NCBI RefSeq assembly: GCF_001592735.1
Contig: NZ_LUKE01000001.1
Span: forward strand, 930,001-994,000
From: Bdellovibrio bacteriovorus
GTDB taxonomy: Bacteria > Bdellovibrionota > Bdellovibrionia > Bdellovibrionales > Bdellovibrionaceae
Length of the DNA: 64,000 nucleotides
Direction of reading: 5' to 3'
How positions within the stretch are numbered: position 1 is the stretch's first letter; the number at the start of each line of letters is the position of its first letter. Position numbers and translations under genes: made by a program. Positions 1 to 64,000 of this stretch are shown piece by piece. Under the pieces are notes generated by a model. That model had not been told where the DNA came from and did no database searches. It worked only from the letters and a program-made list of their open reading frames with translations.

Positions 1-157
1 CAGCCAGAACGCGTACAGTTTGATCACCCTCATCGCCGCCCTTTTCCTCGTTTTGATCCAAGTTCGAACGAGCTTCTTTTACTCTGTTCAGAATGTCTTG
101 TTTCGAAGCCAAAAGCTTTGATCTGCATTCCGTTACGAGTTTTTCAGAGATAGCCAT
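1..157 (-). CDS. DksA/TraR-like zinc-finger protein, N-terminal part
   Basis: This is the first ~52 codons of a leftward gene that continues beyond position 1. The visible part is a charged, probably helical N-terminus beginning MAISEKLVTECRSKLL and containing GGDEGDQTVR, which resembles the acidic tip of the DksA coiled coil. DksA/TraR proteins bind the RNA polymerase secondary channel and modulate rRNA and amino-acid promoters with ppGpp. The C4 zinc finger that would prove the family lies outside the window, so the call rests on the N-terminus only. A second in-frame ATG lies at 169, but the GGAGGG motif is too close to it; the ATG at 157 is a reasonable start. The upstream 260 bases to the next gene hold no recognisable RNA gene. 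Confidence 0.5.
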   Translation of the reverse strand, partial: MAISEKLVTECRSKLLASKQDILNRVKEARSNLDQNEEKGGDEGDQTVRVLA

Positions 158-417
158 CGTGCCCCCCATGTTCCCTCCAGCGTAAGTGCCAATTTGGAAC
201 TGACATATTAAGTTCTACTGATGTAATTTTTGCAAGCAAAAAATCTTACATAACCTTAAAACTACGCAAGATAGTGGAAATCCTGACATTTCGTTGAGCT
301 CTGTCCTCATTTAGTTATCGAAAAGTCCACAAAACCCTACTTTCTGCCGCGTTCTTACCCGCCCATCACACGTAGCGTTAAATTCTAAAACTTGGCCCCA
401 CGAAAGGAAACTGTTAG

Positions 418-957
418 GTGAGTTTCATGCTTATTATTCTCTTTTTGAGTCAGTTTTTATGGGCCCAAGATCCGCATCTAGAGGGCGTTTGGCGTCAGCC
501 CTGCCTAAATCAAGCCCTTCGCACCGAAGACTTTAAAGGCACGTCTGTGACGTTCACAGAGAGCTATTTTGCGGACAAGGTTTGCGGGGAGAGATTGCTC
601 GACTTCACAAGCTTAGGAGCCTTTGCAGCTAAAAGTGGGAAAATTGATTTTGCATTCAGTCAAATCAACATCACTCTGCATAATATCCACTACGTCGACG
701 ACTATAATGACCGTCAAGTTTGTGGCATTAGCACCTGGCAGGTAGGTAAAGCCGAAAATGTAACTGGAAAATTCTGCGAGATTTTTGGCCCAGGGGTAGG
801 ACTGCAAATTCCCCCGCAAGGGCAAATGAGATACGGGATCTATAAGATAGAAGAAAAACGGCTGTATTTTGGCCGCCTTTCTTTAGAGCATGATTCCAGT
901 TCTCCCGAAAAGCGACCTCAAGAATTCGACGAACGATTTTTCACTCGTCAGAATTAA
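418..957 (+). CDS. secreted lipocalin-like hypothetical protein
   Basis: I do not recognise a characterised family. The protein has 179 residues with a signal peptide (residues 1-16, hydrophobic core, likely cleavage after FLWA). The mature N-terminus reads LEGVWRQPC, an LxGxW opening often seen in small lipocalin-like beta proteins. The mature part has four cysteines (in PCL, KVCG, QVCG, KFCE), suggesting disulphides and periplasmic or extracellular location. A GTG start at 418 is chosen because GAAAGGA at 402-408 gives a 9-base spacing; the ATG at 427 would be 18 bases away. The gene ends 3 bp from the convergent gene at 961. A second LEGxW secreted protein is encoded at 32405-32929, so this may be a small paralogous set. 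Confidence 0.6.
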   Translation: MSFMLIILFLSQFLWAQDPHLEGVWRQPCLNQALRTEDFKGTSVTFTESYFADKVCGERLLDFTSLGAFAAKSGKIDFAFSQINITLHNIHYVDDYNDRQVCGISTWQVGKAENVTGKFCEIFGPGVGLQIPPQGQMRYGIYKIEEKRLYFGRLSLEHDSSSPEKRPQEFDERFFTRQN

Positions 958-960
958 AAC

Positions 961-1389
961 TTATAAAGTGACATAAACAGCTTCCAAGTCACCTTGGAAT
1001 TTTAAGTTACTATTCGTCTGCAACTTAATAGAAACCGATTTGCGAATACCCATGATCGTGATGATTTGGCCTTTCACTAAAGAGCCGTCTTCAGCAACGC
1101 TCTCTCCTTTAAACGGGGCTGTATTCGGACCTAAGCGCAAGATACGTTCTTTCACACTGATATCATAAACCTCAGCACTACCATCATTAAGATAGATCGC
1201 CAAGGACTGGCCTTCCATCTGCACGCGAGTGCCTAGGCAGACTTGCTCTACGTTTAAAAGCTCAGAACCCGCCGATGTTGCAGCACGCTTTGAACACAAG
1301 GATGGTACGAAAGTTCCTGGCAACTTAACATCGGCTTTTGCCACGATGGTTGAAAGCATCAATGCTGAGGCTAACAAAACCTTTTTCAT
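961..1389 (-). CDS. small secreted hypothetical protein
   Basis: The protein has 142 residues and a typical Sec signal peptide (MKKVLLASALMLSTIVAKA, cleavage after KA), so it is exported. The rest is predicted mostly beta, with two cysteines (residues about 32 and 51) that could pair. No enzyme motif is visible and no family is recognised. The start is well supported: AAGGAG precedes the ATG by 6 bases. It is transcribed leftward and faces the gene at 418-957 with only 3 bp between stop codons, so the two messages probably overlap at their 3' ends. Confidence 0.6.
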   Translation of the reverse strand: MKKVLLASALMLSTIVAKADVKLPGTFVPSLCSKRAATSAGSELLNVEQVCLGTRVQMEGQSLAIYLNDGSAEVYDISVKERILRLGPNTAPFKGESVAEDGSLVKGQIITIMGIRKSVSIKLQTNSNLKFQGDLEAVYVTL

Positions 1390-1424
1390 AAATTCTCCTT
1401 AAATAATTACGATATCTCAGCGGA

Positions 1425-1461
1425 GGAAAAAGTTCGGCGACCTACTATTAATTCGGTCGCC
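1425..1461 (-). terminator. hairpin, probable terminator of the 1525-1851 gene
   Basis: A perfect 7-bp inverted repeat (GGCGACC at 1436-1442 and GGTCGCC at 1455-1461) encloses a 12-base A/T-rich loop. Read on the minus strand it is followed by GAACTTTTTCC, which gives a short U-run. It lies downstream of the secreted-protein gene at 1525-1851 and upstream of the gene at 961-1389, so it would separate the two transcripts. Confidence 0.5.
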
Positions 1462-1524
1462 TCTAACTCTGGGATTTTCTGATTCACTCTCCCCCGAGAA
1501 GTGGTCAGAAGATAAATATCGGAA

Positions 1525-1851
1525 TTACAAACAGGCCGACACGCGAGCAATCAAGTCCGCGGTCGCTTGGTTTAACTGATGGGCCATTTTTTTACCTTGA
1601 AGACCGCGATGACGAAAAGCTTCTGCCGATTTTTGCATGGGCTTAGCTGCGGGTTTTACCGCATATTCTTCAAGAGCGGTGGCAAATGTTTCGTGATTGT
1701 TCACGAGGCTTGTCATCATCACTTGTTGGGCTTTTTGCATCGCCTTTAATTCTTGCTTCAACTGAGAGCATGAAGCCGCATCTGGGGCGGTCACTGCCGA
1801 AGCAGTAACAGCGATTAAAAAAGTGAAAATCAGGGTCACAAGAGACTTCAT
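1525..1851 (-). CDS. small secreted helical hypothetical protein
   Basis: The protein has 108 residues: a signal peptide (residues 1-19, ending TASA), then a short, mostly helical domain rich in Gln, Lys, Met and Ala, with one cysteine near each end (ASCSQL and VSACL) that could form a disulphide clamp. No family is recognised. The ATG at 1851 is preferred over the TTG just upstream. Its Shine-Dalgarno (GAAAGG, about 10 bases upstream) is buried in one arm of an 11-bp inverted repeat at 1856-1902, so translation may be controlled by RNA structure. The position upstream of a TetR gene on the same strand does not suggest a role. Confidence 0.6.
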   Translation of the reverse strand: MKSLVTLIFTFLIAVTASAVTAPDAASCSQLKQELKAMQKAQQVMMTSLVNNHETFATALEEYAVKPAAKPMQKSAEAFRHRGLQGKKMAHQLNQATADLIARVSACL

Positions 1852-1855
1852 CAAA

Positions 1856-1902
1856 GCAAGAACCTTTCAGTTTGTGAGCAACCGTAAAAGCAAGGTTCTT
1901 GC
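1856..1902 (-). promoter_or_regulatory. 5'-UTR hairpin that covers the ribosome-binding site
   Basis: GCAAGAACCTT at 1856-1866 and AAGGTTCTTGC at 1892-1902 form a perfect 11-bp inverted repeat with a 25-base loop. On the minus strand the downstream arm contains the AAGG Shine-Dalgarno of the gene starting at 1851, four bases before the ATG. Folding would hide the ribosome-binding site. An RNA thermometer or a protein- or sRNA-opened switch are possible roles. A second, imperfect hairpin (about 1903-1933) lies immediately upstream in the same message. Confidence 0.45.
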
Positions 1903-1945
1903 CACCTCAGATAGCTTTTAGGGCTATTAGAGGTGACATTTTAGG

Positions 1946-2554
1946 CTAGGACTTAAGAAATTTTTCAAACTCGTCTTTTGTTTCGCCAGCCGTGTAAGGC
2001 AAAAGCAAACGAGCCACGTGACGTTTACCACGCTCGATACTGCGTTTTCCGGCTGTCTTTTCCGCAGATTCAAAGAACTGCAAGAACGTTGTCGACATCG
2101 CCAGCAAAGACTCGGCAATATACTGCATTTCTGAAACTTCGGCGATCTTTGCCATTTTGCCGTCCTTCACCCAGTGACGGTAAAGAATGACCATTAACTT
2201 CATCATTTTTTGAATATGGTCACGCCACATTTTTGCAAGCTGTGGATCTTTACGGCGAAGCGCATACATTTCGCGATGAAAGAAACGATACTTCCAATAA
2301 AGTTCGAAGTTTTCGTTGATGAAGCCCAATGGGGTGTATTTTTTGGTGCGACGAGGGCGCCAAACATCGTAGGTTTCTTTCGCCATACGACGGAACAACT
2401 CTTCTAAAATTTCTTCTTTGTTGTCATAGTGAAAATACAGATTGCCCGGGCTGATATTCATGGCCTTCGCAATGTGATTGGTCGTGACGGCGACGACCCC
2501 ACTTCGGTTAAACAAATCGACAGAGGTCATTAGAATACGTTCTTTGGTCTTCAT
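1946..2554 (-). CDS. TetR/AcrR-family transcriptional regulator
   Basis: The protein has 202 residues, usual for the family. The N-terminal domain (about 1-50) reads as a TetR helix-turn-helix: KERILMTSVDLFNRSG, then VTTNHIAKAMNISPGNLYFHY, the typical recognition helix followed by LYxHYxxKEEIL. The remainder is helical and would be the ligand-binding and dimerisation domain; its ligand cannot be deduced. TetR proteins usually repress a divergent neighbour. Here the divergent gene at 2703 encodes a penicillin-binding transpeptidase with 148 bp between starts, so that gene or the regulator itself is the likely target. I see no strong operator palindrome in that gap. Confidence 0.85.
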   Translation of the reverse strand: MKTKERILMTSVDLFNRSGVVAVTTNHIAKAMNISPGNLYFHYDNKEEILEELFRRMAKETYDVWRPRRTKKYTPLGFINENFELYWKYRFFHREMYALRRKDPQLAKMWRDHIQKMMKLMVILYRHWVKDGKMAKIAEVSEMQYIAESLLAMSTTFLQFFESAEKTAGKRSIERGKRHVARLLLPYTAGETKDEFEKFLKS

Positions 2555-2702
2555 GTATTCCAGTCTTTAGTCTAAGTCCCTCGAGGAGTCACGCACGAAT
2601 AGCCTTGAAATGGGCTCTAGAAGAAGCTTTCCGGCATATTAGTTCTGTCTTAGTTCGAGATTGGCCTTGAAAGTGGTTATTTTTTGGTGCTACCATGAAA
2701 AG

Positions 2703-3992
2703 ATGCATCCCAGAAATAATCATAAGCTATTAAAACTATTCGCATTTTCAGGCGTGTGCCTTTTAGGCCTCTATTCTCTTTTGGGTGTTTCGGCATTTGA
2801 AACCGAAGAATCTCAAGCGCACCGAAAAATTTTAAATCAACTTGAACTTCGTTCTCAATTTTCAAAAGCGATTGGCGAACACGTTCGCAATAATCAATTT
2901 CCTGAAAAGGTAGAGATCCCATGGAATGGGGACAATCAAGCTGTCACCATGACATACACGATTGATCCGAATCTGCAAAAAGAAGCAGATCGCTTACTGA
3001 AGTCTTACAAACCTGATTACGGTGCGATCTTTATGATCGACGCGATGACTGGTGAAGTTTTGACGATGGCAAGCTTTCAACGTGATGACCCGCAAGCACC
3101 GAACCTAAATCTGCAAGCGACTTTCCCCGCCGCTTCAGTTTTTAAAGTTGTGACTGCGACGGCGGCGGTTGATAAAGCCGGCGTTCTTCCTGAACATAAA
3201 ATCCGTTACAACGGTGGCGCTTACACGCTTTACAAAAAAAACGTGCTTTCAGATCGCGTGACTCGTTGGACGAATGTGATTTCATTGCGTGATGCTTTTG
3301 CTCGTTCTATCAACACGGCATTTGGTCGCTTAAGCATTGAAAACTTACATCCCGAGGACTTAAACGAATACGCCAATCGCTTTATGTTCAATCAAGACAT
3401 TCCTTCAGACTTCCCTGTGGATATGGGAGTCGCCTACATCCCACCGGAAAAAGGTTTTGAACTTGCCGAAGCGGCTTCTGGTTTTAATAAATCCAATCGC
3501 ATGAGCCCGGTTCAAGGCGCGATGATTGCGGCCGCAGTCGCCAATGACGGTGAAGTTGTGATTCCATATTTCGTACGCAAAGCCCAAGCTTCTTCGGGCA
3601 ATTCTTTGTATGAAGGCAGCACGATGAATAAAGGTCCGATCATGACCAAAGAGTCCGCAGCAAAAGTGCGCGAATTGATGGAACAAACTGTCACGGCCGG
3701 AACATCTCGCCGCTCCTTCCGTCCGATTTTAAAAGATCGCAAATTCCGTGAAATCGAAATGGGTGGAAAAACAGGTCACTTAACGGGTGATAATCCACGT
3801 GGCCGTGTGGATTGGTTTGTGGGTTACGCGCTGGATGGTGAACGCAAAATCGCCGTGGCCGCGATCACCGTGAATAAAAAATTCTGGACAGTGAAATCTG
3901 CGCACCTAGGACAAAGCATGTTCCGTAAGTATTTCGGTCCGGTGGTTTCAACACCGATGACAGACCGCGTGATTTCTTCTGCGAGTCATTAG
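2703..3992 (+). CDS. penicillin-binding transpeptidase without glycosyltransferase domain
   Basis: From the ATG at 2703 the protein has 429 residues with one N-terminal membrane segment (about 10-30), placing the domain in the periplasm. All three penicillin-binding motifs are visible: SVFK (Ser145, Lys148), SIN (202-204) and KTG (356-358). It would cross-link or remodel peptidoglycan by DD-transpeptidation or carboxypeptidation. There is no glycosyltransferase domain and only a short linker region, so it is shorter than PBP2/FtsI proteins and resembles small PbpA-type enzymes. The frame is open to a TTG at 2661, but that start would add charged and aromatic residues before the membrane anchor. 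The neighbour at 5344-5958 is another D-Ala-D-Ala enzyme. Confidence 0.85.
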   Translation: MHPRNNHKLLKLFAFSGVCLLGLYSLLGVSAFETEESQAHRKILNQLELRSQFSKAIGEHVRNNQFPEKVEIPWNGDNQAVTMTYTIDPNLQKEADRLLKSYKPDYGAIFMIDAMTGEVLTMASFQRDDPQAPNLNLQATFPAASVFKVVTATAAVDKAGVLPEHKIRYNGGAYTLYKKNVLSDRVTRWTNVISLRDAFARSINTAFGRLSIENLHPEDLNEYANRFMFNQDIPSDFPVDMGVAYIPPEKGFELAEAASGFNKSNRMSPVQGAMIAAAVANDGEVVIPYFVRKAQASSGNSLYEGSTMNKGPIMTKESAAKVRELMEQTVTAGTSRRSFRPILKDRKFREIEMGGKTGHLTGDNPRGRVDWFVGYALDGERKIAVAAITVNKKFWTVKSAHLGQSMFRKYFGPVVSTPMTDRVISSASH

Positions 3993-4046
3993 CTCTCAAT
4001 CCGACCAAATTCGCGCCTTCCCTGAAAATAGTCAGGGAGGTCGTGA

Positions 4047-5275
4047 ATGGAAAAAAAGCGCTATCTCTATAACGAAATCGCTTCATTAGCTCTTAAACGC
4101 CATAAAATGGCCTTTATTTCAGGACCTCGCCAAGTCGGCAAAACGACTTTATCCAAAAGCTACGCCGCAGATACGGACGCTTTTATATATAAAAACTGGG
4201 ATGAAAGTTCCTTTCGCAAGCTATGGCATTAAATCCGGATGCGTGGTTAAAAGCCATATTCAAAAAAGACAGCAAGCCTCATAACCAAAAAATTTTGGAA
4301 AGACTTTTTAAGTTCAGTGGATTTCCAGAACCTTATTTCGCTAATTCTGAAAAGATTCATCGTCTATGGAGATCCGGGTGGACGGAAAAAATCATTCGCG
4401 AAGACCTTCGCGATCTAAGCCGTATCCCTGAATTGAGCCAAGTTGAGATGCTGGTAAGTCTTTTGCCTGATAAAATCGGCAGTCCTTTAAGCATTCAAAG
4501 CCTGCGCGAAGATTTAGAGGTTTCGCATGACACCGTTTCACGTTGGTTGAAATATCTGAATGAGTTATTTTATTTTTTTGAATTAAAACCTTGGACGAAA
4601 TCTATTCCCCGTTCGCTAAAAAAAGAAGGCAAAATCTATCTTTACGATTGGACGGAAATAGACTCTCCAGGTATTAAATTTGAAAATATGGTAGCCAGTC
4701 ATTTGCTGAAGGCTTGTAATTTCTGGACTGACACGGGTGAAGGGGCGTTTGAGCTTTTCTATCTGCGCAATAAGGAAAAGCAGGAAATAGACTTCCTTAT
4801 TGTACGAGATAAAAAACCTTGGCTTTGCGTTGAGGCCAAATATTCTGAGACCGTGATTGATAAAAAGGTGGCCGATAAATATACAGACTATCTAGGATGT
4901 CCCTACAAGATAATCGCCATCAGCACGCCAAACGTCTTCGTTGAAGACGACCTCTTCGCCCCCTCAATTTCTTTCGCATCCCAAGTTGCTGAATGCCATG
5001 GTGGAGATATTTTTGGAAATGATGCCTTAGCTCAAATTTTTCAAGAAGATGGACATGGAAAGATAGTAATCACTTCTTTGGCACACGGTGCTCCCATTGA
5101 AATGATCGAAAGCGCGACGGAAATTGAAGTAGATAACGCAGGCGTGATGCACGTATGGAATAATATTTTTGCAATGGATTTTTCTGTAAGTAAAGATAAC
5201 CCTGCGTTTCCAGTTGATGCCTTCAGAAACGGAGCATTCTGGATTACGGATTTCAACTGTCATCGCATTGATTAA
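4047..5275 (+). pseudogene. broken AAA (DUF4143-type) ATPase fused to an unrelated tail
   Basis: The frame at 4047-4232 gives the N-terminus of a DUF4143-type ATPase with an intact P-loop (GPRQVGKTT) and YKNWDE. The overlapping frame 4223-5275 resumes near the family's GFPEPY motif, then continues with REDLRDL, DTVSRWL and a DFLIV...CVEAKYS nuclease-like core. The stretch that should carry Walker B and sensor motifs, roughly 100 residues, is missing, and the two parts are out of frame. About 95 residues after 4980 (from AECHGG onward) do not look like this family and seem to be the C-terminus of a different, beta-rich protein joined in frame. I read this as deletion with frameshift plus a second fusion. 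A hairpin at 4019-4038 lies just before the start. Confidence 0.75.
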
Positions 5276-5343
5276 AACCCCTGGTTTTCGTACCTAGGAA
5301 ATGTACTAAAAGGTTCTAGATGGGCCGCCGTAGAGGTCGCTCG

Positions 5344-5958
5344 TTATTCTAATATCACAAAATGCCCGTGGACTTTGTCTTTGGGGAGGGCATTAAAATG
5401 CCACCACTCGTGGTCTAAGACCTTAAAGCCGTGGTTTTCCATCAAGGTTCGCAACAATAGACGATTTTTAAGCTGCTCTTCTGTCAGCTCTCCGCTCGCA
5501 AAAAACTTTTGTTCTAATTTAGGCTGCGCCAGATCACGGAAATCATCAAAGCCCGTGCCCATATCTAATTGCGGGCCGCCTTTATATTGCAACGTCAAAT
5601 CCATGGCCATGCCGAAATTATGCAAAGAACCGGGCTGCGGGGCTGCTACATAATTTTGAAAAGGTGTGCCTTCAAGATGCGAATAGAACTGCGCTTGCAC
5701 GCTGCGGGGGCGTAAGGTGTCCCAGATTAAAAACTGTAAGTCCGGATGCTTTGCACGAAGTTCCGCACGTGCTTTAGAAAACATCTCAAAAGCCAGTGGA
5801 GCTAAAAAACAGCGACTAAAGCCCGCATAGACGTCTTGATTCATAAAGTTGTCGGTCGTGGCGTATTTCATATCTAATGCCACATCCTCTGCCGCAAGGA
5901 TTTCGCGAAAATAGGTTTTAATTAAATCAAAATCATGAAAAGGTGAACGTGTAGGCAT
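5344..5958 (-). CDS. D-alanyl-D-alanine dipeptidase (VanX/DdpX, M15D family)
   Basis: The protein has 204 residues, the usual VanX length. Zinc-site motifs are complete: SLHNFGMAMD supplies His113 and Asp120, and EWWHF supplies Glu184 (catalytic base) and His187. The conserved Arg of the LRP motif is at residue 83. The enzyme hydrolyses D-Ala-D-Ala dipeptide. No signal peptide is visible, so a cytoplasmic location is expected, which suits recycling of dipeptide from digested peptidoglycan rather than vancomycin resistance, since no VanH or ligase gene is adjacent. In a predator it could help consume prey wall material; that is inference. It is transcribed leftward behind the LemA/GIDE genes, 23 bp after them. 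Confidence 0.85.
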   Translation of the reverse strand: MPTRSPFHDFDLIKTYFREILAAEDVALDMKYATTDNFMNQDVYAGFSRCFLAPLAFEMFSKARAELRAKHPDLQFLIWDTLRPRSVQAQFYSHLEGTPFQNYVAAPQPGSLHNFGMAMDLTLQYKGGPQLDMGTGFDDFRDLAQPKLEQKFFASGELTEEQLKNRLLLRTLMENHGFKVLDHEWWHFNALPKDKVHGHFVILE

Positions 5959-5981
5959 TCCCGTATTATGAATCTGGTGTT

Positions 5982-7124
5982 CTATTTTTTACCAGATAAT
6001 TTTCGTTGGTAATAAACAACGTTGGCCGGCGGAATTCGAAATTGGTGCTGATAATCCACCAGGAACTGACAAGCCGCTAAGTCCCCCCGCACACACATTT
6101 CATGCTTTAATACGGCTGTCGAGGGAGCCTGGTGCGCAGGCTGACGAACATTTTGCCTTTTGGTCATAAATTTTAGAGAAGGATTTACCATCAGAACCAC
6201 ACCCAACGCCACCATCGCGGCCCCAGCGCCAAACTTGGGCCACAACCATCGTCTCAGACGTAAGGATATATGTTCTTCCGACGTATCCGCCAAAAAAAGC
6301 TTTCTTTCAGGGATACTTCCTAAATTTCCGTGGACTTGATAATCCACTTCGACGGAAAAATCACCACCGGCTTTTTTTCGCGCAATCCCCGCCGTTATAA
6401 CCGAGCCTCGGCGCAGCTCTTCGGCCGATACTTTTCCGTCACGGTTAGAGTCCAACAAACCGTTTCGATTTTTTGGTTGGCGTGACATTTTATCAAATAC
6501 TTTTTCACTGAAGCCCGTCAAACCTTGAAGTTTTACAGAATAACTTTCGCCTTCAAATCCACGAAAATCACCTTGAGCAAATAACGGACATCCCACTAAG
6601 ATTTCATTTTCAACGATGCGATATTTCGACGAAAACAATCCAAAAAAACCTTTGGTAGGTGGAAATCCCGGTACATCCTTGGGAATAATCGCCGCCACTT
6701 TCATTTGCTCTTTTTCATTCAGGGACTTCCAGTGACGGGTGCGCGCGGATTCTAAATTTATTTCAGCATTGTTCAAATCCAAAGCTACAAGTCCCGTGGG
6801 GTCGACTAAGTAAAACATTTCATTGTGAACATAGGTGTAGATGGTCTTCCAGGTTTTGCGTCGATTCTTTCCCGAACCTTGGGTTTCTTCGCGCTGTAAA
6901 AGCAGACTGTAATAAACGGCCTCTTGATCTTCACCATTGCGAAAAGTTTCGTTGGCTGGCCACGCAAAACCTTCAAGTTCTACAAAACCTTGAGGTGCAG
7001 ATTCCGCTTTCGAACGAGGCGTATCGGAAAATGTGCGTAGACGTCGATGCGCACGCACCGAGTGAAACACCAGCCCGCCGCCGGCAAATATAAGTCCTGC
7101 GATCACCTCAAAGCCAGAAGCCAT
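5982..7124 (-). CDS. membrane protein with GIDE-like domain and an EF-hand-like motif
   Basis: The protein has 380 residues. A hydrophobic N-terminus (about 5-22) and a second membrane segment (about 300-318, GAAMVALGVVLMV) flank a soluble region. That region resembles the bacterial GIDE/MUL1-type domain (a FxWPANETFRN...YYSLLLQREE stretch, then YVHNEMFYLVDPTG). After it comes LLDSNRDGKVSAEEL, a near-canonical EF-hand calcium loop (DxNxDGxxxxxE) at about residues 221-235. Bacterial GIDE proteins lack the RING finger of the eukaryotic ligases; their function is unknown, though linkage to LemA is common. Here the gene starts 4 bp after lemA ends, so they are co-transcribed. The cytoplasmic C-terminal tail is short and basic. 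Confidence 0.6.
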   Translation of the reverse strand: MASGFEVIAGLIFAGGGLVFHSVRAHRRLRTFSDTPRSKAESAPQGFVELEGFAWPANETFRNGEDQEAVYYSLLLQREETQGSGKNRRKTWKTIYTYVHNEMFYLVDPTGLVALDLNNAEINLESARTRHWKSLNEKEQMKVAAIIPKDVPGFPPTKGFFGLFSSKYRIVENEILVGCPLFAQGDFRGFEGESYSVKLQGLTGFSEKVFDKMSRQPKNRNGLLDSNRDGKVSAEELRRGSVITAGIARKKAGGDFSVEVDYQVHGNLGSIPERKLFLADTSEEHISLRLRRWLWPKFGAGAAMVALGVVLMVNPSLKFMTKRQNVRQPAHQAPSTAVLKHEMCVRGDLAACQFLVDYQHQFRIPPANVVYYQRKLSGKK

Positions 7125-7128
7125 TTAT

Positions 7129-7713
7129 CTAGGCGCCCTTTTTTAAATTTGGTAAGTTCATTTTTAAGCTTGGAGCTTGTCTTTCAAGTTCAGTAGCCTG
7201 GAACATATCTTGGCGTTGATAGTTTAAAATTCTTGCCGCAAATACATCTGGAAATTGATCAATACGCGTGTTGAAATTGGCAACCGCCTCATTATAAGTT
7301 TCGCGACGATCCGAGATCATATTCTCTAAAGCGGACACGCGGGACTGTAATTGGACGAAGTTTTGATTTGATTTTAAATCAGGGTAAGCCTCACCAATGG
7401 CGATAACACCTTGAAGAGCAAAGCTCATCTCGCGGGAAGCTTCGATTTTTTCTGAAACATTGCGGGCAGATCCATAGTGACTGCGCGCTTGCGCCAAGTT
7501 TTTAAGAAGATCTGATTCGTACCCAACGTACTGTTCGATCACTTGGATAAGTTGTGGGATTTCGTCAAAACGCTGCTTTAGCACGACATCTATATTTGAC
7601 CAGGCTCTTTCAAGCTGATTACGAAGCGAAATTAAACCATTATAAATATTAATAGCCATCGCCACTAAACCAAAAAGCACGACGCCGACAAAGCATAAGA
7701 TGAGTAGATTCAT
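7129..7713 (-). CDS. lemA: LemA family protein
   Basis: The protein has 194 residues, the normal family length. It has an N-terminal membrane anchor (about 2-22), then the LemA signature NGLISLRNQLERAWSNIDV, VLKQRFDEIPQLI and long helices, including LKSNQNFVQLQ and ENMISDRRETYNEAV, and FNTRIDQFPD. LemA proteins are thought to be peripheral or single-pass envelope proteins of a helical bundle type; their biochemical role is not established. The start has AGGAG 7 bases upstream. The downstream GIDE-like gene begins 4 bp after the stop, forming the widespread LemA-GIDE pair. Confidence 0.92.
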   Translation of the reverse strand: MNLLILCFVGVVLFGLVAMAINIYNGLISLRNQLERAWSNIDVVLKQRFDEIPQLIQVIEQYVGYESDLLKNLAQARSHYGSARNVSEKIEASREMSFALQGVIAIGEAYPDLKSNQNFVQLQSRVSALENMISDRRETYNEAVANFNTRIDQFPDVFAARILNYQRQDMFQATELERQAPSLKMNLPNLKKGA

Positions 7714-7765
7714 TGAAGTCTCCTGATCTCACTTGTCGGTCGAATACGAGGAAGTATTAATATCT

Positions 7766-7801
7766 AAAACTTTGGTCCAGGCCCCTTGAACTGGACCAAG
7801 G
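7766..7801 (-). terminator. rho-independent terminator after the fxsA gene
   Basis: TTTGGTCCAG (7771-7780) and CTGGACCAAG (7791-7800) form a 9-bp stem with a 10-base loop. On the minus strand it ends in AAAGTTTTAGA, a short U-tract. It separates the fxsA message from the lemA promoter region. Confidence 0.75.
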
Positions 7802-7802
7802 T

Positions 7803-8357
7803 TTATTCTGGCGTTTCGTTTTTTTTCTCTTCATGAGTCACTTTGATTGGGGTGACATCTAAAACATTGGCTTCACGCACCTCGCGTTCACCCGCGGAAG
7901 GTTCGTCAAACCCATGATTGCGGGTGCGATACTGATAAGTCCTAAAGCCCCCGGTGCCACCGCCAAAACCAAAAGGTCCACCAAATTGGAATCCGCCAGA
8001 ACCTTGCGCCATCTTTTTGGCCAAGAAAGATTTAAATTTCCAAATCGCCAAATGACGAAGACCGGGCAAAAATAAAATCACGGCTAAAACCCGCGCAAAA
8101 AAAGACGGCACTAAAAAAAGAATCCCGGATATAAACACCGCGCCCGAACTGAGCAATTGATTCCCCGGAAGCTGCCCACCGCGCATAGAATTTTGCAGGT
8201 TGTACATCGCCAAACGGCCCACCACAGAAACGATCACGAAACCCAATAAGCATGGCAACAAATAAAGTCCGAGCGTATTTAAAAAGCCCCATTGTTTCAC
8301 GGCGAAAAAGAAAATCAAAAATTCGGCAATCACCATGGGAAAAGGAATCATGACCAT
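7803..8357 (-). CDS. fxsA: FxsA family membrane protein
   Basis: The protein has 184 residues with about four hydrophobic segments in the first 125 residues: MVMIPFPMVIAEFLIFFFAV, then TLGLYLLPCLLGFVIVSVVG, LLSSGAVFISGILFLVPSF and RVLAVILFLPGLRHL. The GG-rich cytoplasmic tail (GSGGFQFGGPFGFGGG) is typical of the family, whose E. coli member affects F-plasmid exclusion of phage T7. Biochemical function is unknown. AAAGGA about 7 bases upstream supports the start. The tail after residue 140 is poorly conserved and acidic. Confidence 0.85.
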   Translation of the reverse strand: MVMIPFPMVIAEFLIFFFAVKQWGFLNTLGLYLLPCLLGFVIVSVVGRLAMYNLQNSMRGGQLPGNQLLSSGAVFISGILFLVPSFFARVLAVILFLPGLRHLAIWKFKSFLAKKMAQGSGGFQFGGPFGFGGGTGGFRTYQYRTRNHGFDEPSAGEREVREANVLDVTPIKVTHEEKKNETPE

Positions 8358-8369
8358 GGGCGGTCCTTT

Positions 8370-9140
8370 CTAAAACTCAAAATTCGCTACCACCGGGCAG
8401 TGATCCGAGCCTTGAACTTGGTCCAGAATATCTGCGGAGACCAGATTTTTCTCAAGCCCTTTTGAAATACAAATGTAATCAATTCTCCAACCCTTATTAG
8501 AAACGCGGGCAAATGTGCGCATATCCCACCATGAATAACGCTTCGCCTCTGAAGATTTCAAATAACGGAAGGTGTCGATAAAACCCAAATCCAAGAAATC
8601 ATCAAACCACGCGCGCTCTTCAGGTAAAAAGCCGCTTTCTTTGGAAAGACGAATCGGGTCATGAACGTCAATGGCCTCATGAGCCACGTTGTAATCCCCC
8701 ACCACCACAACTTGACGACCGGTCGCCAGCTTTTCTTTCAAGTGATGATTCAGATCTTTTAAAAATTTTTGCTTGAAGTTATGGCGCTCAATTCCTGAGC
8801 CCCCATTAGGAAAATAAATATTATACAAATCAAAGGGCCCATGATCCGTCATTACAATACGGCCTTCAGATTCATACTCAGGAATATCATTAAAGTGAAA
8901 CTGAACATGTTTGGGCTCGTCATTGGTGAACGTGGCCACACCTGAATAACCCTTTTTAACCGCTGAAGACCAGTAAGAGTGATTCCAGCCCAACTTCTTG
9001 GCCTCCTCCTCGACCTGATCAATGTGAGCCTTGGTTTCTTGAACGCAGAAAATATCTGGTTTTTCCGACCGAACAAAATCCATCAATCCTTTTTTGTAAG
9101 TAGCGCGAATTCCATTCACGTTCCAAGAGATGATTTTCAC
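8370..9140 (-). CDS. xth: exodeoxyribonuclease III (AP endonuclease)
   Basis: From a GTG start at 9140 (AAGGAG 5-6 bases upstream) the protein has 256 residues and begins VKIISWNVNGIRA, the classic exonuclease III N-terminus; the open frame extends 12 codons further but without a ribosome-binding site. Motifs follow in order: FCVQETKA (metal-binding Glu), YNIYFPNGG, VVVGDYNVAHEAIDV (catalytic Asp and Asn), SWWDMRT and the terminal GSDHCPV (catalytic Asp-His). The enzyme cuts DNA 5' of abasic sites and has 3' exonuclease and phosphatase activity in base-excision repair. It is divergent from the peroxiredoxin gene with only 65 bp between starts, a plausible shared oxidative-stress control region. 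Confidence 0.92.
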   Translation of the reverse strand: MKIISWNVNGIRATYKKGLMDFVRSEKPDIFCVQETKAHIDQVEEEAKKLGWNHSYWSSAVKKGYSGVATFTNDEPKHVQFHFNDIPEYESEGRIVMTDHGPFDLYNIYFPNGGSGIERHNFKQKFLKDLNHHLKEKLATGRQVVVVGDYNVAHEAIDVHDPIRLSKESGFLPEERAWFDDFLDLGFIDTFRYLKSSEAKRYSWWDMRTFARVSNKGWRIDYICISKGLEKNLVSADILDQVQGSDHCPVVANFEF

Positions 9141-9205
9141 AGTTTCTCCTTGAGTTTCGATGCCTTCCAGAGCCATTATTTAGCAGATGCAAGGAGACAG
9201 TGTCT

Positions 9206-9733
9206 ATGCCAATGATTAATCACATCGCGCCTAACTTTACCTCTCAGGCCGTCTTTGATTCGGGAGAGGTTAAAGAAATCTCCTTAAATGATTATAAAGG
9301 CGAATGGGTTGTGTTGTTTTTCTATCCTTTGGATTTTACCTTCGTTTGCCCCACGGAATTGACGCAATTCCGCGAACACCTGCCAGAGTTTGAAAAAGCT
9401 GGCGCCGTTGTTATGGGCTGCAGCGTGGACTCTGTTCATTCGCACAAACGTTGGTTGCGCGATGATCTTGGAAACTTGGGCTACCCTCTTTTAGCGGATC
9501 TTACAAAACGCATTGCTCGCGATTACGGTGTTTTGATTGAAGACCGCGGCATCGCGACGCGCGCCACTTTCATCATCGATCCAGACCAAAAAATTCAATA
9601 CATGGGAATTCACAACACTTCTGTCGGACGCGACGCTAAAGAAATCTTGCGTGTGCTGCAAGGGTGCCAAACAGGCGAATTATGCCAAGCCGGTTGGAAA
9701 AAAGGTGATATGCACATCACCCCATTAAAGTAA
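9206..9733 (+). CDS. typical 2-Cys peroxiredoxin (AhpC/Prx1 type)
   Basis: From the ATG at 9206 (AAGGAG 9 bases upstream) the protein has 175 residues. The peroxidatic cysteine is Cys48 in FYPLDFTFVCPTE and the resolving cysteine is Cys160 in GELCQAGW, so it is a two-cysteine enzyme of the AhpC class that reduces hydrogen peroxide and organic peroxides. The family's GGLG/YF sensitivity motifs are absent, suggesting a robust bacterial form. There is no signal peptide, so it acts in the cytoplasm. Its stop overlaps the start of the next gene (TAATG), implying translational coupling to the ATP-grasp-like protein. No ahpF is adjacent, so its reductant is not shown here. Confidence 0.92.
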   Translation: MPMINHIAPNFTSQAVFDSGEVKEISLNDYKGEWVVLFFYPLDFTFVCPTELTQFREHLPEFEKAGAVVMGCSVDSVHSHKRWLRDDLGNLGYPLLADLTKRIARDYGVLIEDRGIATRATFIIDPDQKIQYMGIHNTSVGRDAKEILRVLQGCQTGELCQAGWKKGDMHITPLK

Positions 9734-10899
9734 TGACACCCAAAGCCGCGTTTATTCAGCAGTTAAAGACTTCTTTTCCAGGCTTGGAATCGCGGCCCAT
9801 GGAAGATCTTGTTTCGGATAATTTGATTTCCCATTTTGCCGTGGATTTACCGGCAAAAGTGGTAGAACAAGCACAACGCTCTATCGAGTTGATATTTGCA
9901 TTGCGCGAAAAACCTTCCTACATCGCACACTATCAAGATCAGCTCAACGCTCGCGGCATTAAAGATCCTGGAAATAAATCGATCATGATGAGCTATGATT
10001 TTCACGTCGATGAAAATCAGAATTTAAAACTGATCGAAATCAATACCAATGCGGCTTTCTTGGTTTTAGGGCATCAGATGTATGCTTCAAAAAATCATCC
10101 TTTGCCGGTCCCGGATTTTAGCTTAGCTGAAATTGGCGCCAGCATTCGTGAAGAAATGAAGCTGCAAGGAAAAACCGTGCGCGACGACCTCAAGATCGCG
10201 ATCATCGATGAAAATCCTTCAGAGCAACGTTTGTATATCGAGTTCCTTGTGTATCAAGAGCTGTTCAAATCTTTCGGTTGGAATTGTCATATCGAAGATT
10301 TTCGTGAGGTTTTTGAAAATTTTGATCCTGAATTTATCTACAACCGCCACACAGATTTCTTCTTGGACGAAGAGCGCGACAAGCTTTTACGCGAAAAATT
10401 CTTAAATCGCGATGTGTGTTTTTCGCCGAACCCGTTTGAATATTTCTTACTCGCGGACAAGCAACGGATGATCGACTGGGGTCAGCCCGGGTTTTTAGAA
10501 TCTCACGGTTTGCAAGGGGAGGATTTAGCTTTGCTGCGCCAAACAGTGCCGCTAGCTTACGATATTTGTCCGGACAAGGGCCCCGAGATTTGGGCCAACC
10601 GCAAAAAACTTTTTTTTAAACCCAAGAACGCCTTTGGCTCTAAGCAGTCTTATCGCGGGGCTTCGATCAGTCGTCGCACCTTTGAAGAGATGATGGGCCA
10701 AGACATGATTGCCCAAGAATACGTCCCAGCGCCAGAAATCACTTACACGACGCCAGAAGGCCCGCAGGCCTTTAAGTATGATTTGCGCTGCTATGCTTAC
10801 CAAGGACGCTTACAGCTGATTATTGCGCGTCTTTACCAGGGTCAGGTCACAAACCTACGAACGCCTTATGGCGGCTTTGCCACCGTTTTAGTTAAATAG
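9733..10899 (+). CDS. ATP-grasp-like enzyme of unknown substrate
   Basis: The protein has 388 residues. The C-terminal half has ATP-grasp features: LFFKPKNAFGSKQSYRGA (nucleotide-binding loop with Gly/Ser), MIAQEYVPAPE (a hinge-like strand), FKYDLRCYAY and a terminal RTPYGGFATV (substrate/metal part). The N-terminal half contains NQNLKLIEINTNAAF, resembling the metal-site strand of circularly permuted ATP-grasp ligases of the glutathionylspermidine-synthase type. Such enzymes join a carboxylate to an amine through an acyl phosphate. The substrate is unknown; coupling to the peroxiredoxin (TAATG overlap) suggests a low-molecular-weight thiol or amine conjugate, but that is inference. The stop faces the gene at 10907 with 7 bp between. 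Confidence 0.6.
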   Translation: MTPKAAFIQQLKTSFPGLESRPMEDLVSDNLISHFAVDLPAKVVEQAQRSIELIFALREKPSYIAHYQDQLNARGIKDPGNKSIMMSYDFHVDENQNLKLIEINTNAAFLVLGHQMYASKNHPLPVPDFSLAEIGASIREEMKLQGKTVRDDLKIAIIDENPSEQRLYIEFLVYQELFKSFGWNCHIEDFREVFENFDPEFIYNRHTDFFLDEERDKLLREKFLNRDVCFSPNPFEYFLLADKQRMIDWGQPGFLESHGLQGEDLALLRQTVPLAYDICPDKGPEIWANRKKLFFKPKNAFGSKQSYRGASISRRTFEEMMGQDMIAQEYVPAPEITYTTPEGPQAFKYDLRCYAYQGRLQLIIARLYQGQVTNLRTPYGGFATVLVK

Positions 10900-10906
10900 C
10901 TAAAAA

Positions 10907-11530
10907 CTAGTTATGAGCTTTGGCGTTGCCAATAGAATCATAGCGGATCGAAAGATACTGGGTGATCTCGCCTTCTTTTTTGGTCACTAAAAGTTCAAAT
11001 TCATCATGAGAGCGCTGATAAACCTTATAAGTCGCTCCTGACGCCTTCAAAAGGTTTTCAAGATTAGGCTCTGCCCCGAAAGAAGAGCTCTTCAAATTCC
11101 AAAAAGAAACTTTGTTTCCTTCGGTCATGATTTGAAACTGCCACAGACTTTGACCGACTTTAGGCTTCTGATTGTTATCGATCAACGTGGGCGCCACTAA
11201 AGAAAAGCGCTCCCCCATCGGGGTCGGCTTCCCACACACCACTTGGGCATTCTTCTTTACGAAAGACTGATAACCATGAAGCTTCACGGCGTCTTCACCG
11301 CGTTTGCCTTCAACGTAGTACTCAACATCTCGGGCCACTAATAAAGTCTGTGGCAAGTGCGTGAGCGAACTTGAAAAATCCGTGCGCACTTCAGATAAAA
11401 ACTCGGGCCGACTTGAACATTCGGGCGCTTCTTTGAAATTGGGACGTAGAAGTTTTCCCGGAGCTTCACTTTTGAAAGCAAAAGATGTCGTCGCAAGAAG
11501 TGTCATCAAGAGTGAGCCGAATGTTGTCAT
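10907..11530 (-). CDS. secreted hypothetical protein
   Basis: The protein has 207 residues with a signal peptide (1-18, ending TSFA) and no membrane segment after it, so it is periplasmic or exported. It has two cysteines (in ECSSRP and VVCGKP) and a predicted beta-rich fold with LLVARDVEYYVEGKRGEDAV and KVSFWNLKSSSF. No family is recognised and no catalytic motif is visible. AAAGGG 8 bases upstream supports the ATG at 11530. It converges with the ATP-grasp gene and diverges from the SelO-like gene with 137 bp between starts. Confidence 0.55.
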   Translation of the reverse strand: MTTFGSLLMTLLATTSFAFKSEAPGKLLRPNFKEAPECSSRPEFLSEVRTDFSSSLTHLPQTLLVARDVEYYVEGKRGEDAVKLHGYQSFVKKNAQVVCGKPTPMGERFSLVAPTLIDNNQKPKVGQSLWQFQIMTEGNKVSFWNLKSSSFGAEPNLENLLKASGATYKVYQRSHDEFELLVTKKEGEITQYLSIRYDSIGNAKAHN

Positions 11531-11667
11531 GAAATATCCCTTTCTAGATCAGACCAAGTACCAGTCTAGTATTCGGCATAACTTTTTTAGGGCTTAATAT
11601 TAAAGTGTAGGACCAGTCCGCCCGATATGAAGACTGTCTCATTTTTCTACAAGGAGTGTGGATCAAC

Positions 11668-13524
11668 ATGACGATGAAACATAGCGGCGCTCGAAAGCTC
11701 AGAGAACTGGCAAACTTCTATTCATCTTTTGATCAACTTAATGGCGTACATCCTTGGATGGATGCGGTCAAAGAAGGCTACGTCTCCTACAGGGTCCGAG
11801 CCCTTGAAACAGGCAAAGTCGCCTATTTCAATTTCATCTTGGCTAAAGAAATGGGACTGATCCCCGCAGATCATCCTCATCAAATGACTGAGGAATTAGA
11901 AAAAAAATTAATCGAAACTTTTTCTATCCAAATCATCAATGAATACGACGAGATTTCTCAACGTCGCATTGATCCCAAAACAATTCGTCCTCATCGCTAT
12001 ATGGCGACTCGCTATCTGCAACTGCAACACGCTAATAAACAAGGTAAGACTTCCGGCGATGGCCGCGGTATTTGGAATGGAACCGCTTATTATCGCGGAA
12101 CAACCTGGGATGTTTCCAGTCGTGGCACAGGCGTAACTTGTCTTGCCCCGGGTGCCGTGGCTGCGGCCCGTCCCCTAAAAACCGGAGGCACAGAATTCGG
12201 TTATGGATGTGGCCTAGCAGAAATTGACGAGCTTTTCGGCGCTTCAATCTTAGCCGAGATCATGCACTTGCAAGGCATCAACACCGAACGAGTTCTTTGT
12301 ATTATTGATTTGGGAAAAGGTTACGGCATCGGCGTTCGCGCCGCTAAAAACCTGATTCGCCCGGCGCATTTATTTTTATATTTAAAGCAAGAACGTTATG
12401 ATCTGTTAAAAGGGGCCACCGACTATCTTATTGATCGCCAGGTCGATAACAGAGTCTGGGATATCACGACCAAGACAACAGCTCGTTACGATGAAATGCT
12501 TCATTATATCAGCGATTCGTTTGCAGATTTCACTGCAAAATTGGATATCGATTATATCTTTGCCTGGTTAGACTGGGATGGAGATAACGTTTTAGCGGAC
12601 GCGGGTATTATTGATTACGGCAGCGTTCGTCAATTCGGCATTCGTCATGATAAATATCGTTATGATGACGTCGAAAGATTTTCTACCAATTTAAATGAAC
12701 AGCGCGCGAAAGCCCGCTTGATCGTGCAAGTTTTTGCGCAAATGGTGGATTACCTTAAAACTAAAAAGAAAAAATCATTGCGCTCCTTTGCCCAACATCC
12801 GGCGGTGATCGCTTTCGACAAAAAGTTCACGCAAAAACGCTCTGAACGCTTGCTTTACCGTATGGGCTTTAACGAAGCCCAACGCGAGAATATTTTGGCA
12901 AGCGGTGATCTTTTCCATAAATTCGATAAAGAGTTTTCTTTCTTTGAACGCGCAAAAATCAGCGGATCAGTTGAAAAAGTCGCCGATGGTGTGAATCACG
13001 CCGCCCTTTATAATATGCGCAATATTATGAAAGACCTACCACGCTTTTTAGCGACGGGCACGGCGGCTTTTGAAGATCGCAAAATGGAAGAAAGTGTTTT
13101 CTTTAAAACCATTCTCTCTGGTTTTGCGAAAGCTCGTGACGCGCGCATGGGTGAAAAACAACGTCGTCACATTGAAAACTTCCAAAACCTTTACAAACAA
13201 ATGGTCAAAGCCGCTGCCGGAAAGCAAAAGCCCGACACTATCATTAAAGGCCTTGCAGAAAGATCGGAAAAACTCAATACCACCAAACGTATCACCGGCA
13301 ATGCCTTGATTGAAATGGTGGATGAGCTGATTTCGGCTAAGAAAAAAGGTCTCCCCATGGAGCAAATCCAAAAAATCATCGATCGCTTGGTCTTTGATAA
13401 TGCGGGAATGCCCGAAGCCCTTACCAGTCGTTATTATCGCGAGATCAACAGCACTCCCGCAGTGAAGATGGATCTGTACGCGAAGCTGTTAAGCCTGGTG
13501 GAAGAAAATAAAGAGTCTATCTAA
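11668..13524 (+). CDS. remote SelO/YdiU-like (Fic-independent AMPylase fold) protein
   Basis: The protein has about 618 residues. Two blocks recall SelO (UPF0061), the pseudokinase that transfers AMP to proteins: GDGRGIWNGTAYYRGTTWDV with SSRGTG just after (about 130-155), comparable to SelO's GDGRA and IQLKGSG-RTPFSRRGDG segments, and DNVLADAGIIDYG (about 306-318), comparable to SelO's DNMSxxxxTIDYGPFG. The rest is long and helical, with a C-terminal half unlike standard SelO. No signal peptide is visible. If the relation holds, the enzyme uses ATP in an inverted orientation. The ATG at 11668 follows AAGGAG by 11 bases; two in-frame start codons lie nearby (11656, 11674). It is monocistronic and closed by a strong terminator. 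Confidence 0.6.
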   Translation: MTMKHSGARKLRELANFYSSFDQLNGVHPWMDAVKEGYVSYRVRALETGKVAYFNFILAKEMGLIPADHPHQMTEELEKKLIETFSIQIINEYDEISQRRIDPKTIRPHRYMATRYLQLQHANKQGKTSGDGRGIWNGTAYYRGTTWDVSSRGTGVTCLAPGAVAAARPLKTGGTEFGYGCGLAEIDELFGASILAEIMHLQGINTERVLCIIDLGKGYGIGVRAAKNLIRPAHLFLYLKQERYDLLKGATDYLIDRQVDNRVWDITTKTTARYDEMLHYISDSFADFTAKLDIDYIFAWLDWDGDNVLADAGIIDYGSVRQFGIRHDKYRYDDVERFSTNLNEQRAKARLIVQVFAQMVDYLKTKKKKSLRSFAQHPAVIAFDKKFTQKRSERLLYRMGFNEAQRENILASGDLFHKFDKEFSFFERAKISGSVEKVADGVNHAALYNMRNIMKDLPRFLATGTAAFEDRKMEESVFFKTILSGFAKARDARMGEKQRRHIENFQNLYKQMVKAAAGKQKPDTIIKGLAERSEKLNTTKRITGNALIEMVDELISAKKKGLPMEQIQKIIDRLVFDNAGMPEALTSRYYREINSTPAVKMDLYAKLLSLVEENKESI

Positions 13525-13530
13525 AACGAA

Positions 13531-13556
13531 AAAAGGAGGCCAAAGCCTCCTTTTTT
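13531..13556 (+). terminator. rho-independent terminator, usable in both directions
   Basis: AAAGGAGGC (13532-13540) CAAA GCCTCCTTT (13545-13553) forms a perfect 9-bp stem with a 4-base loop followed by a T-run (TTTTTTATTT). It ends the SelO-like gene seven bases after its stop. The A-run on the left means it can also work for the leftward esterase gene. Confidence 0.92.
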
Positions 13557-13575
13557 ATTTCTACTGAGCCCGCCC

Positions 13576-14214
13576 TTAGCTAAGCCCTTTAAGTTGCTCA
13601 CGCACCCACTTCCGGATGATCGGGTACTCTTCTTCTTCTAGCGTGTGCTCTTTTTCCATTTCAACCCAAGATACTTTAAGGCCTGCGTCTTTTAACTTTT
13701 CAACGCCGTACTTGGTTTCTTCTAATGGCAAAACATCATCTTGATGGCCATGAGTGAACATCCACGGCGTTTTCATCGCCTCTTGAGACAGATTGGTGCG
13801 CCAGCGTGGATAGAAATTAAAATATCCACTGATACCCACCACACCCGCTAGTTTTTTTGGATAATTTAAACCCACATCCGCACTGATCAGGCAGCCTTGG
13901 GAAAAACCGAAAAAGAAAATCTTTTTAGAATCCCAACCTTGATTTTCAAGATCATTTAAAAGATCAAACAGCTTTTCGCGAATTTTAAGCACGCCATTGC
14001 CTTGATAGGGAGGTTCCCCATACCAAGTATAACCATCCATAAATTTACGTGGAGCATTCAGTAAAAGATAATTCATCTCGGGAATGTTCAGCTCTTCGTT
14101 AAACGAAGAAAACGGCTTAATGCTGTCCCCGCGACCATGCAAAACAATCATCAGATTGTCTGACTTTTTCTTAGCGGGGATGAACTTATGCTTAAATAAG
14201 GACGTCGTGATCAT
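13576..14214 (-). CDS. phospholipase/carboxylesterase-type alpha/beta hydrolase
   Basis: The protein has 212 residues, normal for the YpfH/carboxylesterase (Abhydrolase_2) group. Catalytic features: LMIVLHGRGD (oxyanion region), GFSQG with nucleophile Ser105, HGHQDDVLP with Asp159 or Asp160, and His190 in EKEHTLEE. It should hydrolyse short acyl esters or lysophospholipids in the cytoplasm, as there is no signal peptide. The start overlaps the stop of the upstream S41 protease gene by 4 bp (ATGA), so the two are translationally coupled. Confidence 0.82.
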   Translation of the reverse strand: MITTSLFKHKFIPAKKKSDNLMIVLHGRGDSIKPFSSFNEELNIPEMNYLLLNAPRKFMDGYTWYGEPPYQGNGVLKIREKLFDLLNDLENQGWDSKKIFFFGFSQGCLISADVGLNYPKKLAGVVGISGYFNFYPRWRTNLSQEAMKTPWMFTHGHQDDVLPLEETKYGVEKLKDAGLKVSWVEMEKEHTLEEEEYPIIRKWVREQLKGLS

Positions 14215-15767
14215 AAACCTGCTCTTGCCACATTATTCGTACAAAATAAAATTTCTCTTGCGCGTGAAAGCTGGGCGTCGTCCACTGGCACCCCGTCTTC
14301 AATCTGTAAACACTTTGATTCTTCATACATCTTAGCCACGTTTTGAACTTTACGTTCCGGGGCTTTTAATGGATTCACAAACTGATCTGACTCGCGAACC
14401 ACATCGATGCGATCAAAGTTAACCGCCACGTCAGGCTCTAAACCCTTCATTTGTGGTGATCTTCCTGATGGCAGGTAATAGAAACCTTTGGTTTCAAAAA
14501 GGGCGATATTTTTATTCTGTGACCAGTATTCGCCCTCTTGGAAAGAACCTTTGCCAAAAGTTCTTTCACCCACAAGGACACCCCGACCGAAATCTCTTAA
14601 AGATCCCGCCACGATTTCCGCCGCACTGGCTGAAGAAGCGTTCACCAAAACCGCTAAAGGCAAATCGGTGACTTTTTCTTCACCACCGTAATAGGCCTCC
14701 GCTTTTTTGCCGGACTCTAGGTAACGGATTTCAAAGATCCGTTTTTCAGCACCAACAAAAAGACTTGTCACGCAAGCCGCTTCTTCCATTTGGCCACCAG
14801 GATTGTCACGCAAATCCAATAACAATCCACGGACGCCGGCTCTTTGTGCAATACCCAAAGATTCTTTCACTTTCAGGCAGGCGCCTTTTGCAAATTTATT
14901 TACGCCAATCACCGCAATAGGTTTAATCCCATCAATGATGCGAGTTGAAACTGTCGCCACGGTGATTTCACGTCGCAATAAACGAAACTTCTTTTCTGTG
15001 TCCCCACGACGAATAAAGATCGTCGTGCGATCCCCGATCTCCCCGCGCAAAAGTTCATACACGCGCGCTTGGGTCATATCTTTGACCGACTCGCCATTGA
15101 TCGAAATCAAAACATCACCTTTAAGCACACCCGAACGCTTCGCCGGACTGCCCTCGATCACTTTGCGTACAACATGCTCGTCACCAGACAAAGCTAAGCT
15201 CATACCCAGGGATGTCGAACGATTGTCCGCCTTCGATACCACCTCTTTGAATTGCGATACCGGCATGAAATAGGTGTGCGGATCACGGAAAACAGAAATA
15301 AATCCGTTCAAACCCAGGCCCACCATCATCGCTTTTTGTTCAGGCGAAAAATAGTTGGCTTCTAGTTCTTTCCACGAACTTTCAAAGGAAATGCTTTGCG
15401 CTTTGTTTAGGTCTCCGCGGAAAAGCTTTTTCCACGGCTCGAGTTGCGCTTTTTCAGAATTTTTTGATTTTGAAAGGGATTGGCTTAAAGGAACAAGCTT
15501 GCCTTCGGCATTTAAGCCCAGATCAAAGCGACCTGCCACGTTGGTAATTGCATTCACGCAGGCTAAGAAATAGCGCTCGGAAGTCGCACAAACTTGACCA
15601 TCAATCAGGTCCATCAAAGACGATGAACTTAGGCCCGTTTCGGCCCAATACTCCTCCACGGTTTTAAGTCTGGATTTCTCCTCCTCAACCCGCCAAGCTG
15701 TTAGAACCACCCCCAGGGTCAGCACTAACAATGAGATTCTGAAAAATCGCGGTGAAGTAATAAGCAC
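14211..15767 (-). CDS. S41 family carboxyl-terminal processing protease with PDZ domain
   Basis: The protein has 518 residues. It has an N-terminal membrane anchor (about 8-24), so the bulk is periplasmic. A PDZ domain (about 185-265) includes GSPAKRSGVLKGDVLISING. The S41 catalytic core includes LLLDLRDNPGG, NASSASAAEIVAGSL (probable nucleophile Ser379 or Ser381) and GERTFGKGSFQ (Lys406), giving the Ser-Lys dyad. These enzymes trim the C-termini of periplasmic proteins or cut proteins marked there. The start is a GTG at 15767 with GGGAGG 6 bases upstream; an ATG three bases away is out of frame. It is coupled to the esterase gene downstream. Confidence 0.9.
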   Translation of the reverse strand: MLITSPRFFRISLLVLTLGVVLTAWRVEEEKSRLKTVEEYWAETGLSSSSLMDLIDGQVCATSERYFLACVNAITNVAGRFDLGLNAEGKLVPLSQSLSKSKNSEKAQLEPWKKLFRGDLNKAQSISFESSWKELEANYFSPEQKAMMVGLGLNGFISVFRDPHTYFMPVSQFKEVVSKADNRSTSLGMSLALSGDEHVVRKVIEGSPAKRSGVLKGDVLISINGESVKDMTQARVYELLRGEIGDRTTIFIRRGDTEKKFRLLRREITVATVSTRIIDGIKPIAVIGVNKFAKGACLKVKESLGIAQRAGVRGLLLDLRDNPGGQMEEAACVTSLFVGAEKRIFEIRYLESGKKAEAYYGGEEKVTDLPLAVLVNASSASAAEIVAGSLRDFGRGVLVGERTFGKGSFQEGEYWSQNKNIALFETKGFYYLPSGRSPQMKGLEPDVAVNFDRIDVVRESDQFVNPLKAPERKVQNVAKMYEESKCLQIEDGVPVDDAQLSRAREILFCTNNVARAGL

Positions 15768-15932
15768 TCATCGCCTCCCAATCGGACTGTGCTAAAGCAA
15801 CGCCTATGCCGCCCCAGATCGAACTGGTTTCAGCTAGGGCCTTGTTTTAAGTATTTTTTTCTGGATTGCCAAGCCCCTTGTCGCAGTCAGCCGACCGAAA
15901 AACAGGTCGTTTCCTTGTGCCAAAACCGGGTC

Positions 15933-15938
15933 TATAAT
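15933..15938 (+). promoter_or_regulatory. probable -10 box of the hldD operon
   Basis: A consensus TATAAT lies 27 bases before the hldD ATG, with AGGAGA (15954-15959) between them. At the usual 17-base spacing the -35 hexamer would be TTTCCT, a poor match, so an activator or a looser -35 is possible. The intergenic region is 197 bp and divergent to the S41 protease gene. Confidence 0.5.
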
Positions 15939-15964
15939 AGGGTGTTTTTCTTTAGGAGAATCCG

Positions 15965-16933
15965 ATGATTATAGTTACAGGCGCCAATGGCTTTATCGGC
16001 AGTGTGATGGTGTGGGAATTAAACCAAAAAGGACTTACTGACATCGTCGCTGTGGACTCTGTGGGCCTTCATGAACGCAACCTTCTTAAAAAGCGCCAGA
16101 TCACTAAGTTTTTAGGCAAAGATGAACTTTGGTCTTTTCTGGACACCCCGGAAGCACAGCTCAAAGTTACTTGGATCATCCATATGGGGGCCTGTTCTTC
16201 CACCACCGAAACCAATAAAGAGTTTCTTTGGGAAAATAACACTTACTACACCCAACGTATTTTTGAATGGTGCGCGAAGTTTAAAAAATCGATGATCTAT
16301 GCTTCCAGTGCCGCCACTTACGGAGCGGGCGAGCTAGGCTTTGACGACACCACCGATTCAGAAAAATTGCGTCCACTCAATCTTTACGGCGAATCCAAAG
16401 TTCTTTTCGATCGCTGGGCCGTCAAACAAACCACCACGCCTCCGCATTGGTACGGTTTAAAATTTTTCAATGTCTTTGGTCCCAATGAGTACCACAAAGA
16501 GTCTATGTCGAGCGTTGCCTTCAAAGCCTACAACCAAATCAAAGACAATGGCGCTTTGGGATTATTTAAATCCGCAAATCCAGAATACAAAGACGGCGAA
16601 TTTATGCGCGATTTCGTTTATGTCAAAGACGTCACCGGTTGGATGATGGAATTGATGGAAAAAAAACCCGCCAACGGAATTTACAATATGGGGTTTGGTA
16701 AACCTCGCTCTTGGTTGGATTTAGCCAGTGCTGTTTTCACAGCGATGAAAAAAGACATGAAGATCAACTGGCTTGAAATGCCTGAAAATATCCGCGGTCA
16801 ATATCAATACTTCACCGAGGCAAAAACGGATAAATGGAAAGCCGCAGGCATGAGTCCTTCAAAATGGCCTTTGGAAAAAGCCGTCGCGGATTACGTGCAA
16901 AATTATTTGTCTAAAGACGACCCTTCACTTTAA
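15965..16933 (+). CDS. hldD: ADP-L-glycero-D-manno-heptose-6-epimerase
   Basis: The protein has 322 residues, the usual length. It is an extended short-chain dehydrogenase: GANGFIGS (NADP loop, residues 6-13), HMGACSSTTETN, which is typical of HldD, and YGESK (Tyr141, Lys145). It inverts C6 of ADP-D-glycero-D-manno-heptose to the L-glycero form needed for the inner core of lipopolysaccharide. FFNVFGPNEYHK and FMRDFVYVKDV also fit HldD closely. It is the first gene of a rightward group with the aromatic hydroxylase and the TrmJ-like methyltransferase. AGGAGA 5 bases upstream supports the start. Confidence 0.95.
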   Translation: MIIVTGANGFIGSVMVWELNQKGLTDIVAVDSVGLHERNLLKKRQITKFLGKDELWSFLDTPEAQLKVTWIIHMGACSSTTETNKEFLWENNTYYTQRIFEWCAKFKKSMIYASSAATYGAGELGFDDTTDSEKLRPLNLYGESKVLFDRWAVKQTTTPPHWYGLKFFNVFGPNEYHKESMSSVAFKAYNQIKDNGALGLFKSANPEYKDGEFMRDFVYVKDVTGWMMELMEKKPANGIYNMGFGKPRSWLDLASAVFTAMKKDMKINWLEMPENIRGQYQYFTEAKTDKWKAAGMSPSKWPLEKAVADYVQNYLSKDDPSL

Positions 16934-16939
16934 GGTGTG

Positions 16940-18688
16940 ATGACTATGGAGACGGAGTTTCTTCCCCAGCATTTGCGTAAATATGTCGTAGAACAACACT
17001 ACGAAAAGTACACTCCTGTAGATCAAGCCGTGTGGCGCTATATCTTACGCCAATTAAAGGCTTATCTTTCTAAACACGCGCATGAATGCTACGTCGAAGG
17101 TTTAGAAAAAACCGGCATTAACGTCGAAGAAATTCCGCACATTAATCATATCAGCGAAAAATTAAAAAAATTCGGCTGGCGGGCGATGCCGGTCAGTGGA
17201 TTTATTCCACCGGCCGCCTTTATGGAATTGCAATCCTTAGGCGTATTGCCCGTCGCTTCAGACATGCGCACCTTGGATCATCTTCTTTACACCCCGGCCC
17301 CTGATATTGTTCACGAAGCCGCAGGACATGCACCGATTTTAATTCATCCCGAATTTTCGAAGTACTTGCAGGAATACGCGCAAATCGCCAAAAAGGCGAT
17401 CATCAGCAAAGAAGATTTAGATCTGTACGAAGCGATTCGCGAGCTTTCGGATATTAAGGAAAATCCCACTTCGACAGTGGCGGAAATCAAAGCCGCCGAA
17501 GAAAACTTAGACCGCGTCACCAAAAATATCTCCCATGTTTCGGAAGCGACCGAGCTTTCACGCATGAATTGGTGGACGGCAGAATACGGGCTTATTGGGA
17601 CTTTGGATAATCCAAAACTTTTCGGTGCGGGCTTGCTTTCAAGCGTCGGCGAAGCGAAATGGTGCCTAGGTTCACACGTTAAGAAAATCCCTTTAACCGT
17701 GGATTGCATTGCGACCACTTACGATATCACCGAGCCTCAACCGCAACTCTTTGTGACGCCTGATTTTAAAACTTTGTCGCGTGTCCTAGAGGAAATGGCT
17801 TCAAAAATGGCTTACCGTATCGGGGGTCTTGCCGGTATTAACAAAGCCATTCAAGCTCAATCCGTCAATTCGGCAGAGCTTGATTCCGGTTTACAAATCT
17901 CTGGCCAAATTATTGAAGCCATCACCACAGCAGACCAGAAAATCGCTTACTTGCGCCTTAATGGTCCTTCGCAATTGTGTTTTGCGGATAAAGAGCTTTC
18001 CGGGCATGGCAAAGACTATCACGCTCATGGTTTTGGAACTCCGGTGGGATTCTTTAAACAATTCCCCCAAACATCTCCGGCAAAACTTACCGACAGTCAG
18101 TGGAAAGAACTGGGAGCCGAAAACGGCAAAACCGTGCGCCTGGAATACACCTCCGGCGTGGTTGTCGCGGGCAAAGTTCAAAATCGAGTCACTCAAAATG
18201 GAAAGACTTTAATCCTGACCTTAACCGATGCCAAAGCCACCTTCCAAGATCGCGTTTTATTCGCGCCAGAATGGGGAACTTTCGACATGGCCTTGGGATC
18301 TGAAATTGTTTCTGTTTTTGGTGGCCCCGCAGATCGCATCGCTTACGGCGAAACAACGGACTTTGTCGCTAAACGCGTGCCCACACCGAAATATTCCGAG
18401 CAGGAGCTGCTTCGCCATAAAGATTACGGCATGATTCGTCAGTTGCGCGAAGGTCGAACTTCAGGCGAAGAACTGCATCAATCCTTGGAAAAAGTTTTAA
18501 ATACGCACAATACTGCTTTCCCGGAAGACTGGCTTCTGTCATTAGAAGCTTTAGAACTTTTGAAAGCCCGTGCTGCGAATTCAAGCCTGATTCCGAAATT
18601 GGAAGAAAAACTGAATGCACTTTCAAAAAAGGATAAAAACACCGAAGCCGTGATTCGCGACGGACTTCTGTTATCAGGACAACTGTAA
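16940..18688 (+). CDS. aromatic amino acid hydroxylase (phenylalanine 4-monooxygenase type) with C-terminal extension
   Basis: The protein has about 582 residues, roughly twice the ~270-300 residues of most bacterial phenylalanine hydroxylases. The N-terminal 300 residues contain the iron site: HEAAGH (His126 and His131, counting from the GTG at 16937) and Glu216 in WWTAEYGLIG, with a pterin-loop-like stretch before it. The catalytic domain resembles long bacterial hydroxylases from Bacteroidetes and Bdellovibrio. The C-terminal 280 residues (from LRLNGPSQL) are a separate domain of unknown function containing GHGKDYHAHGFGTPVGF. It would hydroxylate phenylalanine to tyrosine with O2 and tetrahydropterin. 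It starts 6 bp after the hldD stop and ends exactly where the methyltransferase gene begins. Confidence 0.88.
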   Translation: MTMETEFLPQHLRKYVVEQHYEKYTPVDQAVWRYILRQLKAYLSKHAHECYVEGLEKTGINVEEIPHINHISEKLKKFGWRAMPVSGFIPPAAFMELQSLGVLPVASDMRTLDHLLYTPAPDIVHEAAGHAPILIHPEFSKYLQEYAQIAKKAIISKEDLDLYEAIRELSDIKENPTSTVAEIKAAEENLDRVTKNISHVSEATELSRMNWWTAEYGLIGTLDNPKLFGAGLLSSVGEAKWCLGSHVKKIPLTVDCIATTYDITEPQPQLFVTPDFKTLSRVLEEMASKMAYRIGGLAGINKAIQAQSVNSAELDSGLQISGQIIEAITTADQKIAYLRLNGPSQLCFADKELSGHGKDYHAHGFGTPVGFFKQFPQTSPAKLTDSQWKELGAENGKTVRLEYTSGVVVAGKVQNRVTQNGKTLILTLTDAKATFQDRVLFAPEWGTFDMALGSEIVSVFGGPADRIAYGETTDFVAKRVPTPKYSEQELLRHKDYGMIRQLREGRTSGEELHQSLEKVLNTHNTAFPEDWLLSLEALELLKARAANSSLIPKLEEKLNALSKKDKNTEAVIRDGLLLSGQL

Positions 18689-19480
18689 ATGACCCCAAAA
18701 CGTCCCTTTGAAGTGCGCATTGTCTTAGTGCGCACGATCTATGAACGAAATATCGGCGCGACTTCGCGTGCGATGTCCAATATGGGTGTTGAAAAACTAA
18801 TTCTGATTAATCCTGCTTGTGAAATCACCTACGAGGCTCAGCAAACAGCGGCCACCGGCCAACACGGCTTACAAAACCGCACCACTTATGCCAGCTGGGA
18901 AGACTTCATGGCGAAGGAACCAGAAAGCATTAAGATTGCGTTTACGGCTCGTGATGGCAAAGGCCGCCAGGTTCGCGATATTGAAGAAGTTCTGACGGAT
19001 GTGGCAACTCATGCTCCCCAATTTCAAGTTTCCTCTGAGGAACCTTATGTCGTGCATTTAGTTTTCGGCCCTGAGGACTGGGGCTTAGCGGCCGAAGATC
19101 TTGAGTACGTGAATCACTGCGCTTGTTTGCCCACTTTTGGCGCCAATTGGAGCCTGAATTTGGCTCAAGCGTGTTTGTTAGGAATGTACACTTTGCGCCT
19201 TAAATGGGGTGGCACACGCACTCGCTTAGATGGCGGTAAAGCACGCCGGGCGCCTCAAGGAATTGAGGGCATTGATCCTGAAGCCACCTTGAAAACATGG
19301 TTAGAAGAAATGGGCTTTGATCTAACTCGGCAAAGAAAGATCAATGTCTTTACCGTTCTTCGCCGCATGCTTTTACAAAACACACCGACTAAAAAAGAAC
19401 TGGTGATCTTAGAGACCGTTTTACAACAAAGCATTCGTAAACTTCGTGAATGGAAAGAACTTAAAGGTCGGGAGCGGTAG
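18689..19480 (+). CDS. TrmJ-like RNA 2'-O-methyltransferase (SpoU/TrmH family)
   Basis: The protein has 263 residues. It begins RIVLVRTIYERNIGATSRAM, the SPOUT signature of the TrmJ/LasT group (N-x-G-x-x-x-R), and has LVFGPEDWGL (GPE motif, SAM-binding knot) and NLAQACLLGMY. TrmJ enzymes methylate the 2'-OH of residue 32 in some tRNAs using S-adenosylmethionine. The extra C-terminal helices (about 190-263) are longer than in E. coli TrmJ-like proteins. The ATG follows the preceding TAA directly. Its last 20 bp overlap the tail of the convergent gene at 19461-19739. Confidence 0.88.
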   Translation: MTPKRPFEVRIVLVRTIYERNIGATSRAMSNMGVEKLILINPACEITYEAQQTAATGQHGLQNRTTYASWEDFMAKEPESIKIAFTARDGKGRQVRDIEEVLTDVATHAPQFQVSSEEPYVVHLVFGPEDWGLAAEDLEYVNHCACLPTFGANWSLNLAQACLLGMYTLRLKWGGTRTRLDGGKARRAPQGIEGIDPEATLKTWLEEMGFDLTRQRKINVFTVLRRMLLQNTPTKKELVILETVLQQSIRKLREWKELKGRER

Positions 19481-19739
19481 TCGAAGCCAAGTTTTGCGGC
19501 TGGCACTCGGAGATCTTTAAGGTTTTGGGATCAAAGGTAAACTTAAGAAGCTCTTGTGTGTTTAAACCTTGGCGCAAGCATTGATAAACCTCTCCAGGAG
19601 GAGATTGCAATGCCATCGACATTCCTTGCATTTTGATAAAATAGAAATCACTTAAACGATCGCGATGAACCGCAATGACTCGACCGGAAAGGGAAAGCTC
19701 CCCCGCTATTGCTAGTGGAGCCAACAGCAAGGCCACCAT
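19461..19739 (-). CDS. small secreted protein, last gene of the PspC operon
   Basis: The protein has 92 residues: a short signal peptide (MVALLLAPLAIAG, cleavage near AIAG or just after) and a mature region of about 80 residues with two cysteines (VYQCLRQ and ISECQP). No family is recognised. It may be a periplasmic partner of the PspC-domain protein encoded upstream. Its ATG overlaps the preceding stop (TAATG), implying coupling. The 3' end overlaps the convergent methyltransferase gene by 20 bp. Confidence 0.6.
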   Translation of the reverse strand: MVALLLAPLAIAGELSLSGRVIAVHRDRLSDFYFIKMQGMSMALQSPPGEVYQCLRQGLNTQELLKFTFDPKTLKISECQPQNLASTTAPDL

Positions 19740-20143
19740 TACGAGATCATCTCTTCGTTGATTTGATCTTCTTGTTCACGGATTGAGCGCAAACGCAGAT
19801 CGAGCTTTGTTAACGCCGTTGCAATTCCCTGCCCCAAATCATGAAGCTCATGGATACGTTGCAAGGTTTCTTGATCTTCTCCGCCGACAAGACGCAAACT
19901 TTCAAGCTTTGCTGAATTGATGTCGATCTCTTTTGATAAGGATTCCATCTTTTGGTTGAGCTTTTTTCGATCCTCGAGCAAAGCTTTCGTCATGCGACGA
20001 ATTTCTTCAAGATCCATCGGCTCGCGAACCGCTTCTTGGGTTTCCGCGTTTTCTTCGTTCTCTTCACCATGGAAGGCTTCCAAAAACAAAGACCATTCAT
20101 TTTTAAGGGATTTCATGATCGACTTACTACTGTCATCACCCAT
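19739..20143 (-). CDS. acidic coiled-coil protein
   Basis: The protein has about 134 residues from the ATG at 20143; the open frame runs further to 20215, but that would overlap the pspC stop. It lacks a signal peptide or membrane segment and is strongly charged with heptad-like helices (residues ~50-130, e.g. LEEIRRMTKALLEDRKKL), so a cytoplasmic coiled coil is likely. It could act like PspA-type or other effector partners of PspC, but there is no sequence similarity I can assert. GGAGT lies 13 bases upstream, a long spacing. It lies between the PspC-domain gene and the small secreted gene in a tight operon. Confidence 0.55.
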   Translation of the reverse strand: MGDDSSKSIMKSLKNEWSLFLEAFHGEENEENAETQEAVREPMDLEEIRRMTKALLEDRKKLNQKMESLSKEIDINSAKLESLRLVGGEDQETLQRIHELHDLGQGIATALTKLDLRLRSIREQEDQINEEMIS

Positions 20144-20148
20144 ATGTA

Positions 20149-20574
20149 TTAAAATACTCCTGCGCTCTTTGAGCGACTTACGGGCTCGTCGGTCTTCGGG
20201 ATAAGAAAATAACATAGACCGTAACCCAGGATCGCAGCTCCGAAAGTAAACATCGCCAGTAGAACGAATGCCGTTCTTACCAGGCCCACTTCCATGCGAT
20301 ACCTCTTGGCTATTCTAGCACAGACGCCTAAAAGCTTGCCATCTAGAGCATGGTCTAGCTTATCGACGCGTGGCAGACATACCGCTAAAATCAAATATAA
20401 CAAGACCCCACTGCCGAACCAGAGTATCGCAACCAGCCAAATGACGCGCAGTATCCAAGTTTCGATACCAAAGGCCTGGCTGAGTCCAGCACAAACTCCT
20501 GCGACCGCACCTTTATCGGAGCGGATCCAACGATAGTTCGCGGTTTCAGTTGTTTGAGTCGTTTGCGTTTCCAA
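20149..20574 (-). CDS. membrane protein with two PspC domains
   Basis: The protein has 141 residues. It contains two PspC-type units: SDKGAVAGVCAGLSQAFGI...ILRVIWLVAIL and DGKLLGVCARIAKRYRMEV...LVRTAFVLLAMF, each a short amphipathic helix and two membrane segments. PspC proteins sense envelope stress and can regulate the PspA-like response. Double PspC proteins are a known architecture. It lies just downstream of ribD with 68 bp between, and upstream of a coiled-coil and a secreted protein, suggesting a small envelope-stress operon. Confidence 0.82.
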   Translation of the reverse strand: METQTTQTTETANYRWIRSDKGAVAGVCAGLSQAFGIETWILRVIWLVAILWFGSGVLLYLILAVCLPRVDKLDHALDGKLLGVCARIAKRYRMEVGLVRTAFVLLAMFTFGAAILGYGLCYFLIPKTDEPVSRSKSAGVF

Positions 20575-20642
20575 GTTCTAACTCCTTAAAGAAATCTGAG
20601 CACGGAATCTAGATTGTCCAGACACCGTAAGCAAGAGCCACT

Positions 20643-21827
20643 TTAAAAAATCCCGGAAATCATGAAATCGTCCCCGAAAGTGAGATATCGAGGATTTTTC
20701 ACATGAATTTTTTCCTTCATGGTAGGCACTCGCACATTTTCGGTCCATGAACGGGAGCCCCCAGCGCCCATGATGATAGGGGCCTGAAACATGTAAAGTC
20801 GATTTACAAGTCTTGCATCGACAAAGGAGCTTGCCGTCATCGCACCCCCTTCAACCATCACCGAACGAATGCCGAGAGTGTAAAGCTGCGACAATAAATT
20901 TTCTAAATCCAAGCTGCCGTCGATTTTCGTTTTTACGTATACGATTTGCGGAGGATTTTTTATCTGGGCTAGTAGAGCTTGCACCACTTCTTTGGCCTGC
21001 TCAGACACGCACCAAAATACATTGGCGGACTGGTGAGCTTCAGAAAGTTTTAAGCTTGAATATTTTCCTAACAAGCCCGCTTCCCCATCAATGATGACGA
21101 CCTTGTTTTGTTTTTGAATTGTGGGATGACGAATGTTGAGCGAAGGATTATCAAACTCCACCGTCCCTTTGCCTACAAGGATCGCATCATAACACGCACG
21201 AAGATAGTGCACATATTCACGCGATTCTGGCCCCGTGATCCACTGGCTTTCGCCTGAACGAAGGGCCACCTGTCCATCAAGACTGGAGGCCATTTTCAAA
21301 GTCACGAAAACTTTCTTTTCACGAAAGTTCCACAAGAAGGCTTCGCACACTTCTTCCAGATCTTGTCTGATTTCGTTAAACTCTCGAGAGTGCTCGGCAC
21401 CAAAAACTTCCGCCTCGATACCGGCTTGTTTTAAAATCTCGGCCCCTTGCCCGGCGACCAAAGGATTTGGATCAATCAAACCAAAGATGACTTTTTTAAT
21501 GGGCAGCTTTGCCATCATCTTGGCACATGAAGGAGTTTTGCCCTCATGCGCGCATGGTTCTAGCGTCACGTACACCGTGGCGTCCTTTAATTGTTCAGGC
21601 TGTAGGTTTTTAAGAGCATTTACTTCCGCGTGAGGGCCGCCGTAAATTTCGTGATGGCCGGCGGCGAGGAAGTTTCCCTTGGCATCCACCACGACGGCTC
21701 CCACTAAGGGATTCGGACTGACATAAGGTGCGCCCTTGTATGCCTCGCTGATCGCAAGGCGCATGGCCTCGCCAATGGAAAGAACGGTTCCAACTGAAGG
21801 CAACGGGTACTGAATGATTGATCTCAT
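20643..21827 (-). CDS. ribD: riboflavin biosynthesis deaminase/reductase
   Basis: The protein has about 394 residues from the ATG at 21827, close to the usual 360-390. The N-terminal cytidine-deaminase-like domain has the zinc motifs HAEVNAL and LEPCAHEGKTPSCAK. The C-terminal reductase domain has VFVTLKMASSLDGQVAL, SQWITGPESREYVHYLR, DAILVGKGTVEFDNP and a terminal VEGGAMTASSFV. It converts 2,5-diamino-6-ribosylamino-pyrimidinone phosphate to the ribitylamino product in flavin synthesis. The frame is open 26 codons further upstream, so the start is uncertain. No FMN riboswitch is visible in the ~190 bases upstream of 21905, and no ribE/ribBA is adjacent. Confidence 0.93.
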   Translation of the reverse strand: MRSIIQYPLPSVGTVLSIGEAMRLAISEAYKGAPYVSPNPLVGAVVVDAKGNFLAAGHHEIYGGPHAEVNALKNLQPEQLKDATVYVTLEPCAHEGKTPSCAKMMAKLPIKKVIFGLIDPNPLVAGQGAEILKQAGIEAEVFGAEHSREFNEIRQDLEEVCEAFLWNFREKKVFVTLKMASSLDGQVALRSGESQWITGPESREYVHYLRACYDAILVGKGTVEFDNPSLNIRHPTIQKQNKVVIIDGEAGLLGKYSSLKLSEAHQSANVFWCVSEQAKEVVQALLAQIKNPPQIVYVKTKIDGSLDLENLLSQLYTLGIRSVMVEGGAMTASSFVDARLVNRLYMFQAPIIMGAGGSRSWTENVRVPTMKEKIHVKNPRYLTFGDDFMISGIF

Positions 21828-22063
21828 AAGTGTGCACGCGGGCTGAGTATCTTGAGTTTGCGCGCTCCTGAGGCAGACACTAGCGCCGAACTGATACGAT
21901 TTCAAGTTAGAATAATGTTAAGTAATTTCAATGTTTTATAGCCATAAACAAAGTTGTATGTGCCCCCTTGAGTATCCTGATTCATAAAATACGAGAAGTA
22001 CCCAATAATTACTTTAGGGACTTGCAGTAATTCCGATCAGGTTTACATCAAGGGGATTGTACC

Positions 22064-22177
22064 ATGTCGAAACCTCAACACAAAAATCCACGCTGGTTCA
22101 TGTATGCGCTGGGCTTACAGACCCTTGTTATCATCGTCGTTATCGGAATGCTTAAAGATCTTTTTTGGATTTATTAA
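22064..22177 (+). CDS. 37-residue single-pass membrane microprotein
   Basis: An ATG at 22064 opens a 37-codon frame that ends in TAA, with a strong AAGGGG Shine-Dalgarno 8 bases upstream. The product begins MSKPQHKNPRWFMYALGLQ (positive, hydrophilic) and then has a single hydrophobic span (about 18-29: LQTLVIIVVIGM), ending KDLFWIY. The positive-inside rule suggests the N-terminus is cytoplasmic. It is one of the few candidate genes in a 426-bp stretch (21828-22253) between ribD and the FGE-like gene. Small membrane proteins of this size often modulate larger transporters or sensors; no partner is obvious here. No terminator is clear downstream. Confidence 0.55.
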   Translation: MSKPQHKNPRWFMYALGLQTLVIIVVIGMLKDLFWIY

Positions 22178-22253
22178 AAAAAGACCCAGCGAGACTCCAA
22201 TAAGTTCCAATTCTCAACCAGGCCCTAAAAAATATTAAAATTTAAATCTCAGA

Positions 22254-23519
22254 TTACGGCGAGAGTTCCTTCACGCAACGGAAGCCAATATTGTTCATCT
22301 TCAGGTTCCACGAAGCGGGGGCTTGCGCTTCATTGGCTGTAATATCGCCAATATTCGCAGCGAAAATTCCCGTCACTCCCGGCGAGTGAATACAAACAGC
22401 TCCCCCGCGAATAACTTTCCCCGTGCTTCCACCGAAGAACTGTCCTAAGTAAACATCGTTGCTCGGCACTGAAGACATTCCCGTGAAATCTTTTAGCTGT
22501 TTTGAATTTGCGGGCATATCCCAGTTATTATTGTGATAAGCACGCACGTAGTTTCCTGAAAGATCCGGTGTGTACGTGTTTCCATAGAATGAATCACTGA
22601 CCCATTCCCACGCATTGCCGCCGAAGTCCCAAATGACATTGCCACTTGCAAGCGTAAAGGTTCTTCTTTCGCTTCCACTTGTTTTGCCTGTCCCGTTGTA
22701 GGGCTCGTTGACATTGGTGATGGCAATCGGTTCCGTCCAACCAGAATAAAATCCAGTCATCAAAGTGCCTTGCAGTTTTGTTCCGCTCGTCCAATTTGAA
22801 TTTTGATTATAAATCTCTAACGCGATGGCATTCCATTCTGCATTAGTAGGTAAACGGTAGCCTGCCCCTAAGTCTCCGCATTCTTTCGCGGCATTGTTCT
22901 TGTTCAAAAGCCATGGCTTATCGGCAGCTTTTGGTTCGGCAGTATTTCCCGACGATTTTTTCATTTCGAATTTCGCAATACAAAACTCTGCCGTGCCAAG
23001 AGTCCCGTTCGCCGCAACCTTTTCATAATTCGTCGGGCATGTCGTCACCGGCGGCGTTGGTGCTGGTGAAGGCGATGGGCTTGGTGACGGCGTTGGCGCC
23101 GGACTTGGCTCCGGAGACGGAGCCGGTGGTGTAGGCACAGGAGTTGGAGTTGGAGTTGGAGTCGGCGTTGGCACTGGAGAAGGGTCCGGTGACGGACTCG
23201 GAGTTGGTTCAGGGATTGGCGATGGAGTTGGAGACGGTGCCGGTGAAGGACTCGGCGTCGGCGTAGGAACTGGCGATGGCTCCGGAGAAGGTGACGGCGA
23301 CGGGCTCGGAGCCGGGCTTGGGCTTGGGCTTGGGCTTGGGCTTGGGCTTGGGCTTGGAGACGGCGCAGGCGTTGGATTTGTCGCCGTATCATTGTTGTTG
23401 TCTGCCGGTGCATTTTCTGGCGGAGGGTTTTGCTTAAGGGCTTCAAATGAAGAACCGCCAGAGCAAGACGCCATAAGGAAAGATAAAGACGTTACCAAAA
23501 GAGTGACCGAAATCTTCAC
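22254..23519 (-). CDS. lipoprotein with proline/serine repeat linker and FGE/SUMF1-like domain
   Basis: The protein has 421 residues. A lipobox (LMASC, Cys18) predicts lipidation. Residues ~45-160 are an extended (Pro-Ser/Thr)n linker, mainly PSPSP and PTPTP repeats. Residues ~165-421 form a formylglycine-generating-enzyme (SUMF1) type domain, seen in [38 protein letters not shown] and the terminal NIGFRCVKE. In bacteria such domains are often non-catalytic C-type-lectin-like folds; the copper-site cysteines of true FGE are not confirmed. The protein is likely displayed on the cell surface or outer membrane on a stiff stalk, perhaps for adhesion. GTG start at 23519 with GAGG 8 bases upstream. 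Confidence 0.8.
23314..23357 (-). repeat. hexanucleotide tandem repeat (about seven units) encoding Pro-Ser
   Basis: Seven perfect copies of a 6-bp unit (GGGCTT on the plus strand; CCAAGC on the coding strand) encode (Pro-Ser)7 in the linker of the lipoprotein. Unit length is a multiple of three, so gain or loss by slippage changes the stalk length without frameshift. Weaker copies extend through about 23045-23400. Confidence 0.85.
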
Positions 23520-23616
23520 TTGTTAAACCTCAAAGAAAATAGATTTGCTCTACGTATCTTGACAGTGTTTTAACGATTTCTGGTTAAAATTCGAGATTTC
23601 TTTAAACTTCTGCGAC

Positions 23617-24903
23617 CTAAGAAGGGCGGATATCTAGACCTTCGTAGAATCGCAAAACTTTCGGGTCCACGATGATCGAGCGTGGATTCCATCCAATAAG
23701 ATGTAAACCTTCGGACGAGCGCAAACGACTTAATGCTACATAGGCGTGTCCCGGTTCCCACAACGCGCTTAAGTCACACCACAAGTCATCCAAAGTTGCT
23801 CCCTGACTTTTATGAATGGTGGTGGCATAGGCCAACGTTAGCGGAAATTGCAACACCGAGGCCATGACATTTCCCTCGGCGTCTTGAATAGCGAACGAAG
23901 TTTTATCAACCTCTACTTCGCGGCCATTGGTTTTTTTCACGGTGATTTTATCAACCGTAATGTCCGTGATCACTCCCCGAGTTCCATTCACCCATCTGCG
24001 TTGTGGATCATTTTGCAAAAACATCACTCGACAGCCAAGCTTCAGCGTCAGCTTCACCGGTACAGGCGCGGACTTCATCAACATATCGATATGCTTTTCA
24101 GAACCAAAATAAATAGAATCAATCACCACTTCATCATCATCAATCTCTGCTAATTTTTTTTGATTGAAATTATCGGCATTCAACTTTCGTGGAAAAAGGC
24201 GCGTGCCGGGGTGATCTTCATCATGAGTTTGCACGTGATCATTTAAGAACTCACGCACGGGCTCAGTGACCTTTCCACTGCGCACATCGCTTAAAATATC
24301 TAAAAATAAATTTTCGGACACTCGTTGATTGTGGGATAGCATAACATTTTGAAAACCGCTTTGCTCCCACACGCTATTTAAGAACGACCAATCTCTAGGC
24401 CCGGAGTGAGTGACGGGCGGCAGCTGAGCAAAATCACCAACGACAATTATGCGCATGCCACCCCAAGGAAGTCTTGAGTCACGCGCTCTTTGTGCCAAGG
24501 CTTCGGCGATCATCAAGGCTTGCCCGGGAATCATGGAGATTTCATCAATGATCACGCCTTCAACTTTGCGAAGACGTGCCATAAGCTTATTATCTTTACT
24601 CGCTTTGGCAAATGCGGCATCAGGCCCGCCTTCCATAATTCCCAAACCAAAAAAACTATGGAATGTACGCCCACCCAATAAAACAGCCGCCGCACCCGTG
24701 CTTGCCAGAATCGGCATTTCTTTGGAATCAATTTCGCGCATGAATTGTCTGATCAAAAAACTCTTACCACTGCCCGCCCCTCCCGTAAGAAAGACGTTTT
24801 CACCAGAACGTAAAAGTTCGAGGGCTAATGATTGTTCTGTGGAAAGCTCGACATTGATCATGGATTTCCGATCATGCCAGTCCTGCATTGGCAACTCAAG
24901 CAT
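23617..24903 (-). CDS. PIF1/RecD2-like superfamily 1 DNA helicase
   Basis: The protein has about 428 residues. Helicase motifs in order: VFLTGGAGSGKSFL (Walker A), ASTGAAAVLLGGRTFHSFFG (motif Ia, typical of PIF1), GVIIDEISMI (Walker B, motif II), VVGDFAQLPPVT (motif III) and YATTIHKSQGATLDDL (motif V), then HAYVALSRLRS (motif VI). PIF1-type helicases unwind 5'-3' and resolve G-quadruplex and stalled replication DNA. The ATG at 24903 follows GAGGGC by about 5 bases and is preferred over 24918. It runs convergent in direction to nothing; it diverges from the M13 peptidase gene by about 70 bp. Confidence 0.9.
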   Translation of the reverse strand: MLELPMQDWHDRKSMINVELSTEQSLALELLRSGENVFLTGGAGSGKSFLIRQFMREIDSKEMPILASTGAAAVLLGGRTFHSFFGLGIMEGGPDAAFAKASKDNKLMARLRKVEGVIIDEISMIPGQALMIAEALAQRARDSRLPWGGMRIIVVGDFAQLPPVTHSGPRDWSFLNSVWEQSGFQNVMLSHNQRVSENLFLDILSDVRSGKVTEPVREFLNDHVQTHDEDHPGTRLFPRKLNADNFNQKKLAEIDDDEVVIDSIYFGSEKHIDMLMKSAPVPVKLTLKLGCRVMFLQNDPQRRWVNGTRGVITDITVDKITVKKTNGREVEVDKTSFAIQDAEGNVMASVLQFPLTLAYATTIHKSQGATLDDLWCDLSALWEPGHAYVALSRLRSSEGLHLIGWNPRSIIVDPKVLRFYEGLDIRPS

Positions 24904-24988
24904 AACGCCCTCGATCATGACCTTTAGCCGCTAGGAATTATCTATGAGGAGTATTAACATATTCCTCTAACAACAAGAGAGGGCATCC

Positions 24989-26953
24989 ATGATTTCAGTA
25001 CTTCTTGCCGCGAGCTTCGCTTTTGCTGCCAAACCGTCTTCAAAAATCCCGGAAAAGCGTGAGTTTCCGTTAAGCACCAAGGTCAATGCCTGTCAGGATT
25101 TCCATCAGTACGTCTGCTCTGAAGCGGAAGCCTCATTTAAGCTTCGTGACGATCGCAGCATGCATACTTTTTCTTTTAACGATTCCAGCGAACGCTTGCT
25201 TGAACACAAAAAAACCTTCATGCGCGAATTGCCCCTAAAAAAAGATCTTGATGTGCGTACTACGCAAGTCCGCGATTTCTATTTAGCGTGTATGAATGGG
25301 CCGGAAAAAGCCAAAAGCGAAAAGGCCGGCGTCACCCGTATCGTGAATGACGTTAAAAAAATCGATTCCGTCGAAAAACTTTTAACTTATTCCCATGAAA
25401 ACATCTCTAAAGGACTCAGCGAGTTTGTGTATTTAGGCGCGACCCAAAAAATGGACGATCCCACTAAAACAAATCCATTTATTGCATCATCCTTCATGGA
25501 ACTTCCCGATCATAAATATTATGAAAATGAAGCTCTTTTAAAGGACTATGAAAAAGTCTTGGTTGAATTTTTTCGCGGTATATATCCAGGCATTAAAAGG
25601 AAAGACGCCACTACTAAGGCGCAAAACCTGATTGCCCTCCAAAAAGAATTTATCAAAACCTACCCGGTGCATTCGGTTCAACGCGAACGCTGGAGCGAAA
25701 ATCGTGAAACCTCGCAAAAGGATCTGATTAAAAAATATCCGACATTAAAGCTCGATCTTCTTTTTGCCAAAGTTCCTAGCGATCTCGTGGTGCAAAACGC
25801 GATTCCTGAATCTTTTGATTTCTTAGAGACTGACTTGAAAACCCGCTCGTTAGAAACCTGGAAAGACATGTACCTGCGCAACGCCGTGGGCGATATCATG
25901 GATGATGCTTATCCGGTTTATTTTAAAAAATCTTTTGATTTCGAAAAGAAGTATTTCGGCGGCCCACAAAAACGTCCGGATCGCCAAGAGCGCTGCACAC
26001 AGATGGTCAGCCGTCCTTTCCGCATGGATATCGATGCGGCCTTGATCGACCAGGTCTTTCCTTCATTTGATGAAAGCAAAGTTCAAGAAGTCGGCAAGCG
26101 CATTCGTCAAAGTATCCTTGACGGACTGGAACAAAATAAATGGCTTTCACGCCAAGGTAAAAAGGAAGCCATCGCTAAAATTAAAAATGCTCGCTTACAA
26201 TTAGTGAAACCTCAAAACGATCGCGAGTGGGATTTCTTGCCATTAAAAACTTATGACCCTAAAGATCATGTGAAAAATCTTGAAACCCTCTCCCAAGCAC
26301 GTTGGGAAAAAACCGTGCAAGAACTTAAAGAGCCTGCCAACCAAGATGCGTGGGGCATGGGACCTCTGACAGTAAACGCATATTACAGCCCAAATGATAA
26401 TAAATTCGTTTTGCCAATCGGGATCTTACAATATCCTTTTTATGATAAAGACGGATCGATCATCGAAAATCTAGGCGCGGTGGGCGCCGTCATGGGACAT
26501 GAACTTGGTCACGGGATTGATGATCAAGGCTCCAAATTTGATTCCCAAGGCCGCCTACGAACTTGGATGAGTGATAAAGATCTTAAAGAATTCAGTTCAC
26601 GGGGCGAAAAAATGATCGCGCAGTTTAATCATATCGGTCATGACGGAAAACTGACTCAAGGTGAAAACGTGGCGGATCTGGTGGGTCTGACATTCGCTTA
26701 CCATGCGGCTTTCCCGAAAAATGAAGGTGCCGTTGAAGACAAAAAGAAATTCTTTATCGCCTACGCTCGCGTTTGGTGCGCGGTGGTTCGACCCGACTTT
26801 GCTCAGCGGTTGCTAAAAACCGACCCCCATGCGTTAGGCGTGGCGCGCATTAACGAGCAAGTAAAACAACAACCCGCGTTTGCAGAGGCCTTCCAATGCA
26901 AACCAGGCGATAAAATGACCCTCCCCGATCAAGAGCGAGTGCAGATCTGGTAA
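24989..26953 (+). CDS. M13 family zinc metallopeptidase (neprilysin-like)
   Basis: The protein has 654 residues with a signal peptide (1-14, ending FAFA), so it is exported to the periplasm or outside. The catalytic motif VMGHELGHGIDDQG gives the zinc ligands His504 and His508 with catalytic Glu505, and ENVADLVGL supplies Glu559, the third ligand, with Asp563. KVNACQDFHQYVC and a C-terminal CAVVRPDFAQRLLKTDPHA...RINEQV...FQCKPGD are M13 signatures. These enzymes cut short peptides. In a predator they could degrade prey peptides; that is inference. GAGAGGG precedes the ATG. The rhodanese and nucleotidase genes follow on the same strand. Confidence 0.95.
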   Translation: MISVLLAASFAFAAKPSSKIPEKREFPLSTKVNACQDFHQYVCSEAEASFKLRDDRSMHTFSFNDSSERLLEHKKTFMRELPLKKDLDVRTTQVRDFYLACMNGPEKAKSEKAGVTRIVNDVKKIDSVEKLLTYSHENISKGLSEFVYLGATQKMDDPTKTNPFIASSFMELPDHKYYENEALLKDYEKVLVEFFRGIYPGIKRKDATTKAQNLIALQKEFIKTYPVHSVQRERWSENRETSQKDLIKKYPTLKLDLLFAKVPSDLVVQNAIPESFDFLETDLKTRSLETWKDMYLRNAVGDIMDDAYPVYFKKSFDFEKKYFGGPQKRPDRQERCTQMVSRPFRMDIDAALIDQVFPSFDESKVQEVGKRIRQSILDGLEQNKWLSRQGKKEAIAKIKNARLQLVKPQNDREWDFLPLKTYDPKDHVKNLETLSQARWEKTVQELKEPANQDAWGMGPLTVNAYYSPNDNKFVLPIGILQYPFYDKDGSIIENLGAVGAVMGHELGHGIDDQGSKFDSQGRLRTWMSDKDLKEFSSRGEKMIAQFNHIGHDGKLTQGENVADLVGLTFAYHAAFPKNEGAVEDKKKFFIAYARVWCAVVRPDFAQRLLKTDPHALGVARINEQVKQQPAFAEAFQCKPGDKMTLPDQERVQIW

Positions 26954-27020
26954 GAAGGTCTTGCTGAAAATCAGGGCAAATGCTAAGGTCAGATCCTTGG
27001 CTTTTATGCAGGAGAGACAC

Positions 27021-27386
27021 GTGTCTACGAAGATCGTTCACTTTGATTCGAAAACTGAAAATCCTCACTTTGAAGATGTTTATGACGTCACACCGGGCGA
27101 CGTACACCCGGTGAAAAATCAAGTGAAGCTTATCGACGTGCGCCAACCAGAAGAATATGTCGGAGAGTTGGGACATATCCCTGGTGCAGAGTTGATCGTC
27201 CTGAATACATTGCCCGAACACCTAGAAAAAATTCCCAAAGATCAAACTGTGGTTTTCGTCTGCCTTGCGGGCGGACGTTCTGCGAAAGCGGCAGCCTTTG
27301 CAAAAATGAATGGCTTTGAACATGTGTATAACATGCAAGGCGGCATGCAACTTTGGAATCAGCTTCAACTTCCTGTTGAAAGATAG
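27021..27386 (+). CDS. rhodanese-like single-domain sulfurtransferase
   Basis: From the GTG at 27021 (GGAGAG 4 bases upstream) the protein has 121 residues, one rhodanese domain. The active-site loop is VFVCLAGGRSAKAA with Cys81, so it can form a persulfide. LIDVRQPEEYVGELGHIPGA is the classic entry motif. It may move sulfur for detoxification or cofactor synthesis; no partner gene fixes its role. There is no signal peptide. The next gene starts 10 bp after its stop. Confidence 0.9.
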   Translation: MSTKIVHFDSKTENPHFEDVYDVTPGDVHPVKNQVKLIDVRQPEEYVGELGHIPGAELIVLNTLPEHLEKIPKDQTVVFVCLAGGRSAKAAAFAKMNGFEHVYNMQGGMQLWNQLQLPVER

Positions 27387-27396
27387 AAAAGAAAAT

Positions 27397-28767
27397 ATGA
27401 CTGGAAAAGTATTTGTTAACCGTACATTGAATCTTAAAAAAATCCGTTACATCGGCGTCGACATGGACCACACCCTGGTTCGCTATAACAGCGAAAACTT
27501 TGAACGTCTGTCGCACACCACGATGATCGATAAACTTGTTAAACGCGGATACCCTGAAACTTTGCGCAAGCTGACGTTTGATTACAACTACGCGATTCGC
27601 GGACTTGTGATCGACCGTAAGATGGGAAATCTTTTAAAACTTAATCGTTATACCGCGATTCGTGCGAGTTACCATGGCTTGAAACCTTTGGATTTCAAAA
27701 GCCATCAAAAGCTTTACAAATCGACTTACATTGATCTTAGCGATACAGATTATTTAGCTGTCGACACTTCGTTTTCTATCTCACTTGCGAACTTGATCGC
27801 CCAGATCGTCGAACTAAAAGATACGGACACGGCGAATAAGTATCCGGAATACGCGCAGATCGCCGATGACGTATTAGATGCTTTAGATGAAGCTCATCGC
27901 GATGGCTCACTTAAAGAAGTGGTGGCGAAAAACTTAGATCAATACATTATAAAAGATCCAGAATTAGTGGCGGGATTAGAAAAATTCCGTCGGCATGGGA
28001 AAAAGATTTTCGTCTTAACGAACTCTGATTTCCATTACACGAAGCTGCTTTTAGATTACGCGATTCAGCCGTTCTTAAAGGAAACTAAATCATGGCAGGA
28101 TCTTTTTGAGTTCGTGATCACTTTTGCTTCTAAGCCCAAGTTCTTTTATGAAAGTCAAAAATACCTTCGCGTAAATCCCGCGGATGGAACAATGACGAAT
28201 ATGGAAGGAAAGCTGACTCCGGGAATTTACCAGGGTGGAAATGCAAAAAAATTCACGACAGATCTAGATTTAGCCGGTGATGATATTCTTTATATCGGGG
28301 ATCATATTTACGGCGACATCTTGCGCTTAAAGAAAGATTGCAACTGGAGAACCGCGATGGTTATCGAGGAACTTGACGTTGAAATCGATCACAACAAAAA
28401 GGCCCAACCCTTGAATCAAGAAATTGAAACCTTGATGAAGAAAAAAGAGCCATTTGAAGATGAGTTGACGTTATTAATGACGGCGAAGATTGAAAAATCG
28501 GGCGCTTACAACGAGGCTCAGGTTGAGGCTTTGCAAAAAACAATTTCGGAAGTCGATGGACAGATCAGTCAGCTGATTAAAAAACAGCAGTCCATGTACA
28601 ACGCCAACTGGGGTCAGCTCATGAGAGCTGGTAACGAAGAAAGCTACTTCGCTTACCAGTTGGATCGCTATGCTTGCGTCTACATGGAAAAACTCGGAGA
28701 CCTCTTGGACTTATCCCCAAGAACCTATTTCCGCGCCCCAAGAAGACCCCTAGCCCACGAAATCTAA
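27397..28767 (+). CDS. HAD-IG family 5'-nucleotidase
   Basis: From the ATG at 27397 the protein has 456 residues, the length of the purine 5'-nucleotidase (HAD, subfamily IG). The nucleophile/base pair is IGVDMDHTLVRY (Asp22, Asp24), followed by FVLTNSDFHYT (motif II), and DILYIGDHIYGDIL (motif III/IV). It dephosphorylates purine nucleoside monophosphates such as IMP or GMP. ELTLLMTAKIEKSG and long C-terminal helices are typical. The frame upstream of 27397 overlaps the rhodanese gene and is unlikely to be translated. The gene is followed immediately by an imperfect hairpin element at 28766. Confidence 0.9.
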   Translation: MTGKVFVNRTLNLKKIRYIGVDMDHTLVRYNSENFERLSHTTMIDKLVKRGYPETLRKLTFDYNYAIRGLVIDRKMGNLLKLNRYTAIRASYHGLKPLDFKSHQKLYKSTYIDLSDTDYLAVDTSFSISLANLIAQIVELKDTDTANKYPEYAQIADDVLDALDEAHRDGSLKEVVAKNLDQYIIKDPELVAGLEKFRRHGKKIFVLTNSDFHYTKLLLDYAIQPFLKETKSWQDLFEFVITFASKPKFFYESQKYLRVNPADGTMTNMEGKLTPGIYQGGNAKKFTTDLDLAGDDILYIGDHIYGDILRLKKDCNWRTAMVIEELDVEIDHNKKAQPLNQEIETLMKKKEPFEDELTLLMTAKIEKSGAYNEAQVEALQKTISEVDGQISQLIKKQQSMYNANWGQLMRAGNEESYFAYQLDRYACVYMEKLGDLLDLSPRTYFRAPRRPLAHEI

Positions 28768-28787
28768 AAGGTGCCTGGCTCTTTTTT
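28766..28787 (+). repeat. left arm of a 22-bp inverted repeat
   Basis: AAAAGGTGCCTGGCTCTTTTTT overlaps the end of the nucleotidase gene. It matches the reverse complement of positions 28906-28927 in 21 of 22 bases, the mismatch lying at the centre. Each arm is itself a near-palindrome with a T-run, so it may form its own stem-loop and terminate transcription. Confidence 0.75.
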
Positions 28788-28803
28788 CGGACCCACCCGC
28801 GTC

Positions 28804-28827
28804 AAGGCCACCTTCGAGTGGCCTTTT
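28804..28827 (+). terminator. rho-independent terminator of the M13-rhodanese-nucleotidase group
   Basis: AAGGCCAC (28804-28811) CTTCGA GTGGCCTT (28818-28825) forms an 8-bp stem with a 6-base loop and a TTTT tail. It is the clear factor-independent stop for the rightward genes ending at 28767, between the two arms of the larger inverted repeat. Confidence 0.9.
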
Positions 28828-28905
28828 GCTTTTCAGGCATATCAATAATATGTCGTAAATTCATATGCTTATAGATGGCGATTTTTTTTGGCGCACCAGC
28901 GCCAC

Positions 28906-28927
28906 AAAAAAGAGCCTGGCACCTTTT
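28906..28927 (-). repeat. right arm of the 22-bp inverted repeat
   Basis: AAAAAAGAGCCTGGCACCTTTT is the near-perfect reverse complement of 28766-28787. Together the arms enclose 118 bp with a terminator (28804-28827) and another small hairpin (GGCGC-ACCA-GCGCC, 28890-28903). It lies just upstream of the PadR-gene promoter region. Such dispersed palindromic units resemble REP-type elements. Confidence 0.7.
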
Positions 28928-28943
28928 GGTAGTATTTTATACA

Positions 28944-28969
28944 TAGTACTGGACATTGCACAGTACCTA
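28944..28969 (+). promoter_or_regulatory. imperfect palindrome, candidate PadR operator
   Basis: TAGTACTG (28944-28951) and CAGTACCTA (28961-28969) form an imperfect inverted repeat centred on nine bases, 38 bp before the padR ATG. A TTATACATAGTAC / TTATACAGTAGTC near-repeat pair (28938-28950 and 28973-28985) overlaps it. PadR regulators bind such palindromes near their own promoters and repress them, so this is a candidate autoregulatory site. The evidence is spacing and symmetry only. Confidence 0.45.
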
Positions 28970-29006
28970 GCTTTATACAGTAGTCATTGGATTGGAGTGC
29001 ACAGTT

Positions 29007-29318
29007 ATGAATGCACAATTTAAAAAAGGGGTCCTTGAGCTGTGCGTGCTTACGATGATTAAGCGCAAGGATCACTACGGCTATGAACTGGTGGAGGAGA
29101 TCTCTAAGGTTCTAGAAATTTCCGAAGGCACCCTTTATCCCATCCTTCGCCGCCTGACCGAAGAAAAGTATTTTGAAACTTACCTTCAAGAGTCCTCCGA
29201 AGGACCTCCGCGCAAATACTATCGCATCACGGAGGCTGGTAAAGAGTTTCAAAAAGATCAGCACAAACAATGGACCCAGTTTAACGAACAAATCGCAGCC
29301 TTGATTGGCGGGAAATAA
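29007..29318 (+). CDS. PadR family transcriptional regulator
   Basis: From the ATG at 29007 (GGAG 10 bases upstream) the protein has 103 residues, the short PadR form. FKKGVLELCVLTMIKRKDHYGYEL is the winged-helix entry, ISEGTLYPILRRL the recognition helix and GPPRKYYRITEAGKE the wing. It is followed with 1 bp between stop and start by the DUF1700 gene, forming the common PadR-DUF1700-DUF4097 operon. It probably represses this operon and is released by an unknown ligand. Confidence 0.93.
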   Translation: MNAQFKKGVLELCVLTMIKRKDHYGYELVEEISKVLEISEGTLYPILRRLTEEKYFETYLQESSEGPPRKYYRITEAGKEFQKDQHKQWTQFNEQIAALIGGK

Positions 29319-29319
29319 A

Positions 29320-29892
29320 ATGAACAAGTTAGAATTTTTAAAACTTCTAAAATTGGAACTTGAAACAAACGGCGTTCACAACGTTCAAGACATTCTTGCC
29401 GATTACGAAGAACATTTCGCCCACGGTCTTAACAAAGGCAAAAGCGAAGAAGAAATCAGCAAAAGCCTGGGCTCTCCCCTGACATTGGCCAAAGCCTACA
29501 AAACTGAATCGATGATTCGGGAGATTAAAAGCAGTGATAAAAGTTTTGATATCAAGCTAGCTCTGCACGTAGTTTTACGCTTGTTAGTATTAGCTCCTTT
29601 TAATTTCATAGTCCTGTTTATTCCCGGAATTATTATCCTCAGCTTTTTAGCAACGGGCTGGGGTGTCAGCATCGCCTTTGGCGGTGTCAGCCTGGGGATT
29701 TTAGGATTCTTACCCCAAGCCGCATCCCTCCCGTTAAACGCTTGGGGTTGGGTGGCCGCGATCTCAATGAGCCTGAGCTTTCTTGGAATGGCCATCATGG
29801 GATTAATGGGCATGTTCCTGATTTCAAAATATATCTTATTAAGTTTGATCAGTTACCTGCAATGGAACATCAAGTTCGTCTTAGAAAAATAG
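29320..29892 (+). CDS. DUF1700 family membrane protein
   Basis: From the ATG at 29320 the protein has 190 residues. The N-terminal soluble helical domain contains NVQDILADYEEHFAHGLNKG and LGSPLTLAKAYKTES, the DUF1700 signature, followed by about three or four membrane segments (residues 75-185, e.g. FNFIVLFIPGIIILSFLATG). Proteins of this family occur with PadR regulators and a DUF4097 beta protein. The function is unknown; membrane or envelope stress signalling is a common guess. Confidence 0.88.
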   Translation: MNKLEFLKLLKLELETNGVHNVQDILADYEEHFAHGLNKGKSEEEISKSLGSPLTLAKAYKTESMIREIKSSDKSFDIKLALHVVLRLLVLAPFNFIVLFIPGIIILSFLATGWGVSIAFGGVSLGILGFLPQAASLPLNAWGWVAAISMSLSFLGMAIMGLMGMFLISKYILLSLISYLQWNIKFVLEK

Positions 29893-29901
29893 GAGCCGCA
29901 T

Positions 29902-30681
29902 ATGAAATCTAAAAATCTTTTTGCCAAAATTTTTATCGTCACGACTTTTCTAACATTTAGCTTTTTAGCCTTGGCGTCGTACTCAAGCAAAAAAGCTGTG
30001 GCCGCAGACCCCGAGCTTATGAATCGCTTGCAAAGCAAATACAATGTTCGCATCACTGGTTTTGGGGTTTCCCCCTCCCGTACCAAGATCAGAGAGAACA
30101 TGAGTTTTTCCGGACCGTTTCAAACAGTCACGATCAAAACCGTTTCTGGTGAAGTACGCCTGATAACCTCTGACAATGATGCTCTGTCTTTTGAAGTCGA
30201 AGGAGCGCCGCCGGCAGACGCAACACCCGAAGAAGGTCTAGCCAAAGTTAGCACCGATGAAGGAAGAATCACCATCGGCGAAGGCCTTGACGTGAAAGAC
30301 TTTAAGATTCTTATTCATGTTCCCAAAAACATCGAAAGCTTAAATGTCGAATCGATCAGCGGGAATTTTTCGATGAAAAATCTGAAGGCCAAGGACTTTG
30401 GCTTCACCACCATCTCGGGAGAGATCACCGCAGAAAATGTAAACTTTGAAAACACCAAAGGCAAAACCGTGAGTGGTGACATCGAAATCCAGAACCTGCA
30501 AGACGGTCCGATGAAGATAGAAAGCATTTCTGGTGACATTGAACTGAAATTACCGGCAAATCAAAAAGCCGAATTCAAGCTCCACACCATGAGTGGTAAA
30601 ATTAAAAACACTCGTGGATCCACTGCAGGCGCAACCGCGATAACGGCCAAGACAGCCAGCGGCGATATCGAAGTCGAATAA
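29902..30681 (+). CDS. DUF4097 beta-helix-type protein
   Basis: The protein has 259 residues. It has an N-terminal hydrophobic segment (about 10-32) that may be a signal peptide or anchor, then repeated short strands: TVSGEVRL, SISGNFSM, TISGEITAEN, TVSGDIEI, SISGDIEL, TMSGKIKN and TASGDIEV. This is the DUF4097 (putative adhesin) repeat, a right-handed beta helix with a GxI/S turn. It likely faces the periplasm. With PadR and DUF1700 it forms a three-gene operon. A terminator follows. Confidence 0.85.
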   Translation: MKSKNLFAKIFIVTTFLTFSFLALASYSSKKAVAADPELMNRLQSKYNVRITGFGVSPSRTKIRENMSFSGPFQTVTIKTVSGEVRLITSDNDALSFEVEGAPPADATPEEGLAKVSTDEGRITIGEGLDVKDFKILIHVPKNIESLNVESISGNFSMKNLKAKDFGFTTISGEITAENVNFENTKGKTVSGDIEIQNLQDGPMKIESISGDIELKLPANQKAEFKLHTMSGKIKNTRGSTAGATAITAKTASGDIEVE

Positions 30682-30735
30682 GCTGTTGCTCTTTTTTTAG
30701 TCCCCAGGGGGCGATGAACCCCGCATCCTTTCGTT

Positions 30736-30768
30736 GAGGCCGTCTTCTCCCCAGAAGGCGGCCTTTTT
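30736..30768 (+). terminator. terminator of the PadR-DUF1700-DUF4097 operon
   Basis: AGGCCGTCTTCT and AGAAGGCGGCCT form a 12-base stem with one mismatch and a CCCC loop, followed by a T-run (TTTTT). It lies 55 bases after the DUF4097 stop and just before the convergent SDR gene's stop. Confidence 0.85.
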
Positions 30769-30778
30769 ATTTATAACG

Positions 30779-31489
30779 CTACCAAGGAATCTTTTCGCCA
30801 TCGCGAGTGAAGGTTCCGTTGGGCCCGCCTTTAGGTAAGGTCGCCGCCCAAATAATTCCTTTAATCCCTTGTTCAACCGAACGATCCGCATGCGGGCCTC
30901 CCATATCGGTGCGCACCCAGCCCGGTGAAATCGCGTTCACGCAGATATCCGCATCACCTACCTCCGACGCAAAAAGATTCGTCACCATGTTTAAAGCCGT
31001 CTTAGAAAGGCGATAGGCCGCCGATGCGGTTTGAGATTCCGACAACTGCGCCATGCCGCTAGAAACGTTGACGATACGTCCGTAACCTTCTTGTTTCATC
31101 ATCGGAAAGATCTTTTGAGTCAGTAAGAAAGGCCCAATGGTATTGGTATTAAAGGTCTTTTGAATGGTGGAAGCTTTAGTTTTAAAAACCGATGCATTTC
31201 CACCGTCATCGCTATCAATCAAGATGCCCGCATTATTAATCAGTACATCGACAAAACCATATTCTTTTTTGATAGTTTCAACAAAATCATTAATACTTTT
31301 TTCTTGCGAGACATCCAGCTTCATCGGAACGATGTCAGCCCCCTTCATTTTTAAGACGTTTAATTCTTTTTGCGCCTTATCCGGGCTGCGCATAGCCATG
31401 ATAACTTTGAATCCCCGCTGAATCAGGGCTTCACTAGTTGCTAGTCCTAAACCACGATTGGCTCCGGTAACGATGGCGATCTTTTTCAT
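30779..31489 (-). CDS. short-chain dehydrogenase/reductase (carbonyl-reductase type)
   Basis: From the ATG at 31489 (AGGAGAG just upstream) the protein has 236 residues. It has the cofactor motif TGANRGLG (TGxxxGxG), the NAG block in INNAGIL, catalytic Ser near VNVSSGMAQL, and YRLSK (YxxxK). The catalytic set is complete. The C-terminal WVRTDMGG is typical of CBR1-like enzymes. It uses NAD(P)H to reduce a carbonyl compound; the substrate is unknown. It converges on the DUF4097 operon. 351 bp separate its start from the next gene. Confidence 0.9.
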   Translation of the reverse strand: MKKIAIVTGANRGLGLATSEALIQRGFKVIMAMRSPDKAQKELNVLKMKGADIVPMKLDVSQEKSINDFVETIKKEYGFVDVLINNAGILIDSDDGGNASVFKTKASTIQKTFNTNTIGPFLLTQKIFPMMKQEGYGRIVNVSSGMAQLSESQTASAAYRLSKTALNMVTNLFASEVGDADICVNAISPGWVRTDMGGPHADRSVEQGIKGIIWAATLPKGGPNGTFTRDGEKIPW

Positions 31490-31840
31490 AACTCTCCTTA
31501 CTTCCAAACTTACTCTTCGCAAACTAGCAGGGTCCCGTAGAAATGAAAGTCTAGACGGATCCGCGTCAAAATCAAAAAAACTGCAGATAGTAACTCCGTT
31601 CTAAAATGCTTTTAAACATACAGAATCGCCGCTCGCTTCGAATCTTTTTTTGCTCACACCGGACCGCACACTCCCCCTCATTATTATTTGAATCTCGCCC
31701 TGTTAAAAGCCCCATAAAATTATTCAGTAAAAAAGTCTTTCGCCCTTTTCCCAAGGACCCAACCTTACGAAAAGCTCTTAGTTTGCATGCACGAAAGATC
31801 ATGTTACGAGTTCTTAAGGCCTTTAATAAAGGAGCAAAAG
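31490..31840. other. 351-bp divergent intergenic region, no gene found
   Basis: This stretch lies between the divergent SDR and pentapeptide-repeat genes and must hold two promoters. It is A/T-rich in parts (for example CGAATCTTTTTTTGC near 31650). I see no convincing -35/-10 pair, RNA gene or palindrome. A short open frame upstream of 31841 in the same frame as the pentapeptide gene lacks a ribosome-binding site. Confidence 0.5.
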
Positions 31841-32401
31841 ATGGAATACACGACCGTGACCGAACAAGACTGGACGCGCCTACGCACAGAGCAAGGTGAA
31901 GAATTTAGCAATTATCACTTTGAAGAAATAAATTTCACCGAAGAAAATCTTAAAGGTGTTCTTTTCATTGACTGCAAGTTTTCAAACTGTAGCCTGGCCA
32001 ACACTTCTTTGCAGAATGTCGTCCTACGTGGCGTCATATTTGAAAACTGCAATTTAATGGGAATTAATTGGACGGATCTACGTAAAGGTGGCGATTTCAA
32101 CCTTTATGGCTGTAAGCTGGATTATGGATGTTTTCAGGCTCTCGATTTGCGGGGCAAAATTTTTGAAAATTGCTCCATTAAAGAAGCCGACTTCTCCCAA
32201 TCAAATCTTTCGAAAGCTAATTTCTCTGGCTCTAATCTGTCCGGAACTTCATTTAACAATGTGAACATCGAGAAAAGTGATTTTAGAAACTGCCATCACT
32301 ATTTTATTGATCCCCGCCTGGCAAAGATGAAAGAGGCGAAGTTTTCTTTTCCCGAGGCCCTCGTTCTTTTGCAGGCCCTCGGGATTGAAGTAGAAATGTA
32401 G
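31841..32401 (+). CDS. pentapeptide-repeat protein
   Basis: From the ATG at 31841 (AAAGGAG 6-7 bases upstream) the protein has 186 residues. Residues ~20-160 contain A(D/N)LxX-type repeats, such as LKGVLFIDCKFSNCSL, ANTSLQNVVLRGVIF, ADFSQSNLSKANF and SGSNLSGTSFNNVNI, forming a four-sided beta helix. The fold can mimic DNA; some members (Qnr, McbG, MfpA) protect gyrase. The sequence pattern here is closer to McbG/Qnr-like lengths, but protection of topoisomerases is only inference. The last 25 residues (SFPEALVLLQALGI) are helical. Confidence 0.88.
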   Translation: MEYTTVTEQDWTRLRTEQGEEFSNYHFEEINFTEENLKGVLFIDCKFSNCSLANTSLQNVVLRGVIFENCNLMGINWTDLRKGGDFNLYGCKLDYGCFQALDLRGKIFENCSIKEADFSQSNLSKANFSGSNLSGTSFNNVNIEKSDFRNCHHYFIDPRLAKMKEAKFSFPEALVLLQALGIEVEM

Positions 32402-32404
32402 ATT

Positions 32405-32929
32405 TTAACGAGTCAAACGGCTGGTGGTGTTGATTTTTCTATCAATCACGCATTTAGATGAAACCACTCTCCAACGTTCGATGGGAAAGCGATAAACGGA
32501 CTCCACAAAACCCCAGCGAGTCCAATCGACTTGGCGGTGGTAACCCGTGCCAACGCGCTCTCTTTCAGAACGGATTTCGCGGTGAAACACCAACAACGGA
32601 AAATTCATTTTTAAGGAACCATCAAAATCCAAAGTCATTTGAGCTTCTTCATCAAATAAACAGCCGTAATATCCATCAATACTGCGCAAGCGACCTTGAA
32701 TCACCTCGCCAATTTGAACGTCACGGTCTTGAGGGATTTGGAATTCAAAGAAATAATCTGAAGGGGCTCCGTTGTGGTAATAGCTGCGAGTGTGCACCGT
32801 GATGGCACCATTGAATTCGATCAATTCAACGTACTTGCCATCATTTCCGTACCAAGCACCTTCAAGCTGACTGTAAGCAAACGCCGATGATGTCATCAAT
32901 AAAGATAAAACTAAAAATAAAGCTTTCAC
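32405..32929 (-). CDS. secreted lipocalin-like hypothetical protein
   Basis: The protein has 174 residues with a signal peptide (MKALFLVLSLLMTSSAFA, cleavage after AFA). The mature protein opens QLEGAWYGNDGKYVELIEF, an LxGxW start reminiscent of small lipocalin-like beta proteins, as in the protein at 418-957. Two cysteines (YGCLFD and SKCVID) may pair. No family is recognised. It ends 3 bp from the convergent pentapeptide gene. The following leftward gene starts upstream at 33672. Confidence 0.6.
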   Translation of the reverse strand: MKALFLVLSLLMTSSAFAYSQLEGAWYGNDGKYVELIEFNGAITVHTRSYYHNGAPSDYFFEFQIPQDRDVQIGEVIQGRLRSIDGYYGCLFDEEAQMTLDFDGSLKMNFPLLVFHREIRSERERVGTGYHRQVDWTRWGFVESVYRFPIERWRVVSSKCVIDRKINTTSRLTR

Positions 32930-32937
32930 TGATCCCC

Positions 32938-33672
32938 CTATTTCGAACCCGCATTGCGATTAAATAATATCAAATAGTCATTAGCCGACAGCTTTTCAAC
33001 CAGGCCCGAGTACTTATTGTCTTCAAATTTTTTATCGTAAGTTTTTTTTGCGACTTTTCGAATCATGCAACCCAAAGGTCCCGTATGGCCCGGGTCCTTG
33101 CCCTCTTCTAAGACGCAAGCAGGTTCAAAAATTTCAGCCTGTTGAAGGGTGACCGGAAACTTTACGATCGAAAGACTTAAGATTGGAATCTCGAATTCTT
33201 TTTGCAAGCGATCGACCGGATTACCGGCAATAAGTTGAGAAGAATAAATATGCGGAACCAAGACCGCCACGCGCAAACCTTGCTGCATGGCTTTTTTTAC
33301 TCCCTCAACGAATCTGGGCATATCATCGCGAATATTAAATCGTAAGTTGGATTCAAAAAGTTCGACATAAGGAAGCATCGGTTCTACCGCGATGATTTCA
33401 TATTTAGATCCAACTTCTTGATTGGCCTGCATAAAACCACGCCACACTTCCATATCTTCAACTTGGTTGGGTGTGACACCTAATAAAACAATCGGGGCTC
33501 TTTTTACTTCGGACTGCAAAGCCGTGAAGATCTGTTTTCCCAAATCTTCCGGAGTTTCATACTGCGCAAACGGAACGATATTTTTTGTCGTCGGTTGCGG
33601 ATTTACCAAAGTGGTCAACCAAACACCGACACCAATAACGAGGGCAACACCCACCCAATACAAGTACTTCAT
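32938..33672 (-). CDS. membrane-anchored hypothetical protein
   Basis: The protein has 244 residues: an N-terminal membrane segment (about 5-24) and a soluble region with a Rossmann-like look (APIVLLGVTPNQVEDMEVW, then VAVLVPHIYSSQLI and DYLILFNRN). A CVLEEGKDPGHTGPLGCM stretch has two cysteines. I do not recognise the family and no active site is visible. It is probably periplasmic and anchored in the inner membrane. It is 8 bp upstream of the secreted protein gene, so they are co-transcribed, and it diverges from the DUF2520/pan operon with 174 bp between starts. Confidence 0.55.
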   Translation of the reverse strand: MKYLYWVGVALVIGVGVWLTTLVNPQPTTKNIVPFAQYETPEDLGKQIFTALQSEVKRAPIVLLGVTPNQVEDMEVWRGFMQANQEVGSKYEIIAVEPMLPYVELFESNLRFNIRDDMPRFVEGVKKAMQQGLRVAVLVPHIYSSQLIAGNPVDRLQKEFEIPILSLSIVKFPVTLQQAEIFEPACVLEEGKDPGHTGPLGCMIRKVAKKTYDKKFEDNKYSGLVEKLSANDYLILFNRNAGSK

Positions 33673-33846
33673 GGGGCGTATACTTCCCTCAAGTCATGCC
33701 TTAAGTCCAGTGTCATCGTTGCCATTTTCACCCTAGAGCAGTTGCTCGATTCGGGGTGTCATTTCGCTTTGTCTTCTGAGAAAATCGTGTTAGGTTGCGA
33801 GCATTACAGAGGACTTTATCCAGAAATGGAAAGGTACCCAAAGAAT

Positions 33847-34569
33847 ATGACAGCGACGAGTACAACTGCTCCTTTTTCTTATCTTATTATCGGTTCTGGC
33901 CGCGTCGCCCGACACCTCGGCCACTATTTGCATTTAGAAAATCTAAACTTCGAATCCTGGGACAGATCCCAAGATCCTCATGCTTTGGCCCGGAAGGTTG
34001 CCAAAGCCACTCACGTCTTACTTGCGATTTCCGACAGCGCTTTAGAGGGCTTTTACCGTCAGCGCTTGGCCGGTCATGAGGTTACGGTCATTCATTTTTC
34101 AGGTGCTTTGCATTTCGACGATATGATCTCCGCCCATCCGCTCATGACATTTGGACCCGAGCTTTATGATCTGGAATTCTATCGGAAGATCCACTTTATC
34201 CTGACCGGAGCCAGCTCATTGCAAGAAATCCTCCCCGGTTTAAAGAATCCATTTTCGATTTTGCCGGCAGAAAAAAAATCTCTGTATCACGCTTACTGTG
34301 TGGCCGGCGGTAACTTCGTGAGCCTTCTTATGGGGGAGATGTTAAAGGGTCTTTCCGATCTTAATATCCCGCCACAAGCCGGGGCTACCTATTTAGAAAA
34401 AGTTTTTACCAATACGATGAACAATCCTCAAGGAGCCTTAACCGGCCCCTTGGTTCGCAAGGACGCAACGACCGTGCAAAAAAATCTGCACGCGCTTGAG
34501 GGTAAACCATTAAAACCGATCTATGAGGCCTTTGTGAAAACCTATTGGCCAGAGTATCCAGGAAAGTGA
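33847..34569 (+). CDS. Rossmann-fold DUF2520 protein, PanG-type ketopantoate reductase candidate
   Basis: From the ATG at 33847 the protein has 240 residues. The N-terminus is a Rossmann fold with a dinucleotide loop IIGSGRVARHLG; HVLLAISDSALEGFY and VIHFSGAL fit the DUF2520 group, with DUF2520 helices following (AYCVAGGNFVSLLMGEM, NPQGALTGPLVRKDA). It sits 7 bp before panB in the pantothenate operon. In Francisella a ketopantoate reductase of this general type, PanG, replaces PanE (Miller and colleagues, 2013, from memory). Because panB, panC and panD are here but no panE, this gene is the natural candidate for reducing 2-dehydropantoate with NADPH. The start at 33826 (ATG) is an alternative. 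Confidence 0.65.
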   Translation: MTATSTTAPFSYLIIGSGRVARHLGHYLHLENLNFESWDRSQDPHALARKVAKATHVLLAISDSALEGFYRQRLAGHEVTVIHFSGALHFDDMISAHPLMTFGPELYDLEFYRKIHFILTGASSLQEILPGLKNPFSILPAEKKSLYHAYCVAGGNFVSLLMGEMLKGLSDLNIPPQAGATYLEKVFTNTMNNPQGALTGPLVRKDATTVQKNLHALEGKPLKPIYEAFVKTYWPEYPGK

Positions 34570-34576
34570 GCGTCTT

Positions 34577-35368
34577 ATGAAAACCATCCTCGACTTCCAA
34601 GAAAAGAAAGACAAAAAACAAAAGATCTCGATGATCACTTGTTATGACTATTCTTTTGCGCGCATCGTAGCCGCCAGTGATATTGATTGCATTTTAGTCG
34701 GCGATTCATTGGCCAATACCATGCATGGTTTTAAAACAACGCTCAATGCCTCTGTGAATATGATGGCCCTGCACACGGCCGCCGTTGTTCGCGGTGCCGG
34801 TGATAAATTTGTTATCGGTGATATGCCCTTTATGTCAAACCGTAAAGGTTTAACGGCCAATATGACCGCGGTTGAAAGAATCATGAAGGCCGGTGCTTCG
34901 GCGGTAAAGTTAGAGGGCGCCCTTGGCAATCTTTCGTTGGTCCGTCATATTGTTGATTCCGGCGTGCCCGTGATGGCTCACTTAGGATTAACCCCTCAGT
35001 CAGTAAATCAGCTAGGGGGATTTAAAGTTCAAGGGCGAGATGAAAAAGCCCGTCGCCTGATCAAAGAACATGCTTTGCAATTGCAAGATGCCGGAGCTTT
35101 CGCGATCGTATTAGAGTGCGTGCCTTCATCGTTAGCTAAAGACATCACCGACAGCCTGCATGTACCGACAATTGGTATCGGCGGGGGGCCTGATTGCGAC
35201 GGACAAGTGTTGGTTCTGCAAGACATGCTCGGAATGAATAATGACTTTAAACCGAAGTTTTTAAAAAGATACTTCGAGGGTTTCGATGCCATTAAAGGGG
35301 CCTTTAACACTTATCATGAAGAAGTCACATCTGGCGCCTTCCCCACGGAGAAAGAGAGTTATTCATGA
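34577..35368 (+). CDS. panB: 3-methyl-2-oxobutanoate hydroxymethyltransferase
   Basis: The protein has 263 residues, standard for PanB. Motifs: ISMITCYDYSFARIV, CILVGDSLANTMHGF (metal-binding Asp), FVIGDMPFMS, AVKLEGA, VPVMAHLGLTPQ, FAIVLECVP (catalytic Glu) and TIGIGGG. It makes 2-dehydropantoate from 3-methyl-2-oxobutanoate and 5,10-methylene-tetrahydrofolate, the first committed step of vitamin B5 synthesis. It starts 7 bp after the DUF2520 gene and overlaps panC by 4 bp (ATGA). Confidence 0.97.
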   Translation: MKTILDFQEKKDKKQKISMITCYDYSFARIVAASDIDCILVGDSLANTMHGFKTTLNASVNMMALHTAAVVRGAGDKFVIGDMPFMSNRKGLTANMTAVERIMKAGASAVKLEGALGNLSLVRHIVDSGVPVMAHLGLTPQSVNQLGGFKVQGRDEKARRLIKEHALQLQDAGAFAIVLECVPSSLAKDITDSLHVPTIGIGGGPDCDGQVLVLQDMLGMNNDFKPKFLKRYFEGFDAIKGAFNTYHEEVTSGAFPTEKESYS

Positions 35369-36120
35369 TTCCTGTACTTGAAACTCCTTTCGCAATGAAA
35401 GAATGGCGAAGCCACGTAAAAGGCTCTGTGGGATTTGTGCCCACCATGGGCGCTTTGCATGCGGGTCATGAAGAGCTTTTAAAACGCGCGCGTGAAGAAA
35501 ATGATCATGTCGTACTTTCTATCTTTGTGAACCCCACCCAGTTTAACGATGCCAATGACTTAGCAAAATATCCAAAGACGTGGGATCAAGATTTAGCGAT
35601 AGCCAACAATAACGGTGTGAGCGCGATTTTTTATCCTAAATACGCCGACATGTACCCGGATAATTATCGCTATAAAATGACCGAGCATGAATATTCGATG
35701 CTTTTGGATGGCGCTCACCGCCCGGGTCATTTTGACGGGGTTTTGTCTGTCGTGATGAAACTATTTAATATTGTTTCCCCATCGCGCGCTTATTTTGGCG
35801 AAAAAGACTTTCAGCAAATGACCCTAGTGAAAGGCATGGTTGAAAGCTATTTTATGAATCTAGAAGTCGTTCCGGTTCCGACCGTGCGTGAAGTCGATGG
35901 CTTAGCCATGAGTTCCCGCAACACTCGACTGACACCAGAGCACCGCCAAAAAGCCCCTGCGATTTACAAAGCCATCACGCAAAGTACTTCCGCGGAACAA
36001 GCCGCAAAGACTTTGACCGACCAAGGCTTTGATGTTGATTACGTCACGGATATCGGCAACCGCCGTTATGTGGCGGCGAAATTAGGAGAGGTTAGGTTGA
36101 TCGACAATGTCAAAATCTAA
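35365..36120 (+). CDS. panC: pantothenate synthetase
   Basis: The protein has 251 residues, slightly shorter than E. coli PanC. It has the nucleotide HIGH-type motif VPTMGALHAGHEELL (His32, His35), SIFVNPTQFN, ILDG-like LLDGAHRPGHFDGVLSVV, YFGEKDFQQ and AMSSRNTRL (KMSKS-type). It condenses pantoate and beta-alanine with ATP to pantothenate. Its ATG overlaps panB, and it in turn overlaps coaBC by 14 bp, showing a tightly coupled operon. Confidence 0.97.
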   Translation: MIPVLETPFAMKEWRSHVKGSVGFVPTMGALHAGHEELLKRAREENDHVVLSIFVNPTQFNDANDLAKYPKTWDQDLAIANNNGVSAIFYPKYADMYPDNYRYKMTEHEYSMLLDGAHRPGHFDGVLSVVMKLFNIVSPSRAYFGEKDFQQMTLVKGMVESYFMNLEVVPVPTVREVDGLAMSSRNTRLTPEHRQKAPAIYKAITQSTSAEQAAKTLTDQGFDVDYVTDIGNRRYVAAKLGEVRLIDNVKI

Positions 36121-37405
36121 AGTCCTTTTCATTATGACGGGATCTATCGCGTGCTATAAGGCATGTCATGTGATCTCGCGTTTAGTTCAAGCTGGTTGTG
36201 AAGTGCAAGTTGTGGCTTCACCTGCGGCTTTGCAATTTGTGGGAAATGCCACCTTAGAAGGCTTAAGCGGACGCCCTGTTGTCAGTGATATGTATGAACG
36301 CGGCAACGTCATGGATCATATTCATTTGATGCGTTGGCCAGATTTAATTTTGGTGGCACCCGGCACAGCAAGCTTTATTAATAAAGCCGCTCAAGGTGTG
36401 GGGGATGATTTAATTCAAACCATGTTCTTAGCCCATGACTTCACCCGCCCCTTTTTAGTGGCGCCCGCCATGAACAAAAGCATGTACACCCATCCGGTAA
36501 CACAAAAATCTTTAGCGTCTTTGCGAGAAATGGGCATCGAGATCTTAGATTCAGCTTCAGGGATTCTTGCTTGTGGAGAAGAGGGCTGGGGACGACTTTT
36601 AGAACCCGATTTAATTTTAAAAGCTGTCCTTGATACATTAAAAACTCCCAAAGCCACGCAGGATGCAAAACCCGCCGCGATCACCGCAAATCCTTCAAAA
36701 GTGAAGGTCCTAGTCACCGCCGGTGGTACGATGGAGCCTATCGACACAGTTCGCGCTATTACCAATTTTAGTTCTGGTAAAACAGGTGTGGTCATAGCTG
36801 AAAGTCTTAGCCATATGGGTTTTGACGTGACCTTGTTGCAATCTCACTCTTCCACGGTGAAGGCTGATGTGCCAAGAAAAGATAAATTCACGACGTTTAA
36901 GTCTTTAGACGAAAAAATGAAAAAATATCTTTCTGAAGAAGACTTCACCCACGTTATTCATGCGGCGGCGGTCAGCGATTATTCGCTGGAAAGTGTGGAA
37001 GTAAATGGCCAAACCGTGAAACCTCTGGAAATAAAAAAAATCAGCTCCGACGCCCCAGAGATGAACTTGCACCTTAAAAAGAATCACAAAATCGTCGACG
37101 AGCTAAAAAACTATTCCCGCAATAAGGATTTAAAAGTCATTGCCTTTAAATTGACAAGCCATGCTTCACCAGAGGCAAGACTGGCCGCCGTGGAAAAGTT
37201 ATTTAAAAATTCGCATGCCGATTTTGTAGTCCATAACGATTTACAAGATATCGATATTGTGGCTAGAACCCATCGCTTTACATTGTATTCTGAAAACAAG
37301 GCCGAACCTTGCGACAGTTTAGAACAATTAACAGCGAACTTGATTCACGCGATCAGTCTATACGCCGGCCAAGCCGAAGTACTTATACCAAAGGATACTG
37401 TATGA
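36107..37405 (+). CDS. coaBC: bifunctional phosphopantothenoylcysteine decarboxylase/synthetase
   Basis: The protein has 432 residues. The CoaC (decarboxylase) half includes His71 (catalytic His in [11 protein letters not shown]), Asn123 in PAMNKSM and Cys156 in [13 protein letters not shown], the flavoprotein signature. The CoaB (synthetase) half starts near residue 200 ([17 protein letters not shown]) and has [10 protein letters not shown] and [13 protein letters not shown], with KISS in EIKKISSDA and VIAFKL. It makes 4'-phosphopantothenoyl-cysteine and decarboxylates it for coenzyme A. It overlaps panC by 14 bp and coaX by 4 bp. Confidence 0.96.
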
Positions 37406-38172
37406 TTTTGTGCTTAGATGTGGGAAACACCCAAATTTACGCCGGACTTTTTGATAAAGACAAAATGCTGATGTCTTTCCGTAAGAACTCTAAAAGCGGA
37501 GCTTCTTCGGATGAAACTGGCATTTTTCTGCGCAGTGCGATTCGTGAAAATGGTTTTGATCCGACAAAGGTTCGACAAATCGCCATCTGCAGTGTGGTGC
37601 CTGAAGTGATTTATTCGCTTCGTGGTGCATGCATGAAGTATTTCAATATCAACCCGTTCATTCTGCAAGCGGGCGTAAAAACCGGTTTAAAAGTAAAATA
37701 TCGCAATCCTTTGGAAGTCGGCGCCGACCGCATTGCAAATTCAATTGCGGCAACTCATCTTTATCCAGGAAAGAACTTAATCTTAGTCGATCTGGGAACT
37801 GCGACAACATTCTGCGCGGTTTCAAAAGATAAAGATTATTTAGGTGGTTCGATCGTCGCGGGTCTAAGACTTGCCATGGAGGCGTTGGAAAGTAAAACCG
37901 CCAAACTTCCTTCCGTCGAAATCGTGGCCATGCACGAGGCTTTAGGAAAAGCGACCATTGAAAGCATCCAATCTGGACTGTATTACAGCCATTTAGGAAC
38001 GATTAAAGAATTAAGCGAAAGACTCACAAAAGAGTGTTTTCAAGATGAGAAGCCTTTGGTTATCGGAACGGGGGGCTTTGCTTATTTATTTGAAAAAGAA
38101 AAAATATTCGACGAGATCGTGCCAGACCTGGTTCTCAAGGGCATGTTGATCGCGCTACAATATAATACCTAA
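37402..38172 (+). CDS. coaX: type III pantothenate kinase
   Basis: From the ATG at 37402 (ATGA overlap with coaBC) the protein has 256 residues, the usual CoaX size. [17 protein letters not shown] is the ASKHA P-loop-like start, then [11 protein letters not shown] (potassium/ATP-binding), [11 protein letters not shown] (metal-binding) and GGSIVAGL. It phosphorylates pantothenate to 4'-phosphopantothenate. Type III kinases are insensitive to CoA feedback, so CoA flux here is probably regulated at the transcript level. The frame is open upstream to 37309, but that overlaps coaBC and is ignored. Confidence 0.96.
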
Positions 38173-38185
38173 GGAAACTGTGACT

Positions 38186-38560
38186 ATGAACTTATCAATG
38201 TTAAGAGCTAAAATTCACCGCGCCACTGTCACCGGAGCTGACTTAAGCTACGAAGGATCTGTGAGTGTTTGCCCTGATCTTATCAAGGCTTCAGGTTTCC
38301 TTATTAATGAGCGCGTGGATATTTATAACTGCAATAATGGCGCAAGATTTTCTACGTACGTGATCAAAGGAAAAAAAGGCGAAATCTGTCTGAACGGAGC
38401 AGCGGCCCGTCACGTGCAAAAAGGGGATCTTGTGATCATCTGCTCTTATTGCGGTTTGGATTTCGAAGCGGCTAAAAAGCATGAACCAACGGTTGTATTT
38501 GTTGACGAAAAGAACCGCGTTTCGGCAAAACGCAAAGAAGATCGTAAGAATAACAAATAG
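38186..38560 (+). CDS. panD: aspartate 1-decarboxylase (pyruvoyl enzyme)
   Basis: From the ATG at 38186 (AAGGAA 9 bases upstream) the precursor has 124 residues. The self-processing Gly24-Ser25 site in YEGSVSVCPDL is intact, giving a pyruvoyl group on the alpha chain after cleavage. It makes beta-alanine for PanC. It begins 14 bp after coaX and closes the pathway: panB, DUF2520, panC and panD give pantothenate and coaX and coaBC continue to CoA. No panM/panZ maturation factor is adjacent, as is common outside enterics. The C-terminal tail (KRKEDRKNNK) is unusually basic. Confidence 0.97.
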   Translation: MNLSMLRAKIHRATVTGADLSYEGSVSVCPDLIKASGFLINERVDIYNCNNGARFSTYVIKGKKGEICLNGAAARHVQKGDLVIICSYCGLDFEAAKKHEPTVVFVDEKNRVSAKRKEDRKNNK

Positions 38561-38587
38561 TTCTTCCAATCATAGGGAGGGTGAAAT

Positions 38588-39577
38588 TTGAAACAATGGA
38601 TCTTTGGTTCAGCCCGCAAAGATTTGTTTTTTTTAGTTTTACCCGGAATTTTAACGGCAGGCCTTGTTCATATCTTTCATCCGCAAGGCCTGTGGGATGA
38701 AGCGCTGGCTTTTTTTGCCTTGGCCTTTTGTGACAGCGGCCACGTTTACACCACATTCTGGCGAACCTATGCCAATGCTCGTGAAAGAAATCGCACGACC
38801 TTATATTGGACAGTTCCCCTCTTCGTTTTTCTTTTGGTCGCGATCTGGGCTTACTTTAATATGATTGGCCTGTGGACCTTCATCATCTTTGCCACCGTTT
38901 TTCATAACTATCGCCAGTTTCACGGCATCTTAAAGTGGGAACAGAAAATCAACGGCGATAAGGATCCTTGGCAAGCACGATTTCTGTTAGCGCTTTCTGT
39001 TTTACCTTTCGCACTTTTTCATTTTCGGGATCTTGATACGGACTTCGTTTTGCACGGAGCAGTACTACATTTTCCAAACCAAATGATCTTACAATCTGGC
39101 TTGATCGTGTATGCCGTAGTGTTGGCGGGATGGGTATCTAAAGTTTTAAGATCTACACTGCAAGGAACCTCAAAGGCCCCCGTTACGTTGGCCGTCATGA
39201 TTCCCAGTTTTTTGTATGGAGTTTCTTTTCTTGTCGGCACCACCATTGGTGAAATTTTGTATCCGTTGGTCGTCGCACACGGTTTTGCCTATATGGGGCT
39301 GATGAGTTTAACCCTTAAACGCACCGAAGTTCCTTGGCGCAAAGAATTCACCTGGTGGCTATTCATCATTGTCGGAACGGCTTTTGTATTTGGATTGATG
39401 GAAGCGCAATTCGAAGATTGGTTCTTACCTTTGGCAGAAAAAAATTCTTCTGCGGATTTCACCTTGGCATTTTTAATGGGGATTTATCTGATTCCGCTTT
39501 TAAGTCACTACATCTATGACGGCTGGCTTTGGAAGTCCAACCATCACGAGGCGGCTCTGGTTTATAAAAGATCTTAG
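38588..39577 (+). CDS. polytopic membrane protein with conserved histidine motifs
   Basis: The protein has 329 residues and about eight hydrophobic segments. Three histidine-bearing motifs stand out: CDSGHVYTTFWRTY (residues ~48-61), VFHNYRQFHG (~104-113) and SHYIYDGWLWK (~309-319). Clustered His in or near membrane helices suggests a metal- or cofactor-binding membrane enzyme. Similar proteins ending HYxxDGxxWK are widespread and uncharacterised. A TTG start at 38588 is chosen because GGGAGG stands 8 bases upstream. It follows panD by 27 bp and may be read through from the pan operon. It converges on the prepilin gene with a 4-bp tail overlap. Confidence 0.65.
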   Translation: MKQWIFGSARKDLFFLVLPGILTAGLVHIFHPQGLWDEALAFFALAFCDSGHVYTTFWRTYANARERNRTTLYWTVPLFVFLLVAIWAYFNMIGLWTFIIFATVFHNYRQFHGILKWEQKINGDKDPWQARFLLALSVLPFALFHFRDLDTDFVLHGAVLHFPNQMILQSGLIVYAVVLAGWVSKVLRSTLQGTSKAPVTLAVMIPSFLYGVSFLVGTTIGEILYPLVVAHGFAYMGLMSLTLKRTEVPWRKEFTWWLFIIVGTAFVFGLMEAQFEDWFLPLAEKNSSADFTLAFLMGIYLIPLLSHYIYDGWLWKSNHHEAALVYKRS

Positions 39578-40473
39578 TTACAAGTCGAATTCCCACATTT
39601 CATGCACAGATAAAAGTTTTCTGTGACTCTTACATCTGTCCAGCTTTTCTTACCAGTCTGAACGCTGCGAACAATTGAAAAGCGTCCGGATTGCGTTGGA
39701 CAGCTTCCCGCCGGGCAGGCAGCTCTGCCTGTGATAGCGTTGTTACGATCGGCTCCGGTATATTCCGGGGCACATGTGACGTTAGATTTATCACAAGTGG
39801 TGGTAATGAAAGTTCCATGAACCGTACATTCAGACGGGAATGTGCAACGCCCATTTGCATAAGTCCCACCCATAATTTCACAAGAATCTTCCGCCCCACT
39901 CTCAAGCATACAAGTGTTCATCGTGGTCGCAGAGGCATTTCGCACCAACACTGGAACCTCAAGCACACGATCTGGCAATGGAGCACGACTTTGATTAGGA
40001 CGCGCGCGCTCTAAACGCAAAACTAATTGTAATGTGTAACGGCGATAAAGATCTTGAACCGGGTCAGGACCCACCTGAACGGCGTCACCTTGGGTAATAC
40101 CCGGCTTTTGTTTCACAAATATACGATTTACAAAAAGTCCACGGTCGACCTCGGTCCCCGCCGTGATCCCTAAAGAAGCGTTGGGTAACAAGCCACGGAA
40201 AGTGCTGACGTTAAGATCTAATTCATTTGTTCCGGTAGGTAATTGTCTATTGCGAACCGCCGTTTCGCAGTTCGCCGGAACCGTGATGTGCTGAAAGAAT
40301 GCCGCAGAAAAGTTATCTCCGACGTCCACCACGCTGATCTGTTTTTGCATAATGAACAAGTGGTTGATGGACATCGCGATGCCCAAAGACAGCAAAGCGA
40401 AAATTCCCAAGGCGACAAGAATCTCAAGCAGCGAAAAACCACCGACATTTTTGCGGATTTGAAAAGATCTCAT
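39574..40473 (-). CDS. type IV prepilin-like protein (PilW/GspJ-type) with Cys-rich tail
   Basis: From the ATG at 40473 (GAGGAG 5 bases upstream) the protein has 299 residues. The leader ends in Gly12 and the mature start is FSLLEILVALGIF, a textbook prepilin peptidase site with Glu at +5 and a hydrophobic stalk (about 13-33). After a globular domain the last 110 residues hold many cysteines (about 11 in DSCEIMGGTYANGRC through a final CMKC), probably disulphide-linked. The tail shares spacing with the prepilin at 45302 (SCEIMG / TCAMLG, then GRC / GTC). It is divergent to the membrane spermidine-synthase-like gene with 58 bp between starts. It is likely a minor pilin. Confidence 0.88.
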   Translation of the reverse strand: MRSFQIRKNVGGFSLLEILVALGIFALLSLGIAMSINHLFIMQKQISVVDVGDNFSAAFFQHITVPANCETAVRNRQLPTGTNELDLNVSTFRGLLPNASLGITAGTEVDRGLFVNRIFVKQKPGITQGDAVQVGPDPVQDLYRRYTLQLVLRLERARPNQSRAPLPDRVLEVPVLVRNASATTMNTCMLESGAEDSCEIMGGTYANGRCTFPSECTVHGTFITTTCDKSNVTCAPEYTGADRNNAITGRAACPAGSCPTQSGRFSIVRSVQTGKKSWTDVRVTENFYLCMKCGNSTCN

Positions 40474-40531
40474 CAATACTCCTCGAAATAATCTTGGCTG
40501 AATCCCTCGCACATGAGACTCTCTTGAGTGT

Positions 40532-42136
40532 ATGAACGTCTGGCTGTCATGTACACTCATTTTTGCATTATCATTCTGCAGCCTTGCCTATGAATTATTT
40601 CTGGCGAAGATTCTTACCGACCTATCTCAAAATGAAATTCTGTCCCAAAGCTTAGGAATCGGTTTATTTCTATTAGGATTAGGCGCCGGTGCCGCACTGT
40701 CTTCAGTCTGGAAAACCGATCAACCCGTCAAGAGACTCTTTTATGTCGAATGCCTTCTAGTTTCTTTGGCATTTTTGGTCATTCCTAGCTCCTATGGCAT
40801 CGCCTTTCTACACCATCTTTCCCCATTTGGTCCCGCAGGATTCATTTACTATTTTGTGGGCTTGCTGATTTTCGCGGTCGGACTGCTTTCAGGCTTCGAG
40901 TTCCCCCTATTGTGGCAAGAGCAAGGGGAAAAAATGAGAGCCAGTATTCCGTTGGCCATGAGCTATTTAGGCGGACTCTTTGCGGGGTTCGCGGTGCCCT
41001 TAATATTAAACCCAGGCTGGGGACCCTTTAAAGCCATCATTTTTTTGGGTTTGATAAATGCTGTGATTGCTTTTTCTCTTTTGCCGTTCGTCGAGAAAAA
41101 CGCCTGGCTTAAGCCGCGCTATCTTTCGTGGCTTTTATTACCAACCGCGGCTCTGTACATGAGCTCTTTGTATTCACCCCAGCTGGAACAAGCTTACTTA
41201 AAGGCTTCCTATTTTAAAGTTCAGATTCCCGATCTTAACGTCGCCGCGATAAAAAACATTTGGAATGGGTTAAAGTTAATCCCAACGGTTCAAAGGTGGT
41301 ATTCCCCTTACCAAAAAATCGATCTAGTACAAAGCTCCGCCGCTTCTTCGTGGGCCATGGATCCGTTAGAGGGAGTAACTCTTTACCTAGACCGCCGCTT
41401 GCAATTTAATGAAAGCTCTTACCAGATTTATCATGAGTCGATGGTGTATGGAGCGTTCAACCTGCGCAAAAAAGTTCCAGAAAATATCCTGATCTTAGGT
41501 GGCGGTGATGGGCTTTTGGCGACAGAGCTTTTAAAACACCCAGAAATTAAACGCATTGATTTGGTGGAAATCGATCCAAAAATGATTGAACTGGGCAAAG
41601 AAAATTTCCACTTCACCAGACTTAATCAAGGATCTTTAGAAAATCCGCGCGTGAATGTTCATATCGAAGATGGATTTGCCTTTATGAAACATCAAGCGCC
41701 CGAACAGTTTGATGCCGTGTTTATCGATTTTCCGTATCCCCATTCCCCGGATCTTTTACGCCTGTACAGTGTCGAGTTTTATAAAATTGTACGAAGGACA
41801 TTAACACCCAAAGGGTTTGTTATCATGGATGGACCTCTGTATTCGCCCGACGAAATGCAGGCCGCAAATACTAAGACACCACCGCAATGGGTCTTGCGTG
41901 ATACGATCAAATCCGCCGGATTTAAGAATATCTTTGCTTTCGGAAACTTTGAAGGTTTCTATTTTTTTACCAAGGACGAGTTCAAAGCGCAGTTTGACTA
42001 CGGCCGAATACCCCAAGCTATTAGCAACCCAGCCTTGGTAAACTTACAAAATTTAAATGGCTATCTTGAGGGAGGCGAAGACACGTCTCGCGTAAATTCA
42101 CTATTTCGCCCTTACCCTATTATGCCAGGTCGCTAA
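40532..42136 (+). CDS. membrane spermidine-synthase-like protein
   Basis: The protein has 534 residues. Residues 1-215 form about seven membrane helices, starting MNVWLSCTLIFALSFCSLAYELFLAKI. Residues ~300-510 form a spermidine-synthase-like methyltransferase fold: NILILGGGDGLLATELLKH, IDLVEIDPKMIELG, and FDAVFIDFPYPHSPDLLRLYS. The last motif has F-Y-P in place of the S-D-P of classical aminopropyltransferases, so substrate use may differ. Polyamine synthesis is thus uncertain. The stand-alone protein at 43874-44566 resembles its membrane half. Its stop overlaps the convergent acyltransferase gene by 36 bp. Confidence 0.85.
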   Translation: MNVWLSCTLIFALSFCSLAYELFLAKILTDLSQNEILSQSLGIGLFLLGLGAGAALSSVWKTDQPVKRLFYVECLLVSLAFLVIPSSYGIAFLHHLSPFGPAGFIYYFVGLLIFAVGLLSGFEFPLLWQEQGEKMRASIPLAMSYLGGLFAGFAVPLILNPGWGPFKAIIFLGLINAVIAFSLLPFVEKNAWLKPRYLSWLLLPTAALYMSSLYSPQLEQAYLKASYFKVQIPDLNVAAIKNIWNGLKLIPTVQRWYSPYQKIDLVQSSAASSWAMDPLEGVTLYLDRRLQFNESSYQIYHESMVYGAFNLRKKVPENILILGGGDGLLATELLKHPEIKRIDLVEIDPKMIELGKENFHFTRLNQGSLENPRVNVHIEDGFAFMKHQAPEQFDAVFIDFPYPHSPDLLRLYSVEFYKIVRRTLTPKGFVIMDGPLYSPDEMQAANTKTPPQWVLRDTIKSAGFKNIFAFGNFEGFYFFTKDEFKAQFDYGRIPQAISNPALVNLQNLNGYLEGGEDTSRVNSLFRPYPIMPGR

Positions 42137-43171
42137 AAATTTTTCGCCGATACGAACCAAGCCTTCTGCCGAAGGTAAAACACTGATGAAGTAAATTTCG
42201 AAAAGCCAAGGGTGGTCTGTAAAATAAGGACGCATGTAAATGCCCACGCCCAATAAAACCAAATGAGTCAAATAAGTCAGACCAAAAGATTTATTCCAGC
42301 GCATTTCAGAAATCGCCACGGCCCAACATTTTTTGCTAAGCCATAAATTTACACGATCAAGCATCGAAATACGCATCGCGAATATCAACCAGATCATCGT
42401 CGACCAAAAAAGATAAGGTTCTATACGTAAAGTATGACAATAAAAATGAGGCCCAATAGGGACCCAGTTAAATGCTCCAAAGAAGGGAATACTTAACCCT
42501 AAGATCACAACCCACGCAAAAACCTCACCACGAAACATGGTTTTGGTCCACAGCTTAAATTTTTCTGAAACTCGATACCATTTCCCCAGACAGAAAAACA
42601 AAGTCGGCCAAGCAAGCCACGGAAGAAGTGGCCAAGAGCCCACCCCTTGCGGAGGGCAAATTCCCACTAAAGCTTGAGTGATTGCATCCGTGGAATTGGG
42701 AATCAATCGCCATGCAGGAATCCATGTTGCCAAAAAGGCCGCCCCTGCAATCCATCGATGCCACCGCGGCGGCAACAAAACCAGCATTTGGATGAAAGCG
42801 ACACTGACCGCCAAGAAGGAATAAATATCCCATTCCCAATAAAACCCCGTAAATGGAGGGTCTTCTTGAAAAGCGGCCACAACTAAGACTCCAAGAAAAA
42901 TAAAGCCAATCAAGGCGGAATAGTTCTTACGCGAGCCTTTCCCCATTAAAAAGAAACTTAGAGCGATAACGGTGAATCCACTGAAAGTGATATGCTGACT
43001 GAACGCATGAATCACGCGATATACATAAAGCGAAGACATCATAGGATTGAAGTCTTGCCAAAAAACCGCTTCATTTACGTGAAACGTGACAATCGCCACC
43101 ATGCTGACAATCCGAATAAGATCAAAACCGAAGGTGCGTTTAGAACTAAGGATAGAGGACGTCATAGTCAT
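42101..43171 (-). CDS. acyltransferase-3-like membrane protein
   Basis: The protein has 356 residues and about ten hydrophobic segments. It opens RTFGFDLIRIVSMVAIVTFHVNE, the common start of acyltransferase-3 family membrane proteins (D-L-I-R near the first helix and H at about residue 28), which acylate periplasmic or surface glycans. The catalytic His appears in FHVNE. Substrate is unknown. The start (ATG 43171 or the second at 43165) lies within the previous gene, overlapping by 26 bp, so it is the last gene of a four-gene leftward set with 43146, 43874 and 44563. It overlaps the convergent gene at its 3' end. Confidence 0.68.
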   Translation of the reverse strand: MTMTSSILSSKRTFGFDLIRIVSMVAIVTFHVNEAVFWQDFNPMMSSLYVYRVIHAFSQHITFSGFTVIALSFFLMGKGSRKNYSALIGFIFLGVLVVAAFQEDPPFTGFYWEWDIYSFLAVSVAFIQMLVLLPPRWHRWIAGAAFLATWIPAWRLIPNSTDAITQALVGICPPQGVGSWPLLPWLAWPTLFFCLGKWYRVSEKFKLWTKTMFRGEVFAWVVILGLSIPFFGAFNWVPIGPHFYCHTLRIEPYLFWSTMIWLIFAMRISMLDRVNLWLSKKCWAVAISEMRWNKSFGLTYLTHLVLLGVGIYMRPYFTDHPWLFEIYFISVLPSAEGLVRIGEKFLATWHNRVRAK

Positions 43172-43889
43172 CCAGAGATCTATAAGTAAGACGCAAATTA
43201 TTTAAAAGAAACTCACCGTTCAATTTACGCGCGGTCGCAATCGCTGCACCATCAAGCACGCGCAGGTTAAATTTTCCCAGATTCAGCTCATACTGCAAAA
43301 ATCGACCCTCAGCATCCAACCAAGATTTCCAAGAGACCACCAAAGAGGCAAAACTCACCGGTGACTCTTTAGGGACTTCGATCTTTCTTAAGTAAGTGCT
43401 GGGCAGCCATTTTCCGTCGGCGACAATGGTCTGACGAATGGCATTTGATTCTTTATTAAAAAGATACACTTCATTTTTCTGCAGTGAAATTCCATACCCA
43501 ATCCAATCTCTTTGCAGCGATGATGGAATCCGGAAAAATTTCTGAATACCTTGCAAGGATATCTTTGGATTTTCAGGAAATATAAAGATGTAAGAATCTG
43601 TTTGCACACCTTTAGTAAAGCGCATTCCAAACTGCAAGCGGGGCCAAGAAAAATCAGCTAACGGGGTAAAGTTCCAATCCGTCATCTGCGCACTTTCTTG
43701 CAGAATATGATCTTGCCACTTTTTTTGTTCAGCAGAACTAGTGACGCTAAAATTTTCTATCACCCATTTTGAAAATCGTGGGGCCACGGCTTGAACATAC
43801 GCTGGCTCTGACGTGCCCAAAAAAGTATCCATTTGGGTAGCCTGGCTGAGCGCGGGAAAAAGAAATATGAATGCTAAGAAATAAACCAT
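43146..43889 (-). CDS. secreted hypothetical protein of the prepilin cluster
   Basis: The protein has 247 residues with a signal peptide (1-17, ending LSQA). The mature region has beta-rich features (FTPLADFSWPRLQFGMRFTKG; RRKLNGEF-like terminal strands) and no cysteines, hence a periplasmic or outer-membrane-associated soluble protein. No family is recognised. It overlaps the stand-alone membrane-domain gene upstream by 16 bp and the acyltransferase gene downstream by 26 bp, implying translational coupling and a shared process. Confidence 0.6.
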   Translation of the reverse strand: MVYFLAFIFLFPALSQATQMDTFLGTSEPAYVQAVAPRFSKWVIENFSVTSSAEQKKWQDHILQESAQMTDWNFTPLADFSWPRLQFGMRFTKGVQTDSYIFIFPENPKISLQGIQKFFRIPSSLQRDWIGYGISLQKNEVYLFNKESNAIRQTIVADGKWLPSTYLRKIEVPKESPVSFASLVVSWKSWLDAEGRFLQYELNLGKFNLRVLDGAAIATARKLNGEFLLNNLRLTYRSLDDYDVLYP

Positions 43890-44566
43890 TCACGAATCCA
43901 ATCCAGCCAATAGTTTTGCGCCATCAGTAATACCAATGCTAAAGAAGACAGTGCCCCGAATATATAGCCGTCTTTTTTAAGATAAATTCGTCCCCGATAT
44001 AGGCAAAAGAACACTATACCCGCCGCGAATAAATTTAATATCCCGACCCAAACGCTCCCTAAAAAAGGGCCACCTAACGGGTAGATTAAAAAAGGAACCA
44101 TCAAACTTCCAGCAAACATTCCCATGTAATCAGAAGAAAGTGTTTCCAATTCTCGGCGTCGATCTTTGCAAAGAGATAAAAGTAACGGCAACTCATAACC
44201 GGAAAAAAAACCCACTCCAACAACAGGAAGATAAAAAACCACTTCCCATAAAAGCCCTAAGCTGCTGCCAATGCGGAAAGGGTCTAAGAAAACAATCAGA
44301 ATCGGTCCAAGTAGACCCAAGGCTGCCAAAATGAGTTCTACATGAAAAAGAATCCGGACTTTTTCTGCCTGGCTGTATTCTTTGCGAGCATACACCAGAG
44401 AACCCACACCCAGACTTAATGAAAATAAACCGATGACTGTGCAATAGCGTAAAAGACTTCCACCCAAAGTTGCCGCTAATACTTGCGCTAAAACCAATTC
44501 ATAAACAAGGCTGCAAAGAGCGGCCAAGAAAGTGAGAAATATAAGGGCTACGTGAGGTAAGATCAC
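43874..44566 (-). CDS. stand-alone membrane domain like that of spermidine-synthase-like proteins
   Basis: The protein has 230 residues and about seven membrane helices. It begins LTFLAALCSLVYELVLAQVL, closely resembling the first helix of the protein at 40532 (CSLAYELFLAKIL), and keeps GLFSLSLGVGSLVYARKE, FFSGYELPLLLSL, and GPFLG. The methyltransferase-like domain is entirely absent and the frame closes cleanly, so this is not a truncation at the end of the window. It may be the membrane half of a split system, possibly pairing with the fused protein. It overlaps its neighbours by 4 bp and 16 bp. Confidence 0.75.
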   Translation of the reverse strand: MILPHVALIFLTFLAALCSLVYELVLAQVLAATLGGSLLRYCTVIGLFSLSLGVGSLVYARKEYSQAEKVRILFHVELILAALGLLGPILIVFLDPFRIGSSLGLLWEVVFYLPVVGVGFFSGYELPLLLSLCKDRRRELETLSSDYMGMFAGSLMVPFLIYPLGGPFLGSVWVGILNLFAAGIVFFCLYRGRIYLKKDGYIFGALSSLALVLLMAQNYWLDWIREWFIS

Positions 44567-45303
44567 TGCGCTCCGGTTTGTGCCTTCATGCTGTTATAAA
44601 TTTTTTCAAAATCATCAGCTCGTGCCTCCAAGGTGGAGGCGTCACCTGAGACCACAAACATATATGTCCCTAAACCATCTGCACGGGAAAACACCGCCAC
44701 ATGTATCTCTTGATTATTCGGCCCCACCCCGCTGTATAACTGTGCTGATTTCATCCCGCTTCCCGAGGCCGGGGTTTTATTTTTTGGAGGAGCAAATTGA
44801 ATTCCGCGTTTATCTAAATTTGGAATTCCGGTGTCGGCTGATTTTAAAAAGGCCTCAACATCCTTTTGATCCGCCTCTCCTTTTTTGGCTACGACGGCCA
44901 TCTCCATGCCATTGGCACGAGAGTAAATCGCCGACATGTCGGGGAAAGAAAGATCGACTTTCTGAAAGGGAATATTTTCTGGCATATCCATTTGCAAGAA
45001 GGCCTCTTGTAAAAACTGAGTTTTTGATTGCCCAGAAACTTGCTGCTCAAGGCTCAATGATGGCGCCACGGAGGCACTGTTTGCCGAGGGAGAACTGCTC
45101 GGCGAAGGACTCATCTCCGGTTGAGATGGGTCTAGTTTTCTAGAGGCTGCCGAGGCACTAGAGTCATTTTTAAGATCAACAGATTGATCTCTTATTGCTG
45201 AAGCAGGCGGGGTAATGGCATAATTTTGCTTAGACTTGTACATTTTGAATAGGACTCCAAGTCCCAAAACGAGGCAGATCATTAAAATGAAGTTTTTATT
45301 CAT
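44563..45303 (-). CDS. single-pass membrane protein with periplasmic domain, paralogue of 47009-47725
   Basis: From the ATG at 45303 the protein has 246 residues: a short cytoplasmic tail, a membrane helix (about 4-20, FILMICLVLGLGVLF), a low-complexity Ser/Pro linker (residues ~30-80) and a C-terminal domain (~95-246). That domain is plainly homologous to the protein at 47009: for example FLKSADTGIPNLDKRGI versus FLRSTDSGIPNVDGKRI, and RADGLGTYMFVVSGD versus RADGKGSYLFIFTGA. No known family is recognised. It is the first gene of a leftward operon with 43874, 43146 and 42101. Its start overlaps the divergent prepilin gene. Confidence 0.65.
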   Translation of the reverse strand: MNKNFILMICLVLGLGVLFKMYKSKQNYAITPPASAIRDQSVDLKNDSSASAASRKLDPSQPEMSPSPSSSPSANSASVAPSLSLEQQVSGQSKTQFLQEAFLQMDMPENIPFQKVDLSFPDMSAIYSRANGMEMAVVAKKGEADQKDVEAFLKSADTGIPNLDKRGIQFAPPKNKTPASGSGMKSAQLYSGVGPNNQEIHVAVFSRADGLGTYMFVVSGDASTLEARADDFEKIYNSMKAQTGAQ

Positions 45304-46213
45304 GAATGTCATACAAAAATCATATCGCCGACATATTGCGAACGCAAGGGGCATCACCATGATGGAACTTATCGTTGCCGCCGGCCTTATGACTCTAGTA
45401 TCTGCGGGAGTAGCCACCGGAATTTACCGGGTCATGACAAGCCAGAATGAGCTGAATAAAAAGTTTGATGGCAGTGAGTTTGTGGCGAGCCTGGGTCGTT
45501 CAATGACGGACCGAGCAACGTGCCGATCTTTTCTTTCAGGACAAATACTTCCCACAACCACGGAATTTCGGCCATTAACAATGGCAGGTTACAAAGGATT
45601 CGGTGATTCCGCGCAACCCCTAGCGTCGGGTTATATCATTGCGGGCACAGCGACAAGCCCGCAAGTCGTGGTCACTGACCTCAGCTGGCGTCTTAAGGAG
45701 ATTGTCCCCGCTTCAAGTTATTTTCGTATGACTCACAACGGGGTGACCGCAGAGTACTTAAAGGCACCGATGCAATTGCGCGTGAATCTTTCGGTTTATC
45801 AGAACGGCATAGCGACGGCCCTGCCTTCTCGTTATTTAGATTACTCGGTGGTGGCTCTCACGGGAACGAGAGCGGTGACCGATTGCGATGGCGCTCCGAG
45901 CGTGGCCGATACCTGCGCTATGTTGGGTTCAACACTAAATCCCGATGGCACCTGCCAAATCAATGTGGAAGGCTGCGTGATTCGCGGCTCATACGTAAAC
46001 TCGCGTTGCTCACCAACTGGATATACTTGCCGGGCCACAACAAGCTCTCCGTCTCGACCACACCCTGAAACAGGAACCTTCAGTTGTCCTGCGGGATCTC
46101 AAGCCTTTACATCTTTTAACTACACTTGGGTCTCTGAAGAAAGAACCGGAAAAAAATCCGACATCAACGTTACCAATACGATCCAAGCTTACATGTGCAT
46201 GAGTTGCCGGTGA
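45302..46213 (+). CDS. type IV prepilin-like protein with Cys-rich tail
   Basis: The protein has about 303 residues from the ATG at 45302; an ATG at 45287 is an alternative. The mature start after the leader Gly is ITMMELIVAAGLM, with Glu at +5 and a hydrophobic stalk, so it is a prepilin peptidase substrate. The C-terminal ~100 residues are cysteine-rich and resemble the tail of the prepilin at 39574: TCAMLGSTLNPDGTC versus SCEIMGGTYANGRC, then CVIRGSYVNSRC versus CTVHGTFITTTC, ending CMSC versus CMKC. The two are paralogues. The next gene's GTG overlaps its TGA (46210-46213). The start codon shares CATG with the divergent gene's start. Confidence 0.85.
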   Translation: MNVIQKSYRRHIANARGITMMELIVAAGLMTLVSAGVATGIYRVMTSQNELNKKFDGSEFVASLGRSMTDRATCRSFLSGQILPTTTEFRPLTMAGYKGFGDSAQPLASGYIIAGTATSPQVVVTDLSWRLKEIVPASSYFRMTHNGVTAEYLKAPMQLRVNLSVYQNGIATALPSRYLDYSVVALTGTRAVTDCDGAPSVADTCAMLGSTLNPDGTCQINVEGCVIRGSYVNSRCSPTGYTCRATTSSPSRPHPETGTFSCPAGSQAFTSFNYTWVSEERTGKKSDINVTNTIQAYMCMSCR

Positions 46214-47007
46214 AGACACTAACTCGATCTGAAAAAGGCTCAGTGTTGCTTTTAGTTTTAGCCTTCGCGGTCGTGGTTGGGGTAATCGCCTTTGGTGTTC
46301 AACAAAGAATTCAAGGGGCGCTGAGTACTCAGAAAAACCGCGTTCTAAGAAATCAGTACATCGATCTTACAGAATCCATCCGTCGTCAGCTAGAAGATCC
46401 TCAGTTATGCCCCACACTGATCGGGGGACAACCTGTGAATACCGGTCGATTAGCCGGGATCAATACTTCTTTTGGCTCTATTAACACTCAGCCTATCGCC
46501 TCGGGTTGGTTGTCGAATCCCGGCGGGGTCCGTGTTAACTCTATTCAAATCCGTGATCTGGCTTTTGTGAAAAACATCTATATGGCTAATGATGGCGCCA
46601 CTTACCAAGTCTTCCGCGGAAATATTTTTCTGGATGCCTCCAACGTCTTGATTAACGTCACAGGTTCCGGCGGACGTTCCGATCTTATGATTGAAATGCT
46701 ATTCATGGTGCAAAGTAACCAGATACGTGGATGTTTCGGCGTCACCTCGCAAGGCGGGCAATGCATCGCCATGGGTGGTGGTTACGACTGGCGACCCGGG
46801 ACCTCGGGATATACTTATCCGCAACATCGCTGCCATCCTCAGGCTGTGTGTCGATATACGTCTAATGGTACATTTTCCGCAGCAAATGAAGCGGCCGCAA
46901 ACAATATTTGCCGCCAACCATTTCGCGCCACATCGGTAGGAATGTTTATGGATACCGGACAAGGACGATACTTTTGTCAGTGGTGCAACTCGCACTATCA
47001 CGATTAG
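46210..47007 (+). CDS. prepilin-like protein lacking the +5 glutamate (PilX/GspK-like)
   Basis: The GTG at 46210 overlaps the preceding stop (GTGA). The protein has 265 residues; the leader MKTLTRSEKG is followed by SVLLLVLAFAVVVGVI, a pilin-like helix without Glu at +5, as in GspK/PilX tip pseudopilins. The C-terminal region is also Cys-rich (QIRGCFG, GQCIAM, HRCHPQAVC, NNIC, YFCQWC) and ends, as in the other two, in a CxxC pair. It is co-translated with the prepilin at 45302. An ATG at 46195 in frame would extend the leader by five residues. Confidence 0.7.
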   Translation: MKTLTRSEKGSVLLLVLAFAVVVGVIAFGVQQRIQGALSTQKNRVLRNQYIDLTESIRRQLEDPQLCPTLIGGQPVNTGRLAGINTSFGSINTQPIASGWLSNPGGVRVNSIQIRDLAFVKNIYMANDGATYQVFRGNIFLDASNVLINVTGSGGRSDLMIEMLFMVQSNQIRGCFGVTSQGGQCIAMGGGYDWRPGTSGYTYPQHRCHPQAVCRYTSNGTFSAANEAAANNICRQPFRATSVGMFMDTGQGRYFCQWCNSHYHD

Positions 47008-47008
47008 T

Positions 47009-47725
47009 TTATTCAGGTTGAGCTTTGAGATTATTATAGAGCTCTTCAAAGAAATCTTCAGAGTTATCTAGTTTGTCTTCTGCACCCGTGAATATAAATA
47101 AATAACTGCCCTTGCCATCGGCGCGCTCTATAAGACCTACCCGCACTCCTTTATTATCCGCCGTTCTTCCAGCCCAGTATTTTCCGGTTCTAAATCCACT
47201 GCCCGATGGGGGCGGCACGACAATGGCATCACCCTGCAAAGAAATCCTTTTTCCATCGACATTCGGAATTCCCGAATCAGTGGAACGTAAAAAATCGGCA
47301 ACTTCTTTATCGCTGGGTAAAATTCTTCCGGCCAATACAGCCGTCTCCATAGTTTCAGTGCGTGCGTATATCCCGGTGATTTGATCAAAATCTAAGTTCA
47401 ACTGCTGAAAGCGAAAATTTTCGGGAAACTTCATTTGCACGCGGGCCAACTGCATGAATTCTGCCGTGGCCTTTTCAGAAACAATTCGCGAGTTCGAATA
47501 TTTTTCGATCATCCCCGGGCCCGGGCCAATAGACAATGAGTCTCCTTGCCCCGCCGGTCTAGAAGCTCCACTCGTCCCCGCACCTGAAACAAATCCTTCA
47601 TTCACGGATGAGGTTGCCATCGGCGAAGACTTTCCTGCAACTTCCAGTTTTTGCGAAATTTTCGCCACCACTAGAAATAAAATAATCAGTCCGCCAATGG
47701 CAAAAATGAGGAGATTGCGATTCAT
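47009..47725 (-). CDS. single-pass membrane protein, paralogue of 44563-45303
   Basis: The protein has 238 residues: an N-terminal membrane helix (about 3-22, LLIFAIGGLIILFLVVA), a Gly/Ser-rich linker (residues 30-75) and a C-terminal domain (~95-238) homologous to that of the protein at 44563 (QMKFPENFRFQQLNLDFD versus MPENIPFQKVDLSFPD; ERADGKGSYLFIF versus SRADGLGTYMFVV). Each of the two paralogues neighbours a prepilin gene, suggesting a duplicated partner module. It ends 1 bp from the convergent prepilin gene. No known domain is recognised. Confidence 0.65.
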   Translation of the reverse strand: MNRNLLIFAIGGLIILFLVVAKISQKLEVAGKSSPMATSSVNEGFVSGAGTSGASRPAGQGDSLSIGPGPGMIEKYSNSRIVSEKATAEFMQLARVQMKFPENFRFQQLNLDFDQITGIYARTETMETAVLAGRILPSDKEVADFLRSTDSGIPNVDGKRISLQGDAIVVPPPSGSGFRTGKYWAGRTADNKGVRVGLIERADGKGSYLFIFTGAEDKLDNSEDFFEELYNNLKAQPE

Positions 47726-47783
47726 GCCGAAATTGTACCCTCAATAGGTTTAAAAATCGAGCCATCGTAGTGTGACTTCATAA

Positions 47784-48746
47784 TTATTTACAGTATTTAT
47801 ATTTCGCCATGATAGCACGCGTTTTTTGCGCGCCTCGGATATCGCCGCCACGACGTTTGTTCCAGTCATCACTGCGCAGCGGGCCCCAATAAGTGCCTTC
47901 TCTGCCTTTAGAAGTTGGAGTCATCAAGTTGTCGCGTTTACGAAGCTCATTCGCCAACATATCAATCGCACACTCGGTATTTTCATAAGGATTTCCCAGG
48001 TTACGCGCTTTGGGGCACACCGGCTTCCAAACTTGGAAAAGACCTCTCGCTACACCATCCGGAGCATTGGGATTATTCGCCGCGGGATTACAGCTTGATT
48101 CCGAACTCGCCATCGACATCAAAATCCAGACCCAGTAAAGATCGCGTTGCGCCTTATTCATGCTTGGATATTTTGGACACCACTTTGTGATATCATCTGG
48201 AACATTTGAGCCAAACGCATCTGGGTGAGAACGTATCTGTCCCAAAGCCGCGTTTCCCCATGGCCCTAGCTTTCCATCACGATTAATAAATTTATCACAA
48301 CCTGCGCTGAAAGTGAGGGTCCCTTCGGCTCCGATATCACGCGAAGTTTTTTCGTCGATCTCCGGATCGTAAGTGTAACCTTTGGATTCGTAATCAGCCC
48401 ATGCAACTTGTCGTAAGTTGTAAGCCGTATCTTCCAGATTTTTTGTCGTCCCACCGCCAGCGGTCTCACTGCTTGCACTGGAAAACATGGCCGTACAAAG
48501 TCCCGTCAGTGGCGCAATCATTCCGTTGATTTGCTGCTGCTTCAAAGCATCTTGTTGAGCTTTAATTTGTGCGTCTTGAAATGCCTGCATTTGCATTGCT
48601 TGCTGCTGCATAAGATAGTTTTGCTGTGCGTTAATCAAATTGAACGTAGTCGCTTGGTCCAAGGCCTGAGCCCAAGATGCGGAGCTCTGCGTAAGAATCG
48701 CGAAGGAAAAAAACAATAGGCATGTCAGAGAAGATCTTGTCCGCAT
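47784..48746 (-). CDS. secreted SLT-type lytic transglycosylase-like protein
   Basis: The protein has 320 residues with a signal peptide (about 1-26, ending SWAQA). Residues ~28-75 are Gln-rich and probably helical (NAQQNYLMQQQAMQMQ). The C-terminal part contains MASSESSCNPAANNPNAP and ARGLFQVW, matching the ESS...GLFQ signature of SLT lysozyme-like enzymes; the catalytic Glu would be in ASSESSC. These enzymes cleave peptidoglycan glycan strands with formation of 1,6-anhydromuramyl ends. Its position beside the prepilin genes suggests wall passage of a pilus-like structure or prey-wall attack; both are inference. Confidence 0.75.
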   Translation of the reverse strand: MRTRSSLTCLLFFSFAILTQSSASWAQALDQATTFNLINAQQNYLMQQQAMQMQAFQDAQIKAQQDALKQQQINGMIAPLTGLCTAMFSSASSETAGGGTTKNLEDTAYNLRQVAWADYESKGYTYDPEIDEKTSRDIGAEGTLTFSAGCDKFINRDGKLGPWGNAALGQIRSHPDAFGSNVPDDITKWCPKYPSMNKAQRDLYWVWILMSMASSESSCNPAANNPNAPDGVARGLFQVWKPVCPKARNLGNPYENTECAIDMLANELRKRDNLMTPTSKGREGTYWGPLRSDDWNKRRGGDIRGAQKTRAIMAKYKYCK

Positions 48747-48993
48747 ACAAGGCTTATCGGGTTTTCAAGCACTTCCATAAGCACTTGCAGAGGAGAATTT
48801 GCCGAAATTCCCATTCTGAGACACCGAATTCAGCCTCGCCGCATTGCGTAGAAATGTCGGGATTCTGTTTGTTCAGATTTTTTAAGTTGGAACTGGACGC
48901 AGATCGAGGTCTAAGAGTTCTAAACCAACGTATATACCGCGAATCGGCGCGGCGTTTCTACCAGACACCTTAATGTCTGACTATGGGGGAATC

Positions 48994-49848
48994 ATGAAAC
49001 TTTTTGCTATGCTAGCGCTGGTGCTGGCGGCTCAGATTTGTTCCGCAGCAGGAACTTCTCAAAAATTCGCTTACTATGGTGAAGAATTCTACAACAACAT
49101 CGCAACGGGAATGAAGGGTGATGAGCTTCGTGAAAATATCAATCACGTGCTTGAATCTTTCCATCGTTCCGTGCCAAACAAGTTTGATGAAATCAGCAAC
49201 GAATGCTCAGGCAGCGGTTGCTACACTCAGACTTCTTTAGGTTACGACGGCGCTCGCGTTTTCTTGATGGGTAAATACTATCTAGTAGACCACGGAAATG
49301 GCGAATACGGAGTTCGCGACGTTTACTGTAATAACGAAAAAACATCTCGTGACTTCCGTGGTAAAGAACGCCCAGGTCCAAATCGCGTACCAAACGCAAA
49401 TGTCATCAATACGGAACACACATGGCCTCAAAGCCGTTTCGGTGGCCATGGTCGTGGATACCAAAAGGCAGATCTTCACCATCTTTTCCCGACGGATTCT
49501 CAAGCGAATTCAACTCGTGGAAATTTCAACTTCGGCGAAGTGGCTCAAGATACAAAACAAGTTAACTGCGTCGCCTCTCGCTTTGGCCGTGCGACCGATG
49601 GCACTCAGAATATTTTTGAACCACCAGATAACCACAAAGGAAACGTGGCGCGCGCCCTGTTTTACTTTGCCGTTCGCTACCAAATGCACATCAACCCTTC
49701 AGAAGAAGCTTACTTAAGAAAATGGTCTAAGGAAGACCCGGTTGATGAGGATGAAATGGCTCGCAACCAAGCGATCTTCGAAGTTCAAGGAAACAGAAAT
49801 CCTTTTATCGATGTTCCAGGTTTAGAAGATTTGATTCACGATTTCTAA
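48994..49848 (+). CDS. secreted endonuclease I family DNase
   Basis: From the ATG at 48994 the protein has 284 residues with a signal peptide (1-18, ending ICSA). Family motifs: VINTEHTWPQSRFGG (catalytic His in EHTWPQS), KADLHHLFPTDSQANSTRGN and FNFGEV. Disulphide cysteines may include NECSGSGC. It hydrolyses double-stranded DNA in the periplasm or outside. In predatory bacteria such nucleases may help digest prey DNA; that is inference. Upstream are 247 bp with a CAGACA-TGTCTG hairpin (48962-48979) just before the ribosome-binding region. A strong terminator follows at 49859. Confidence 0.92.
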   Translation: MKLFAMLALVLAAQICSAAGTSQKFAYYGEEFYNNIATGMKGDELRENINHVLESFHRSVPNKFDEISNECSGSGCYTQTSLGYDGARVFLMGKYYLVDHGNGEYGVRDVYCNNEKTSRDFRGKERPGPNRVPNANVINTEHTWPQSRFGGHGRGYQKADLHHLFPTDSQANSTRGNFNFGEVAQDTKQVNCVASRFGRATDGTQNIFEPPDNHKGNVARALFYFAVRYQMHINPSEEAYLRKWSKEDPVDEDEMARNQAIFEVQGNRNPFIDVPGLEDLIHDF

Positions 49849-49858
49849 TTCGTAGGGT

Positions 49859-49893
49859 AAAAAGGTCGCGGTACAAAATGCCCGACCTTTTTT
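49859..49893 (+). terminator. rho-independent terminator of the endonuclease I gene
   Basis: AAAAGGTCG-CGG and CC-CGACCTTTT form a stem with a TACAAAATG loop, followed by a T-run (TTTTTTATTT). It sits 11 bases after the endonuclease stop, just before the convergent AHSA1 gene's stop, so it can act in both directions. Confidence 0.85.
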
Positions 49894-49895
49894 AT

Positions 49896-50327
49896 TTAGA
49901 AATCTAGATACTCTTTAAGTTCTTTTAAATGATAGGTCCAACCCGTCTTAAAATCCTTCAGGGTTTTAGAACGAATCGCCGCCGGCAAGCTTTCCCAGCC
50001 CGTGTGTCGCACGGTCAGGGCACTTTTTCCAGGTCCCGCTTCCGAAATTTCATAAGTGCATTCGGTAACCGCGTTTTTAGGCCACGATTTTTCAACCCAA
50101 GTAAAACGGATCAACTTAGATTTTTTAACTTCTAGGACCTTGCCAGAGGCCATTTGCGCTTGGCCGTCGTCATCTTCCCATTTCTCACGAAACTGTCCGC
50201 CGACCTTGGCCTCAAGCTTAATTCCTTCGCCCCACCAGTTTTCAAGTTCATCGCTATCCGTAAGGGCATGCCAAACTTCGCCCGTCCCGGCTCTGACTGT
50301 GATACTAAGTTCGATCTGGTCTTTCAA
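49896..50327 (-). CDS. AHSA1/SRPBCC domain protein
   Basis: The protein has 143 residues, a single START-like domain: IELSITVRAGTGEVWHALTD (first strand and helix), ELENWWGEGIKLEAKVGGQF and a C-terminal RSKTLKDFKTGWTYHLKELK helix, all typical of the AHSA1 group. These are small cytoplasmic proteins that bind hydrophobic ligands; function is unknown. The start overlaps the stop of the upstream secreted gene by 4 bp. Confidence 0.88.
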   Translation of the reverse strand: MKDQIELSITVRAGTGEVWHALTDSDELENWWGEGIKLEAKVGGQFREKWEDDDGQAQMASGKVLEVKKSKLIRFTWVEKSWPKNAVTECTYEISEAGPGKSALTVRHTGWESLPAAIRSKTLKDFKTGWTYHLKELKEYLDF

Positions 50328-50722
50328 TTCAACTCCACAAAAGATTTGTCTTCTTTAAAGTAACAGACCGAAGAGATTTTTTTAACCCCATGACGACGCG
50401 CAATGCGGGCTTCTCCATGAGAGTCGCGACACTTATCTGACAATTCTTTTTGCGATTTACTAAAGTACGATTTTAAATCTTGAGCCTTACAGGGTTTCTG
50501 CAGGTTCGTTTCACAGGATTGAGCAAAGGCCACGCCTTCTTCCTCCAGATAAGAAAGAACTTCGTACTGAGCGAGTCCCGTCTGAATGGCAATTTGACCC
50601 TCTACAGTTTCAGGAAAAGTCACGGCTGTTTTTGAAACTACTTTCCTCGGCGTTTCCGGCGAAGCCAATGCCGAAGTTACGAAAAACAAAATCATAAGAG
50701 TCATTCCAAAAATTTTTTCCAT
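50324..50722 (-). CDS. small secreted hypothetical protein
   Basis: The protein has 132 residues with a signal peptide (1-20, ending SALA). The mature part is helical and polar, with four cysteines (QSCETN, KPCKAQ, DKCRDS, SVCYFK) that could form two disulphides. No family is recognised. It is the first gene of a two-gene unit with the AHSA1 protein (4-bp overlap) and diverges from the ABC-F gene; the region between is 195 bp. Confidence 0.6.
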   Translation of the reverse strand: MEKIFGMTLMILFFVTSALASPETPRKVVSKTAVTFPETVEGQIAIQTGLAQYEVLSYLEEEGVAFAQSCETNLQKPCKAQDLKSYFSKSQKELSDKCRDSHGEARIARRHGVKKISSVCYFKEDKSFVELN

Positions 50723-50882
50723 GAACTCTCCCTTCGCGATTCAGAAATCATAGATTACGTCTGATAAATCTGTGACGCCAGCCTCAATGGTATTTTTGGA
50801 GCAAAGTCTAAGTTTCCACAAATTGCCTCGTGCTCGTCGGCATTTTCCTAAGCGGAATTTGTTTTTCATGCGTGTAGAAAAC

Positions 50883-50910
50883 TTGACGTTACAAATTTTT
50901 CCTTTAAATT
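50883..50910 (+). promoter_or_regulatory. sigma-70-like promoter of the ABC-F gene
   Basis: TTGACG (50883-50888) and TAAATT (50905-50910) are separated by 16 bases. The -10 box ends 8 bases before the ATG at 50918, which places the expected transcript start at or next to the start codon. No Shine-Dalgarno is present (CCGTAAG before the ATG). A leaderless message is therefore predicted for this gene. Confidence 0.6.
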
Positions 50911-50917
50911 CCGTAAG

Positions 50918-52753
50918 ATGGCGCTGACTCTTCTGCAACTTCAATCTGGCTACAAATCATTTGGCTCAAAATCTCTTTTTGAGGATGCAACATTTGCTAT
51001 CAACGAAGGCGAACACGTCGGAGTTATCGGGCCCAATGGAGCTGGAAAATCCACCTTGTTTAAGATCCTAGTAGACCAAGAGCACTTGGACCAGGGGCTG
51101 GTGACAAAATCTCAACAATTGCGTCTTGCATATCTTGAACAAGAATCCGACTGGAACGTCGATGAAAAGGTCGAGGAATATCTAGCCAATAACTGCATCA
51201 AACCGATCTGGGAATTAAAACAGTTCGGTCTGAAATTAGGATTGACTGAAGATCATTTTCAATCCCACTTAAAACAGCTTAGCGGTGGTTACCGCATGCG
51301 TGCGAAACTTTTATACCTGATTGGACAAGAGCCCAATCTACTTTTACTGGATGAACCCACAAACTTTTTGGATCTAGAGACACTTTTAGTCTTAGAAAGT
51401 TTTCTGCAGGAATACAAAGGGGCTTTTCTTTTAATTTCCCATGATCGCGAATTCCTACGTCGCGTGACCGACCATATCTTAGAGGTCGAAGCCGGTGATA
51501 TCGTTAAATTTCCGGGAAGCCTTGATGATTATTTTGAACAGAAAAGAATGCTCGCCGAAATCTTGCAAAAACAGATCATGAGCCAAGAGGCTAAAAAGAA
51601 ATCCATCATGGATTTCGTAACAAGATTTGGAGCCAAGGCCACCAAAGCCCGCCAAGCACAGAGCCGTCTTAAGGCCTTGGAAAAAATGGAAGTCATCGAA
51701 GTGAAAGCCGCCCCGACACATTCGCATATCCATATTCCGCCCCCCAGCGCGACCGGAAAACAGATTTTAGAATTAGAAAACGCGGCTTGCGGCTATGGCA
51801 GTAAAGTGATTCTAAAAAACGTCAACTTGCGCTTAGAACGTGGGATTCATTTGGGCATTGTGGGTTTTAATGGTGCGGGTAAATCCACTCTATTAAAATC
51901 ATTGGCCGAACAGATTCCCTTACTCGAAGGTACCATTAAGTGGGGTCATCAAGTCAGCCTTTCTTATTTCGCGCAACACACGCCAGAGGCTTTAAATCCT
52001 GAACACAACGTCCTAGAGGCCATGGCTTCTAAAGCGCACAAAGAAGTGACCCAACAAGATGTTTTAAATATCGCCGGCAGCTTATTATTTTCCGGTGACA
52101 ATGCGCTAAAAAAGATCAAGGTTCTTTCGGGTGGCGAAAAATCACGCGTGGCTTTGGGGCAGATCTTGTTGCAAAAATCACCCTTGTTATTACTGGATGA
52201 GCCTACAAATCACTTAGATTTTGACACCGTCGAAGCCTTAACGGGGGCATTGGAAAAGTACGAGGGCACGATTATCACCGTCAGCCATGACCGCGGCTTC
52301 ATCGGGCGAGTGGCAACAAAAATTCTTGAAATTAACAACGGTCAGCTGACTTTGTATCCGGGGACATATGATGAGTATGTCTGGAGTTTACAAAAAGGTT
52401 TTTTGGCCGAAAGAAATCTTGACGCCGCCACAGACTCTTCAGCGACTAAGTCAGACACTTCTGATGCGCCGAAGCTTAACTACAAAGAAGAGCGCAAACG
52501 TCTTGAAGGCCTAGTTAAAAAATCTCAAAAACACATAGAAGACTGCGACAAGAAGATTGCAGAACTTAGCAAAATGCGTGATGCTTTAAGCGAAAAACTC
52601 ATGAGTGCCAGTGGTGATAAGGCCGCCGCGTTTGCTAAAGAACTGCACGCGCTCAGCGGACAAATTGAAGAGCTAGAAGTTTCCATGCTGGATTCCATGG
52701 AGCAACAGCATGCACATGAGCAAGAACTTAAACAGCTAATGGGATTGTCATGA
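50918..52753 (+). CDS. ABC-F family ATPase (ribosome-associated type)
   Basis: The protein has 611 residues: two ABC domains with no membrane spans, as in Uup/YheS-like ABC-F proteins. Domain 1 has [24 protein letters not shown] and LLLLDEPTNFLD; domain 2 has [23 protein letters not shown] and LLLLDEPTNHLD. A linker lies between (residues ~235-265), followed by a C-terminal coiled coil (~525-611). ABC-F proteins act on the ribosome, promoting translation of some messages or protecting against antibiotics. Which role applies here is unknown. No ribosome-binding site precedes the ATG. It overlaps the next gene by 4 bp. Confidence 0.95.
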   Translation: MALTLLQLQSGYKSFGSKSLFEDATFAINEGEHVGVIGPNGAGKSTLFKILVDQEHLDQGLVTKSQQLRLAYLEQESDWNVDEKVEEYLANNCIKPIWELKQFGLKLGLTEDHFQSHLKQLSGGYRMRAKLLYLIGQEPNLLLLDEPTNFLDLETLLVLESFLQEYKGAFLLISHDREFLRRVTDHILEVEAGDIVKFPGSLDDYFEQKRMLAEILQKQIMSQEAKKKSIMDFVTRFGAKATKARQAQSRLKALEKMEVIEVKAAPTHSHIHIPPPSATGKQILELENAACGYGSKVILKNVNLRLERGIHLGIVGFNGAGKSTLLKSLAEQIPLLEGTIKWGHQVSLSYFAQHTPEALNPEHNVLEAMASKAHKEVTQQDVLNIAGSLLFSGDNALKKIKVLSGGEKSRVALGQILLQKSPLLLLDEPTNHLDFDTVEALTGALEKYEGTIITVSHDRGFIGRVATKILEINNGQLTLYPGTYDEYVWSLQKGFLAERNLDAATDSSATKSDTSDAPKLNYKEERKRLEGLVKKSQKHIEDCDKKIAELSKMRDALSEKLMSASGDKAAAFAKELHALSGQIEELEVSMLDSMEQQHAHEQELKQLMGLS

Positions 52754-53553
52754 AAAAAATCATTTTGTTTTGTGCGGCACTAGCGTTGACAGGCTGTGCT
52801 TCTTATTTCAAACGTAAATCTTGCGAACAAATCAATTGGTTTGAACACGGCAAAAAAGTGGCCCTTTCTGGTCAATGGCTGAATTCGGATGCTACGGTCA
52901 GTGAGTGTCGCAAAGTGGAAGCCGAAATTTCTGAATCTCAATTAGACCAAGGCTTCAAGGCTGGCATGAGCAAGTACTGCAGCCGTGAACAAGCTTATCA
53001 AACCGGTAAGTTCGGTGATTTCTTTTCCCGCGATCTTTGCGAAGGCCCACAAATCAATGTGCTTTTAAATGAGCATAAAAAAGGCGTGAAAGACTACTGT
53101 GCAAAGTCCAACGGTCAACAGGCAGGGGCTTCGGGTAAGAAGTATCAAAATATTTGTCCGAAAGAATTAGAATCCGCATTTTTGGTAGAATACCGCAAAG
53201 GCCGCAAACGCTACGTCCAAACAATGATCGAAAATCGCCAAACCGAAATTCGTGACAACGAAAACAAGATCAATGCTCTGCGCGGTCCCCTGCTGTATAA
53301 ACAAGGTCGCCTGTCAGCCATGCGCGGACAAAAAGCCAGCCTGGAAGCACAGAAGAACTCAATCCCACTTGAAAACCTAACTTTGCGCTCAAGCTTTGAT
53401 AGCCAGATCGAAAGTGTTAATTCCGAGATCAGTTCTTTGCAAAGCCAAGCTTCCAGCGAAGAAAGCCAAATCCGGTCTTTAGAAAATTCAAATTCTGCAA
53501 AAAACGCGGAAATCACCGAGTTCCGTTCCGAATTACCTTCTTTAGAAAACTAA
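52750..53553 (+). CDS. DUF2799 lipoprotein with C-terminal coiled coil
   Basis: The protein has 267 residues. A lipobox (LALTGCAS, Cys16) predicts an outer- or inner-membrane lipoprotein. Residues ~25-150 resemble DUF2799: WFEHGKKVALSG, ACR-like SKYCSREQAYQTGKFG and KDYCAKSNGQQAGASGKKYQ, with paired cysteines. Residues ~165-265 form a long coiled coil (ENRQTEIRDNENKINAL and SSLQSQASSEESQIRS). The ATG overlaps the ABC-F stop (ATGA), an odd pairing of a cytosolic ATPase and a lipoprotein in one operon. The tail overlaps the convergent gene by 4 bp. Confidence 0.78.
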   Translation: MKKIILFCAALALTGCASYFKRKSCEQINWFEHGKKVALSGQWLNSDATVSECRKVEAEISESQLDQGFKAGMSKYCSREQAYQTGKFGDFFSRDLCEGPQINVLLNEHKKGVKDYCAKSNGQQAGASGKKYQNICPKELESAFLVEYRKGRKRYVQTMIENRQTEIRDNENKINALRGPLLYKQGRLSAMRGQKASLEAQKNSIPLENLTLRSSFDSQIESVNSEISSLQSQASSEESQIRSLENSNSAKNAEITEFRSELPSLEN

Positions 53554-55112
53554 TTTGAAGAAGGCGTGCGGAACCATTCAATAGCATCGACGAACGCGCG
53601 AGGTTTGTAAGCATGGGCCTGTTCACTCCAATGCACTTCTCGCCAACCAAGACTGCGAAACGAGGGGCTTTCCACATCTCGCTTTTGAATAAAATCAAAA
53701 ACATTCGCCACAGATGCCAACTCCGCCTTTTTCATCAAAAGTGATGGCAAATGGAACTGCACAAAGGCCATGCCTTTATTTTCGGCGCCAAAACCTTCGG
53801 CCCCATCGGCTAAGTACTTCTTAAATGAAATCGCTTGGGCTTGATCGCAATGATCCACCACTAACAATTTTTCCGTCAAATCCGCATAGTCCATGACATA
53901 ACTAAAGTTATATCCACCGCATTTTTCAACAACGGTGCGATTGGCTTTAATCTGACCGAATGACTTTAAAGGAATGGGGTATTTCGATGGAAGCATCCAC
54001 AGGTTTTCGCCGTCGCGCACGGCCATTTGCAGGTTCGAATGTTCTTTTGAAAGACTTTGCAGGTGTTTTAAAGCCGCTGATGAATTTTCTAACTTATCTT
54101 TGCTTACATAAAGAAGATCAAATGAGGCCTCTGCAAAGGCGTCTTGAAAACCATTCATACGAAGCTCATTAGTTAAGTTTGCCACAAAAACGCGATGAAC
54201 TTCGGATTCTTTAATCGCCCGCGAAGTTGAAAAGAAAGAACTGATATTTTTAATCGCTTCGGCCGCTTTTAAAAGAGATGTCGAGGGCACACCCGCCCCT
54301 GCCAAAGCCGTGATCATCGGCAATGGCGGATTGTGTTCTGAACGCAAGAATGTCGGCAGATTCTTTAAAAAACTAAATCGCTCCGCACCCGTAAGCTCAC
54401 GGTACGAAGTGATCCAACTTTCCACTAAAAGGGGGCGCAGACTTGATTCTAAAACAAGACCGGTTAAAGCCGCCGAGGCCTCTTCTTTATTTCGGCAAAC
54501 GCCAAAGTGTTCCGACTGCTTCCATGGGGATTCACAATAAGCCGCGACAGACTTAATTACAAAGGGCCAGCGAACTTTGCGTAAAGCCGTGGTGATATGC
54601 GTATCCGGATCCCCGATGTCTAAATCCCCGTTATCTAAAAAAACTAAGAAATCCGTGACGACTTCTTCCATCAGTTCTTGCTGTGCAAAAAGGGCGGCAT
54701 TGCGTTCACGATACCAAATTTTTGCTAAGGCTTTTTCCAAATGGCCCGGAGCTTCGAAAAGCTTTTGACCTATCCAAACCTGATGCCCCTGAACACGGAA
54801 CAAATAAGGACGATCCGCGACCACGGTGATCTGAACTTTACGATAGAAGGGCTCAATACTTTCTAACAGACGCTCCATATTACCTACGCGGGCATCAAGC
54901 TCGCGTAGGTTTTCATGGAAATAAGTATTAAAGGGAGTGCTCTTGTTAATCGCGCAACGATAAACCGTGTCTGTCCCTTCCTGTGCCAGTCTGTCAATTC
55001 TTTCGACAAGCTTAGAATCAATACAAAGCGGTCGCTTCGCCATATGCAGAATCGCCAGGCTAAGTAAGCAGAAAGACACAAAACTAAGGGCAGTGAACCA
55101 ACGGGCCATCAT
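53550..55112 (-). CDS. membrane-anchored hypothetical protein
   Basis: From the ATG at 55112 the protein has 520 residues. It has one N-terminal membrane segment (about 5-23, FTALSFVSFCLLSLAIL) and a large region, probably periplasmic, rich in helices. VTDFLVFLDNGDLDIGD and VVEKCGGYNFSYVMDYADL are notable stretches; several cysteines are scattered. I do not recognise a family or an active site. It starts 8 bp after the ABC-F2 stop and so is likely co-transcribed with it. The tail overlaps the DUF2799 gene. Confidence 0.55.
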   Translation of the reverse strand: MMARWFTALSFVSFCLLSLAILHMAKRPLCIDSKLVERIDRLAQEGTDTVYRCAINKSTPFNTYFHENLRELDARVGNMERLLESIEPFYRKVQITVVADRPYLFRVQGHQVWIGQKLFEAPGHLEKALAKIWYRERNAALFAQQELMEEVVTDFLVFLDNGDLDIGDPDTHITTALRKVRWPFVIKSVAAYCESPWKQSEHFGVCRNKEEASAALTGLVLESSLRPLLVESWITSYRELTGAERFSFLKNLPTFLRSEHNPPLPMITALAGAGVPSTSLLKAAEAIKNISSFFSTSRAIKESEVHRVFVANLTNELRMNGFQDAFAEASFDLLYVSKDKLENSSAALKHLQSLSKEHSNLQMAVRDGENLWMLPSKYPIPLKSFGQIKANRTVVEKCGGYNFSYVMDYADLTEKLLVVDHCDQAQAISFKKYLADGAEGFGAENKGMAFVQFHLPSLLMKKAELASVANVFDFIQKRDVESPSFRSLGWREVHWSEQAHAYKPRAFVDAIEWFRTPSSN

Positions 55113-55119
55113 TGGCGGT

Positions 55120-56655
55120 TCAAGATTGCAAAACGCAGACCTCCTGAATTCCAATATTCTTTAGAAAGTCCTTGTCATGGGAGATCACCAGCAAGGCCCC
55201 CTGAAAGTCTAAAAGCGCTTCCTCTAAGATTTTTAGACTTTGCAAATCAAGGTTGTTCGTCGGCTCGTCCAAAATCAAAAGCTGCGGCGCCGGATCGGCC
55301 AGAAGAACTTTTGCGAGTGAAGCCTTTAACTTTTCACCACCGCTTAAAGAACTCACTTCTTGCACAGCTTGATGTTCGTAAAACTGAAACCGTGCGAGCA
55401 AATTGCGACTTTCAACGAGATCAAATCGCGACGACTCCATAATGTTTTCTAAGACGTTCTTACTATGATCTAAAAGGGCATAGCTTTGATCTATATAGGC
55501 CATGGGGGCATCAACCAACCGGCAAGAGCCTTTCGTTATTGCCTGAGCATCTAGTATTCCCAGTAAGGCTTTAACCAAGCTCGACTTCCCCGCACCGTTT
55601 TTACCAGCCAACGCCCATCTGCTTGCTCCTCGCATAGAGAGATTTAAATCCTGCGCCCACAGCCATTTTCCCGAGCTTCCATATTTGATATTAAAATCCA
55701 CAACCTCAAACACGACTTTACCTTCTGGGAAAGAGGTCTCTGGCAGCACCAAACCTAACGCCGTTTCTTGCTTGCCGCTTTCATAAACTTCTTTGAAGGC
55801 GTTTAAAGCCTTTTCGGCCCGGGCAGATTCTTGGCTGTTAATTCTGCCATGGGTTTCTTGGGCACGACGTTTTCTACCTCCCGCTAAAATCGGAGGCAAA
55901 CTGCCGCTTTCTTGCAGTTTACGTCCGCGACGTTGACGCTTTTCTTGCGCCTGCACCTTTTCATGGTGCTCACGTTCGGTGCGTTTTTTTTCTTGCCGCG
56001 CTTTTTCTACGGCATGGGTATAACGAATTCTTTCTTGTTCGCGTTCTTCAAGATAAAAATCGTAATTTCCACCATAGACCGAAACTCCATGGGTCGAGAT
56101 CTCCAGAACTTTATCCACATGACGAAGCAGTTCTCGATCATGACTGATCACGATCACGGCCTCTGGATATAATTTTAAAAACTCAATCACCTTTTCACGC
56201 GCGTCGGCGTCTAAGTTATTGGTGGGCTCATCCAAAATAAGCAAGCCCGCGTCTGAGGTCAGAGCTCGAGCAATGCGGAGGCGCGTCCATTCCCCTCCAC
56301 TAAGCCTTTTTATAGGTTGATCTAAGGATATTCCCTCAATCAAAGGACCCCACAGCTCTGGCAGCGTAGAAGCCTTTTCCCACAGCGGCGCCATATATTC
56401 GGCCCCCGCGATGTCAGGTGCCTCTTCGACCTGAGCCAGGTAATACACGGAATGTGAAAGCAAAAGTTCACCCTTCGTGGGCTCTAAGTCACCACTTAAG
56501 ATCTTTGCCAAGGTACTTTTCCCCGCACCATTAGCCCCGACTAAGCCATAGCGCTCACGCCCTAAGCTTAAGGAGATATCTGAAAATATAATGTCACCTT
56601 GAGGGTACTCAAAGGCGAGCGACTTTAACGTCGCTTGAAATAAATTGTTAAGCAT
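55120..56655 (-). CDS. second ABC-F family ATPase
   Basis: The protein has 511 residues with two ABC domains: [27 protein letters not shown] and [12 protein letters not shown], then [29 protein letters not shown] and [12 protein letters not shown]. The inter-domain linker (residues ~215-275) is unusually long, highly charged and Arg/Gln-rich ([20 protein letters not shown]), as in antibiotic-resistance ABC-F proteins with extended linkers that reach the ribosome's active centre. This suggests a target-protection or translation role. It is transcribed leftward and is followed by the membrane-anchored gene at 53550. Confidence 0.92.
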
Positions 56656-56779
56656 GACGAAAATCCGTTCTGCAGGCTTAGATTTAGCCTGTAAAGATTA
56701 ACTAAAATAAGAATGAGGTTTTAGAACGAATTTATTTACGCATAGATATCGGATTTAGAGCCCGACAGACAAAGAGTAA

Positions 56780-56811
56780 CAAAAACTCGACCCTTTTTCA
56801 AGGGGTCGAGT
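56780..56811 (-). terminator. rho-independent terminator of the 56854-58350 lipoprotein gene
   Basis: ACTCGACCC (56785-56793) and GGGTCGAGT (56803-56811) form a 9-bp perfect stem with a 9-base loop. On the minus strand it is followed by TTTTTGTTAC, so it terminates leftward transcription, 43 bases after the lipoprotein gene's stop. Confidence 0.85.
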
Positions 56812-56853
56812 CTGCAATCTAGCCTGTAATTTAGCGGCGTTTTAATCTGAGAA

Positions 56854-58350
56854 TTAATAGCAGGGAGCTACGGGAGCCATATTCTTTGCAAAGGCCTCTG
56901 ACAAGCTTTTGCTAGTGATGCTTACGAAAATTCCCGGTGTTTCTTCACCAAAATTGGCAGCCCCCTTACAAAGGACTTTACCATTTTCTTGCGCTGTCGC
57001 GGAGGTCACAATGCCTGGGGCCGAGTAAATACCGGCAAACTCTAAACCCGCCGTTCCGATATTCGCCATAATATAATAACCACGGTATAAGGATTTTTCT
57101 TTTTGTTGGTCTTGAGGCAATGAAGCGGATGCGACGGGAATCAGCATGTATTTCACTTTTGAGCTAGCATCTGTGTAATAACCAATTTGAATCAAGCCAT
57201 CTTTATCCGTTAATAAAATCGTGTCTTCAGCAAGTTTTTTACCATCGACATCAATTTTCACCGAAAGCATTTTCGCCTTAGCCTTATCAATTGTCAGGCT
57301 TTCAACCGACAGGCTGCAGATCTTCGCTTCTACTTTCGATCCATGAAATGAACAGTTAAGATCTTTCGCAGATGCTTTCTTCATTTGGGAAACAACCATG
57401 TCACGCTCTTCCACCGTGATGGTTTGCGCTGATTTATTGCCCTCCGCGACCGTCAGGCCCAATTTGTAATCAAAAATACGTGTATCAAAGTTCAAAGACT
57501 TTAACTTATTAATCACATTCTGGGTATCGACATTGCTGGCATCCAAATTTTGCAAATACGTCATCGCCGCCTGTATATCGTTAATATCTTCGCCTGTAAT
57601 CGACTTATCTTTGATAAGCTTTTCACGCGGGCTTAATACTTTAGTTGGTTTTTGCTTAGACGCCGTCGTATTTCTAGATTCAAAATCTTCTGAAGATACA
57701 ATACCGGAGGTCTCACCGTTAAGAGGAAGTTCTTCACTTACTTCCTTTGCCTCGTCCAACACTGAACTAGCCGAGTGTTTTGCACATTCTTTTACGGTGC
57801 TAGAATAAACATCCTTCATCAAAGCGCAGAGCTTCGCATCATCTAAATGCTTCATCGTGTACAGACTAATAAGGAACTCTTTAAGCATCGCACTTTGCTG
57901 TTTTTCTTTTGCTAATTTGTCAAAAAGAATCGAATTAATAAAAACTTCGTATTGAGTTTGATGAGCCAGAATCTGATCTCCGCTATCGTTATCAAAACGA
58001 GTGATAGAAATCAGACCATTAAACTTCTCTGAAAGGGACTCTGAACCCATGTACCAGTTTTTAAGCTTCAGATAGTTTTCCCAAGAAGTGCCTTTATCCG
58101 CCCCGAGCTTTGTAAAAGCCGGAACAAGGGCCACCAAAAATGGTAGAACTTGATTTGAACTCTTTAGATTGGCTTGAAGATCTTTATCGTTTGCTACGCG
58201 GCCTTGAACTCCACCCTCGGAGCCTGTTCCGCCAACTTTAGCGATACGACCTTCGACATCGCGACTAGTTCCTTGACAGGCTGACAAAAAAAGGAACATT
58301 CCTGCCATCAAAGAAGGCATCAAATGCTTACGAATGTATTTAGAGCCCAT
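56854..58350 (-). CDS. lipoprotein of unknown function
   Basis: From the ATG at 58350 (AGAGGTG 5 bases upstream) the protein has 498 residues. A lipobox in LFLFLSACQGT gives the modified Cys at about residue 25. The N-terminal half is helical, with an acidic, low-complexity middle (~175-225, e.g. SSVLDEAKEVSEELP), and the C-terminal half is beta-rich (YYTDASSKVKYMLIPVASAS). Two cysteine pairs may exist. No family is recognised. It sits in front of a strong terminator and behind the ParB-like secreted protein (47 bp). Confidence 0.6.
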   Translation of the reverse strand: MGSKYIRKHLMPSLMAGMFLFLSACQGTSRDVEGRIAKVGGTGSEGGVQGRVANDKDLQANLKSSNQVLPFLVALVPAFTKLGADKGTSWENYLKLKNWYMGSESLSEKFNGLISITRFDNDSGDQILAHQTQYEVFINSILFDKLAKEKQQSAMLKEFLISLYTMKHLDDAKLCALMKDVYSSTVKECAKHSASSVLDEAKEVSEELPLNGETSGIVSSEDFESRNTTASKQKPTKVLSPREKLIKDKSITGEDINDIQAAMTYLQNLDASNVDTQNVINKLKSLNFDTRIFDYKLGLTVAEGNKSAQTITVEERDMVVSQMKKASAKDLNCSFHGSKVEAKICSLSVESLTIDKAKAKMLSVKIDVDGKKLAEDTILLTDKDGLIQIGYYTDASSKVKYMLIPVASASLPQDQQKEKSLYRGYYIMANIGTAGLEFAGIYSAPGIVTSATAQENGKVLCKGAANFGEETPGIFVSITSKSLSEAFAKNMAPVAPCY

Positions 58351-58397
58351 AGAGCACCTCTTAGGCATCTATATTACAAAATAGATGCCTAGTTATT

Positions 58398-59408
58398 TTA
58401 TTTGTGTACCACTAAAGCGGAACGGCCCTGATCTTGAGGAATCACGTAACTGCGCCCCCCGGTCTGTGAGTCGACTTCGATTTTCATGGCCTCATATTCT
58501 TCTTTTGAAAGTGAGCGCACGTTTACAAATCCGTTGTACTTCGCTAGCCGCAAAGCCGCTAGAGAATCGTTATCAATCGTCCACGTTCGACCATTGGAAT
58601 CTTCCCAAATACGCAATACCGGAATATCCGCCCCCGCGCGCAGAGCTTTTGCCTGCTCAATGGCTTTATTGCTAGTGGCGAGTGTCGTGCTAAAGAATAT
58701 TTCCTCAAGCTTCATGGTCGTTTTTTCTTCACTTTTCTGCCACTGGGTTTGTTTGATCTCTGGCGGCGTATGTCGCACCTTGTATCGCGGCAGGTTTTTT
58801 CCGCTCATGGACGTCACAGAAAGATCATCCATACCGGGCTTTTCAACGATGATGGACTGTTTTCTTTTGGCGGTCAGGTACATAAAGTTTCCTTCAGACA
58901 AAGTGCTCATTTTATATCTTTGGCGATCCACTTCGTGTTTTTCGACCCACCGAACATTCACGGATTCAACTTTTCCTGAAAGAATCAGAGCCGCCAAACG
59001 ACGGTGGTCTACGGTCCAAATTTTCCCGCGCGTATCGCGCCAAACACCGACTACGGGTAATGTGTTCGGATCTAATTTCCCATCGCGAATATCCCGAGCA
59101 TTGCCAACCACGGTGTATTTAGCATCACCATAGTTATTGGAAATATTGTTTTGCATAAAGTGAATATCGTGCAAATCAAGACGGGTCGGCATATCAATGC
59201 TCGGTTGATATTGGGGAATAACCTTCGAGGAGGTCTGCCATCGCTGATTGGCTTCTAAATAGATATCTAAAGCACCGCCGTGCCGAACATCCGCAAATTC
59301 ATCAACGAAAAAGTTATGGGAAAAGATCACCGAACAAAGCGGGGCCGCTCCAGCCTGAAGGCTGAATATAAAGTGGAGCAATAAGAAAAAAACATGGGCT
59401 TTTCGCAC
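58398..59408 (-). CDS. secreted protein with two copies of a ParB-like module
   Basis: The protein has 336 residues with a signal peptide (about 1-22, ending AGAA). Two homologous ~100-residue modules follow (about 80-188 and 234-334). Each has IPVLRIWEDSNGRTWTIDND-like or LPVVGVWRDTRGKIWTVDHR text followed by LAAL, then VNVR and a Tyr-rich end. This resembles the ParB/sulfiredoxin nuclease-CTPase fold (Px-x-D-G-x-x-W-x-D/x-x-R-L), but the HRR in module 1 becomes NDS in module 2, so one copy may be degenerate. Extracellular ParB-like domains occur in polymorphic toxins; function here is unknown. It is exported. Confidence 0.6.
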   Translation of the reverse strand: MRKAHVFFLLLHFIFSLQAGAAPLCSVIFSHNFFVDEFADVRHGGALDIYLEANQRWQTSSKVIPQYQPSIDMPTRLDLHDIHFMQNNISNNYGDAKYTVVGNARDIRDGKLDPNTLPVVGVWRDTRGKIWTVDHRRLAALILSGKVESVNVRWVEKHEVDRQRYKMSTLSEGNFMYLTAKRKQSIIVEKPGMDDLSVTSMSGKNLPRYKVRHTPPEIKQTQWQKSEEKTTMKLEEIFFSTTLATSNKAIEQAKALRAGADIPVLRIWEDSNGRTWTIDNDSLAALRLAKYNGFVNVRSLSKEEYEAMKIEVDSQTGGRSYVIPQDQGRSALVVHK

Positions 59409-59534
59409 GGATAAAACTATTGCAAGCCACTCACCTTGTGAGCAGCCCTTTTATTCGACGTGACTGTCAGGATTTATTGAGGGCTCGCAAAATTGGTGAG
59501 CGTCTGTTTAAAGGATCAACGTCTCAAACTGAGA

Positions 59535-60479
59535 CTAAGACTTAGACTTGGTGACCTTACCTAAAGGACGAAGCATTCCGACTTTGCCAACTTTCGAAGG
59601 CAGTTTGTGTTCGATTTTTTCAGACATCCACGGATTTATTGAAATCAATTTATCCAAGTTCAAACCCGTTTTGATCCCCATGCCATGGAACATGTAAACC
59701 ACATCTTCTGTGGCCACATTGCCCGTCGCCCCCGGAGCGTAAGGACATCCGCCCAAGCCACCCAGACTGGTATCAAAAACGGTGACTCCCAACTTATAGG
59801 CCTCAAGAATATTGGCCAAAGCTTGCCCGCGAGTATCATGAAAATGCCCGGCAAGTTTTTTAACCGGGACCACTTTTTTCAGTTTTCTAAAAAGCGATTC
59901 CACCTGGCCAGCGTTTGCCACCCCAATGGTATCACCGATAGAGATTTCGTACACGCCAAGCTTGTGCATACGTTGAGCAAGTTTCACGACTTTAGCTTCA
60001 GGAACTCTGCCTTCAAACGGACAGCCAAAGCAGGTCGAAAGATAGCCACGCACTTTGATTTTATATTTTTTTGCCAAGGCCATGACCGGCTCAAAGCGCT
60101 TAAAACTTTCATCAATGCTGCAATTAATATTTTTTAAAGAAAATGATTCAGAACAAGCGGCAAATATCGCGATTTCTTTAACGCCCGCTTTTAAAGCGTC
60201 TTGCATGCCACGTTCATTCGGAACAAGCGCTGAAAATTCGATCTTTTTAGAAATCTTACCCATTTTAACCAGCGCAAAAGTTTTCTGAATGACATCCGCA
60301 GTGCCTGCCATCTGCGGAACCCATTGCGGAGATACAAAAGCCCCGATCTCAACCCGCTTCACACCGGCTTCAATCAGACGTTGAGCAAACTCAACACGCG
60401 TGTCGGCATCCAAAACTTTCACTTCGTTTTGCAAGCCATCCCGCAATCCCATTTCCACAATCACGACGGACTTTTTCAT
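59535..60479 (-). CDS. hydroxymethylglutaryl-CoA lyase
   Basis: The protein has 314 residues. HMGL-like TIM-barrel features: EMGLRDGLQNE (residues 9-19, catalytic), SVCFGCPFEGR-like STCFGCPFEGRV (metal), and DTSLGGLGGCPYAPGATGN, with the essential Cys in the GCPYAPG loop. It splits HMG-CoA into acetoacetate and acetyl-CoA, the last step of leucine catabolism. It is the last gene (leftward) of the liu-type operon with carboxylase subunits and enoyl-CoA hydratase. It starts 3 bp after the biotin-carrier gene's stop. Confidence 0.93.
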   Translation of the reverse strand: MKKSVVIVEMGLRDGLQNEVKVLDADTRVEFAQRLIEAGVKRVEIGAFVSPQWVPQMAGTADVIQKTFALVKMGKISKKIEFSALVPNERGMQDALKAGVKEIAIFAACSESFSLKNINCSIDESFKRFEPVMALAKKYKIKVRGYLSTCFGCPFEGRVPEAKVVKLAQRMHKLGVYEISIGDTIGVANAGQVESLFRKLKKVVPVKKLAGHFHDTRGQALANILEAYKLGVTVFDTSLGGLGGCPYAPGATGNVATEDVVYMFHGMGIKTGLNLDKLISINPWMSEKIEHKLPSKVGKVGMLRPLGKVTKSKS

Positions 60480-60482
60480 AAC

Positions 60483-60827
60483 CTATGTTTTCGCCTCGGG
60501 TTTGATTTTCACCAATGTCTTCCCTAAAACCACTTGCTCTCCGACAGAGCAACTCACAGACTCCACTTCACCTGCAATTTCTGCTTTTAAAGTATACTCC
60601 ATTTTCATGGCTTCCATGACTAGAACTGCTTGTCCGGGTTGAACCACAGAACCTTCTTTTAAAAGAATCTTCGTCACCTTACCTGGCATCGGGGCATTGA
60701 TTTGATCAGAAGACCCTCCAGCACCCTTTTTGCGAGACTTTCGTCCTTGATTGGCATCCACGGCCACCGTGCGACCATTCAGGTGAATCCACAAAGTGCC
60801 TTTGATAAGCTGTGCTTGTGTTTTCAT
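60483..60827 (-). CDS. biotin carboxyl carrier protein (stand-alone)
   Basis: From the ATG at 60827 (TAATG overlap with the biotin carboxylase stop) the protein has 114 residues. NAPMPGKVTKILLKEG begins the biotinyl domain and MEAMKMEYTL carries the biotinylated Lys75. The N-terminal 40 residues are basic and low in complexity (GRKSRKKGAGGSS). It carries CO2 from biotin carboxylase to the carboxyltransferase. In most acyl-CoA carboxylases of this type the domain is fused to the biotin carboxylase; here it is separate. Confidence 0.9.
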   Translation of the reverse strand: MKTQAQLIKGTLWIHLNGRTVAVDANQGRKSRKKGAGGSSDQINAPMPGKVTKILLKEGSVVQPGQAVLVMEAMKMEYTLKAEIAGEVESVSCSVGEQVVLGKTLVKIKPEAKT

Positions 60828-62305
60828 TACACACCTCTCCAGAACGAAGCCCAAGGTGATGTTGTCGTCGGATCACTTGCCAGTGGGCTGCCTCGCAGTT
60901 CGGCCATCGCGGACTCAATCATTTTCTTTTCAGACTCTGTTAGTTCCGGTTCTTTTAAAGCATCAGCAAAATAAGTCTCAATAAATCGTGTGGTCATCGT
61001 ACCGTTCACAAATTCTTTGTGTGACAGAATTTCAATCAGATAAGGAATATTCGTATGAACCCCAAAAACAATCGAGTCCTTTAATACACGGATCATTTTT
61101 TGAATCGCACGCGAGCGAGATTCATCCCACACAATCACTTTCGCGATCATCGGGTCATAAAAAGAGGTGATGGTGTCACCTTCTGAAAAACCATATTCAT
61201 AACGACGACCTGGGCCTTCAGGCCACTCAATACGCCCCAACAAACCCGTTGAAGGAACTCCACCCATGTAAGGGTTTTCCGCATAAATACGGCATTCAAT
61301 AGAATGCCCGCGCGGCGAGCGAATCAGTTTCGGATCATGCACGAAGTTTCCTTCGGCCGTTAGGATTTGCATTTTTACTAAATCCACACCCAAAACTTCT
61401 TCGGTCACGGGATGTTCCACCTGCAAACGGGTGTTTACTTCCAGCAAGTAAAACTCCCCGTCCTGCAAAAGAAACTCGACCGTTCCCGCCCCTTTGTATT
61501 TACCTAAAGTGGCGATCGCACACGCCGCTTCACCCATGCGACGACGTAAATCATCCGTCAACGAAGGCGAAGTCGCTTCTTCAATAATTTTTTGGTGGCG
61601 ACGTTGCACCGAACATTCACGGTCGAAGAAGTGAATCACATTTCCCGTGCTATCACCAAAAACTTGGAATTCAATGTGCTTAGCGCGATCTAAGTATTTT
61701 TCTAAAAATACCTTAGGGGAACCGAAGGCGGATTGAGCTTCACGTTGAGCAGACTCAATCAGCTCCGCCGCATCGGCTGAATCACGAATCAGCTTCATCC
61801 CACGACCACCACCACCGGCCGCCGCTTTTACGATCACGGGGTAGCCGATCTTTTCAGCTTGCTTGATTAACTCCGCCACTGTCTGATTTTCGCCTTGATA
61901 GCCAGGCACCAGCGGTAAGCCCGCTCTTTTTGCCAACTCTTTACAATGAACTTTATCCCCTAAGGAACGAATGGATTCAGCGGAAGGTCCAATAAAGGTA
62001 AGCCCGGCTTTTTGCACGGCTTCGGCAAAATCCGCATTTTCAGATAAGAAACCAAACCCAGGATGAATCGCCTGCGCGCCCCCGGCCAAAGCGCCATCAA
62101 TATTGGCTTTGATATTTAAATAACTTTCTGCGGTCGGTGCCGGACCAATGCAGATCGTTTTCGTCGCCATTCTAAATGCGCGAGAATTAATATCGGCTTC
62201 GGAATGCAAAAGAACGGTTTCTAAACCCATTTCTTCACAAGCTTTGATGATTCGAACCGCGACTTCACCACGATTGGCGATGGCGATACGGGAAAACTTT
62301 GCCAT
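60827..62305 (-). CDS. acyl-CoA (methylcrotonyl-CoA) carboxylase, biotin carboxylase subunit
   Basis: From the ATG at 62305 (TAATG overlap) the protein has 492 residues. It starts IAIANRGEVAVRIIKACEE and has AIHPGFGFLSENADFAE, KAAAGGGGRGMKL (ATP loop), HIEFQVFGD, RDCSVQRRHQK-like FDRECSVQRRHQKI and EVNTRLQVEHPVTE. It uses ATP and bicarbonate to carboxylate biotin. The protein ends without the biotinyl domain, which is encoded by the next gene. Its context with carboxyltransferase, hydratase and HMG-CoA lyase points to methylcrotonyl-CoA carboxylase. Confidence 0.93.
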   Translation of the reverse strand: MAKFSRIAIANRGEVAVRIIKACEEMGLETVLLHSEADINSRAFRMATKTICIGPAPTAESYLNIKANIDGALAGGAQAIHPGFGFLSENADFAEAVQKAGLTFIGPSAESIRSLGDKVHCKELAKRAGLPLVPGYQGENQTVAELIKQAEKIGYPVIVKAAAGGGGRGMKLIRDSADAAELIESAQREAQSAFGSPKVFLEKYLDRAKHIEFQVFGDSTGNVIHFFDRECSVQRRHQKIIEEATSPSLTDDLRRRMGEAACAIATLGKYKGAGTVEFLLQDGEFYLLEVNTRLQVEHPVTEEVLGVDLVKMQILTAEGNFVHDPKLIRSPRGHSIECRIYAENPYMGGVPSTGLLGRIEWPEGPGRRYEYGFSEGDTITSFYDPMIAKVIVWDESRSRAIQKMIRVLKDSIVFGVHTNIPYLIEILSHKEFVNGTMTTRFIETYFADALKEPELTESEKKMIESAMAELRGSPLASDPTTTSPWASFWRGV

Positions 62306-63084
62306 TACGTTGATCTCCATGACGGCTCACGCTTTTCTAAAAACGCACGTAAACCTTCTTGTCCTTCAGGACTTGCACGACGTTCCGCTATAACTTTCGC
62401 GGTCGCCTCTTTTTGCTGCTTCCAATTTAAAGATTCTAAATTATTTAATAACTTCTTAGTTTCACGAACGGCCTGAGGGCCGGCTTGCAGATATGGCTGC
62501 AAAGTTTTTTGCAAAGCCGTGTGCCCTTCACCATGACCTACAACCTCTGTCACTAAGCCCGCTTGTTGTGCGATGTGCGGGTTAAAGACACTTGCTGACA
62601 ACATCAGCGGGCGCACTTTGCCAGCATTCGCTTTACGCATAACAAACGCACTAATCACGGCCGGGGCAATGCCCAGTTTTACTTCGCTAAAACAAAACTG
62701 CGTACCTTCTTCCGCGATCACTTCATCACAGGCGGCAATCAATCCCAAAGCTCCGCCAAAGGCGGCCCCATGAACCAAACCAATCACCGGCAATGTGCAG
62801 TGAGCAATGGCTTCGAACATTTCAAAAAGCACGGTTGAGTCTTGCAGATTCTGTTCAAAAGAGAAATTCACCATCTCTTTCATCCAATTAAGATCCCCGC
62901 CAGCACAGAAAGCTTTTCCTTCACCTTGCAAAACCACAGCGCGCAGATCTTGGCGCTTTTCGAGATCTAAGAAGGTTTTTATGATTTCACTGATCATCTC
63001 CGGGTTAAAAGCATTGCGCATTTCGGGGCGATGCAATTTAACGTAAGCGACATGATCCATTTCGGTAAGGATTAGAAATTTCAT
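62305..63084 (-). CDS. enoyl-CoA hydratase/isomerase family (methylglutaconyl-CoA hydratase candidate)
   Basis: The protein has 259 residues. Crotonase features: MRNAFNPEM, GKAFCAGGDLNWM (oxyanion hole), IGLVHGAAFGGALGLIAACD and FSEVKLGIAPAVIS (glutamate region). Sequence and neighbourhood suggest methylglutaconyl-CoA hydratase, which adds water to 3-methylglutaconyl-CoA in leucine breakdown. The start is 2 bp after the carboxyltransferase stop; the stop overlaps the biotin carboxylase start. Confidence 0.85.
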   Translation of the reverse strand: MKFLILTEMDHVAYVKLHRPEMRNAFNPEMISEIIKTFLDLEKRQDLRAVVLQGEGKAFCAGGDLNWMKEMVNFSFEQNLQDSTVLFEMFEAIAHCTLPVIGLVHGAAFGGALGLIAACDEVIAEEGTQFCFSEVKLGIAPAVISAFVMRKANAGKVRPLMLSASVFNPHIAQQAGLVTEVVGHGEGHTALQKTLQPYLQAGPQAVRETKKLLNNLESLNWKQQKEATAKVIAERRASPEGQEGLRAFLEKREPSWRST

Positions 63085-63086
63085 AA

Positions 63087-64000
63087 TTACATCCTGAAAA
63101 CGCCTTGGGATTTTTCACCCCAAGATTTATTAAGGCTCGCCGCAATTCCCAACGCCAAGACACGACGAGTGTCCGCCGGGTCAATGATGCCATCATCCCA
63201 AAGGCGTGCTGATGAATAATAAGCTGAACTTTCTTTTTCGTATTTTTCTAAAGTCGGACGTTTAAACTCAGTTTGTTCTTCTGGCGACATTGTTTGTTTT
63301 TTTGCAGCCATCTGATCCATCTTAACGGTTAACAACACATTCGCGGCTTGTTCTCCGCCCATGACAGAGATTTTTGCATTCGGCCACATCCACATTTGAC
63401 GAGGCTGATACGCACGACCGCACATTCCGTAATTACCCGCCCCGTAAGAGCCACCAATCACGACAGTGAATTTCGGCACATGGGCATTCGAAACAGCCAT
63501 CACCATTTTGGCCCCGTGCTTAGCAATTCCTTCATTTTCGTATTTCTTACCAACCATGAAGCCCGTGATGTTTTGCAAAAAGATCAAAGGAACTTCACGC
63601 TGTTCACAGAGTTCAATAAAGTGCGCCGCTTTTTGCGCGCTCTCGCTGAAAAGAACTCCGTTGTTCGCGATGATTCCTACCGGCATCCCCCAAATATGGG
63701 CAAAGCCAGTCACTAAAGTATTTCCAAACAAAGGTTTAAACTCGTGCAAGCGTGAGCCATCCACAATCCGCGCGATCACTTCGCGCACATCAAATGGCAC
63801 GCGGCTGTCTTTAGGGATAATGCCGTAAAGTTCCTTGGCATCAAACAAAGGCTCTTCAATGGGCATCGTTTTTAACGTCACCGCTTTTTTGTGATTTAGA
63901 TGCGCCACTATCGAACGCGTGATTTCAATCGCATGCTCTTCATCTTCGGCCATATGATCGGTCACACCACTCACCGCACTGTGAACGTAAGCGCCACCCA
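63087..64000 (-). CDS. acyl-CoA carboxylase, carboxyltransferase subunit (partial)
   Basis: The leftward frame runs off the right edge at 64000; the visible part is about 303 residues, starting [20 protein letters not shown]. The carboxyltransferase fold includes [54 protein letters not shown] and [18 protein letters not shown], a match for methylcrotonyl- or propionyl-CoA carboxylase beta chains. The downstream genes favour the methylcrotonyl-CoA form. The isovaleryl-CoA dehydrogenase expected first in the liu operon would lie beyond 64000. Confidence 0.9.

Follow-up and report, generated by a model that had tools for sequence, protein, structure and literature searches.

Ten genes in the 64,000-nucleotide stretch of DNA analysed here (the window), designated X and A to I, form an accessory cassette of Bdellovibrio-type bacteria that extends from position 38588 to position 47725 (Table 1). 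An earlier note on this DNA had delimited the cluster as 39574-48746; the core genes of that interval are real, but gene X was missed and the gene for a secreted transglycosylase, J, was wrongly included. J was rejected as a member: other genomes' cassettes gave no match to it, and in one genus mate it lies directly after panD without a cassette. Homologues of X were found in the same cassette at 12 of the 26 loci of other genomes containing both pilin types (some contigs are short). In the Pfam search, X matched no family above the cut-off and D matched no family; the PHROGs search gave no match, and a promoter scan returned fewer sites than were found in shuffled sequences.

Table 1. Genes of the cassette, with positions in the window
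Gene	Position	Strand	Product and features
X	38588..39577	+	Membrane protein, 329 aa, about 7 hydrophobic segments; first gene after panD; frequent module member
A	39574..40473	-	Prepilin, GspJ/PilW-like, E5 present; start placed at an internal Met (40473); predicted C-terminal perforin-2-P2-like Cys-rich repeat
B	40532..42136	+	Fusion of a seven-TM domain with a spermidine-synthase-like domain
C	42101..43171	-	Acyltransferase-3-like, multi-pass membrane protein; module-conserved (alignment A10)
D	43146..43889	-	Protein, probably secreted; C-terminal LYYP conserved (alignment A4)
E	43874..44566	-	Seven-TM protein, homologue of the N-terminal half of B; NF002956 E 7e-27
F	44563..45303	-	Single-TM protein with a PsbP/Mog1-like domain, predicted extracytoplasmic
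G	45302..46213	+	Prepilin, paralogue of A; predicted perforin-2-P2-like repeat at the C-terminus (model residues about 225-302)
H	46195..47007	+	PilX/GspK-like pseudopilin without E5; C-terminal CxWCN
I	47009..47725	-	Paralogue of F

Three prepilin-like proteins, two with and one without the glutamate at position 5, had been described at this locus, and this description holds: A and G carry G-1/E5 signals, while H lacks E5. The N_methyl profile (PF07963; cut-off, 21.2 bits) scored 26.2 bits with A and 12.9 bits, i.e. under the cut-off, with G. In the GspJ/PilW-type family, E5 and G-1 are present in 27 and 26 of 28 sequences, respectively, and E5 is absent from all 21 aligned sequences of the PilX/GspK-type family to which H belongs. 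All three proteins finish in CxxC or CxWC, and A and G are paralogues (27% identity, E 5e-28). H is homologous to A/G over 210 columns (hhalign of family alignments, E 1e-20) and has the segment C-x9-C..GG.YD..C.P..C in common with them. From these sequence features, A and G are classified as GspJ/PilW-type and H as a GspK/PilX-type minor pilin. The tail profile (A13) matched A, itself a member of the profile, with an E of 1e-34, and GKK at the predicted hairpin tip is nearly invariant in the tail family. A disulphide-locked tip, as had been proposed, is plausible in view of the 8 invariant cysteines in the A/G-type family alignment (A7) and the C-G-K-K-C hairpin tip of most members, but A and G themselves have T/S at the tip cysteine pair.

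The tails of A and G can be described more specifically than as cysteine-rich: in profile searches and in the predicted structure, they resemble repeat 1 of the P2 domain of perforin-2 (MPEG1), including its long beta-hairpin. The prepilin profile matched perforin-2 P2 with an E of 7.4e-7, with weak per-domain values, and a tail-only profile matched perforin-2 with an E of 1e-4 and nothing else with an E under 1, the per-domain E for the best tail domain being weak (0.09-0.36). Cysteine composition was rejected as the source of the match because MPEG1 was not found with a reversed-sequence control profile. In the AF2 model of G (pLDDT 84; built from 22 sequences), the tail is predicted to form a three-strand disulphide repeat with a long hairpin (strands 225-236, 266-280, and 286-300). 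Perforin-2 occupied all of ranks 1-12 in a Foldseek search with this model, and VIA-align of the model with perforin-2 P2 gave a Z of 8.8 (rmsd 2.8, 74 residues), compared with a Z of 3.7 for the best unrelated chain. The 74 matched residues are 17-19% identical and correspond to one of the three repeats of P2. These pseudo-threefold repeats are not present in G, in which the single repeat (225-302), aligned to P2 377-466, lies at the very end of the protein; the modelled tail thus resembles one P2 repeat, and is neither a full P2 domain nor a perforin. No equivalent of P2's hydrophobic LKIF tip was seen in the prepilins. The tail of H was considered as a second P2 repeat and rejected, as it had no PDB match and only the upstream cysteine segment is common to H and A/G.

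In perforin-2, the P2 hairpin is required for the binding of PS, cardiolipin, and E. coli lipids, and LPS is also bound by P2 (PMC6989145). Two nearly invariant Lys residues at the tip of the predicted hairpin could instead point to DNA uptake, with a cationic GKK hairpin that binds DNA like FimT or ComZ and a module that serves transformation, and DNA-binding minor pilins are already known. However, the closest fold is that of a lipid/LPS-binding domain, the module contains no competence genes, and its set of membrane enzymes is not known to take part in DNA uptake, so that we regard a competence tip as quite unlikely.

Of the membrane partners, the two paralogous single-pass proteins (F and I; BLASTP E 1e-37) and the two related membrane domains (E and the N-terminal half of B) had been correctly recognized, but the spermidine-synthase-like domain of B had been overlooked. 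This C-terminal domain matched PF01564 (E 3e-28) and spermidine synthases in the PDB (E 5e-33), and B combines a Rossmann GGGDG motif with a TM domain; its score against the NCBIfam model PRK03612 was 248.9 bits, which does not reach the curated cut-off of 472. The D-x-x-D-P active-site motif is not kept in B, where it reads DFPYP; in a motif survey, the types found module-wide were DFPYP, DFPFP, and DLPFP, and canonical members have DLPDP. Because the SAM/dcSAM-type fold is kept and the second Asp is lost, B probably acts on an unusual acceptor. E and B are fused in two genomes (G059 and G041; 775 and 731 aa, respectively). C had no Pfam match (the PF01757 cut-off of 31 was not reached, the best homologue tested scoring 22.7 bits) and no PDB relative by sequence. 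The AF2 model of F (pLDDT 80) matched the folds of 2xb3 (PsbP; Z 11.4), EagT6 (Z 11.4), and SciW (Z 10.3), with Mog1 in the range of about 10-11.

A single-protein scan of the genome contigs with G found nothing and a plasmid search gave no match, and profile searches were therefore needed. The prepilin family was identified in 29 of 369 genomes and the F/I family in 23, with 22 genomes in common (p = 2.5e-28); thus, all but one of the 23 F/I-positive genomes also have the prepilin family. A search artefact was rejected as the cause of this sparse distribution, as the independent F/I profile retrieved nearly the same genomes. The tail profile likewise matched only with the module (29/369 genomes); in the one genome that it added (G085), the prepilin lies beside an E homologue. 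The gene set recurs in Bdellovibrionota, usually as divergent operons, and this synteny and co-occurrence support a co-conserved module of prepilins and membrane partners, so that the first refuting condition of the earlier note, a lack of co-conservation, does not hold. In genus mates, the outer flanking genes lie directly after panD, and these empty sites indicate that X to I constitute an accessory island, which, judging from the empty sites and identity patterns, has probably spread horizontally.

E, SpeD, and B are also widespread without A/G/H-type pilins. This distribution and the weak per-domain E-values would suit a reading of A, G, and H as accessory PilW/PilX minor pilins of the ordinary sort, with Cys-rich tails that resemble P2 by convergence alone, and of the membrane genes as unrelated conserved neighbours from, for example, a polyamine or lipid pathway. 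At two loci (L164 and L168), however, E-SpeD-B adjoins a PilV/GspH/PilW/PilX-type operon, so that E/B are associated with minor pilins a second time and independently; on the basis of these loci, the view that E/B-only loci are unrelated to pili was rejected. Together with the strict co-occurrence of the prepilin and F/I families and the divergent-operon synteny, this link counts against the reading as ordinary minor pilins beside unrelated genes, which we consider very unlikely.

The module has no motor of its own, as had been noted, and PilB/GspE-type ATPases are encoded elsewhere in the genome: PF00437 was placed on C2 (487 and 461 bits) and at other sites, and on C2, four prepilins are clustered beside one GspE-like ATPase. 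PilY1 (PF05567) had no match in this genome or in the control genomes. Such ATPases and the four-prepilin cluster, the GspJ-like character of A and GspK-like character of H, and the resemblance of C and B to enzymes could also fit a T2SS-like pseudopilus variant, in which A, G, and H would not form the tip of a surface pilus but would serve as pseudopilins of a device that exports something produced or modified by E/B/C/D. This is unlikely, since GspG and GspD are absent from the module, as is any evident gene for a secreted cargo, and large extracellular tails occur more typically in tip pilins.

The reading that we favour, with a probability of roughly 0.55, is that the cassette encodes a minor-pilin tip module, accessory in Bdellovibrionota and probably spread by horizontal transfer, that uses a shared motor and whose tip displays a probably lipid- or LPS-binding hairpin. 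The shared prepilin peptidase would process A, G, and H, and a shared ATPase, whose gene lies outside the cassette, would assemble them as the complex that primes a type IV filament and forms its tip. By analogy with P2, the pilus would use the hairpin with its GKK tip to take hold of another cell by its outer surface. F, I, E/B, D, and C may act together at the inner membrane as a unit dedicated to maturation, in which the tips are folded, guarded, or modified, and the membrane enzymes probably mature the pilus tip. The gene content and models suggest a dedicated, swappable pilus head for contact with other cells. A bolder version is speculative and rather doubtful: a swappable pilus tip of predatory bacteria would hold the prey outer membrane with its perforin-2-like hairpin, and B with E, as a repurposed spermidine synthase bound to the membrane, would modify the tip proteins covalently, so that protein or lipid aminopropylation would be part of pilus maturation.

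Among the papers listed in our literature search, we found no description of this gene cluster; a single one mentions both a pilin and perforin-2, and it is unrelated. Prey recognition by Bdellovibrio-type predators is largely an open question, for which the module provides a defined candidate contact device, and its natural presence or absence among close relatives offers a ready comparison. It also connects type IV pilins, by predicted structure, with a membrane-gripping domain whose other occurrence in this analysis is in animal immunity, and provides a genomic context for membrane spermidine-synthase-like proteins.

Among known systems, the membrane polyamine aminopropyltransferases (PRK03612) share with B the N-terminal TM and GGGDG Rossmann spermidine-synthase domains, and with E the TM domain alone, whereas B has DFPYP instead of DLPDP and is prepilin-linked. 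The predicted fold of the F/I domain is that of PsbP/Mog1/DcrB-fold proteins, including the Eag chaperones SciW and EagT6, but F and I are membrane-anchored, are predicted to lie outside the cytoplasm, and have no sequence family match. With the T4aP minor pilins PilV/PilW/PilX/FimU and the T2SS GspI/J/K tip, the module shares prepilin signals, a long N-terminal helix, one E5-less member, a tandem operon, and a motor supplied elsewhere; it differs in its restriction to PilW- and PilX-like members, its P2-like disulphide tail, and its fixed membrane partners. The likeness to perforin-2 P2 comprises the predicted repeat-1 fold with its long beta-hairpin, an SCPxG motif, and a CGKKC/CKKKC element, but the module tail has one repeat rather than three and sits on a bacterial pilin without a MACPF domain. 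The Kil (Tad) pili of Myxococcus, which have adaptable tips (PMC12075869), share with the module the idea that predators can swap disulphide-rich tip pilins; these pili are of the Tad type with KilN tips, whereas the module described here combines PilW/GspK-like pilins with a P2-like domain.

The genes from X to I in the 3.9-Mb genome of this Bdellovibrionota strain (G000; the window is C1:930001-994000) form an accessory insertion between panD and the transglycosylase gene J, because panD directly adjoins the outer flanking genes in sister species of the genus: a J homologue (L183), an endonuclease gene (L185), or an ABC ATPase gene (L186 and L187), the last two being genes past the cluster in the window. 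An earlier note had proposed a new pilus-tip system comprising three prepilins, membrane partners, and the transglycosylase. The proposed prepilin-plus-partner tip system stands in outline, but with other boundaries: J lies outside the island, since L183 has panD followed directly by the J homologue without the cassette. The two most informative parts, a perforin-2-like tail and a spermidine-synthase-like enzyme, were not in that note. Only 2 of 24 genus genomes carry the module, and window G and H share 42% identity with counterparts in another genus (G196) and only 22–27% with those in G020 of the same genus, identity values that fit horizontal spread. The G+C content of the island was checked and showed no deviation. 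The start codons of the divergent F and G genes overlap in CATG, leaving zero intergenic space; the gap is ~100–150 bp in two relatives (L022 and L025).

Features of the island, its flanks, and related loci
Feature	Locus	Position	Strand
panD	window	38180-38560	
X, membrane protein	window	38588-39577	+
A, GspJ/PilW-like prepilin	window	39574-40473	-
B, 7TM + spermidine-synthase-like	window	40532-42136	+
C, acyltransferase-like	window	42101-43171	-
D, probably secreted	window	43146-43889	-
E, 7TM	window	43874-44566	-
F, PsbP/Mog1-fold, membrane-anchored (predicted)	window	44563-45303	-
G, GspJ/PilW-like prepilin	window	45302-46213	+
H, PilX/GspK-like	window	46195-47007	+
I, paralogue of F	window	47009-47725	-
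J, transglycosylase	window	47784-48746	-
F/G start codon overlap	window	45301-45304	
Variable-content site among genus mates (panD to ABC ATPase gene)	window	38560-50918	
SpeD gene after C (G059)	L023	15366-15824	+
PilX-like homologue (G041)	L025	7435-9171	-
Other G000 minor-pilin-like clusters (L088, L089)	C5; C4	about 8700-11600; about 20400-27700	
Bacteriovorax-like second operon	L114, L116-L118, L120, L122-L124, L128-L130, L162	about 5000-12300	
E-SpeD-B, minor pilin operon, further MFS/spermidine-synthase-like protein	L164; L168	2662-11806; 2918-12188	

The G-type protein is present in few relatives, and the four with strong G matches have the same neighbours: prepilin(s), H, F/I, E, B, D, and C. 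When 369 genomes of the phylum were searched with a profile, a full-length prepilin was identified in 29, and 10–20 kb around each locus was read for gene order; on most sufficiently long contigs, prepilin-H is divergent from F/I-E-B-D-C, often with X added. An independent profile search for F/I gave matches in 23 genomes, and 22 of these also belong to the prepilin set of 29 (hypergeometric p = 2.5e-28, ignoring kinship of the genomes; matches span several families and orders), so the cluster is co-conserved in Bdellovibrionota. A third search, using a tail-only profile, detected 29 genomes, including a new one (G085) in which the prepilin adjoins an E homologue. E and B are fused in G059 and G041. 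Among named records, module-bearing genomes are mostly MAGs; G231 (L066) and G232 (L065), at just 1.2–1.3 Mb, carry the module. The module of G059 is the sole one found with its own SpeD, and a PilX-like homologue in G041 has C-terminal Ig-like repeats of the HYDIN/ASH kind and terminates in a Cys-rich stretch. G000 has other minor-pilin-like clusters, one of which encodes a 1130-aa secreted protein beside PilW/PilX/PilV-like genes.

The earlier description of two prepilins with Glu+5 and one without was correct: A and G have the G-1/E5 pattern, E5 is conserved in 27 of 28 aligned family members, and it is absent from H and its 20 aligned homologues. A scores above the Pfam N_methyl cut-off and G below it (12.9 bits vs 21.2). 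H is homologous to the paralogues A and G (E = 5e-28 between these two) across 210 columns (hhalign, E = 1e-20), including a common segment, C-x9-C..GG.YD..C.P..C; the three thus constitute one family that diverges at the tail. Searched against PDB sequences, the family profile matched the P2 domain of macrophage-expressed gene 1 (perforin-2) across the Cys-rich tail (E = 7.4e-7, the whole-sequence sum of two domains; better domain i-Evalue, 0.001). Perforin-2 was the sole match of the tail-only profile (E = 1e-4; next match, 1.4), and reversed tail sequences, the control, gave no perforin-2 match. For G, AlphaFold2 (pLDDT 84, model built from 22 sequences) predicts tail strands at residues 225–236, 266–280, and 286–300, and perforin-2 occupies Foldseek ranks 1–12. 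VIA-align placed G residues 225–302 on P2 residues 377–466 (Z 8.8, rmsd 2.8, 74 residues; best unrelated chain, Z 3.7). The family has eight invariant cysteines, and its predicted hairpin turn carries GKK (25, 26, and 25 of 28, respectively), flanked by a Cys pair in ~20 of 28 members and by T and S instead in A and G. Computation thereby establishes the set of genes and its co-conservation, the island, the signals of the prepilins, the likeness of the tail to P2, and the loss of a motif in B described below; folds are predictions, and the filament type, the tip position, the ligand, maturation, and a role in predation are inferred.

B contains a spermidine synthase domain with DFPYP in place of the D-x-x-D-P of synthases, a loss common to B throughout the module; without this Asp, ordinary spermidine synthesis is less likely. 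Apart from B, G000 encodes a canonical SpeD-SpeE fusion (DGSDP) that should supply decarboxylated SAM, and the SpeD fusions seen in relatives that share the DFPYP motif suggest that this compound remains the donor. E and B also occur with SpeD outside the module, in Omnitrophota, Legionellaceae, and others. Bacteriovorax-like genomes have a SpeD-E fusion, in an operon that encodes two further proteins: one is Cys-rich, secreted, and 1100–1380 aa long, and the other is multi-pass and acyltransferase-like by eye only, with no Pfam match; with B, these genes form a second conserved operon. In two genomes, E-SpeD-B adjoins a PilV/GspH/PilW/PilX-type minor pilin operon. Because E and B are linked to pilins a second time and pair repeatedly with exported Cys-rich proteins, they would act in tip maturation.

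Among the folds predicted for module proteins, F and I have one TM segment followed by a domain confidently predicted as a PsbP/Mog1 fold (Z ~10–11 to PsbP, EagT6, SciW, and Mog1). EagT6 and SciW are chaperones of transmembrane segments in T6SS effectors, and this shared predicted fold allows a guess that F and I are chaperones. The prepilin tail resembles P2 in sequence profile and model, and the P2 stretch aligned with G includes hairpin Y427-V452, which P2 requires to bind PS, cardiolipin, and E. coli lipids; P2 also binds LPS (PMC6989145).
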